Source: a virus. From it: a stretch of 28,704 nt of DNA. Below the pieces are notes generated by a model that saw nothing but the letters and a program-made list of their open reading frames with translations, was not told the origin of the DNA and did no database searches. Below are positions 1-28,704 of the stretch, piece by piece. Position 1 is the first letter of the stretch. Each line of letters starts with the position of its first letter. The position numbers and the translations under genes are program-made. The DNA lies in IMG/VR virus record IMGVR_UViG_3300035179_000053, positions 1 to 28,704 of that record; one strand, given 5' to 3'.

Positions 1-492
1 GATATGGAAAGTAAGGTAGCAGCGTATAAGGAGAGAGGGGTGTGCCACTTTGCAGCGGATTCCCTTACTGGGTTACAATGGTATGTTTTACACGGAGAGG
101 TCAACCTTGCAGGACATACAGGGAAAGGAACCAGCCAATATACTTATGGGTTGGCTATTGAGAAGATCAGAGAGATTGTAGATGTCTGCTGTCACATCCC
201 TTTTGATTTCATCCTTACTACCCATGTTGAGTCAGAGAAGGATGAGATTGTTGGGAAGATTCAGGAGACCATCTTACTCTATGGGAAGAAACTTCCTGGG
301 ATCGTATTAAGTATGATCGATGACATCTACTATGTTTCAGTGTCAACGATGACAGGGAAGAAGGAATATTGGTTTGAGACTTCTCCGCAGATGTTCTTGA
401 AGATCATCAGGCAGAGATCGTTTGATGACCTGCCAATCAAGATCAAACCAAACTTTGCAGAGATTTACAGAGGTCAAATGTCCTGTGAGTGA
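1..492 (+). CDS. Sak4-like phage recombination ATPase, C-terminal part (5' end outside window)
   Basis: The reading frame is open to the left edge, so this is the C-terminal part of a larger protein; the ATG at 4 is probably internal. The sequence CHFAADSLTGL near the left edge looks like the Walker B strand of a RecA/AAA-type phage ATPase. It is followed by a helix, a strand ILTTHVE (the sensor region) and the pattern GKKLPGIVLSMIDDIYYV, which is typical of the last third of Sak4-like ATPases (AAA_24 type). Such proteins load with a single-strand-binding protein in phage single-strand annealing recombination. The SSB-like gene at 841 supports this. The Walker A part is outside the window, so the family is inferred from the C-terminal pattern only. 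Confidence 0.65.
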   Translation, partial: DMESKVAAYKERGVCHFAADSLTGLQWYVLHGEVNLAGHTGKGTSQYTYGLAIEKIREIVDVCCHIPFDFILTTHVESEKDEIVGKIQETILLYGKKLPGIVLSMIDDIYYVSVSTMTGKKEYWFETSPQMFLKIIRQRSFDDLPIKIKPNFAEIYRGQMSCE

Positions 493-508
493 AGGGAGGT
501 GAGGAAGG

Positions 509-649
509 ATGAAGAGAACAGAAGCCTTAGAATATTGGCAGAAGCTCCTTGAAGGCTATCAGGATGCAATCGAGGAGGAGGAGAAGAAGTTGGAGAGCTT
601 AAGGAAGGAAGAGAGACACATCAAAGGGGAGATGGAGAAGCTGAGATGA
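509..649 (+). CDS. small coiled-coil protein, 46 aa
   Basis: The ORF starts with ATG behind a strong ribosome site (GGGAGGTGAGGAAGG, 493-508) and encodes 46 residues. The middle is almost all Glu, Lys, Leu and Arg in a heptad-like spacing, so a single charged alpha-helix or coiled coil is expected. It sits between the Sak4-like gene and the next small gene with short gaps, as part of the same operon. I do not recognise a family and no function can be stated. Confidence 0.55.
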   Translation: MKRTEALEYWQKLLEGYQDAIEEEEKKLESLRKEERHIKGEMEKLR

Positions 650-665
650 GAAAGGAGGTGACCTT

Positions 666-872
666 GTGAGTGAGTTTGAGTGCAGCAATGGACACTTCCC
701 AGCACCCTCAACCATTGTAAGAAACAAATGTCCCTGTGGTGCTCCCATCATCAGAATGGATGGGAAATCATCAGGGCAGTTGAGGGCTGAGGAGAAAGAT
801 GAGTTTGAAAAATCTGAAAGAGAAAAGGAGGAAAGAGAATATGTGCCCAATAGACATCGGAATAGGGTTTGA
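666..872 (+). CDS. small protein with Cys-rich knuckle, 68 aa
   Basis: The start is GTG, chosen because AAAGGAGGTGACC lies directly upstream (651-663). The N-terminal half has a CSNGH...CPCG arrangement, compatible with one zinc-binding knuckle, and the C-terminal half is highly charged (Glu/Lys/Arg). The last 32 nt overlap the start of the SSB-like gene in another frame, and the ribosome site of that gene lies inside this one. It is a plausible operon member of unknown function. Confidence 0.55.
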   Translation: MSEFECSNGHFPAPSTIVRNKCPCGAPIIRMDGKSSGQLRAEEKDEFEKSEREKEEREYVPNRHRNRV

Positions 873-1311
873 AGATTTGGAGAAGTTAGCAAGGCCACCG
901 TTGGTTCCTGATGGAACCTATGAAACGGTGATTGATAAGGTTGATGATTCACCTGTCCAACAGTCAGGAAGACCTCAGTGGAAATTTACCTTAAGGATCA
1001 TAAACAGACCTGACCTTGAAGTAAAGGGGAATCGCAATCTGTTCGTATATGCACAACTACCGTGGATTGATCCTGATACCAAACAGTGGGATTATACAGC
1101 CACATTCACCATCGTCAATATAATCAGTGGAACGGGGATGCAGATCCAAGGAACACAGCTTCCTGATAAGGAGGTATTTCAGGGGAGACCATTGGTGGTA
1201 AAGGTTGATCAGGTAACCCGAAAGGGAACAGAGAATGATCCTGAACCCATCAAGGACAATCGTGTCAGAATTATTACAAAGAAGAGAGGTGGAGGAGGAA
1301 TGGTCAGCTAA
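841..1311 (+). CDS. putative single-strand DNA-binding protein (DUF669-like)
   Basis: The protein has 156 aa. The ATG at 841 is preferred over an upstream ATG at 799 because AAAAGGAGGAAAGAG lies just before it. The sequence begins with an acidic helix, then LVPDGTYETVIDKVDDSPVQQSG and PQWKFTLRI, a beta-rich start like that of OB-fold phage proteins (the DUF669/SSB-like group) encoded beside Sak4 ATPases. The C-terminus is basic (RVRIITKKRGGGG) rather than the acidic tail of bacterial SSB. Role inferred: coating single-stranded DNA for the recombinase and polymerase. The assignment rests on pattern and neighbourhood. Confidence 0.5.
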   Translation: MCPIDIGIGFEDLEKLARPPLVPDGTYETVIDKVDDSPVQQSGRPQWKFTLRIINRPDLEVKGNRNLFVYAQLPWIDPDTKQWDYTATFTIVNIISGTGMQIQGTQLPDKEVFQGRPLVVKVDQVTRKGTENDPEPIKDNRVRIITKKRGGGGMVS

Positions 1312-1327
1312 GGTCGAAGTTCGACCT
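1311..1327. repeat. 6-5-6 hairpin motif, copy 1
   Basis: AGGTCG, a 5-nt spacer (AAGTT) and CGACCT form a perfect 6-bp inverted repeat that starts at the last base of the SSB-like stop codon and is followed by ATACTCAG. As DNA it can also be read as a near-perfect 17-bp palindrome with 8-bp arms. The same stem with the same spacing occurs at 11075 and, with one wobble pair, at 27857. No T-run follows, so it is not a Rho-independent terminator. Confidence 0.6.
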
Positions 1328-1344
1328 ATACTCAGTATAAATTA

Positions 1345-1452
1345 CTGTCTCGTGTGGTGTTCTGGTGAAAACACTTGAGGCAACGAGACTATGGAGAGCT
1401 GCATCAGGACTACTGCCATAGCAAAGAAGGTTCGAATCCTTCAACGAGACAG
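1345..1452 (+). ncRNA. tRNA-like element without a canonical anticodon arm
   Basis: The ends pair over 9 bp (1345-1353 with 1444-1452). A D-arm-like hairpin with GG in the loop occupies 1357-1374. A textbook T arm occupies 1426-1442: stem GAAGG/CCTTC, loop TTCGAAT. Between D and T arms there are 51 nt instead of about 22. They hold a hairpin (CTATGG 1389-1394 with CCATAG 1416-1421) with a 21-nt loop, and no 5-7-5 anticodon arm could be found. The 9-nt CAACGAGAC occurs twice (1381, 1442), so the 5' strand GTCTCG can pair with either copy. No CCA is encoded. It could be a decayed tRNA, a tRNA mimic, or a tRNA with an insertion. Confidence 0.4.
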
Positions 1453-1459
1453 CCTTAAC

Positions 1460-1870
1460 TTGAGAGAGATTAACAGAGAGACCACTTTAACTTTCAACGT
1501 AACTTCAGCATTTAAAGGAGGAACTAACTCTATGAAAGACGAACAGATCGTTGCCAAGAGTAAGGGGCAACCAGATCAGAAAGGAACATGCAAGCAAGCA
1601 GACACCTGGGCAGATTGCCAGAAACTCGCTGGGGGAGAGAAGGAGGCTCTTGCAGTTTTCAATGCCCAGTGGAAGACAAATGCAATCAATAAGTTGAGAA
1701 AACCTGCTACAGGTGCTCTGTCAATTGGAAAGATGATCATCGCTGCAAAGGCTACTGGGAAGCTCACGCCAGAACTGCAAGCAAGACTCGCAGAGACTCT
1801 CAAGAAGGCTGGTGTAGAGATTCCAGAAGGCATTCTGTAAACAATTTAGCTCTCTCTGTTGGTCTCTCAA
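1460..1870. repeat. imperfect ~20-nt inverted repeat flanking a small gene
   Basis: The left arm at about 1460-1483 (TTGAGAGAGATTAACAGAGA) and the reverse complement of about 1849-1870 (TTGAGAGACCAACAGAGAGA) align over about 20 nt with a 2-nt gap and two mismatches. The arms flank the 102-aa gene at 1532-1840. Both are GA/CT-rich, which is common in this genome, so chance similarity is possible. Confidence 0.35.
1532..1840 (+). CDS. hypothetical protein, 102 aa
   Basis: The ATG at 1532 follows AAAGGAGGAACTAACTCT. An upstream ATG at 1391 in frame is rejected because it would translate the tRNA-like element. The product is hydrophilic and Lys/Ala-rich with two cysteines (CKQADTWADC) near residues 20-29. 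Its C-terminal half (KLTPELQARLAETLKKAGVEIP) looks like two short amphipathic helices. A gap of 220 bases holding the hairpin repeat and the tRNA-like element precedes it, so it may have its own transcript. No family recognised. Confidence 0.65.
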   Translation: MKDEQIVAKSKGQPDQKGTCKQADTWADCQKLAGGEKEALAVFNAQWKTNAINKLRKPATGALSIGKMIIAAKATGKLTPELQARLAETLKKAGVEIPEGIL

Positions 1871-1892
1871 TTTTATTATAAAGGAGGTTGAG

Positions 1893-2078
1893 ATGAAAAT
1901 TGATTCCATTACGCCTGGCTGTGTTATTCTCCATCCAGAGACCATTGAGGAAACTGGGGTAATGCAATGGTTATCTGTAAGGTTTTTAGGACAGCATGTT
2001 TCCCTTGATTTTGTAACACACTATATTGGAGATGGTAAAACTCTATACCCAGCTTTTTGGATTCGGAAAGAAGGATAA
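1893..2078 (+). CDS. hypothetical protein, 61 aa
   Basis: ATG is preceded by AAAGGAGGTTGAG at optimal spacing. The short product (MKIDSITPGCVILHPETI...) looks beta-rich and mixed hydrophobic, without signal peptide or membrane segment. Its stop (2076-2078) is one base from the next start, so translation of the two is probably coupled. Family not recognised. Confidence 0.6.
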   Translation: MKIDSITPGCVILHPETIEETGVMQWLSVRFLGQHVSLDFVTHYIGDGKTLYPAFWIRKEG

Positions 2079-2079
2079 G

Positions 2080-2478
2080 ATGGGTGATGCCAGAAGAAGA
2101 AAAATTTGGGATGAAGCAGTTGCTCTAACAATAGCAGATTGGAAGGAGGTTAATCCTATAATGGAACTTAAAATAATCTTCATCGGTGGTCTTATCCTTA
2201 TTGGGCAGTATGAAGATGAGATTTTACAGAAACCAAGAGTTGTAATTTCAGGTCAAGATTCTCAGGGGAGAGAAGTGATGGGGCTTAAAGCTCTCGTAGG
2301 AACCCCTGATAAGATTGAGCAGCTCAACCCTGCTTTAAGACATCTAATGTATGATGTAAAAGATGAAAGTCTTATCAACCTTTACATCCAAGCTACAACA
2401 GGGATAGTTCCTGCAAGGGATCTCAGTAATGTGAGACCAATTAAAGGTGGGAATAATCCAGGAGGGGTAGTAGCATGA
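2080..2478 (+). CDS. hypothetical phage protein with Sm-like N-terminal strands
   Basis: Two starts are possible. ATG 2080 lies one base after the previous stop with AAGGA just upstream (132 aa). ATG 2161 has the stronger site GGAAGGAGGT ten bases upstream and would give 105 aa. The part after 2161 reads MELKIIFIGGLILIGQYEDE...KPRVV, a pattern of short beta strands resembling small Sm-like phage proteins of unknown role. The C-terminus is glycine-rich. The stop overlaps the next ATG (ATGA). Function unknown. Confidence 0.6.
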   Translation: MGDARRRKIWDEAVALTIADWKEVNPIMELKIIFIGGLILIGQYEDEILQKPRVVISGQDSQGREVMGLKALVGTPDKIEQLNPALRHLMYDVKDESLINLYIQATTGIVPARDLSNVRPIKGGNNPGGVVA

Positions 2479-2801
2479 AAGTCTATATTACTGGTCCTTA
2501 CACAAAAGGGGATGTTGCCTGTAATGTCAAGAGGGTGATTGAAGTTGCAGATAAAATCGCCAACCTTGGGCATATTCCATTCGTTCCACATCTCTTTCAT
2601 TTCTGGCATCTTTTTCATCATCATCCAAAAGAGTTCTGGATGAAGATGGATCTTAAATGGCTTAGCTGTTGTGATGTTTTATTTCTCTTAGCTGGTGAAA
2701 GTGAGGGAGCAATCACAGAGTGTAAATTTGCTTTGGAGAATGGAATCGAGATTGTAACATCAATTGAGGCATTAAAATTTATTAGTAGGATAGGAGGGTA
2801 A
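2475..2801 (+). CDS. DUF4406 / nucleoside 2-deoxyribosyltransferase-like protein
   Basis: The 108-aa product opens with MKVYITGPYTKGDV, the typical start of DUF4406 proteins, which share the fold of nucleoside 2-deoxyribosyltransferases. Further landmarks are HIPFVPHLFHFWH, DLKWLSCCDVLFLLAGESEGA (the region that in the enzyme family carries the catalytic acid and substrate loop) and a closing IEIVTSIEAL strand. Length matches the family. Many phages carry such a protein, presumably acting on nucleotides or nucleotide signals; the true substrate is not known. It is translationally coupled to the preceding gene through ATGA. Confidence 0.75.
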   Translation: MKVYITGPYTKGDVACNVKRVIEVADKIANLGHIPFVPHLFHFWHLFHHHPKEFWMKMDLKWLSCCDVLFLLAGESEGAITECKFALENGIEIVTSIEALKFISRIGG

Positions 2802-2802
2802 G

Positions 2803-3141
2803 ATGAGTGAAGAACAAACACCAAAGAAAACTGAATTAAGTTATCATCTTCTTATCTGGATTATTTGTATTTTTATTTCTGGTGTCTCTGCTGGCTTCGT
2901 TGGTGGCATTACTATTGGAAAGCAGAAACAGATGATTACAGAAACCATTGACACCCACATCAATCTCATCATGCCAAAGAATGAGAAAGAGTTAAGAAAA
3001 CAAACCCTCTTTAATGCCTGCCAGCAAACTATGATCAATGAGATTGCTAAGTGGGAGCTCTTTAAGCAAACCACTCCTCCTCAAACACCTCCAGCAAAGG
3101 TTGAACCTAAAGGAGGGGCCAAGCGTGACAGACAAAATTAA
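2803..3141 (+). CDS. small single-pass membrane protein, 112 aa
   Basis: ATG 2803 follows GATAGGAGGGTAAG. After about 14 polar residues comes one long hydrophobic stretch (residues about 15-40, LLIWIICIFISGVSAGFVGG), so one transmembrane helix is expected. It is followed by a hydrophilic, partly helical segment and a Pro/Lys-rich tail. This could be an accessory membrane protein of the phage. The C-terminal 17 nt overlap the methyltransferase start. No lysis partner is visible, so no holin or spanin call is made. Confidence 0.6.
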   Translation: MSEEQTPKKTELSYHLLIWIICIFISGVSAGFVGGITIGKQKQMITETIDTHINLIMPKNEKELRKQTLFNACQQTMINEIAKWELFKQTTPPQTPPAKVEPKGGAKRDRQN

Positions 3142-4480
3142 GATCTCAGACATCATCATCGACCCAGATCGCAGACGAAAGACCTTTGATGAGAAGAAAC
3201 ATCAAGAGTTGATTAATTCGATTAAAGAGGTTGGTCTCATTGAACCATTAATTCTTGAAAAGAGAGATGATGGAATATATCTTCTTGTTGGTGAAAGACG
3301 ACTTCGAGCACTCAAAGAGATTGGTAAAGAAGAATTAACTGAGAAAGAGTATATTCTCAAAGAAAACCTTGATCTTTGGCAGAGACTTGCTATTGAGATC
3401 TATGAGAACATCCACAGAGAAGACTTAACCTGGCAGGAAAAGGTTGAAGGAGAGCTTCAACTTCATGAACTCTATCAAGAAAAATTCGGAACGACAAGAG
3501 AGCGAATTGGTAACATCACATGGACAGGGAAGAAGTCTGGAGGATGGAGGACACAGGATACTGCTGAACTCCTTGGTGAGGGGCTTGGGACGATCAGAGA
3601 GCATCTCCAACTTGCAAAGGCTCTCAGACTCGACCCAGAGTTGGGAAAGAAAGAGACGAAGGAAGCTGCAATAAGAGCAATGAAGGTTGGGTTTGAGTTG
3701 GGGTTTATGAGGGACATTGCAGGGATATTTGCTGAGGCAAGGTTGGAAAGTGGGGAGGAACCTATTCAGATCATTAAAGGAGACTCCCTCATTGAACTGC
3801 CAAAGTTTCCAGATGAGAGTTTCAACTTCTGCATCACCGACCCTCCTTATGGGATTGGGATTCATGATATGCAGGAGACCTTCCCAAACAGAGGGGAGGT
3901 TAGGCAGGGGATGGAATTTAATGATGAGAAGAAGGTATTGGAGAATGTAATCAAACCAGTTATGAGGGAGGTGTATAGGGTGTTGGTACAGGGATCACAC
4001 TGCTATGTTTTCTTTGCCATTGCTCGTTATACTGAGGTGAGAGCATTGTTAGAAGAAGTTGGGTTCTGGGTATGCCCAACTCCCCTCCTATGGATCAAGA
4101 ACAATGCTCTCAACCTTAGACCTCACATCTCCTATCCTGTCAATTATGAGCCAATCTTTTATTGTAGTAAGGGGTATCCACCTCGTCCCCTTTCTACCAT
4201 TCAGGCACTCTCAACGTTTGAGCATCCAATCCTTTCAGGGCAGACAAAGGTTCATCCAACAGAGAAGCCTCTTACCATCATTAAGAAACTGATTGAGAAT
4301 TGCTCACAAGTGAAGGAGAGAGGGATTGATCCCTTTCTTGGGGGAGGGACTTTCACCCTTGCCTGTAAACAATTAGACAGGTTGGCAGTTGGGGTAGAGA
4401 TTGATGATGTATGGTGGTTGGAGAGTAAGAAGAAACTTGAGGGGGGGATGATGGCAAGGATCAATCAAATATTTGGTTAG
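3125..4480 (+). CDS. ParB-nuclease-like domain fused to DNA methyltransferase (beta class)
   Basis: The GTG start at 3125 has AAAGGAGGGG seven bases upstream; an ATG at 3038 in frame lies inside the preceding gene. The protein has 451 aa. Residues about 4-105 form a ParB N-terminal domain, with DPDRRRKTFDE, the hydrophobic VGLIEPLIL and the GERRLRAL box (56-63). A helical linker follows. Residues about 213-440 are a SAM-dependent amino-methyltransferase with catalytic DPPYG (239-243), HPTEKP (377-382) and the SAM-binding motif DPFLGGGTF (402-410). Motif IV precedes motif I, which is the beta-class order. It likely methylates adenine N6 or cytosine N4 in phage DNA, either for protection from restriction or for regulation. 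No cognate endonuclease is seen. Confidence 0.85.
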   Translation: MTDKIKISDIIIDPDRRRKTFDEKKHQELINSIKEVGLIEPLILEKRDDGIYLLVGERRLRALKEIGKEELTEKEYILKENLDLWQRLAIEIYENIHREDLTWQEKVEGELQLHELYQEKFGTTRERIGNITWTGKKSGGWRTQDTAELLGEGLGTIREHLQLAKALRLDPELGKKETKEAAIRAMKVGFELGFMRDIAGIFAEARLESGEEPIQIIKGDSLIELPKFPDESFNFCITDPPYGIGIHDMQETFPNRGEVRQGMEFNDEKKVLENVIKPVMREVYRVLVQGSHCYVFFAIARYTEVRALLEEVGFWVCPTPLLWIKNNALNLRPHISYPVNYEPIFYCSKGYPPRPLSTIQALSTFEHPILSGQTKVHPTEKPLTIIKKLIENCSQVKERGIDPFLGGGTFTLACKQLDRLAVGVEIDDVWWLESKKKLEGGMMARINQIFG

Positions 4481-4509
4481 ATTAAATAAAGGAAAGGAGG
4501 TGAATCCAG

Positions 4510-4713
4510 ATGAAAATTTCATATCATTGCGTTTGTGGAGCAACTCTCAATGTTGAAGGTGATCCATTTGCGGAATCAACTGACAAAGTCGTTGTCTTAG
4601 TTGATGAATTTAAACAACAGCACGCTCAATGTCTCTCTAAGACTTGGGAAGAACGAGACTTCTATCGAAATCGACCTATCACAGGTGTTGCAGGGGAAGC
4701 GATAGAAGAATGA
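4510..4713 (+). CDS. small protein with CxCG/HxxC zinc-binding pattern, 67 aa
   Basis: ATG 4510 follows GGAAAGGAGGTGAATCCAG. Residues 7-10 are CVCG, and a later HAQC around residue 38-41 could complete one zinc site. The pattern matches small zinc-ribbon-like phage proteins. The C-terminus is acidic, and the stop overlaps the next ATG. Function unknown. Confidence 0.6.
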   Translation: MKISYHCVCGATLNVEGDPFAESTDKVVVLVDEFKQQHAQCLSKTWEERDFYRNRPITGVAGEAIEE

Positions 4714-4877
4714 ACTCCTACTATCGATTCTGCTTTATGGAATGGTCTTGCTGTGGTCTAATCTGGCAACTCCAAATGTGGAGGGGACAGCCAGGGAGAA
4801 GAGATTGGGCTCCAAGTTGCCCTCTCTGTGAGGAGGAAGGGAAAAGTTTTAATCAAATTTATGGAGGTAGAAAATGA
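4710..4877 (+). CDS. small cysteine-rich protein, 55 aa
   Basis: The start is coupled to the previous gene by ATGA (ATG at 4710). The 55-residue product has FCFMEWSCCGL and SCPLCEEEG, that is, two Cys pairs about 30 residues apart, fitting a zinc ribbon. There is no strong ribosome site, as expected for a coupled start. It is the last ordinary operon gene before the cassette-like region begins at 4925. Confidence 0.5.
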   Translation: MNSYYRFCFMEWSCCGLIWQLQMWRGQPGRRDWAPSCPLCEEEGKSFNQIYGGRK

Positions 4878-4921
4878 CAGGCACCGACTTAGAAGCACGA
4901 AAACAGAGACTGGAAAAGTAA
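4874..4921 (+). CDS. possible 15-codon mini-ORF or gene remnant
   Basis: ATG 4874 overlaps the previous stop (ATGA) and has a good site, TGGAGGTAGAAA. Only 15 charged residues follow (MTGTDLEARKQRLEK) before TAA. It ends four bases before the first attC-like box, so it could be the stump of a gene cut by cassette insertion. Expression is unproven. Confidence 0.25.
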   Translation: MTGTDLEARKQRLEK

Positions 4922-4924
4922 GCC

Positions 4925-5017
4925 TTACAACGCTTGAACTACGCAGCGGCGAAAGGAGTTGATATGCTAAACAGAGACGAAGAAGTTGAAAGGATTTTCT
5001 TGAGTGATTTGTTAGAC
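4925..5017. other. attC-like site 1 (weak centre)
   Basis: The left end TTACAAC-GCTTGA-ACTACGC (4925-4944) matches the left end of site 3 at 14 of 18 positions. The right end CTTGAGT-GATTT-GTTAGAC (4999-5017) matches the right ends of sites 2 and 3. The inner arms pair poorly. The left core box has no reverse-complement partner upstream, so this may be a hybrid or decayed site. An open frame from ATG 4964 runs through it. Confidence 0.45.
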
Positions 5018-5152
5018 GGAGGATTTATGTTATTTTACTCTTTTATTTGGCAAGCTCAAACTTCAACAGAAGGTGTCTATATTTTTCATAGAAATAAATG
5101 CGAAGTTATTGGGCACAAAGAAATTTGTTGGGATTTTTGTTATTCCGTCTAA
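4964..5152 (+). CDS. cassette gene 1, hypothetical protein (62 aa, or 41 aa from ATG 5027)
   Basis: Two starts compete. ATG 4964 has AAAGGAGTTGAT upstream but lies inside the attC-like site. ATG 5027 has GGAGG at 5018-5022 directly after the GTTAGAC core box, the position used in the other two cassettes, and gives 41 aa. The shared C-terminal part is aromatic and contains three cysteines (NKCEVIGHKEICWDFCYSV). The stop codon forms part of the closing box GTCTAAC. It resembles the small unknown proteins often found in integron cassettes; no family recognised. Confidence 0.5.
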   Translation: MLNRDEEVERIFLSDLLDGGFMLFYSFIWQAQTSTEGVYIFHRNKCEVIGHKEICWDFCYSV

Positions 5153-5229
5153 CCATTGATTAACAAACCATTTTGCCCTGATAAGGGGATATTCAGGCGA
5201 TGGGATTTATCTTGAGTGATTGGTTATAT
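5147..5229. other. attC-like site 2
   Basis: GTCTAAC (a perfect RYYYAAC core box) with spacer CATTGA begins the site, and CTTGAGT-GATTG-GTTATAT ends it. TAACCA (5150-5155) pairs with TGGTTA (5221-5226). AAACCAT (5165-5171) pairs with 5200-5208 with two bulges, and CCCT/AGGG form a terminal hairpin at 5176-5187. The inner L arms pair only partly, so it is a weaker site than site 3. Confidence 0.5.
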
Positions 5230-5249
5230 TTCTACTTCAGGAGGATGAA

Positions 5250-5480
5250 ATGGATTTAGAGTATGAATTATCAAATATCATTGATTCATCGTGGCATTAT
5301 AGTTGGCATTGGCCCAGAGATCAATATGGATATCTTACCTTAGATGGCTGGAGAAAGGCTTTAATTGATGGCAATGGATTACTTGCCCATTTTGAACAAA
5401 GAATAGCAGAACTCAAAAAGATTCTTCCATTAATCGAGGAGGAAATTAAAAAGAGAGCAAATTGGGAAGCGGAAATATAA
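5250..5480 (+). CDS. cassette gene 2, hypothetical protein, 76 aa
   Basis: ATG 5250 has CAGGAGGATGAA upstream, 12 bases past the opening core box. The product starts with a Trp-rich acidic part (SSWHYSWHWPRDQYGYLTLDGWRKAL) and ends in a helix of charged heptads (FEQRIAELKKILPLIEEEIKKR), a probable coiled coil. The TAA stop lies in the closing core box ATATAAC, as in integron cassettes. No family recognised, and no toxin/antitoxin pair is apparent. Confidence 0.65.
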   Translation: MDLEYELSNIIDSSWHYSWHWPRDQYGYLTLDGWRKALIDGNGLLAHFEQRIAELKKILPLIEEEIKKRANWEAEI

Positions 5481-5558
5481 CGACTGAACTAAGCCGCCGT
5501 CTACTGTGGATGGAATAGCAACTGACTATCCACGGTCGGCTTGAGTAATTTGTTATGC
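5475..5558. other. attC-like site 3 (full architecture)
   Basis: Read on the plus strand: core box ATATAAC (5475-5481), 6-nt spacer, arm ACTAAGCCG (5488-5496), 6 unpaired bases (5497-5502), stem ACTGTGGAT (5503-5511), loop, stem ATCCACGGT (5528-5536), arm CGGCTTGAGT (5537-5546), 5-nt spacer and core box GTTATGC (5552-5558). The two arms pair over 9 bp with exactly one extra base, G5543. This reproduces the known attC parts (R'', L'', unpaired spacer, variable terminal stem, L', R' and an extrahelical base). The extra base and the 6/5 spacers are arranged as in a classical attC read on the minus strand. Confidence 0.7.
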
Positions 5559-5573
5559 GAAGGAGGTGATAGC

Positions 5574-5714
5574 ATGAATTATCAAGAATTGTGTGAAAAA
5601 ATAGATTCACCAACGCTTCAAAGAGATCTCCAGTATTTTGAACAAACAGGGGAATATCCAGGTGGATACAATGCCGAAGAAAGGGCATTGATGGAAGAAT
5701 ATCTTTTCGCATAA
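5574..5714 (+). CDS. cassette gene 3, hypothetical protein, 46 aa
   Basis: ATG 5574 has GAAGGAGGTGATAGC upstream, beginning right after the core box GTTATGC. The 46-residue acidic product (MNYQELCEKIDSPTLQRDLQ...) seems to form two short helices and ends within the closing box GCATAAC, which supplies its TAA stop. No family recognised. It belongs to the cassette array. Confidence 0.6.
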   Translation: MNYQELCEKIDSPTLQRDLQYFEQTGEYPGGYNAEERALMEEYLFA

Positions 5715-5742
5715 CAAGAGATATACGGATTCAGGCGGTGAA
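5709..5742. other. partial attC-like site 4
   Basis: GCATAAC (5709-5715) is the exact reverse complement of the opening box of cassette 3. ATTCAGGCGGTG shortly after (5729-5740) matches ATTCAGGCGATG inside site 2. The usual right end (CTTGAGT...GTTA) is missing; a shorter match, GATTTATTTGGTCAC, runs into the next gene. This fits a site truncated when the array joined the DUF2284-like gene. Confidence 0.4.
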
Positions 5743-6258
5743 ATGAAAGATTTATTTGGTCACGATAAAGTCGAAGAAGCGATTAAACTTACTAAAGTGG
5801 TTTACGACATAAGGGCGAGAGATGGAATGTGGTGTAAACTGCCATATCCTGGTCATCCGAAGGGTTGTCCAAACTTTCCGGCCTGCCCTGCAACATATTT
5901 CGATTTTCTTGATAGCTCTAAAGTGTGGACTCATTGGTATGCAGTAATCGAAGAATTTGATTTGGTCGGTCATAAAAAAAAGATGAAACAACTCCATCCA
6001 CTATGGACAGATCGGCAATGCAGAAATCCTTTATATTGGCAGAACGGAGTAAGGAGTAAACTTAATAAAAAAGCTCTTGCCGTTTATAAGCATGGAGATA
6101 CAATTTTGGAGATCCCTGAAGCCTGTGGGATCAATGTCTTTGAAACGATGGCAAAAGTCGGAATCAATATTGAAAGGTATCCCGATATAGTTCGTAAAAT
6201 TATGCTGATTGGAAAAACAAGTACGGGGGGAAGGATTAAATATGAGGGTAACTTGTGA
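5743..6258 (+). CDS. cysteine-rich DUF2284-like metal-binding protein
   Basis: The protein has 171 aa. Residues 31-49 carry C-KLPYPGHPKGCPNFPACPA, a Cys-rich motif I associate with DUF2284-type putative metal-binding proteins. Further cysteines at about 93 (RQCRNPLYWQ) and 128 (EACGINVFETM) could complete an iron-sulfur or zinc site. Related proteins are frequent in phages from environmental data; their function is unknown. The ribosome site is weak (GGCGGTGAA) and the start lies against the truncated attC-like site, so the native N-terminus may have been changed. The end overlaps the next gene by 17 nt. Confidence 0.6.
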   Translation: MKDLFGHDKVEEAIKLTKVVYDIRARDGMWCKLPYPGHPKGCPNFPACPATYFDFLDSSKVWTHWYAVIEEFDLVGHKKKMKQLHPLWTDRQCRNPLYWQNGVRSKLNKKALAVYKHGDTILEIPEACGINVFETMAKVGINIERYPDIVRKIMLIGKTSTGGRIKYEGNL

Positions 6259-6415
6259 TTATGATGAACATGCTGATGTGCTTTATTTAACATTTGATAA
6301 GGCGGAGCCTGCGATTTGCTATGAAAAGAATATTCCGGTTTTGATCCGTTATAATCCTGCAACAGACAGGATTTCAGGAATAACAATTTTAAATTTGAAA
6401 AATATCAAACCATAA
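6242..6415 (+). CDS. DUF2283 family protein, 57 aa
   Basis: ATG 6242 follows GGGGGGAAGGATTAAAT. The sequence MRVTCDYDEHADVLYLTFDKAEPA, then IPVLIRYN and ISGITILNL, is the complete DUF2283 pattern (YDeeaDvLYI...GieIl), and the length is that of the family. The biochemical role of DUF2283 is unknown. The gene starts inside the previous one, so the pair is likely co-translated. Confidence 0.75.
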   Translation: MRVTCDYDEHADVLYLTFDKAEPAICYEKNIPVLIRYNPATDRISGITILNLKNIKP

Positions 6416-6448
6416 TAGAGGGATGACATCGACCGGATTTCCCTCTAT
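6415..6448. promoter_or_regulatory. 9-bp hairpin between genes
   Basis: ATAGAGGGA (6415-6423) pairs perfectly with TCCCTCTAT (6440-6448) around a 16-nt loop, directly after the DUF2283 stop. No T-run follows, so it is more likely an RNA-stability or processing element, or a DNA-binding site, than an intrinsic terminator. A strong ribosome site for the next gene follows about 8 bases later. Confidence 0.4.
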
Positions 6449-6468
6449 CGCCTAAAAGGAGGATTGAG

Positions 6469-6759
6469 ATGACAGACCAAGAGAGATGGGAAAAAGAAGC
6501 AAGAAAGGTTTTTGTAACAGATCGCAAGACTCCTGAAGAGAGCTGTTATTGGGGGCCGTTTCTAAATGGTTATGTTGCTGGATGTCTAAAGAGGCAGGAG
6601 GAAATTAAGGAATGTTGGTATTGCAAGAATAATTTCCCGCTTCAATATTATTCTGGCTATGGATGGTTTCACTATCTTCCAGACGGCGGACCTGATATAA
6701 AATGCACAAATCCAGAAATAAAACAAAGACCAAATCCTGAAGATGAGGAGGCAAAATGA
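6469..6759 (+). CDS. hypothetical protein with Cys pairs, 96 aa
   Basis: ATG follows AAAAGGAGGATTGAG. The N-terminal 25 residues are a charged helix (QERWEKEARKVF). A CWYCKNNF knuckle sits near the middle, with other cysteines at SCYWGPFLNGY, GCLK and IKCTNP, so a metal site is possible. The tail is acidic. The stop overlaps the next ATG. No family recognised. Confidence 0.6.
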   Translation: MTDQERWEKEARKVFVTDRKTPEESCYWGPFLNGYVAGCLKRQEEIKECWYCKNNFPLQYYSGYGWFHYLPDGGPDIKCTNPEIKQRPNPEDEEAK

Positions 6760-7025
6760 GCAAGATCAAGGGAGTGAAGAATGAGTTTGAGGAATTGTGG
6801 GACCATGAACACCCGTCAGGAGTGCATCCTGAAGGTTGCCTTTGTCAAGCTTGTGAGTGGGAAAATGAGGAAAAGCCAGAAGCAAAACGTTGGTATCTCC
6901 AAGGCCGTCGAAAGGGGCAGGAGGAAATCGAGAGGTTGAATGAAGAGCTGAAAGAATTGAGAGAGTTAAAGCAAGCCCTTGAACATTATGGAGAACTGAA
7001 ATATGTTGGAGGAAAGTTAAAATGA
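6756..7025 (+). CDS. hypothetical protein, CxxC plus coiled coil, 89 aa
   Basis: Coupled by ATGA at both ends to its neighbours. Residues about 18-34 contain H-x-H-P-S-G-VHPEGCLCQAC, a His/Cys-rich potential metal site. Residues about 50-80 are a Glu/Leu/Arg-rich coiled coil (EEIERLNEELKELRELKQAL). It belongs to a run of four overlapping small genes (6469-7878) with related coiled-coil parts. Function unknown. Confidence 0.6.
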   Translation: MSKIKGVKNEFEELWDHEHPSGVHPEGCLCQACEWENEEKPEAKRWYLQGRRKGQEEIERLNEELKELRELKQALEHYGELKYVGGKLK

Positions 7026-7237
7026 AAGAGATTGAGGAGATTAAGAAGAGATTGGGTAAGGGAGAACTTTGGGCGGATGAGCATATTCAAATACTTCTTT
7101 TCTCTCTCGAAACTAAGGATAAGGAGATTGAGAAATTAAAGCAGGCCCTGGAAAGTGTGGTGAATAGCAATAAAGCGACAGAGATGCAAAACATCGCCAT
7201 TAAAGCATTGGAGGGAAAATGAAAGAGATTGAGGAGA
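7019..7237. repeat. 22-bp direct repeat at two successive start codons
   Basis: AAAATGAAAGAGATTGAGGA, extended by GA, occurs at 7019-7040 and again at 7216-7237, each time spanning the ATG of a gene (7022 and 7219). Both proteins therefore begin MKEIEE. It probably reflects a local duplication of a start region. Confidence 0.6.
7022..7222 (+). CDS. small coiled-coil protein, 66 aa
   Basis: Start overlaps the previous stop (ATGA) and its stop overlaps the next start. Almost the whole product is charged heptads (IEEIKKRLGKGELW...TKDKEIEKLKQALESVV). The first 22 nt around its start codon recur exactly at the start of the next gene, suggesting that one arose by partial duplication of the other. 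No family recognised. Confidence 0.55.
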   Translation: MKEIEEIKKRLGKGELWADEHIQILLFSLETKDKEIEKLKQALESVVNSNKATEMQNIAIKALEGK

Positions 7238-7878
7238 AAAAATTAAAGCCTTGTCCTTTTTGTGGAGCCGAAGCATTCTTTTGGATTATAATGGAAAATA
7301 TATGGAAAGTATCATGTTCAAAGGATTGTGTTACGATGCCTCCACGTTTTGATATGGGGTTCTCTTCAGAAGATGAAGCAATGAAACATTGGAATAATCA
7401 AATACTTCTCTCTTCTCTCCAAGGGACTCAAATTTATATTGAACAACTACGGGGAGCCTTGGGATATTCTATTCCTGATCATATCAGAGAAAATCCAGAA
7501 ATTAAAAATGGGATAGCTGAAGCCTTATATCAACAGCTCGAAACCACTCAGTCAGAATTGAAACTGGCAGATCAATTAAGGACGATTCGGGATGAGGAAT
7601 TTGAGGAGCTGAAGGTTGAGAATGATAGACTGAATAGAGTTTATAATCTTGAATTAGACCGAGCGAATAAGGTAGAGAATCAGCATTTCCAAACTCTTCT
7701 CAAATTAGAAAATGAGAAGGAGAGAGCTGATAAGACTGAGGAGAGGGTGAAAGGGTTGAATGAAATCATAACCATACAGAATGATCTTATCATAAAATTA
7801 GTGAAAAAACTCGATGAAATCAAGACCGATCCTTCCAACCGAACATTCACCCAATATATATATTTCAGATCAACCTAA
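7219..7878 (+). CDS. Lar-like zinc-ribbon protein with long coiled coil
   Basis: The product has 219 aa. The N-terminus carries KPCPFCGAEA (Cys 12 and 15), then VSCSKDC (Cys 33 and 37) and a closing DEAMKHWN. This is the layout of the Lar restriction-alleviation-like zinc ribbon, a family common in phages (LKPCPFCGG...C..C...A...WN). Residues about 110-205 form a long coiled coil. Usual Lar proteins are about 60-80 aa, so the coiled-coil extension is unusual. Anti-restriction function is known for only a few members and is inferred here from the fold. A second frame overlaps its end. Confidence 0.6.
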   Translation: MKEIEEKKLKPCPFCGAEAFFWIIMENIWKVSCSKDCVTMPPRFDMGFSSEDEAMKHWNNQILLSSLQGTQIYIEQLRGALGYSIPDHIRENPEIKNGIAEALYQQLETTQSELKLADQLRTIRDEEFEELKVENDRLNRVYNLELDRANKVENQHFQTLLKLENEKERADKTEERVKGLNEIITIQNDLIIKLVKKLDEIKTDPSNRTFTQYIYFRST

Positions 7879-7987
7879 CCAACTTCAACCATTTGTTCAA
7901 TTATTTTTAAGATGTCCTCATTGTGGACAACATATGGAATTAAAATGTTTTAAGATAGAAACAATAGGGGATAAAAAGATAATATAA
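7814..7987 (+). CDS. possible overlapping ORF with CPHCG knuckle, 57 aa
   Basis: In a second frame, ATG 7814 opens 57 codons to TAA at 7987, overlapping the end of the Lar-like gene by 65 nt and covering most of an otherwise empty 157-base gap. Its second half has FLRCPHCGQHMELKCFK, a zinc-knuckle-like CPHC with a later Cys. No convincing ribosome site is present. It may be a real small gene, or the original tail of the Lar-like protein after a frameshift. Confidence 0.35.
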   Translation: MKSRPILPTEHSPNIYISDQPNQLQPFVQLFLRCPHCGQHMELKCFKIETIGDKKII

Positions 7988-8035
7988 TAACCTTTCAATC
8001 CTAATTGCAAGACGGGAGAGAGGAAAGGAGGAAAG

Positions 8036-8266
8036 ATGAATCTCGTTCTTAGAGTTGAGCTTACAAAAAGTGAAAGAGAAGAACTTGATAAATATTTACT
8101 AGTTGGAAACTATCCCTTTGGGCAAATCTCCCACATCCTACGATGTGCAGTAAGGAATTTCATCAAAGAGGGAAAAGAGAAAGAGTTGATAAAAGAATCA
8201 ACAAACAAGGAACTAAACCACGAGAAGTCAAAGAGACAGAGATCTACGAGTAAAAGAAACTCTTGA
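8036..8266 (+). CDS. small basic protein, possible ribbon-helix-helix type, 76 aa
   Basis: ATG has GAAAGGAGGAAAG directly upstream. The first residues (NLVLRVELTKSEREELDKYL) read as a beta strand followed by helix, then a second helix (FGQISHILRCAVRNFIKEG), the order seen in MetJ/Arc-type ribbon-helix-helix DNA-binding proteins. The last 25 residues are Lys/Arg/Ser-rich. It could be a regulator acting at nearby palindromes, but there is no direct evidence. Confidence 0.5.
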   Translation: MNLVLRVELTKSEREELDKYLLVGNYPFGQISHILRCAVRNFIKEGKEKELIKESTNKELNHEKSKRQRSTSKRNS

Positions 8267-8300
8267 TGATCAAGGAAATATAAAAAAGATAACAATAATA

Positions 8301-8366
8301 ATCGTTAAACGCTTACGATCAAAGCACCCAACTCCTGTATCAGGTAGTTACTTTCATATAAGGTGC
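8301..8366 (+). promoter_or_regulatory. structured leader of the polymerase gene, can hide its ribosome site
   Basis: The 110-base gap before the polymerase gene contains ATCGT/ACGAT arms (8301-8319). A nested structure follows: GCACC (8324-8328) pairs with GGTGC (8362-8366), enclosing AACT-CCTG (8330-8337) with CAGG-T-AGTT (8341-8349). The only Shine-Dalgarno-like sequence before ATG 8377, AAGGTG (8360-8365), lies in the outer stem. Folding would therefore lower polymerase translation. Confidence 0.45.
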
Positions 8367-8376
8367 AAAGCAAACT

Positions 8377-10746
8377 ATGATAGACAATATAAGAGTTGTA
8401 AAAGGATGCGGGCCACAGCGACCTAAGTTGATCCTTATTGGGGAAGCACCTGGAGAGGAAGAGGCGAATCAAGGCATCCCATTTGTTGGTCCCTCAGGTC
8501 ACATCCAAGATGGAATTCTCTCTTCAGCAGGTTTACTAAGACAGAATTGTTTTCTCGATAATGTTATCCCAATCAGACCTCCTTTCAATAAGTTGGAGAG
8601 ATTGTCTGAGCTGGGAGCAACAGTTGAGATGTTTATCCCCAACCTCTCTCGTACCCTTCAAGAGATTGATTGCCCAGTCATCGTTGCTTATGGTGATGTC
8701 GCGATGTGGTATCTGACAGGGATGGGAGAGGTAAGTAAGAAGGGAGAGATCTCAGGAGTGTCTAAACACAGAGGCTCCATCTATCCCTGCATTCTCGATC
8801 CACGCAAACTGGTTGTCCCAACCTTTCATCCCAGGTTTGTGATCGAGAATTGGAAGATGAGAGGGGTAGTCGTGGAAGATATTAAGAAGGCGATAAGGGT
8901 TGGGAAAGGAGGAAGGAAGGATGTCAGGTTCAATACTATTATTAGACCAACTTTACAAGAGGTTGAGGAAAAGATCCAAATCCTATCACGATGTAATATG
9001 ATCTCCCTCGACATCGAGGTGGTTGGAAGTGGACAGATTGCTTGTGTTGGAGTTGGTTCGGTTGGCTCTGATGTGGATGAGAGATGGTCTATCTGCATCC
9101 CTTTCAAATTTGGATACAACAATTATTGGTCAGAGCAAGAAGAGTTCTACATCTGGGAACTCCTCCGACAACTTCTTAGAGGTGACCAACTTAAGATCGG
9201 CCAAAACCTAAACTACGATTTCACCAAACTTCTCCCTTTTATTGGAGAACCATCTCCACCATGGTATGATCTCATGGTTGCCTACCACCTGTTAGAGCCT
9301 GAACTCCCTCACACCCTTGCTTTTATGACCTCGATCTATACAGATGTCAATTACTATAAGGATGATCCCAAAGACGAAGAGAAAAGTTGGAAGTACACCA
9401 CATCAAGTGAGCGACTCTGGGAATATAATGGCAAGGATGTAGAAATTCCTCTCATCCTTGAACCAATCCTAACGAAAGAGTTAAAAGAGATGGGAATGCT
9501 CTCTCGCTTTTATGGGTTTGACATGCCAAAGATGAGGGTGATGTGGAGGGTACAGCAAAGAGGGATTCTTGTAGATGATGAGAAGAGAGTAGAGTTATTG
9601 GTAAGGGAAGTAGGGGAGGTTAAAACCTTAAAAGCACAACTTAAATCCTATGTTGGCTATGATCTAAATCCACTCTCCAACAAGCAAATGATCAAATTTC
9701 TTTATCAAGATTTAAAACTTCCTGTTTATCACAATAGAAAGACCAAAAAACCAACCGCAGATGAAGAGACACTGAACAAACTCATTGCAAGATACCCTCG
9801 ACCAGAATTATATTTAGCCTTAGATATCAGGGGTAAGGTTAAACGCATGGGAACCTATCTCGCTTCAAAAGATTCTGATGGTGAATATACACTACCAAAG
9901 GCAGATCCTGATGGGAGGATCAGAAGTAGATATAATGTCTGTGGAACAGATACAGATAGGAGTTCAGCCAGCAAAACTTATGATAACACAGGACTTGATC
10001 TTCAAAATATCCCAGAAGACCTTCGAGAGATGTTTCTTGCAGGGGAAGGAAAGGTTTTACTCGTTTTAGATTTATGGCAGGCTGAGATTTATGTTGCGGC
10101 TGTACTCTCTAACTGTACAGCTTTATTGGATAAGCTGAGAAAAGGTGAAAAAGTTCACAAGATGGTTGCAAGTTGGATATTTAATAAATCAGAATCTGAG
10201 ATTGATAATAATAACAAACCTGGAGGAGAATATTATACAGGTAAAAGAGTAACTCATGCTAAGACTAATGGATTGCAGCCAGCAATGCTTGCTGTAATGA
10301 CCAAAAAGTCAATCAAAGAGGCAGAAGAGTTACTTAGAAGATATGATATGTTTGCCCCAGAGATGGAGATGTGGCATCAACAGATTGTTGAGGAGCTGCA
10401 AAGAACTCGAATCCTTATCGATCCTTTTGGAGGAAAGAGATTGTTCCGATCTTATAGAGGGATGAAAGATACTGAGACACCAAAGAAAGCATTTGCACAT
10501 CTTCCCCAAAGGACAATTGCAACATACAATCATTTGGCAATTATCAAATTAGAATACCTTCTTCCTAAAGGATGTGAGATTATTCAGGAAGGATTTGATT
10601 CAATGATCATAGAGGTAAAAGAAGAATCACTTAAAGAGATTGAACCTTTGGTAAAATTAGCTTTTGACAAAGAATTGATATGGAAGGGAGAGAGGTTTAA
10701 GATCCCAGTAAAGGAGGCAGGAAGGGGGAAGAGATGGCAAAAATAA
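8377..10746 (+). CDS. uracil-DNA glycosylase-like domain fused to DNA polymerase I (family A)
   Basis: The protein has 789 aa. Residues about 10-175 are a type 4/5 uracil-DNA-glycosylase-like domain: IGEAPGEEE (21-29), GIPFVGPSG (33-41) and the late motif TFHPRF (149-154). Residues about 205-370 are a DEDD 3'-5' exonuclease with LDIEV (211-215), NLNYD (277-281) and NGKDVEI (351-357). Residues about 385-789 are the polymerase. Motif A is LDLWQAEIY (D565) instead of the usual DYSQIELR, motif B is GKRVTHAKTNGL (622-633), and motif C is GFDSMIIEV (D741) where VHDE is usual. The two catalytic Asp are kept. It is the likely replicative polymerase. UDG-polymerase fusions occur in other phages. Confidence 0.85.
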   Translation: MIDNIRVVKGCGPQRPKLILIGEAPGEEEANQGIPFVGPSGHIQDGILSSAGLLRQNCFLDNVIPIRPPFNKLERLSELGATVEMFIPNLSRTLQEIDCPVIVAYGDVAMWYLTGMGEVSKKGEISGVSKHRGSIYPCILDPRKLVVPTFHPRFVIENWKMRGVVVEDIKKAIRVGKGGRKDVRFNTIIRPTLQEVEEKIQILSRCNMISLDIEVVGSGQIACVGVGSVGSDVDERWSICIPFKFGYNNYWSEQEEFYIWELLRQLLRGDQLKIGQNLNYDFTKLLPFIGEPSPPWYDLMVAYHLLEPELPHTLAFMTSIYTDVNYYKDDPKDEEKSWKYTTSSERLWEYNGKDVEIPLILEPILTKELKEMGMLSRFYGFDMPKMRVMWRVQQRGILVDDEKRVELLVREVGEVKTLKAQLKSYVGYDLNPLSNKQMIKFLYQDLKLPVYHNRKTKKPTADEETLNKLIARYPRPELYLALDIRGKVKRMGTYLASKDSDGEYTLPKADPDGRIRSRYNVCGTDTDRSSASKTYDNTGLDLQNIPEDLREMFLAGEGKVLLVLDLWQAEIYVAAVLSNCTALLDKLRKGEKVHKMVASWIFNKSESEIDNNNKPGGEYYTGKRVTHAKTNGLQPAMLAVMTKKSIKEAEELLRRYDMFAPEMEMWHQQIVEELQRTRILIDPFGGKRLFRSYRGMKDTETPKKAFAHLPQRTIATYNHLAIIKLEYLLPKGCEIIQEGFDSMIIEVKEESLKEIEPLVKLAFDKELIWKGERFKIPVKEAGRGKRWQK

Positions 10747-10928
10747 GTATGATAGATCTGGATGTTTTAGAAGATATGTTGTTAAAACTTTTTTATCGCC
10801 AAAAAGCTGCTTATCTTATGGGAGGTCCAGGTAGAGTTGCTACTGGAGTTTTTGTTGCAACAATACAAGCTTTAATAGATTTAAAGAGACTTCAGGAAGG
10901 AGGTGGAAGAAGTAAGGGTAAAACTTAA
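10734..10928 (+). CDS. hypothetical protein, 64 aa
   Basis: ATG 10734 lies inside the polymerase end (overlap 13 nt) with GGAAGGGGGAAGAG upstream. The product is mainly helical with hydrophobic stretches (DMLLKLFYRQKAAYLMGG; VFVATIQALIDL) and a basic Gly/Lys tail. It is too polar for a clear membrane segment. It is coupled to replication genes; function unknown. Confidence 0.55.
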   Translation: MAKISMIDLDVLEDMLLKLFYRQKAAYLMGGPGRVATGVFVATIQALIDLKRLQEGGGRSKGKT

Positions 10929-11070
10929 AGGAAATATAATATTACATACACATCCTATCATGGAAAGAAAACTCAAAGTCCCAGATGGTCATGTTATTAT
11001 AGATACTGAAGCATTTTTTGAAGTATTTAAAATAGTTGATGAGACAAAAAACGAGAAAAAGATTGAATAA
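10903..11070 (+). CDS. small hypothetical protein, 55 aa (GTG start)
   Basis: An open frame of 55 codons from GTG 10903 overlaps the previous gene by 26 nt and ends just before the second hairpin repeat. AGGAAGG lies a few bases upstream. An ATG at 10960 would leave 36 aa but has no ribosome site. The sequence is regular and beta-rich (RVKLKGNIILHTHP, KVPDGHVIIDTEAFFEVF), without low-complexity signs. No family recognised. Confidence 0.5.
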   Translation: MEEVRVKLKGNIILHTHPIMERKLKVPDGHVIIDTEAFFEVFKIVDETKNEKKIE

Positions 11071-11074
11071 GTTA

Positions 11075-11091
11075 AGGTCGAAAACCGACCT
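11075..11091. repeat. 6-5-6 hairpin motif, copy 2
   Basis: AGGTCG-AAAAC-CGACCT has exactly the stem of the copy at 1311, a 5-nt spacer of different sequence, and the same following ATACT. It stands in the gap before the gene at 11123, which has its own strong ribosome site. No T-run is present. The conserved stem with a free loop suggests an RNA structure or a protein site. Confidence 0.6.
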
Positions 11092-11122
11092 ATACTGAGC
11101 TTTTGTTAAAGAGGAGGGAAAA

Positions 11123-11416
11123 ATGAGAAATGGAGACTATCTCACCGAGTCCAATCGTAGGTTTGAGGATTTTTGCAGGTGTCGAGGGTTTGACTCTCAC
11201 TATGCCCTGCTTAGACTGATTGATTTCTGGGAGACCTCTCACCACATCTGCATCTTCTGCCAGAGCCCTATCGTTGATGGTGTCTGCATAAAGTGTGGGA
11301 GGTCAGATGATTTTGAGTATGAGTTGATGGTGAAAGAGGAACAGAAGAAGAGGCACGAAAATTGGCAGTTCTACTCTAAGGTCTCTGGGATGCAGTTAAG
11401 AGTGATGAAGAGGTAG
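11123..11416 (+). CDS. zinc-ribbon protein, 97 aa
   Basis: ATG follows AAAGAGGAGGGAAAA. Residues about 43-60 contain CIFCQSPIVDGVCIKCG, a regular four-Cys zinc ribbon. It is preceded by an N-terminal helical part with CRCRGFD and followed by a charged helix. It directly precedes the DUF3987-type ATPase (3 bases between), so it may act with it in replication. This is inference from position; no exact family recognised. Confidence 0.6.
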   Translation: MRNGDYLTESNRRFEDFCRCRGFDSHYALLRLIDFWETSHHICIFCQSPIVDGVCIKCGRSDDFEYELMVKEEQKKRHENWQFYSKVSGMQLRVMKR

Positions 11417-11419
11417 ATC

Positions 11420-12727
11420 ATGCCTCAACGTGAATGCCGAGATGGTTGGATCAGGACTTACCTCGAGTATACTAAGCCTCAGCAAAGTCCTACAATATTT
11501 CATACTTGGACAGGGATCAGCACAATTGCCTCTGCGATGAGAAGAAGATGCTGGTTAGAGCGAGGTGGTTTTTACATCCTCTATCCTAACCTCTATACAA
11601 TTCTTGTCTCAGAGTCTGGTGTTGGGATGAAATCCACAGCAATTAAGATTGGAACAAATGCTTTTCTCTCTCAAGCAGTCCCTGATTTAGTGATTATGCG
11701 TGGAAAACTTACAATGGGATATCTGGTGGATTGGATGGCTCAGGCTCAAGCTAAAAATCCAGATAAGTTAGCAGAGGTAAGTGTTCACTGTTCAGAGTTC
11801 AAAGTTTTCGCTAAAGGTGCATACTCTGATTCTGGTCTTATTGAAGATTTAACTGATCTTTATGATTGTGGAGCATTTGAATATCGAACAAAAAATCAAG
11901 GTATCTATGTCATAGAGAAACCCTGTGTGAATATTCTTGCAGCTTCCACTCCAGAATGGCTGACAACAGGATCAGCAGCTGACTTCATTGGAGGAGGATT
12001 CTCATCTCGAATCATTCCTGTTGCTATTCTTACAGATGAGAAACAAGTTGGGCATCCAAAAAAGATTTCTTTAAGTGATGATATAGAAAAAAAATTGATA
12101 GCAGATTTAAATCGAATCAGTCAGCTTACTGGACCGTTCTTTGAGACTCAAGAGGCAATAGAGTTCTTTGATAAATGGTATTTGGTGAGAGATAAGTATA
12201 AGAATCCAGATCAACGACTGAAAGGGTATTATTCTAAGAAGCATACGATGGTGCATAAGGTAGCAATGGCAATCTCAGCAAGCATTAATGATGATATGGT
12301 GATTACAGAAGAGCATATTGAGTCCGCTTTAGCACTGTTGGGAAAGATCGAGCTGACAATGCCTTACGCTTATCAGGGGGTAGCATGGGGGGAGAAGGCT
12401 AAGTTTCAGGATAAGGTATTAGGGAAGATTAATGAGGTTGGGATGATCCAACATGCTCATCTGCTCTCAGCCTTTCATTACTGTATGACAGGGGACGACC
12501 TTAAAGCGATCATCCATACGCTGGTGGATGAGGAAAAGATTGGGTATGACAGGATTGCAACACAGGGAAGGACGAAGGTGATCTATGTTACAGAGGGTTA
12601 TATAAGGGAACAGTGTAAGAAGGAGGGGGAAGATGTAACGAAGAAGAAATTTTCAGTCTGTTGGCAATCACATCAAGAATGGTTTGAGCAGATTAAGGAG
12701 AAGAAGAAAGGAGGAAATGGGAAATGA
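11420..12727 (+). CDS. DUF3987-like ATPase (putative replicative helicase/primase-associated)
   Basis: The protein has 435 aa. The Walker A motif is SESGVGMKSTA (64-74), following YPNLYTILV. A Walker-B-like segment VHCSEF (122-127), a sensor strand NILAASTPEW (171-180) and GGFSSRIIPV (192-201) with a likely arginine finger complete the RecA/AAA-type core typical of phage DUF3987 proteins. The C-terminal 130 residues look like winged-helix folds (ISASINDDMVITEEHIESAL; HTLVDEEKIGYDRIATQGR). Such proteins stand in for the replicative helicase in many phages that encode polymerase A. Position in the replication block agrees. Confidence 0.7.
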   Translation: MPQRECRDGWIRTYLEYTKPQQSPTIFHTWTGISTIASAMRRRCWLERGGFYILYPNLYTILVSESGVGMKSTAIKIGTNAFLSQAVPDLVIMRGKLTMGYLVDWMAQAQAKNPDKLAEVSVHCSEFKVFAKGAYSDSGLIEDLTDLYDCGAFEYRTKNQGIYVIEKPCVNILAASTPEWLTTGSAADFIGGGFSSRIIPVAILTDEKQVGHPKKISLSDDIEKKLIADLNRISQLTGPFFETQEAIEFFDKWYLVRDKYKNPDQRLKGYYSKKHTMVHKVAMAISASINDDMVITEEHIESALALLGKIELTMPYAYQGVAWGEKAKFQDKVLGKINEVGMIQHAHLLSAFHYCMTGDDLKAIIHTLVDEEKIGYDRIATQGRTKVIYVTEGYIREQCKKEGEDVTKKKFSVCWQSHQEWFEQIKEKKKGGNGK

Positions 12728-12924
12728 TAAAAAGGGATGAGAGATTATTAAAAGTGAGAAATGAACTTGCTCAGATTCTTATTGATTATGGAGATTTTTT
12801 GGTAATTACTTATAAAGAAGGTAGTTTTGAAAAGGCAAGAGAGAAGTATCCAATGTTTGATAAAATGTGGATGGGTGGTTTAATACAAACATTTGAAATT
12901 TTATATAAACTCTCTATACTATAA
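12724..12924 (+). CDS. hypothetical protein, 66 aa
   Basis: Start coupled by ATGA to the ATPase gene. The product is helical with alternating charged and hydrophobic residues (RDERLLKVRNELAQILIDYGDFLVITY) and ends with ILYKLSIL. No signal, no cysteines, no recognisable family. Confidence 0.55.
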   Translation: MIKRDERLLKVRNELAQILIDYGDFLVITYKEGSFEKAREKYPMFDKMWMGGLIQTFEILYKLSIL

Positions 12925-12934
12925 AGGAGGGAAG

Positions 12935-13153
12935 ATGAGCTTAACAATTGAACAATCTGATGAGATTTTAAAGAAAACTTGGCGTATGGGAGGAAAGATG
13001 AAATGGAAGATAAAAAGAAAAAAGATACAAACAATGGAGGATTTGTTTCTATTTTTACAGGTGGAATATTTTGATATGATTTTAAGAAAAATTTATATCC
13101 CAAAAGTGATAGCGCAACTCTCTAAACCTAATTGGATTGGAGATAAGAAGTGA
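12935..13153 (+). CDS. hypothetical basic protein, 72 aa
   Basis: ATG 12935 has AAAGGAGGGAAG upstream; an earlier in-frame start lies inside the previous gene without a ribosome site. The product has a basic middle (WRMGGKMKWKIKRKKIQ) and a hydrophobic C-terminal helix pair. It overlaps the next gene by GTGA. Function unknown. Confidence 0.55.
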   Translation: MSLTIEQSDEILKKTWRMGGKMKWKIKRKKIQTMEDLFLFLQVEYFDMILRKIYIPKVIAQLSKPNWIGDKK

Positions 13154-13284
13154 AAGAGCTTTTTAATCTTGCTATCAATATTATTGGAGCTTTGGTTGCT
13201 GCTCTCATCTTTTGGGGGATGGGAGTGGCTTTGTATCAGAGTTGGAAAAGGAGGGGGAATGGAGATCAAAGTCACCGCAGTTGA
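13150..13284 (+). CDS. small membrane protein, 44 aa
   Basis: GTG 13150 overlaps the previous stop (GTGA) and has GGAGATAAGAA upstream. The product is one hydrophobic helix (residues about 6-29, LAINIIGALVAALIFWGMGV) followed by a short basic cytoplasmic-type tail (SWKRRGNG). By the positive-inside rule the C-terminus faces the cytoplasm. It could contribute to lysis or host takeover, but nothing else supports that. Confidence 0.55.
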   Translation: MKELFNLAINIIGALVAALIFWGMGVALYQSWKRRGNGDQSHRS

Positions 13285-13438
13285 AAAAGGGATTAAATTA
13301 GATTGGTTACCTCTGTCAAAGGTAGATGGAATCTTGACACCAAATGAGGCAAGAGACCTCTCAAATCAGATTGTCTGGTCGCTGTTTGATTGGGTGAAGT
13401 TGACAGGGAAGAAGGTAGATAAGCCTGAGTGTCACTAA
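13259..13438 (+). CDS. hypothetical protein, 59 aa
   Basis: ATG 13259 has AAAAGGAGGGGGA upstream. The product starts with a strand MEIKVTAVEKG and continues LTPNEARDLSNQIVWSLFDWVKLTG, a helix typical of small phage proteins. It is the last gene on the plus strand. Its stop codon overlaps the stop of the converging minus-strand gene (13435-13438). Function unknown. Confidence 0.6.
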   Translation: MEIKVTAVEKGIKLDWLPLSKVDGILTPNEARDLSNQIVWSLFDWVKLTGKKVDKPECH

Positions 13439-13611
13439 CGAGACCTACTTCTCCTTTTCGATCCTACCTTTCTCCGAGGGACCATCCCATGTTCAACCCC
13501 TCTCAGCAAACGCATCTGTGCTGCACCTCTCCCCTTTGTGGTATGTTTTGCTTTAACTCCATGAGGGGAGGTTACACGGTAGCCATCAACTTTGGTCATC
13601 TTATAAGGCAT
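13435..13611 (-). CDS. small conserved phage protein (SPHG/KAKHTT type), 58 aa
   Basis: ATG 13611 has AAGGAGGTAGAAAG upstream. The sequence MPYKMTKVDGYRVTSPHGVKA followed by HTTKGRGAAQMRLLRGVEHG resembles a small phage protein I have seen repeatedly near virion genes (K.T.P.G.kak.TTk...a..Q.RLL.gvEHG). It is a short beta-hairpin plus helix with a strongly basic C-terminus (RRKVGSKRRSRSR), so nucleic-acid contact is possible. It is the last gene of the minus-strand operon. Biochemical role unknown. Confidence 0.65.
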   Translation of the reverse strand: MPYKMTKVDGYRVTSPHGVKAKHTTKGRGAAQMRLLRGVEHGMVPRRKVGSKRRSRSR

Positions 13612-13615
13612 CTTT

Positions 13616-13984
13616 CTACCTCCTTGCCAGTTGTTCGATAAGTGTCTCCAACTGAGACTTCTTCCCTCTCTGAAACCCACCTGTTAGAGCTCTTTGAGAC
13701 GGTGCTTGGACTCTGGTTGATGTGTCTAAAGAAGGAGCGGAGGGGAGAGAGGGTGCTTGACTGCCCATCGCCTGTGTCCCTAACATCGTTCCAAGTTTCT
13801 CCCAGGTAGAAGTGACTGGGAGAGTTGCTACCTGTAAGAGCTTCCCAGAGACAGGGCTTTTTATGGTTGCAACGTTTGGGATATTCTTTGCAAGATCCAA
13901 CCCTAAACTTGATCCAATCCCTTTTGCGATCCCTCCACCAAGACCTTGTAACCCTGTTAAGACAGCTTGAAAAAATGGTAACAT
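13616..13984 (-). CDS. putative small virion-associated protein, 122 aa
   Basis: ATG 13984 has TGGAGGTGTAAA upstream. The first 25 residues are hydrophobic and glycine-rich (FFQAVLTGLQGLGGGIAKGIG), like membrane-active segments of ejected phage proteins. The middle is Pro/Ser/Thr-rich and probably disordered, and the end is a basic helix. It sits in the virion operon just after the deiminase-like gene. Role inferred only from composition and position. Confidence 0.5.
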   Translation of the reverse strand: MLPFFQAVLTGLQGLGGGIAKGIGSSLGLDLAKNIPNVATIKSPVSGKLLQVATLPVTSTWEKLGTMLGTQAMGSQAPSLPSAPSLDTSTRVQAPSQRALTGGFQRGKKSQLETLIEQLARR

Positions 13985-13985
13985 T

Positions 13986-14873
13986 TTACACCTCCATTAT
14001 ATTCCATGAGATGCAATTCATCAGCCCACCCTCAAATGAAAGATGGGAGCAATCAATTGCAACAATATTGTAATGTGGATAGAGAAATTTCATCTTCCTC
14101 ACTACATCAAAGTCTTTTTTGATTCCCATCGTAGGAAGAAGGATTACCCCTCTTACCAATAAGAAATTGATATAATACCCAAATCCTGGGTTGAAATCGT
14201 CAGCGAAAGGATATTGCTTACGAAACTCTTTCTCTGACATATTCCAATCCCAGTCACCATAGGCAAAGGGAAGAGTCTCAATTTCAAACCCCTTCTTAGA
14301 GAGAAGCTTTCTAAGTTTCTCATCATACTCAATGAACTTCTTGTCCTTTTCAAAGATGCTTGAATAGTCATTGATGAGGATGGTCTTCTCATCCATAAAC
14401 TTAACAATCCCATCTGAGTGACCAAGATTGTCTCCAGGTTCGATTGGGAGGAGGATTATCTCTGAGTCAAGAAGGGATGAAAGTTTGTGAATAATTGCAC
14501 GAGGTTTCACCCTTACGTTATCTCTAAGCACTTTCTCTGTGATGAAGGTCTTTCCAAATCCTCTTACAACGTTACCACCATCTAAGATAATTGGTGAGAT
14601 AATAGAGGGAACAGCAAATCCATCCCAACAAGATATCTTTGGGGGCTTTCGATGTTCAAAGTTGGAATCGGCATAGATGAATTTCACAAAGTGGTCACCC
14701 ACCTGAATTGGCAGATAATCTCGACACCAAATGTTTTCTATTCCTTTGATCAGTTTAACCTTAATCCCATTTGATTCAAGGTTAGTCTTTGCTGGGAGAA
14801 ACACCTCTGGATAGCGAGAGGGGAGGGTCTCAGCAAAATAAACGATGGTGGTTAACCTATCGTCAAATTCCAT
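13986..14873 (-). CDS. agmatine/peptidyl-arginine deiminase-like pentein enzyme
   Basis: The protein has 295 aa. The order and identity of active-site motifs fit the agmatine deiminase/Porphyromonas-type PAD family: WCRDYLP (49-55), DGGN (98-101), GHSDG (151-155) with the catalytic His, and EGGLMNC (281-287) with Cys 287 as nucleophile. Family members hydrolyse guanidino groups, for example agmatine to N-carbamoylputrescine and ammonia. It is shorter than typical cellular members (about 340-370 aa). It lacks a signal peptide and its start overlaps the decarboxylase-like gene by 11 nt. Such a gene in a virion operon is unusual. The substrate cannot be told from the sequence. Confidence 0.75.
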   Translation of the reverse strand: MEFDDRLTTIVYFAETLPSRYPEVFLPAKTNLESNGIKVKLIKGIENIWCRDYLPIQVGDHFVKFIYADSNFEHRKPPKISCWDGFAVPSIISPIILDGGNVVRGFGKTFITEKVLRDNVRVKPRAIIHKLSSLLDSEIILLPIEPGDNLGHSDGIVKFMDEKTILINDYSSIFEKDKKFIEYDEKLRKLLSKKGFEIETLPFAYGDWDWNMSEKEFRKQYPFADDFNPGFGYYINFLLVRGVILLPTMGIKKDFDVVRKMKFLYPHYNIVAIDCSHLSFEGGLMNCISWNIMEV

Positions 14874-15585
14874 TTATTCTTACCAACCTATCCTTTCCTG
14901 CTTCAACATGATAGAGAAGGCAGTTATTAAGGAGAGATTCAAATTGCAGTTTAGGGTTGATAAAGGGGATAATAAGGTCAACCTGACTTCCCATCCTGAC
15001 CACACTAAACCTTTCTCCCTGTGTGTAATAATCATCAGAGTCTCCAAAGTGAGCGATGACATCCACCTCGAAGTCAGCGATTTGTAAGATGTAATAAGGT
15101 TGTTTGAGATTGGGGGCATAGATACGATTCTTAACTCTCTCATTGAAGAGCATATACTCCATGTGCGAATAATCAAGATTGAGCCTCTTTAGGATATCCT
15201 TTTCAACCTCCCTCATTGAGAGGTTAGCTACCTTTAAAGGAGGGAGTTTTGTGTGTTTGATGAAGCCATTAGTAGGGATGCGATTGATGTGAACGTCAAG
15301 AGCGGTCATGAAGATGCCAATGATCAAACATGGGTACTTCATGGTCTCTTGCATGAGGGTTTCAATAGTATAATTCATCCCTTTAACTTCGATCATGTTC
15401 TCTTTAGGGTGAACAACCTTAGCATAGACGATTACACCATCTGCAGGGGAGAGGAAGGTAGACTGGTCATGGTAGATTGATCGGTTGGGATCACGATTGA
15501 AATCAACCTCGTAGAGTTTGAGAGGGAGCTCTCTCTTAATTTGCTGTGTTTCAGATTGTTGGAGAAAGTCTTGTAAAGGTAGCAT
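14863..15585 (-). CDS. phosphatidylserine decarboxylase-like pyruvoyl enzyme
   Basis: ATG 15585 (240 aa) follows the previous stop by one base; a TTG at 15594 would add three residues. SPADG (46-50), the strand/loop FMTALDVHINRIPTNG (92-107), FNERVKNRI (147-155) and GERFSVVRMGSQVDLIIP (190-207) match the short PSD subfamily. There the Gly-Ser (199-200) is the self-cleavage site that makes the pyruvoyl group. The Asp of SPADG and the His of DVH are kept, so it should be an active proenzyme. Known members decarboxylate phosphatidyl- or archaetidylserine. In this setting, between two guanidino enzymes, another substrate is possible. No membrane anchor is seen. Confidence 0.75.
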   Translation of the reverse strand: MLPLQDFLQQSETQQIKRELPLKLYEVDFNRDPNRSIYHDQSTFLSPADGVIVYAKVVHPKENMIEVKGMNYTIETLMQETMKYPCLIIGIFMTALDVHINRIPTNGFIKHTKLPPLKVANLSMREVEKDILKRLNLDYSHMEYMLFNERVKNRIYAPNLKQPYYILQIADFEVDVIAHFGDSDDYYTQGERFSVVRMGSQVDLIIPFINPKLQFESLLNNCLLYHVEAGKDRLVRINGI

Positions 15586-15586
15586 A

Positions 15587-16480
15587 TCAATCAAAAAAGT
15601 TCGTATAGTTAAGGTGAAATATACAACAGCTTAAAGCTGCACCAGATTTATACATCTCTGATAGGTTGATAAAGATCAACTCCAACCCAGCAGCTCTACA
15701 AATCTGTTCTAATTTCTCATCCTTATCCTTCTCAAATGGGTATTCCTCATCAGATAGTTTCATCTCTTTGATCCCTGTAGCTGAATACACAATGGAGCCA
15801 ACTCTCAGATTATTTGTAATGGAGAATTGAGCCTGCTTCTTAGTCACAGGGATAAGCTCAGCAATCTGTTCCATCTCCCTTAACTGTGGATCTTTCACCA
15901 GATTTTCATTAAAGATGATCTTTGTATTAGAAAGGGGGAAGATGTTACAGTCAAGATGGTAGGTGAGGGGGTCGGTCTCTTCAATCTTGATAATTCTTGC
16001 ACCAAAGTTAGCTTCGATCCATTCTAAAGCTTTGAGATGTGTCCTAATCCCATACCCTCCAATGTAGATGTTGTCTCTCACCCACTTTAACTCTGCCTCT
16101 CCTTCAAAGAAGAAAGGAGGCTTGAAGGTTGCATATCCCATCTTTGAGATAAACCAAGCTAACTCATCTTCCTCCCCAGGTCGTCCTTCAGCTTTGAAAT
16201 TTGCAAGGATGACAGTCTTTTCAAGATGCGGGAGACACATCCCTGCATTTGTGATGTAAACTTGGTCTTGCAAACCATTCTTCGGTGGGAGGAGATAAAC
16301 CATAGCATCCTGACTGAATAAGCTATACATAAGGTGAAATTGAGAGACAGCTTTATCACGGTTGACCTGCCTCTCCTCTGGAGACATCTTCTTCATCCAA
16401 CGGTTGTTGATGATCTCCGTTGAGAGAAAGGTTGGAGGACAGAGAAGGAGTTCAAGATGGGAGTCAGCAGGGTAGATCAT
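15587..16480 (-). CDS. amidinotransferase/DDAH-like pentein enzyme
   Basis: The protein has 297 aa. Motifs in order are DQVYITNAGM (72-81), FEGEAELKW (125-133), GYGIRTH (142-148), YHLDCNIFPL (174-183) with catalytic His, and SGAALSCCIF (279-288) with the nucleophile Cys at 285 or 286. This is the layout of the amidinotransferase/dimethylarginine dimethylaminohydrolase/arginine deiminase group, which attack the guanidino carbon of arginine derivatives. Hydrolase or transferase activity cannot be decided. It is coupled to the upstream virion gene by ATGA and overlaps the decarboxylase-like frame when that starts at TTG. Confidence 0.75.
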   Translation of the reverse strand: MIYPADSHLELLLCPPTFLSTEIINNRWMKKMSPEERQVNRDKAVSQFHLMYSLFSQDAMVYLLPPKNGLQDQVYITNAGMCLPHLEKTVILANFKAEGRPGEEDELAWFISKMGYATFKPPFFFEGEAELKWVRDNIYIGGYGIRTHLKALEWIEANFGARIIKIEETDPLTYHLDCNIFPLSNTKIIFNENLVKDPQLREMEQIAELIPVTKKQAQFSITNNLRVGSIVYSATGIKEMKLSDEEYPFEKDKDEKLEQICRAAGLELIFINLSEMYKSGAALSCCIFHLNYTNFFD

Positions 16481-18681
16481 TGTACAGCTGGTACCCCTTT
16501 CAACTTACTTGCCATCTGTCTTACCTGTCCAAAATCCTGTTCACTAAATTGAACTCCCATCTGTCTCATCCTTTGCATATATTGACGAGAAAGATCCTCC
16601 CTCCCCCCTGCCATTGCATTTGCCATCAATGTCATATACTTTCGTCTGGTTGATTCAAGAGGTCCTCGCATGAACATTGCTTCAGCAAGAGATCTCTGTC
16701 CAATCACCCTTCCTTTAGGCATAGTCTTGGTTGGTTCTGTGGTCACAGTTGGAAATCCCAACCCTTTAACTGCTCTAACAATAGGAGGTCCAGCATAAGA
16801 TTCACCAAATCGTCTGAGATGCTCTTTCCCTTCCTCAGGCTTTCTCATCCAATCAAAGAGAAGTTTTGCAACAGGGCCAATGGAAGGGCCAAACATCTGA
16901 GTGACGTCACCTGGGATATTAAAGGGTTCAAGGGATTGGTCAAGATTGAGTGGAGGGGAGAACCCTGCTCTTTCAGTAAGGGTCTCAACAGGATTAAACT
17001 CTCCAATATCGATCCCAGCGTTTCTGAGTAAGCCTTTCCGTGTCCCCTCCCAGAGTCCAAATGGGATGGCAGCGGTTCCAGAGAGTGCTCCAAGTGATCC
17101 TAAGGCTCTGGCGAAACCAGTGTAATTCCCTTCTCTCCAAAGTTGGGTGAGGAAGTTGATGTAGTTTGAGGTGAAGGTACGGAATTGAAAAAGCAACCGA
17201 CCAGCTGGAGACTTACTCATGATCAAAGGCATCCCAGCCTTACTGTAAAGGAATTGGGTACGGTTGACAAGTTTGATTGCATGATCCACCACTTCTTGCC
17301 CTTGCAATCCCATCTCTGCTGCTTGTCTCTTTCCAGCAGCGTAGGTTACAACTCTGTTTAATTCCTCAGAGATGGAAGCTGGCCAACTTATAACCTTCTC
17401 AGTTTTCCACAACCAACTCTCTCTTGGGGCTCTCCCAAGAGCTTCAGCCAATCCCTTTCTTAGTTGCATCTCAAAGATAACACCCACATCCTTTGCTTCC
17501 TGCCAAAGTTTAGGGTTGGTAATATCTTTCCCGTAAGCAAGGAGAAGATTCTTTGCTCCCACCATTGGGTAGAGGGTAAGAATGGGCTGAGTTGCATTCA
17601 CAAATGGAAAGCGGAACCAACTTAGACCAATCTTTGAGAGGTATTGAAAACGGGTAGCAAAGTCAACTCCCTTAGCGATGTTACGGTAGCCAGATTCAGG
17701 ATCGGGGAAAAGTTGAGCGAGGGACTCATTGAAGAAGATTCTACTCTTAGATGCAAGGGCACCTCTCTGAGCAGTGACGTAATCAAAGGCATACTGTCGA
17801 AGAGCAGCATTGGGTTCGGCTTTGACAAGCTCATTAGCGATTGGCATGTAACGATCAAGCATGATCTTCCTAACTGCCTTATCAACGTATTCGTGCATGA
17901 CATCCTGGTAGTCTTTGCGATAGCCCCACATCTCTTGAGTCTGCCGTGCTTCATCAAAAGGGCCAAAGAATCCTCCTTTTGGGAGTTGTTTGAAACGAAC
18001 AGCATTGAGGGAGGTGTCGATGTTGGAGTATTTATCTAAACTCTTTTTCATTTCTGCTACATGTGCTTTATAATTGAAGAAGTTTGGATCTTCAACAGGG
18101 ACACCTTTGAGCATTGACTCTGTGCGGTTGATCTCATCAGTTAGGAAGTTGGTATAGGATTTCACAGGGAAGTGAGTAAAGTGGCCTGAGACATAGCCAA
18201 TCTCAGGTTTGACCATAGTAGTAGGATCAGCAATGAGATCATACTTTTTAAGAATCCCTTCATAGGTCTTGGGATCTTTCAGCTTATTATACTCCAACCA
18301 GATTGGATCTTCAATGCTTCTCAGATGATCAGCCGCAGCCCTAAACATCTGCTTTGGGATTTGAGCAACTTCTTGAGCATTTGGGAGACGTTTGTTGTAG
18401 TTGTAGAACTCGAGAGTGGAAAGGAACTGATTGGCAGTTTCTTCATTGTTAATTCCATAGGTCTTTACGATTCGATCTACCTCCCCAGTGAATTTTCGTC
18501 TAAGAAGATTAGCTGCTCTTTCCTCATCAACAGTGAGAGCAAAAAGCTTTTTCGTGATTGGAGATTTGGAAAGGATCTGCTCAGGGTGAATCATACTAAT
18601 CACCCCTGGAGCCATCTCAATAGCTTTTCCAACACGACCAGCGAGTCTGAAAGGGTATGCAAGCCATGAAAGAGGAGGCAT
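16477..18681 (-). CDS. large internal virion / ejection-type protein (LPD-like domain)
   Basis: The protein has 734 aa and is mostly helical. ATG 18681 has GGTGGAGGAATATAA upstream. Residues about 340-520 (FATRFQYLSKIGLSWFRFPF, then SPAGRLLFQFRTFTSNY at 491-507) resemble the large polyvalent-protein-associated domain found near the end of podovirus ejection proteins. A hydrophobic glycine-rich segment follows (524-543). The C-terminus repeats Met/Arg/Gln-rich helices. It probably sits inside the capsid and is ejected with DNA. It is translationally linked to the three-enzyme group downstream. Confidence 0.6.
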   Translation of the reverse strand: MPPLSWLAYPFRLAGRVGKAIEMAPGVISMIHPEQILSKSPITKKLFALTVDEERAANLLRRKFTGEVDRIVKTYGINNEETANQFLSTLEFYNYNKRLPNAQEVAQIPKQMFRAAADHLRSIEDPIWLEYNKLKDPKTYEGILKKYDLIADPTTMVKPEIGYVSGHFTHFPVKSYTNFLTDEINRTESMLKGVPVEDPNFFNYKAHVAEMKKSLDKYSNIDTSLNAVRFKQLPKGGFFGPFDEARQTQEMWGYRKDYQDVMHEYVDKAVRKIMLDRYMPIANELVKAEPNAALRQYAFDYVTAQRGALASKSRIFFNESLAQLFPDPESGYRNIAKGVDFATRFQYLSKIGLSWFRFPFVNATQPILTLYPMVGAKNLLLAYGKDITNPKLWQEAKDVGVIFEMQLRKGLAEALGRAPRESWLWKTEKVISWPASISEELNRVVTYAAGKRQAAEMGLQGQEVVDHAIKLVNRTQFLYSKAGMPLIMSKSPAGRLLFQFRTFTSNYINFLTQLWREGNYTGFARALGSLGALSGTAAIPFGLWEGTRKGLLRNAGIDIGEFNPVETLTERAGFSPPLNLDQSLEPFNIPGDVTQMFGPSIGPVAKLLFDWMRKPEEGKEHLRRFGESYAGPPIVRAVKGLGFPTVTTEPTKTMPKGRVIGQRSLAEAMFMRGPLESTRRKYMTLMANAMAGGREDLSRQYMQRMRQMGVQFSEQDFGQVRQMASKLKGVPAVQ

Positions 18682-19719
18682 TTATATTCCTCCACCTTGC
18701 TTTAACATCCACTCAGCAAGAGCTTTTGGATCGTTGAGGTTGATTCCTCCAGCTACACCAGCAGATTCAACACCAACAGGAGGTGGGATTCTTGGCCCAG
18801 GTGGGGGTGGAGGAGTTACAGGAGGTTGAGGAACTCGATTGAAGATTCGTCTCTCAATCTCAGAAAGGGTTGAGGGAGAAAGAGGAGGCTTCTCTGTAAG
18901 GATTGCTTTTGAAAGGATGTCATCAGGGTGTCTCGCAACAAATTCAGAGACAACCTTTGCTTCCTCTTTGGCATAGTTTGGGATGAGACGAACCATCGCT
19001 TTGTTATAGGGACCTCGTGGAGTTGGGGTTGGAGTTTTAGGCATAGGAGCTGAAATAGGTTCTCTTCCTCCTCGTAGTTCTCTTATCCTTCCTTTAAGAG
19101 CCTCTCTCTTTGCTGCTTCCTCACCCATTACTCTTGCATTGAAAGCTTCAGCAGTCTCCTCACCAGCCTTTGCAATTCCTGGAGGTCTAATCCTTTCTCC
19201 TATTCTTCCAATTCCTTTTACTGTTTTCTCTCCAAGTTTATATCCAACCTTCCCTAATCCCCAGAGAAATGGGTCTGACCAAAGAGATGATCCTGGAACC
19301 TTTTCAATCTCTTCTGGGAGTTCTGTTGCTTTTCTCCTTCCAATAAAATAGTCACGGATCTGTGCTGGCATCCTTGAGAGTCTCTGTGGGATTGTCCCTT
19401 CACCAGTTCCAACCTCTTTTATCCCTCCCCAGAGAATCTCCTTTGGAACTCCCCATCCTCTCTCCCAAGATGTTCCCATCCTTTCTTTAAACTCAGGCCA
19501 GGGTGGGAAGAATGCACCTTCTTCTGCAGGTGGTTGAGGAAGATCAGAATAAGCTTCCTTAATTAACTGTTGGAAAAGTTTCTCATCTCGAGGATTTCCA
19601 GAAGCAATCATTCTCTTTCTCACCCATCCTTCTCGAAATTCTGCTTGTTCTTCTGGTGAGAATCCTTTCCAATCAGGATCATTACGAATAGGATCAAAGG
19701 TATTTGGAAGTCCTGGCAT
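18682..19719 (-). CDS. putative internal virion protein, Pro-rich, 345 aa
   Basis: ATG 19719 is chosen because AAGGAGAACTAAA lies upstream; an ATG at 19749 in frame would contain that site. The N-terminal 70 residues are acidic and helical (DPDWKGFSPEEQAEFREGW), the middle is glycine-rich and basic, and residues about 215-330 are rich in proline (TPTPTPRGP; PPVTPPPPPGPRIPPP). The last 15 residues form a short helix (DPKALAEWMLKQGGG). The pattern fits disordered ejection or scaffold-like proteins in podoviruses. No family recognised. It abuts the large internal protein gene. Confidence 0.55.
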   Translation of the reverse strand: MPGLPNTFDPIRNDPDWKGFSPEEQAEFREGWVRKRMIASGNPRDEKLFQQLIKEAYSDLPQPPAEEGAFFPPWPEFKERMGTSWERGWGVPKEILWGGIKEVGTGEGTIPQRLSRMPAQIRDYFIGRRKATELPEEIEKVPGSSLWSDPFLWGLGKVGYKLGEKTVKGIGRIGERIRPPGIAKAGEETAEAFNARVMGEEAAKREALKGRIRELRGGREPISAPMPKTPTPTPRGPYNKAMVRLIPNYAKEEAKVVSEFVARHPDDILSKAILTEKPPLSPSTLSEIERRIFNRVPQPPVTPPPPPGPRIPPPVGVESAGVAGGINLNDPKALAEWMLKQGGGI

Positions 19720-19730
19720 TTTAGTTCTCC

Positions 19731-20846
19731 TTAATCCATTAAGCCCCATTTCTGACCAAAGGCTTTCTTTTTATCTATTATTGGTGGAACCCCACCTGGA
19801 GCCCCCCCTTCCCCTCCTCCCATTTGTTTAAATCTTTCCTGGAAGGCTCTTCCATCATTTGCCAACCAATCATCAAAATCCAGAGGGATCGTTACCTCAT
19901 TACGAAGGTAGGTCTCACCCATCATCTGAGCCTTTACCGCTTTATCTAATTCTAAACGATTCTGCGAGATTGCAGCACGTCTATCCTCAGCAAAAGCTTT
20001 TTGAGCAAGGGATAAGAGATCCTGTTGGGTCTTTGCTTGCCGAGCAAGATCAGCATTCTTTGAGATGCGAGTTTCTTGCCTCCTTCTAAGTTCAATCTGC
20101 CCCTCCATATAGGCTTTTTTAACCTTACCTTCTTCAGTTAATCTCTTTTCTCTTTCCCTTTGGATATAAGCAGCTTCTCCTTTTGCGGTGATCCCAGCTT
20201 CAATCTGTTGCTTTTTAAGTTGTCTGTCTTGAAGGTAATCCTCATAAGGTGCTCTTAATTCACCAAGGGCATTAAGGGCTTCCTCATGAGACTTTCCTTG
20301 CTGCTTTGCTTGGGTATATAGCCTTGAGGCAGACAGAACCATTTTTAACTGAGAAGGTTGTTCCTTTAAGAGATCCCTTATATCCTCATCAGTCAACCCA
20401 AATGATTTTAACTCTTTCACCTTTGATGGAGGCATCAAAGGAGGAAGTTCCTCTCTGGGGAAGGTGAAAGGTTCAATCTTTGGGATATAAACACCTTTCA
20501 CATCTCTCTTCCCAAACATACCTGTCATTGGTCTGGTGATCTCTTGAGCACCTGTTGGAAGAGGAAGGATAGGCTCCTCACCAGCACCAAACATTCCCCT
20601 AATCCAAGGAGCTTTATAAACACCATAAGCCTGGAAGAATCGATTGTAGAAATCTTTCTTCTCAGTCTCAGGAAGTTTCGAGACCATTGGTTGAAGTTCA
20701 GCAAGTTTAGCCAGAGCCTCTTGCTCCTGTCTCTGCTTCCTTGTCCCTTTTGGTTCGATAGCTTCAATCAGGGACTTAGTAAGAAAGGGACCAATATCAA
20801 GACCTGTATCAATTTGAAAGGTTGAACCGCTACTTCGTCTGGGCAT
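19731..20846 (-). CDS. putative internal virion protein with coiled coils, 371 aa
   Basis: ATG 20846 has GGGGAGGATTAAAC upstream. Residues 1-70 are a helical N-terminal part. A Pro-rich linker (IEPFTFPREELPPLMPPS) follows, then about 150 residues of charged, Gln/Arg/Glu-rich helices (KQQIEAGITAKGEAAYIQRE...) expected to form coiled coils, and a Gly-rich tail. It lies between two other internal-type proteins and overlaps the upstream one by 17 nt. Function inferred only from position and composition. Confidence 0.55.
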   Translation of the reverse strand: MPRRSSGSTFQIDTGLDIGPFLTKSLIEAIEPKGTRKQRQEQEALAKLAELQPMVSKLPETEKKDFYNRFFQAYGVYKAPWIRGMFGAGEEPILPLPTGAQEITRPMTGMFGKRDVKGVYIPKIEPFTFPREELPPLMPPSKVKELKSFGLTDEDIRDLLKEQPSQLKMVLSASRLYTQAKQQGKSHEEALNALGELRAPYEDYLQDRQLKKQQIEAGITAKGEAAYIQREREKRLTEEGKVKKAYMEGQIELRRRQETRISKNADLARQAKTQQDLLSLAQKAFAEDRRAAISQNRLELDKAVKAQMMGETYLRNEVTIPLDFDDWLANDGRAFQERFKQMGGGEGGAPGGVPPIIDKKKAFGQKWGLMD

Positions 20847-21543
20847 GTTTAATCCTCCCCATCACCTTCCATAAGGTTGGCCAAAACTGTTTTGCAACCC
20901 ACCCCCTAATGGTGAATGATCTCTCCCCATACCACCATTTTGCGTATTCAGTTAGGGGTTGAGTCATTAGCTTTCTTACTATTTCTTTGAGAAGGATAGA
21001 CTTCTGCATTAGAGGTACAAGTAACCTTGCCATCCATCTATAACCTGGATCAACCAGTGTCCCAAGATAATGCTCATCTCGATATCGTCTGACAATTCGA
21101 GTAAGCTCTCCCTCTCCTGCAATGAAGATGAAACAGCATCCAACCGAAGTCCCCCCACCTCCACTTGTCTCTGTTCCACTTGCAACAGTAGGGGCTGCTG
21201 TGGTGTAAGCTTGAAGTGCCTCCGCCGCTTGTTGCCAGATTGCTTGGGGGATCTTTGCCATCGCACCAACTGCTGTCCCACCCAACCCTGAGATCGCTTT
21301 CGCTTTAGCTGGGGCTGTCATCCCTTTTGTTCCTGAGATAGCTTGTCTCTGCTGGGCAGTCTCTCTCATCGCAGCTTCACCTGTTGTCTGTTGAAGCATC
21401 CTTGCAATAGGGGAGTTAAGGTTGCCAGAATAGATATCCTGAATTGAAGAGAGAAATTTCCCAGCAGCCTCCTGCTGCCCTGGGAGCCAGGTTTCACGAA
21501 AGACTGGGGTACTCTTTGTTTTCTTGGTATGGCCGAAGCTCAT
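20830..21543 (-). CDS. putative internal virion protein with CFI-type C-terminal domain
   Basis: The protein has 237 aa, with an AAAAAGGAGGAATCAAA ribosome site. The N-terminal 125 residues are Ala/Gln/Gly-rich helices like podovirus internal core proteins. From residue about 133 comes GCCFIFIAGEGELTRIVRRYRDE, then GYRWMARLLVPLMQKS and a Trp-rich end. I recall this Cys-Cys-Phe-Ile module at the end of varied phage internal proteins, but I know no assigned function. The abrupt change between halves suggests two domains with separate histories. Confidence 0.55.
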   Translation of the reverse strand: MSFGHTKKTKSTPVFRETWLPGQQEAAGKFLSSIQDIYSGNLNSPIARMLQQTTGEAAMRETAQQRQAISGTKGMTAPAKAKAISGLGGTAVGAMAKIPQAIWQQAAEALQAYTTAAPTVASGTETSGGGGTSVGCCFIFIAGEGELTRIVRRYRDEHYLGTLVDPGYRWMARLLVPLMQKSILLKEIVRKLMTQPLTEYAKWWYGERSFTIRGWVAKQFWPTLWKVMGRIKHAQTK

Positions 21544-21962
21544 TTTGATTCCTCCTTTTTCTCCTTCTCTAACTGTTTAGACATAAGGACTCTCTCAGTC
21601 TTAAATCCATATTTCTCAAAGACACGAGGGTCGGGTCTGCTAAGACCAAAGAGTTTCTTAACATTTCTCTCTCTCATCTCCTTTTCAAGAAAATCAAGGA
21701 GCAATGGAGTAACAGCTTGTAAAGGAGAGAAAAGCTGAGAGATGTAAAATTCTCTCTGGTTTAATAAACTCCCACAAATATAGCCAACGATTCTTCCTTC
21801 ATCCTTCCCAATAATCACGAAGATATTTGGATTGGTGAAGGAGGCTGTAACCTCATTCAACTGTTGCCAGTAAGGGACTTTGGCTCTCTCTGAGAATACC
21901 CTTATAAGGGGGATGAGATGTTCGAAGTCCTGATCGGATTCTAAATAGGTGATCTCTTGCAT
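21540..21962 (-). CDS. GNAT-type N-acetyltransferase, 140 aa
   Basis: An N-terminal helix pair is followed by NIFVIIGKDEGRIVGYICGSL, the beta2-beta4 pattern of GNAT folds. A platform region then precedes LFGLSRPDPRVFEKYGFKTERVLMSKQL, the usual C-terminal YGF-type motif. The acetyl-CoA loop (Q/RxxGxG/A) is not obvious, so the motif may be degenerate. Length is near the family minimum. It lies between fibre and internal-protein genes; a virion or host protein could be the substrate. The start has only a weak ribosome site and is probably coupled to the mini-gene upstream. Confidence 0.65.
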   Translation of the reverse strand: MQEITYLESDQDFEHLIPLIRVFSERAKVPYWQQLNEVTASFTNPNIFVIIGKDEGRIVGYICGSLLNQREFYISQLFSPLQAVTPLLLDFLEKEMRERNVKKLFGLSRPDPRVFEKYGFKTERVLMSKQLEKEKKEESK

Positions 21963-21974
21963 CTTATTATGCTG

Positions 21975-22061
21975 TCATTGCGCCAGTTCGACCAGCTTCA
22001 TAGGAGGAAGTTGTACAGCTGGAACCTTTCCAGTTTCATCTAAAGTTGCATGTTTTGGCAT
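21975..22061 (-). CDS. 28-aa fibre-linker-like mini-gene
   Basis: ATG 22061 shares one base with the stop of the fibre gene (TAATG), and the frame runs 28 codons to TGA at 21975. The product contains ATLDETGKVPAVQLPP, which resembles the GKVPxxQLP linker seen at the start of many phage tail-fibre tips. It could be a small coupled peptide or the stump of a lost distal fibre gene. Confidence 0.4.
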   Translation of the reverse strand: MPKHATLDETGKVPAVQLPPMKLVELAQ

Positions 22062-22903
22062 TATGGTTTCACCGTTCCTAAATCTGTTGTAACTAAAGAC
22101 CCTATATCATCTATTGTTACTCTCCAATAGTGTGGGGTTCCTTGGGTATCCTTTAATACTAATCCTTTTGCTGCAAGGTCAATGATGAGATCATCAGTAG
22201 TATCAACTCCCTTTGTTGTTCGACTTGAAGCATTAAGACCAGCATATCCACTTACTGCATCCTTCTCTGATTCCTTTTGATACTGAGTATGGTCATCATC
22301 CAATAAGCCATCTAAGGCCAATCCATGATCAATCTTTCCTGCCTCGGCTCCTGTAGTCTGATGAGTATGGTCTGCACTCTCAAGGCGATATTGGGTGTGG
22401 TCATCATCAAGTAATCCTGTAAGAGCTCCATGATCAGTTCCTGTCCCTGCAGTCCCTAATGTACCAGTGACTAAGGTTGACTTAGCTGACTCGTTTCCAC
22501 TTTGATCAACAGAGGTAATCCAGAACCAATAAGCAGTCCCAGCAGTGATAGTGATGGAAGCATCCTCAGAGGCCTCTCCCTGATTAACGATGATCCTCGT
22601 TGTGTTGTAACCTGCTCTCTTGATAATCTTGGCAGAGGCAGGGGTGTTTGATGTATAAACATAGATATTATATCCCTCAACTCCAAGCCCTGATGCTGAT
22701 GCTGTCCATCCTACAACGAAGAAGTTTGGGGTGGCGACGAGGATGGTTTGGCCAGCTGGGGCGGAGGGGGCAGTGGTGTCCTTAGCGGTGGTAATGGTTG
22801 CAGCGGTGCTAAAAGCCCCCCACTTTCCAAAGACATTTTTTGCTCTTACCTGTATGGTATAGAGGGTATTTGCTTTTAAGATTTCAATAATTCGAGTTCC
22901 CAC
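22061..22903 (-). CDS. tail-fibre protein, distal part (starts in mid FN3 domain), 280 aa
   Basis: The start is GTG 22903, directly after the stop codon of the 353-aa gene and in its frame. Residues 1-40 (ILKANTLYTIQVRAKNVFG...) are the C-terminal half of a fibronectin type III domain whose N-terminal half ends the gene at 23967. Residues about 44-148 are a second, complete FN3-like domain. Two DHG...LLDDDHTQY repeats follow (158-172, 193-208), a motif common in phage fibres, and then a beta-rich tip. Only GGAGAA some 12 bases upstream could serve as a ribosome site. It probably descends from one longer fibre gene. Confidence 0.65.
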   Translation of the reverse strand: MGTRIIEILKANTLYTIQVRAKNVFGKWGAFSTAATITTAKDTTAPSAPAGQTILVATPNFFVVGWTASASGLGVEGYNIYVYTSNTPASAKIIKRAGYNTTRIIVNQGEASEDASITITAGTAYWFWITSVDQSGNESAKSTLVTGTLGTAGTGTDHGALTGLLDDDHTQYRLESADHTHQTTGAEAGKIDHGLALDGLLDDDHTQYQKESEKDAVSGYAGLNASSRTTKGVDTTDDLIIDLAAKGLVLKDTQGTPHYWRVTIDDIGSLVTTDLGTVKP

Positions 22904-23965
22904 TTAGGATGTTAATTCTCCTGTTGTTTTTAATCTTTTTTGAACTACTCCCATACCACTTTTATTAATACCAATATAAAGATAATCACCTAATTGAGTT
23001 ATTCCACACCAAGCAGAATATCCAGATAAGGCAGTTTTCTTCCATATCAGGTTTCCACTTAAATCAATCCCCAATACAGTAGAACTGGATTCATAACTGA
23101 GTGCATAAACTCCATTATCATCTTTAATGCAATTATAATATGTAATGTTTGTTAATGCATCAGTATATTTCCAAGTCTGAGTCCAAGTTAAAGTGTCTAT
23201 CTTATGGATAGATGGATTCCACAAGCCAGCGTGATAGTAATAGCCACAAAGATATAAATCTGATCCTGAAATAACTCCTCTTGCAAAGTTACCTGGCTCA
23301 AAATTGTAAAGCCTGTCTGTTTCTGCTCCAGTACTCTTGGTAATATCTTCAATTGTCTTATAGCCTTTTGTAAGATAAACCTTGTTGACATTACAAATTA
23401 TTCCAATACCACCTAAGGTCGTTGGTCCAAGTCTCCAAACCTCAGAACCATCAGTGATAGCCACTCTAACTCTTTCAATTGCAGTTCCTGTATAACTCTC
23501 TTTTACCCCATAAACATCAGTAGTATCTATATCTATATCCCTCATCTCACAGTTATACGCTTGAAGAGGAAATTTATACTCCCAAACAAGAGACAAGTCA
23601 CTAATATTTAATTTTTGAATAACTGCTCTGTAATAATTTTCAGATGAATAAATGATAGTACCTGCTACATAAACGAACTGCCCATTTACACAAACTGCAA
23701 TCCAGTATCCCTTAGAATCAGCTACTGGTTCATACGTTGCTGTTGTAATGTTATCCCCAGAGAGTGAAATTTTAGAAATTGCTGCCTTATAATAACTTCC
23801 ATAAGATTGAGCTCCAACAGCATATAAGTTACTTGCATCAAGAGTCAGATCCAATATAGTATGCTGGATTGTAGGAAAAGGTGCACCTGGATAGCAAAGT
23901 AGCCCTTTGTATGTTGATCGTTTGGTTGTACCTCCTGTATAACAGGCAAAACTTTTAACTGGCAT
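22904..23965 (-). CDS. propeller-like repeat protein inserted in fibre gene, 353 aa
   Basis: ATG 23965 follows the previous TAA after one base. The product is a series of about 45-residue units ending in patterns such as AAISKISLSG, VIQKLNISDLSLVWEY, VAITDGSEVWRL, IHKIDTLTWTQTWKY and LGIDLSGNLIWKK, which is typical of a beta-propeller of the PQQ/Trp type. It may be a receptor-binding or fibre-associated protein. The DNA is AT-rich (two 60-base samples at 23101 and 23581 have 15 and 16 G+C, against 27 at 24001 and 38 at 22741), so it was probably acquired. It interrupts an FN3 domain. Confidence 0.65.
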   Translation of the reverse strand: MPVKSFACYTGGTTKRSTYKGLLCYPGAPFPTIQHTILDLTLDASNLYAVGAQSYGSYYKAAISKISLSGDNITTATYEPVADSKGYWIAVCVNGQFVYVAGTIIYSSENYYRAVIQKLNISDLSLVWEYKFPLQAYNCEMRDIDIDTTDVYGVKESYTGTAIERVRVAITDGSEVWRLGPTTLGGIGIICNVNKVYLTKGYKTIEDITKSTGAETDRLYNFEPGNFARGVISGSDLYLCGYYYHAGLWNPSIHKIDTLTWTQTWKYTDALTNITYYNCIKDDNGVYALSYESSSTVLGIDLSGNLIWKKTALSGYSAWCGITQLGDYLYIGINKSGMGVVQKRLKTTGELTS

Positions 23966-23966
23966 T

Positions 23967-24524
23967 TTATTCTGTCCAGGTCACCTCATAAAGATCAACC
24001 AACTCACTCGTTGCATTATCAGTCCAATCAACTCGGACTCTTGCCATCTGCTCACCAGTTATAGGATCAACGAACATTGTAAGATTGGTCAAGACTACTC
24101 CAGTAACCTGTGAAGGGACTGGAGCAGCAGCACTTGTCACTATGATGGTGTAAGACCATTCTGATTTTACCAGCGAAGGCCCAATCGCTAACACCCCTAA
24201 CTCATACTCTGTTACAAAATAGAGATTGGGGATTTTGGTCTCATTCTCAACACTAAACCAGGTTGACCATTTATAGGTGCCACGTTTTCGATATCTCCAG
24301 ACGTAGAGGAGAGCATCTTTAATAAGAAGGCAATGAAGGTAGATGAAAGCATAGTTAAGCTCAGCCCCTGTTGAAGAAGAATCGATGTGAGGGCGATCTA
24401 AAACTGTTCCCCCACTCACCCATTTTTGGAGACTTCCAATCTTGTTATAGATATCCTCAAAGAGAGCATTGACGGTTGCTTCAGCAGGTTTATCAGGGAT
24501 TATGACTTTAAGGATGGGTTTCAT
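23967..24524 (-). CDS. tail-fibre protein, proximal part (ends in mid FN3 domain), 185 aa
   Basis: The start is coupled to the nozzle-like gene (ATGA). Residues 1-130 are an alpha/beta region with helix ATVNALFEDIYNKIGSLQKW and strands DALLYVWRYRKRGTYKWSTWF, likely the part that attaches to the tail. Residues 136-185 are the first half of an FN3 domain (VPSQVTGVVL, RVRVDWTDN, VDLYEVTWTE) and stop there. The second half lies 1066 bases downstream. It is probably a truncated descendant of a 465-aa fibre protein. Confidence 0.65.
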   Translation of the reverse strand: MKPILKVIIPDKPAEATVNALFEDIYNKIGSLQKWVSGGTVLDRPHIDSSSTGAELNYAFIYLHCLLIKDALLYVWRYRKRGTYKWSTWFSVENETKIPNLYFVTEYELGVLAIGPSLVKSEWSYTIIVTSAAAPVPSQVTGVVLTNLTMFVDPITGEQMARVRVDWTDNATSELVDLYEVTWTE

Positions 24525-27028
24525 AGAGGTATACCGATCGTCCTTGCATATTCAAACAGCGACCTGAATGCCCATCTTGTTGTTGCAAATATCCGCAAAC
24601 CAAGAAATGTTCCTGCATATCCTAATTCTGGAACAGAAATATCATCTCCAAACCTCTTATGTTCAGTAGAATCAATGGTAAGAGTCATATCTTTTGTTGA
24701 ATCTACTGTATCAAGATAAGGTTCAACAGTAAGAGTTACACTTGTCGAAGTTAATTTCTTTGCAAAGAGAAAGAATTTTGCATAATCTTTTCTAATCTCT
24801 GGCGATCCAAAGTCCCAATCTGAAGTTTGAATCCCATTGGTGATGGCTGCTCCAGCATCATCATCCCCTGAGAAACAATTATAAACAAATCCAGTGGTTG
24901 CATGACCAAGATGTAAGGTGTTAATTCCTGCAAGTTTTGCTGAGTACCCACATCTCGCTGGCCACCCAGAGATGACAATCCAAATCTGCTTTGGGATGTA
25001 GTAGGCAAGGATGAGAGTTGGAGACGTATCCCCTGTCTGTGGAATACCAACCAAAAGAAAATTATCATGGCATAGCATCCAACAGGTTTGGATGCAGGCA
25101 TCAGGGATAAGATCGAGATAGTTTTGCACAGATGAGAGACGATTGGGAGAAACCTCTCCAATGTTCTCAAAGAATGATCCATTGAAGCTAATCACCCTCT
25201 TTGCACCATCCAGAAAGTAAAATTCATTCTCTCCTACAGTAACAGCAAGAGGTCCAACTCCTCCATAGATACGAGAGAGGTTTCGAGGAGGGGTGGTAAG
25301 ATCATTTGGATCAAACTTCCAAAGTGAGCTTGATTTACCAACAAAGATGAAGTCCAAAGCTGAGATGATCCAATTAATCTTTCCTCCAAAGTTTGCTTCA
25401 ATCTCAAAGAAGTTATCGTGATCAAAGATATCAACACTTAATTCTTCTGAGATCATCACCCCACAGGGATAGGCAGTTCCATCAGGAGAGGTAAGATTTG
25501 CAATTATTACGGTCTTATCATGGATGGTAAGACATTTTGGGATGTAAGGTTGTCCCTCGATGATGTCTTGGAGATCTCCAAGATTGGCATCTGCGGTGTT
25601 ATCGGTGTAGGTGGTGGTGGTTCGATCATAGAGGGTGGTAAGTAGTCTCCACTCAGCAGATGTCCCTCCCAGCCTGTAAATCTTCTTGCTTGCAATCCGA
25701 GCAGAACCAGGGACAGGGATATTTGTCAGAGTAACTTTCTCTAAAACCACAATAACAGCATCAGAGATCACAGAAGGATCACTCTCCCATCCATCATTTG
25801 TAACAAAGGTAACTCGGTAGTAGTATGTTCCAGATGGAAGTCCAGCCACTGTTGAATCTGCTGTAGTAGGGCCAGCTTTCTCCAACCTAAGATAGTCAAC
25901 AATGATTTGAGCTTGAACTGCTGCAGCAGCATCAATGGAAATCTTCACACCTGTAATTGCGTTCCAGTTTGGAGCACCAACTGTTGTAAAAGCACTTTTT
26001 CTAATCTTAAACTCAAATGCAACATCAGGAGCAGAGGTTGCGGTCCATTCAGTCAAACTTGAGAGAATAATTCGATAGCAGGTGGTACTTCCACCATCAC
26101 CAATCTCTAAGGTACAGGAATCAAAGTTAGCATAAACACCTCGGATTAGAAAGAGACTGATATAATCATTGGTGCCAGAGGTTGAACCATCATCAAAGGT
26201 AGTAAGATTCTTTGATGCAAATGTTTTCACTGCTGTCATTACCAAACCAGCAGTTGTTAGGAAGGTGATGCATTGAGTCCCATAAACAAAGTTGACGGCG
26301 TTAGCAGTAGCAGTACCATTTACAAGAGCCCAATCTGAGACTAACTCAAAATCTTCAATCAGTTTATATTCTTTTGGAGAATCGATTCCAGCAGCGTAGG
26401 TTGTCTCTCCATACTTATACACTCTCATCTTATTAACTTGATCTATGATTAAAGCTTTGTCATCAAATTGAGCAATGGAGCAGAGCGTATTAGCGGAGAG
26501 TCCACTGTATCGCTCGGTGAGGGTTCCACCATTTCCAGAGTAAAGTTTCCCATAGGAGACAACGAGATCAAGGTCGATTGTTGTAGTTGGAGCATAATAA
26601 CCCATCCCAAAGATGCCAGCTGAGTCAGTCAACATTCTTATCCAGGTTATACCTGATCCATTTGAGGTAAAGGTGACAGCACCACCTCCGAGGGTGAGAG
26701 AAACCTGAAAAGTATTAGTTGCTGAAGAAATTATATAATAGAGGGTAGTTGAGGCTATCCCAGCAGGAAGGGTTGTTGCTGCAAGGTAGATTCTATCCCC
26801 ATCATTCAATCCATGAGAGGCTGAGGTAAAGACATCGGTGGTGTGATCAGCGGTGCAAGAGATTCCCGTTCGATAATGAGCCCACCCTGTACGGGTCTCA
26901 AGAGAGGTCTTCTCTGGGAGCATATTTTGGATGAGCTTGACAACCCCATCAGGGAGAAGAGTAGAATCGTCATAGGAGTTCATGCCAAGGATCTGTTTAG
27001 TCTTGCGAGGTTCAACTTTGGGGGCCAC
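24521..27028 (-). CDS. tail nozzle/hub-like protein, 835 aa
   Basis: GTG 27028 is chosen because AGGAGG ends 5 bases upstream; a GTG at 27046 has none. Numbered from GTG 27046, residues about 63-137 form an inserted small domain also present in the gene at the right edge. An FN3-like segment (GTYYYRVTFVTNDGWESDP) follows in the middle. After it come repeating strand units (FVGKSSSLWKF, NEFYFLDGAKRVISF, DNFLLVGIPQ, NTLHLGHATTGFVYN) like the beta-propeller of podovirus nozzle proteins (P22 gp10 or T7 gp12 type). It follows the adaptors in the operon, as nozzle genes do. Confidence 0.65.
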   Translation of the reverse strand: MAPKVEPRKTKQILGMNSYDDSTLLPDGVVKLIQNMLPEKTSLETRTGWAHYRTGISCTADHTTDVFTSASHGLNDGDRIYLAATTLPAGIASTTLYYIISSATNTFQVSLTLGGGAVTFTSNGSGITWIRMLTDSAGIFGMGYYAPTTTIDLDLVVSYGKLYSGNGGTLTERYSGLSANTLCSIAQFDDKALIIDQVNKMRVYKYGETTYAAGIDSPKEYKLIEDFELVSDWALVNGTATANAVNFVYGTQCITFLTTAGLVMTAVKTFASKNLTTFDDGSTSGTNDYISLFLIRGVYANFDSCTLEIGDGGSTTCYRIILSSLTEWTATSAPDVAFEFKIRKSAFTTVGAPNWNAITGVKISIDAAAAVQAQIIVDYLRLEKAGPTTADSTVAGLPSGTYYYRVTFVTNDGWESDPSVISDAVIVVLEKVTLTNIPVPGSARIASKKIYRLGGTSAEWRLLTTLYDRTTTTYTDNTADANLGDLQDIIEGQPYIPKCLTIHDKTVIIANLTSPDGTAYPCGVMISEELSVDIFDHDNFFEIEANFGGKINWIISALDFIFVGKSSSLWKFDPNDLTTPPRNLSRIYGGVGPLAVTVGENEFYFLDGAKRVISFNGSFFENIGEVSPNRLSSVQNYLDLIPDACIQTCWMLCHDNFLLVGIPQTGDTSPTLILAYYIPKQIWIVISGWPARCGYSAKLAGINTLHLGHATTGFVYNCFSGDDDAGAAITNGIQTSDWDFGSPEIRKDYAKFFLFAKKLTSTSVTLTVEPYLDTVDSTKDMTLTIDSTEHKRFGDDISVPELGYAGTFLGLRIFATTRWAFRSLFEYARTIGIPL

Positions 27029-27845
27029 CTTCACCTCCTGCACCACCCATCTTTAATCCCAATCCCGAACTGTACTCTGTAAGAAAAGCCATTGCTAAGG
27101 CTTGATCTTTTGCTTTCATCCCACACTTAAAACATCCATAAGAAACAAGATACTGATGTTTATTCCAAGAGAAATTTGGGGTGTCGGTGTCAACGTAGAG
27201 ACCTTCATCTAAGGCTGAATAGATTAGGGTGTAGGTCCCAGCTCCTCCACCTGCAGTGGTTGGAGTGTCATAGAGATTGAGGGTGAAAAGGGTAGAGAAT
27301 AACTCTCGGCATTTCCAATACACTGTACCATCTACTGGTTGGGTACTCCCTACAACAGTTGTCCAGACTGGTTCGGTTGAGGCATGAGATGTCCCTGCAG
27401 TTACACATTCATAAGAATACCCATTAGTGGTGATAGGGACACAGTACGTTTTGGCAATACTGCAAGTTGCAGGGAATATAACATAGGCAGTTGCTTTAAC
27501 CCAGATTGGCAGGGTGGCTGCTGCTTGAGTCATATAATAATTTAGAGGTAAACCTGTAATCTTATAAGTTCCTCCAACCTGAAAAGTTTCAATGGGATCA
27601 AGTGGGATTCCATTAAGATTGAGGATAGTTTTCATTGAGAGAAATTCAAGAGGAAGGGTATAGGTAGCAATGGTGGTTGCAACCGTGATGGAAAGAGTCT
27701 TCTCATAAACCCCTGCCTCAATGCACATATGCTTGATGCCATCGTTGATAAATCTATTAATGTCAGCGTCAGAGAAATAAGATGAGGCAGCGGTAGTCTC
27801 TGCAAGGATTCGTCTGATTTCAGTTCTGATCTCTAAAAGGTTCAT
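27012..27845 (-). CDS. head-tail adaptor protein with inserted beta domain, 277 aa
   Basis: ATG 27845 has AAAGGATACCG upstream. The N-terminus LLEIRTEIRRILAETTAASSYF then DADINRFINDGIKHM is the helical start typical of podovirus head-tail adaptor proteins (T7 gp11/P22 gp4-like). Residues about 113-180 (IWVKATAYVIFPATC; ECVTAGTSHASTEPVW; VDGTVYWKC) form an added beta-sandwich-like module seen in many environmental phage structural proteins. The C-terminal helix resumes the adaptor fold and ends Gly-rich. The 3' end overlaps the nozzle-like gene. Confidence 0.65.
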   Translation of the reverse strand: MNLLEIRTEIRRILAETTAASSYFSDADINRFINDGIKHMCIEAGVYEKTLSITVATTIATYTLPLEFLSMKTILNLNGIPLDPIETFQVGGTYKITGLPLNYYMTQAAATLPIWVKATAYVIFPATCSIAKTYCVPITTNGYSYECVTAGTSHASTEPVWTTVVGSTQPVDGTVYWKCRELFSTLFTLNLYDTPTTAGGGAGTYTLIYSALDEGLYVDTDTPNFSWNKHQYLVSYGCFKCGMKAKDQALAMAFLTEYSSGLGLKMGGAGGEGGPQS

Positions 27846-27856
27846 CGGTATCCTTT

Positions 27857-27873
27857 AGGTCGAAAGGTGACCT
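27857..27873. repeat. 6-5-6 hairpin motif, copy 3
   Basis: AGGTCG-AAAGG-TGACCT keeps the layout of the copies at 1311 and 11075, with one G-T wobble, and is followed on the plus strand by TTACTCA (copy 1: ATACTCA). It lies in the 28-base gap between two minus-strand adaptor genes, just before the ribosome site AAAGGATACCG. Relative to the genes it is reversed, so if it acts as RNA only the stem matters. Confidence 0.5.
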
Positions 27874-28704
27874 TTACTCAATGTCATGGCTCAATGCAAA
27901 ATTATCATCACCTGGGAAAGCTGATTCTCCCATACTATCCTTAACTCGATCAGGATGCTCCCCCAGTTGATAGTCGTCATCCTCATAATCAGCTAACATC
28001 CCTTTATAAAATTCAGCTTGTATTCCAAGCTTCTCTTCCCATCCCTGTTTGGGTTCTTTAAGTTCTTTCAATCTATAACAGGTAAGAAGGGTATGCGCTT
28101 CAATAAGATCCTCTGGTAACTTTGCAGCGTCACTATCACCAAGGGTAACAAATCCAAGTTTCCCATACACCCTTAATGGAACAACCTGAGTTGGGATGGG
28201 ATAAATTTCAATCTGAGTCACACCAGTTGAGGACATTGGAGCTAAAGCCCAAGCAATTGGGGAGGAGGCGGTAGAGGTGCGACCAGGATCAAGCTTATTG
28301 AAGTAATCCTGAGACTTCTTCTTTAGAGGGATTTGATAGACAACATCCCAGATCTGTTTAAAGGTGGAGTCAAGGGTGTAGATAATCTTAAAGATAGAGT
28401 AGGTCTCTAAGGTCTGAATCCATCTTACTGCTGTTCCATCTGTGGTGAAGGTGACTGCGGCCCCACCAGATGTTAGGGAGACTTGGAAAGTATCAGTCGT
28501 TGCTGAAATAACATAATATAAGATTGAAGAACTCAACCCTGTTGGGAGAGTAGTCGCTAAAATATAAACTCGATCTGTATTTACCAATCCATGAGCAACA
28601 GAAGTAAAGGTCTCATCATCTGCTTCTGCTGTACAATCTGTCCCAGCAGGAATTGCCTCTCCTGTCCAATCTTTGAGAGTGATTGAGGTTGCACTTGTAT
28701 AGCT
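27874..28704 (-). CDS. adaptor-like virion protein, N-terminus outside window
   Basis: The frame stays open to the right edge, so the true start is outside; the apparent start near 28587 is only an internal TTG. Residues encoded at about 28414-28638 form the small domain shared with the nozzle-like protein (THGL/AHGL, DRVYILATTLPTG, YYVISATTDTFQVSL, GGAAVTF). The rest (IWDVVYQIPLKKKSQDYFNK; IEIYPIPTQVVPLRVYGKLGF; LPEDLIEAHTLLTCYRLKE) reads like a podovirus head-tail or tail-tube adaptor. The end is acidic. The pairing with the next adaptor gene supports the call. Confidence 0.55.
   Translation of the reverse strand, partial: SYTSATSITLKDWTGEAIPAGTDCTAEADDETFTSVAHGLVNTDRVYILATTLPTGLSSSILYYVISATTDTFQVSLTSGGAAVTFTTDGTAVRWIQTLETYSIFKIIYTLDSTFKQIWDVVYQIPLKKKSQDYFNKLDPGRTSTASSPIAWALAPMSSTGVTQIEIYPIPTQVVPLRVYGKLGFVTLGDSDAAKLPEDLIEAHTLLTCYRLKELKEPKQGWEEKLGIQAEFYKGMLADYEDDDYQLGEHPDRVKDSMGESAFPGDDNFALSHDIE

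Follow-up and report, generated by a model that had tools for sequence, protein, structure and literature searches.

Small gene cassettes bounded by attC-type sites are mobile in tailed phages, where units of a site and a gene are gained, lost and swapped at AAC/GTT boxes. Relative to attC, the genes of these phages have the reverse of the usual orientation, with the site lying upstream of the gene. Clusters of attC sites without an integrase (CALINs, defined here as at least two attC sites by model and no integrase) were already known in virulent phages, namely Tetrasphaera phage TJE1, Polaribacter phage P12002L and Pseudoalteromonas phage H101 (Qi et al. 2023, PMC9892861), as isolated cases. 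The inverted polarity and the demonstrated turnover of arrays are new. Mobility is concluded from gain or loss between sister genomes, from the occurrence of one cassette in an unrelated phage and from differing arrays on near-identical flanks.

Boxes, cassettes and attC sites in the window

The window, that is, the whole stretch of 28,704 bp that was analysed (record G000), comes from a virus. The initial annotation had described three small open reading frames, each enclosed by an exact 10-nt inverted GTT/AAC pair. All three pairs were confirmed (5011–5020/5144–5153, 5223–5232/5472–5481 and 5552–5561/5706–5715); they are arranged head to tail within 705 nt, and each encloses one small open reading frame. 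Just one further 10-nt pair less than 600 nt apart was found in the whole window (18022/18298), and first-order Markov sequences gave a mean of 0.33 pairs per window with a maximum of 3 in 100 trials. The right ends described as CTTGAGT-rATTk-GTTA (4999, 5211 and 5540) are likewise all present, and each of the three cassette reading frames ends with TAA inside its own closing box. They start only a few bases past the opening box, and a Shine-Dalgarno-like GGAGG precedes each start (ATG 5027, ATG 5250 and ATG 5574). The features of the region are:

3038 to 4480, plus strand: left flank gene just upstream of the array, a ParB N-terminal domain fused to an N6/N4 DNA methylase (Pfam/PHROGs), same direction as the cassettes
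4922 to 5017, minus strand: degenerate attC-like site upstream of cassette 1, 11.5 bits with model R1
5011 to 5153, plus strand: cassette 1, exact 10-nt inverted ends GTTAGACGGA...TCCGTCTAAC
5147 to 5229, minus strand: degenerate attC-like site, 12.9 bits with R1, with the D element CATTGATTAACAAACCATTTTGCCCTGATAA after the AAC box
5223 to 5481, plus strand: cassette 2, ends GTTATATTTC...GAAATATAAC, reading frame 5250 to 5480 (76 aa)
5475 to 5558, minus strand: full attC site, GCATAAC-AAATTACTCAAGCCGA...CGGCTTAGTTCAGTC-GTTATAT, with both extrahelical positions, canonical top strand on the minus strand
5552 to 5715, plus strand: cassette 3, ends GTTATGCGAA...TTCGCATAAC, reading frame 5574 to 5714 (46 aa)
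5709 to 5716, no strand: array end and recombination point, the BLAST break (5715/5711) against the twin genome G001 at the AAC box closing cassette 3
5743 to 6258, plus strand: right flank gene, a phage gene of 171 aa without a family (Pfam/PHROGs), same direction as the cassettes

None of the three cassette proteins matched a family in Pfam or PHROGs. Cassette 2 has a DNA relative in G011 (21749–21940, 71%), and among viral contigs relatives of its protein were found only in the twin genome. One relative (locus L005, flank gene 52% identical) was too distant to say anything about the array and was set aside.

For the attC sites, a covariance model (R1) was built from an alignment (A1) of 22 rows, comprising short sites of other phages together with the aadA1 and TJE1 attC, without the window and without its twin, and with the R and L stems set by hand. 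In A1, 91% of the cells pair, and both partners change in 10 of the 18 pairs. Its covariation score of 0.419 exceeds that of shuffles (0.143) and that of slid structures (0.08 at most). The two extrahelical positions described for attC are found on one arm (columns 16 and 23), of which column 23 is an invariant A (22/22 rows), and the aadA1 attC can be aligned with the phage sites. The core GTTA/TAAC is present in 22 of 22 model sites. The strict RRRY of the box consensus RYYYAAC...GTTRRRY is fitted by GTTAGAC alone; the others read GTTATAT and GTTATGC.

With the calibrated model, site 5475–5558 scored 53.6 bits on minus (E 6.3e-12) as against 12.1 bits on plus. The claim that this site has all attC parts held, and the proposed check with an attC model, carried out in surrogate form with our own covariance model, was passed. 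The E value of the other two sites is about 1, and the L''/L' stem with extrahelical bases, present in 5475–5558, is not found in them. This corrects the initial picture, in that one strong site stands beside two weak ones. In addition, the right arm of site 4922–5017 is also coding (LSDLL) in a longer reading frame of cassette 1, since an in-frame start at ATG 4964 precedes ATG 5027 (both with the stop at 5152); the same is seen in G002 and G009. Downstream of cassette 3, the R box alone remains. As two of the three sites are degenerate, it is possible that the array is partly frozen.

Over 62 loci, R1 found 114 sites, and it matched two TJE1 attC candidates absent from training; the TJE1 sites scored 50, 34 and 30 bits. 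Bacterial attC reached 47–49 bits among the 62 loci and up to 57 bits in 148 genomes of one phylum. Two bacterial metagenome-assembled genomes recruited by the same L-box pattern carry integron integrases above the family cut-off. An Rfam scan of the window gave nothing at the gathering score and no attC match. Folding of the single DNA strands, also proposed initially, was run and did not separate the strands: the window sites fold no better on minus than on plus, only site 3 is unusually stable, and site 2 is no more stable than shuffles.

Gain, loss and exchange of cassettes between phages

The twin genome, G001 (IMGVR_UViG_3300032046_000031; 57,107 bp), is near-identical to the window and is regarded as a complete permuted genome because of a 127-bp direct terminal repeat. 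Positions 1–5715 of the window correspond to 49657–55370 of G001 at 99.9% identity, and from position 5711 onward the match resumes at 55619 (BLAST). After CATAAC, G001 carries one extra cassette of 253 bp with a reading frame of 63 aa; the extra unit consists of a 41-bp attC GTAGAAATCAGCGGGAGCATAGCGATCCGCTGGATTGATTG and the cassette GTTATATGGA...TCCATATAAC, and its attC scored 59.8 bits (R1; L073, 1690–1744), one of two strong sites in G001 (49.9 and 59.8 bits). One unit of a gene and an attC has therefore been gained or lost exactly at the box. The sequences joined at the break share only ATAAC, which is too short for ordinary homologous recombination to be sufficient.

Other segments replaced between the two genomes lie off attC boxes (window 6586–7015, 10743–11072, 19571–20465 and 22913–23943). 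Several HNH and LAGLIDADG endonucleases encoded in G001 might drive these replacements.

Cassette 1 together with its upstream site (4929–5159) is 95.7% identical to positions 2969–3199 of G002. This phage of 66 kb has another terminase and in other respects resembles the window little. The common unit spans AAC to AAC, that is, a site and the gene downstream of it, and the counterpart of site 4922–5017 in G002 (2965–3057) scored 23.0 bits.

Site-pattern searches recruited further phages (G027, G030, G033, G187 and G188). In sister phages of the G033 type, flanks of 12–15 kb are 99.5–99.9% identical, yet the arrays differ. G187 and G033 share a left flank of 12.4 kb at 99.9% and a right flank of 12.9 kb at 99.8%, and of these two phages one has two cassettes and the other has six; G188 and G033 share a right flank of 15.6 kb at 99.7% with a different array. 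Units are freely recombined: I, D1 or N can stand before the right flank, and K, F or M after unit J. Such sister genomes amount to a natural experiment, in which whole arrays turn over in otherwise near-identical phages. The phage identity of the groups compared is established by matches to terminase, portal and major head proteins for G001 and G033, and to terminase for G002. Seven junctions lie at the AAC box in the compared phages, and two lie at the GTT side:

AAC box: window against G001; G027 against G030, left; G027, G187 and G188 against G033, right
AAC box, continued: right ends of units F, D1 and M; G188 after unit J
GTT side: J-K against J-F (G030 against G033 after J); first unit of G187 against G033

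Copies of one unit are not always identical in the first nucleotides past AAC. These variable bases and the GTT-side junctions suggest that ordinary recombination inside the repeated sites probably adds to the shuffling.

The alignment of related phages proposed initially was thus passed in surrogate form, as cassettes come and go at the boxes, and together with the attC model match it means that the integron-type cassette reading largely held. Two alternatives had been offered, entry of an attC cluster into a phage genome or a phage lineage that exchanges small accessory genes. The latter accounts better for the data than a single entry would, since site types and some of the cassettes are common to several tailed phages that are unrelated to one another.

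Some minor observations were made on individual units. The site before gene J shows a compensatory change from AGAGG/CCTCT to AGTGG/CCACT (L122, 127–170, against L125), the gene being nearly identical, which looks as if sites might evolve or be replaced separately from the gene. A cassette in G004 (L091, 3588–3730) consists of an extended, almost perfect inverted repeat that resembles a tRNA, but none was called there by ARAGORN. The D element, at 5151–5184 in the window, is conserved; in several phages it comes directly after an AAC box and marks the right border of the array (L116, L122, L125, L196, L197 and L046). Its spacing resembles a weak promoter, and this idea was dropped after a promoter scan gave no more sites than shuffles.

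Gene polarity of the phage cassettes

In integrons, bottom-strand selectivity has been stated to give cassette genes the orientation needed for expression from the Pc promoter (PMC8946536, PMC11023631). In the window, the L-box asymmetry is opposite to the gene direction, as the canonical attC top strand is the minus strand; the top strand of the model is antisense to the genes in most of the other phage arrays too. Both this inversion relative to the genes and the decay of two of the three sites had been missed in the initial annotation.

Polarity was assigned by calling the gene on the 5' side of each site. Calls from the length of ATG-only reading frames go wrong for cassettes whose genes begin with another start codon (G007) and were therefore supplemented by a second rule and by homology; the second rule in turn miscalls TJE1, whose gene stops inside the attC. 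Folding energy was left out of the calls because single-strand folding fails to separate the strands. Of 38 callable phage sites, 33 were reversed and 5 usual, whereas only 2 of 31 bacterial sites were reversed and 29 usual (Fisher p 4e-12). This value overstates independence, with several sites per contig and sister contigs among them; when contigs are counted instead of sites, reversed polarity is seen in about 14 phage records, and three to five are usual or mixed. The direction is backed by homology for cassettes encoding an N6/N4 methylase, a C5 methylase, MT-A70, a PAPS-reductase-like protein, DUF5131 and a radical SAM protein. Arrays of the usual polarity also occur in viral contigs (G005 and G038). 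In the family of the window, the genes are reversed and do not have the attC at their 3' end.

The strand preferred by the model, the extrahelical bases and most junctions indicate that the coding strand of the phage cassettes corresponds to the recombinogenic bottom strand of attC, and the junctions in sister genomes are consistent with recombination by IntI on that folded strand. Reversed polarity predicts junctions at the AAC side, because AA|C on the plus strand is G|TT on the minus strand. The inversion breaks a rule thought to follow from the strand choice of the integrase.

The phage arrays resemble the known phage CALINs in that small genes and DNA methylases are bounded by attC in lytic phages without an integrase, and one model recognises both. 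They are unlike TJE1, in which genes and attC run in the usual direction, in being reversed across many phages. The authors of PMC9892861 note 'divergent directions' in P12002L only, and one site of that phage is reversed relative to its methylase genes; the sections consulted contain no comparison of cassette gain and loss between sister phages. No report of inverted phage cassettes was found in the open-access literature searched. With bacterial chromosomal and mobile class 1 integrons, the arrays share R and L boxes, both extrahelical bases, cassette-specific complementarity and one-gene cassettes; they differ in the lack of intI, in that no attI was found, and in the opposite gene polarity. 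As in phage hot spots (morons, homing-endonuclease swaps), small accessory genes vary at one locus between sisters, but exchange takes place at short defined boxes with foldable sites. G001 also carries HNH/LAGLIDADG endonucleases and indels without attC involvement.

Recombinase, proposed mechanism and alternatives

The statement that no integrase is in view held, including the complete 57-kb sister genome. No tyrosine recombinase (PF00589) was found in the window, in complete G001, in G002, in G011 or in most other array contigs, and no match to the integron integrase family (TIGR02249) above its cut-off was obtained in the window or complete G001. Of 25 families inspected from a Pfam search of 73 reading frames of G001, none was an integrase or a transposase; they included homing-type HNH/LAGLIDADG endonucleases, an exonuclease and AAA_24. 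In two array contigs, one with reversed and one with usual polarity, an Xer-like tyrosine recombinase is encoded at a distance of about 0.5 kb from the array; neither comes close to the cut-off for integron integrases:

L204, 2345 to 3385, minus strand: Xer-like recombinase in G032
L115, 2051 to 2980, plus strand: Xer-like recombinase in G038

These genes might be a phage-supplied enzyme or plain lysogeny integrases.

As complete G001 has no tyrosine recombinase, the enzyme must either be supplied in trans or have escaped recognition. The initial suggestion of a host integron integrase remains the leading inference and has not been demonstrated. TJE1 attC sites recombined with IntI1 (PMC9892861). 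The phage could not be assigned to a host, its closest phage polymerases being less than 30% identical.

In the explanation we favour, and consider likely as a whole, the region 4922–5715 is a short cassette array of integron type that lacks an integrase and lies in the early region of a tailed phage of lytic type. Its units each consist of a small promoterless-looking gene and an attC hairpin, the site and its downstream gene travelling together. The plus strand is inferred to become single-stranded during phage replication and then to fold, and an IntI-type tyrosine recombinase, for which the host is the likeliest source, would cut at AA|C (G|TT on minus), so that circular cassettes may be moved between phages or between phage and host. 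Captured genes would be expressed by read-through from the rightward transcription of the phage, an inference from flanking genes of the same direction, and because of this read-through only genes in the reversed orientation would be useful in a phage array.

A wider reading is that tailed phages keep their own pool of inverted-gene cassettes, which circulates among unrelated phages with the integrase provided in trans; we lean slightly against it on present evidence. If it were true, the inversion would keep these phage cassettes silent in a host integron, and host cassettes silent in phage arrays, and the two pools would thereby be partly isolated. The inverted polarity raises questions that can be tested: by which strand and by which recombinase phage cassettes are moved, and whether phage and bacterial cassette pools are separate.

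Among the alternatives to a host integrase, it is possible, though less likely, that the phages encode, or are helped by, an attC recombinase of their own that was not recognised. Site types common to unrelated phages, the polarity unlike that of bacteria and the two Xer-like genes near arrays speak for it. Against it, no such gene is present in complete G001 or most array contigs, both Xer-like matches fall far short of the cut-off, and phage attC of TJE1 work with IntI1.

Single-strand annealing or homologous recombination of the phage at short repeats, with the hairpins serving as homology and not as integrase targets, is unlikely to be the whole explanation. The exonuclease, PD-(D/E)XK nuclease and AAA_24 protein of G001 would suit it, many sites share 20–40 identical bases, and some exchanges fall within a site (H in G187 against G027; J-K against J-F). 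However, the sites joined at most junctions have nothing in common except about 5 bases at the AAC box (window/G001; G027/G030; F, D1 and M at their right ends). Homologous recombination would not need the strong covariation or the conserved extrahelical bases.

A fossil array, in which cassettes from a single capture out of a host integron have become fixed and sister differences are due to deletions, is very unlikely. The two degenerate sites and the missing terminal site in the window would agree with it, but sisters with 99.5–99.9% identical flanks differ in genes and order, with gains as well as losses, and bacterial cassettes have the opposite gene polarity. Chance inverted repeats or ordinary intergenic hairpins and terminators, for which it can only be said that about 0.3 10-nt GTT/AAC pairs per window are expected, are all but excluded by the 53.6-bit site, the covariation and the gain of a cassette at the box, and are refuted by the sister-genome comparison.

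Under the favoured integron-type explanation, the cargo is of interest, as it includes DNA methylases and other modification genes, and phages may assemble anti-restriction genes by integron-style shuffling. Elsewhere in the window, an operon on the minus strand (13986–16480) encodes a PAD_porph-type arginine/agmatine deiminase, a phosphatidylserine decarboxylase and a DDAH-like enzyme, and such genes of lipid and arginine metabolism are unusual for a phage.
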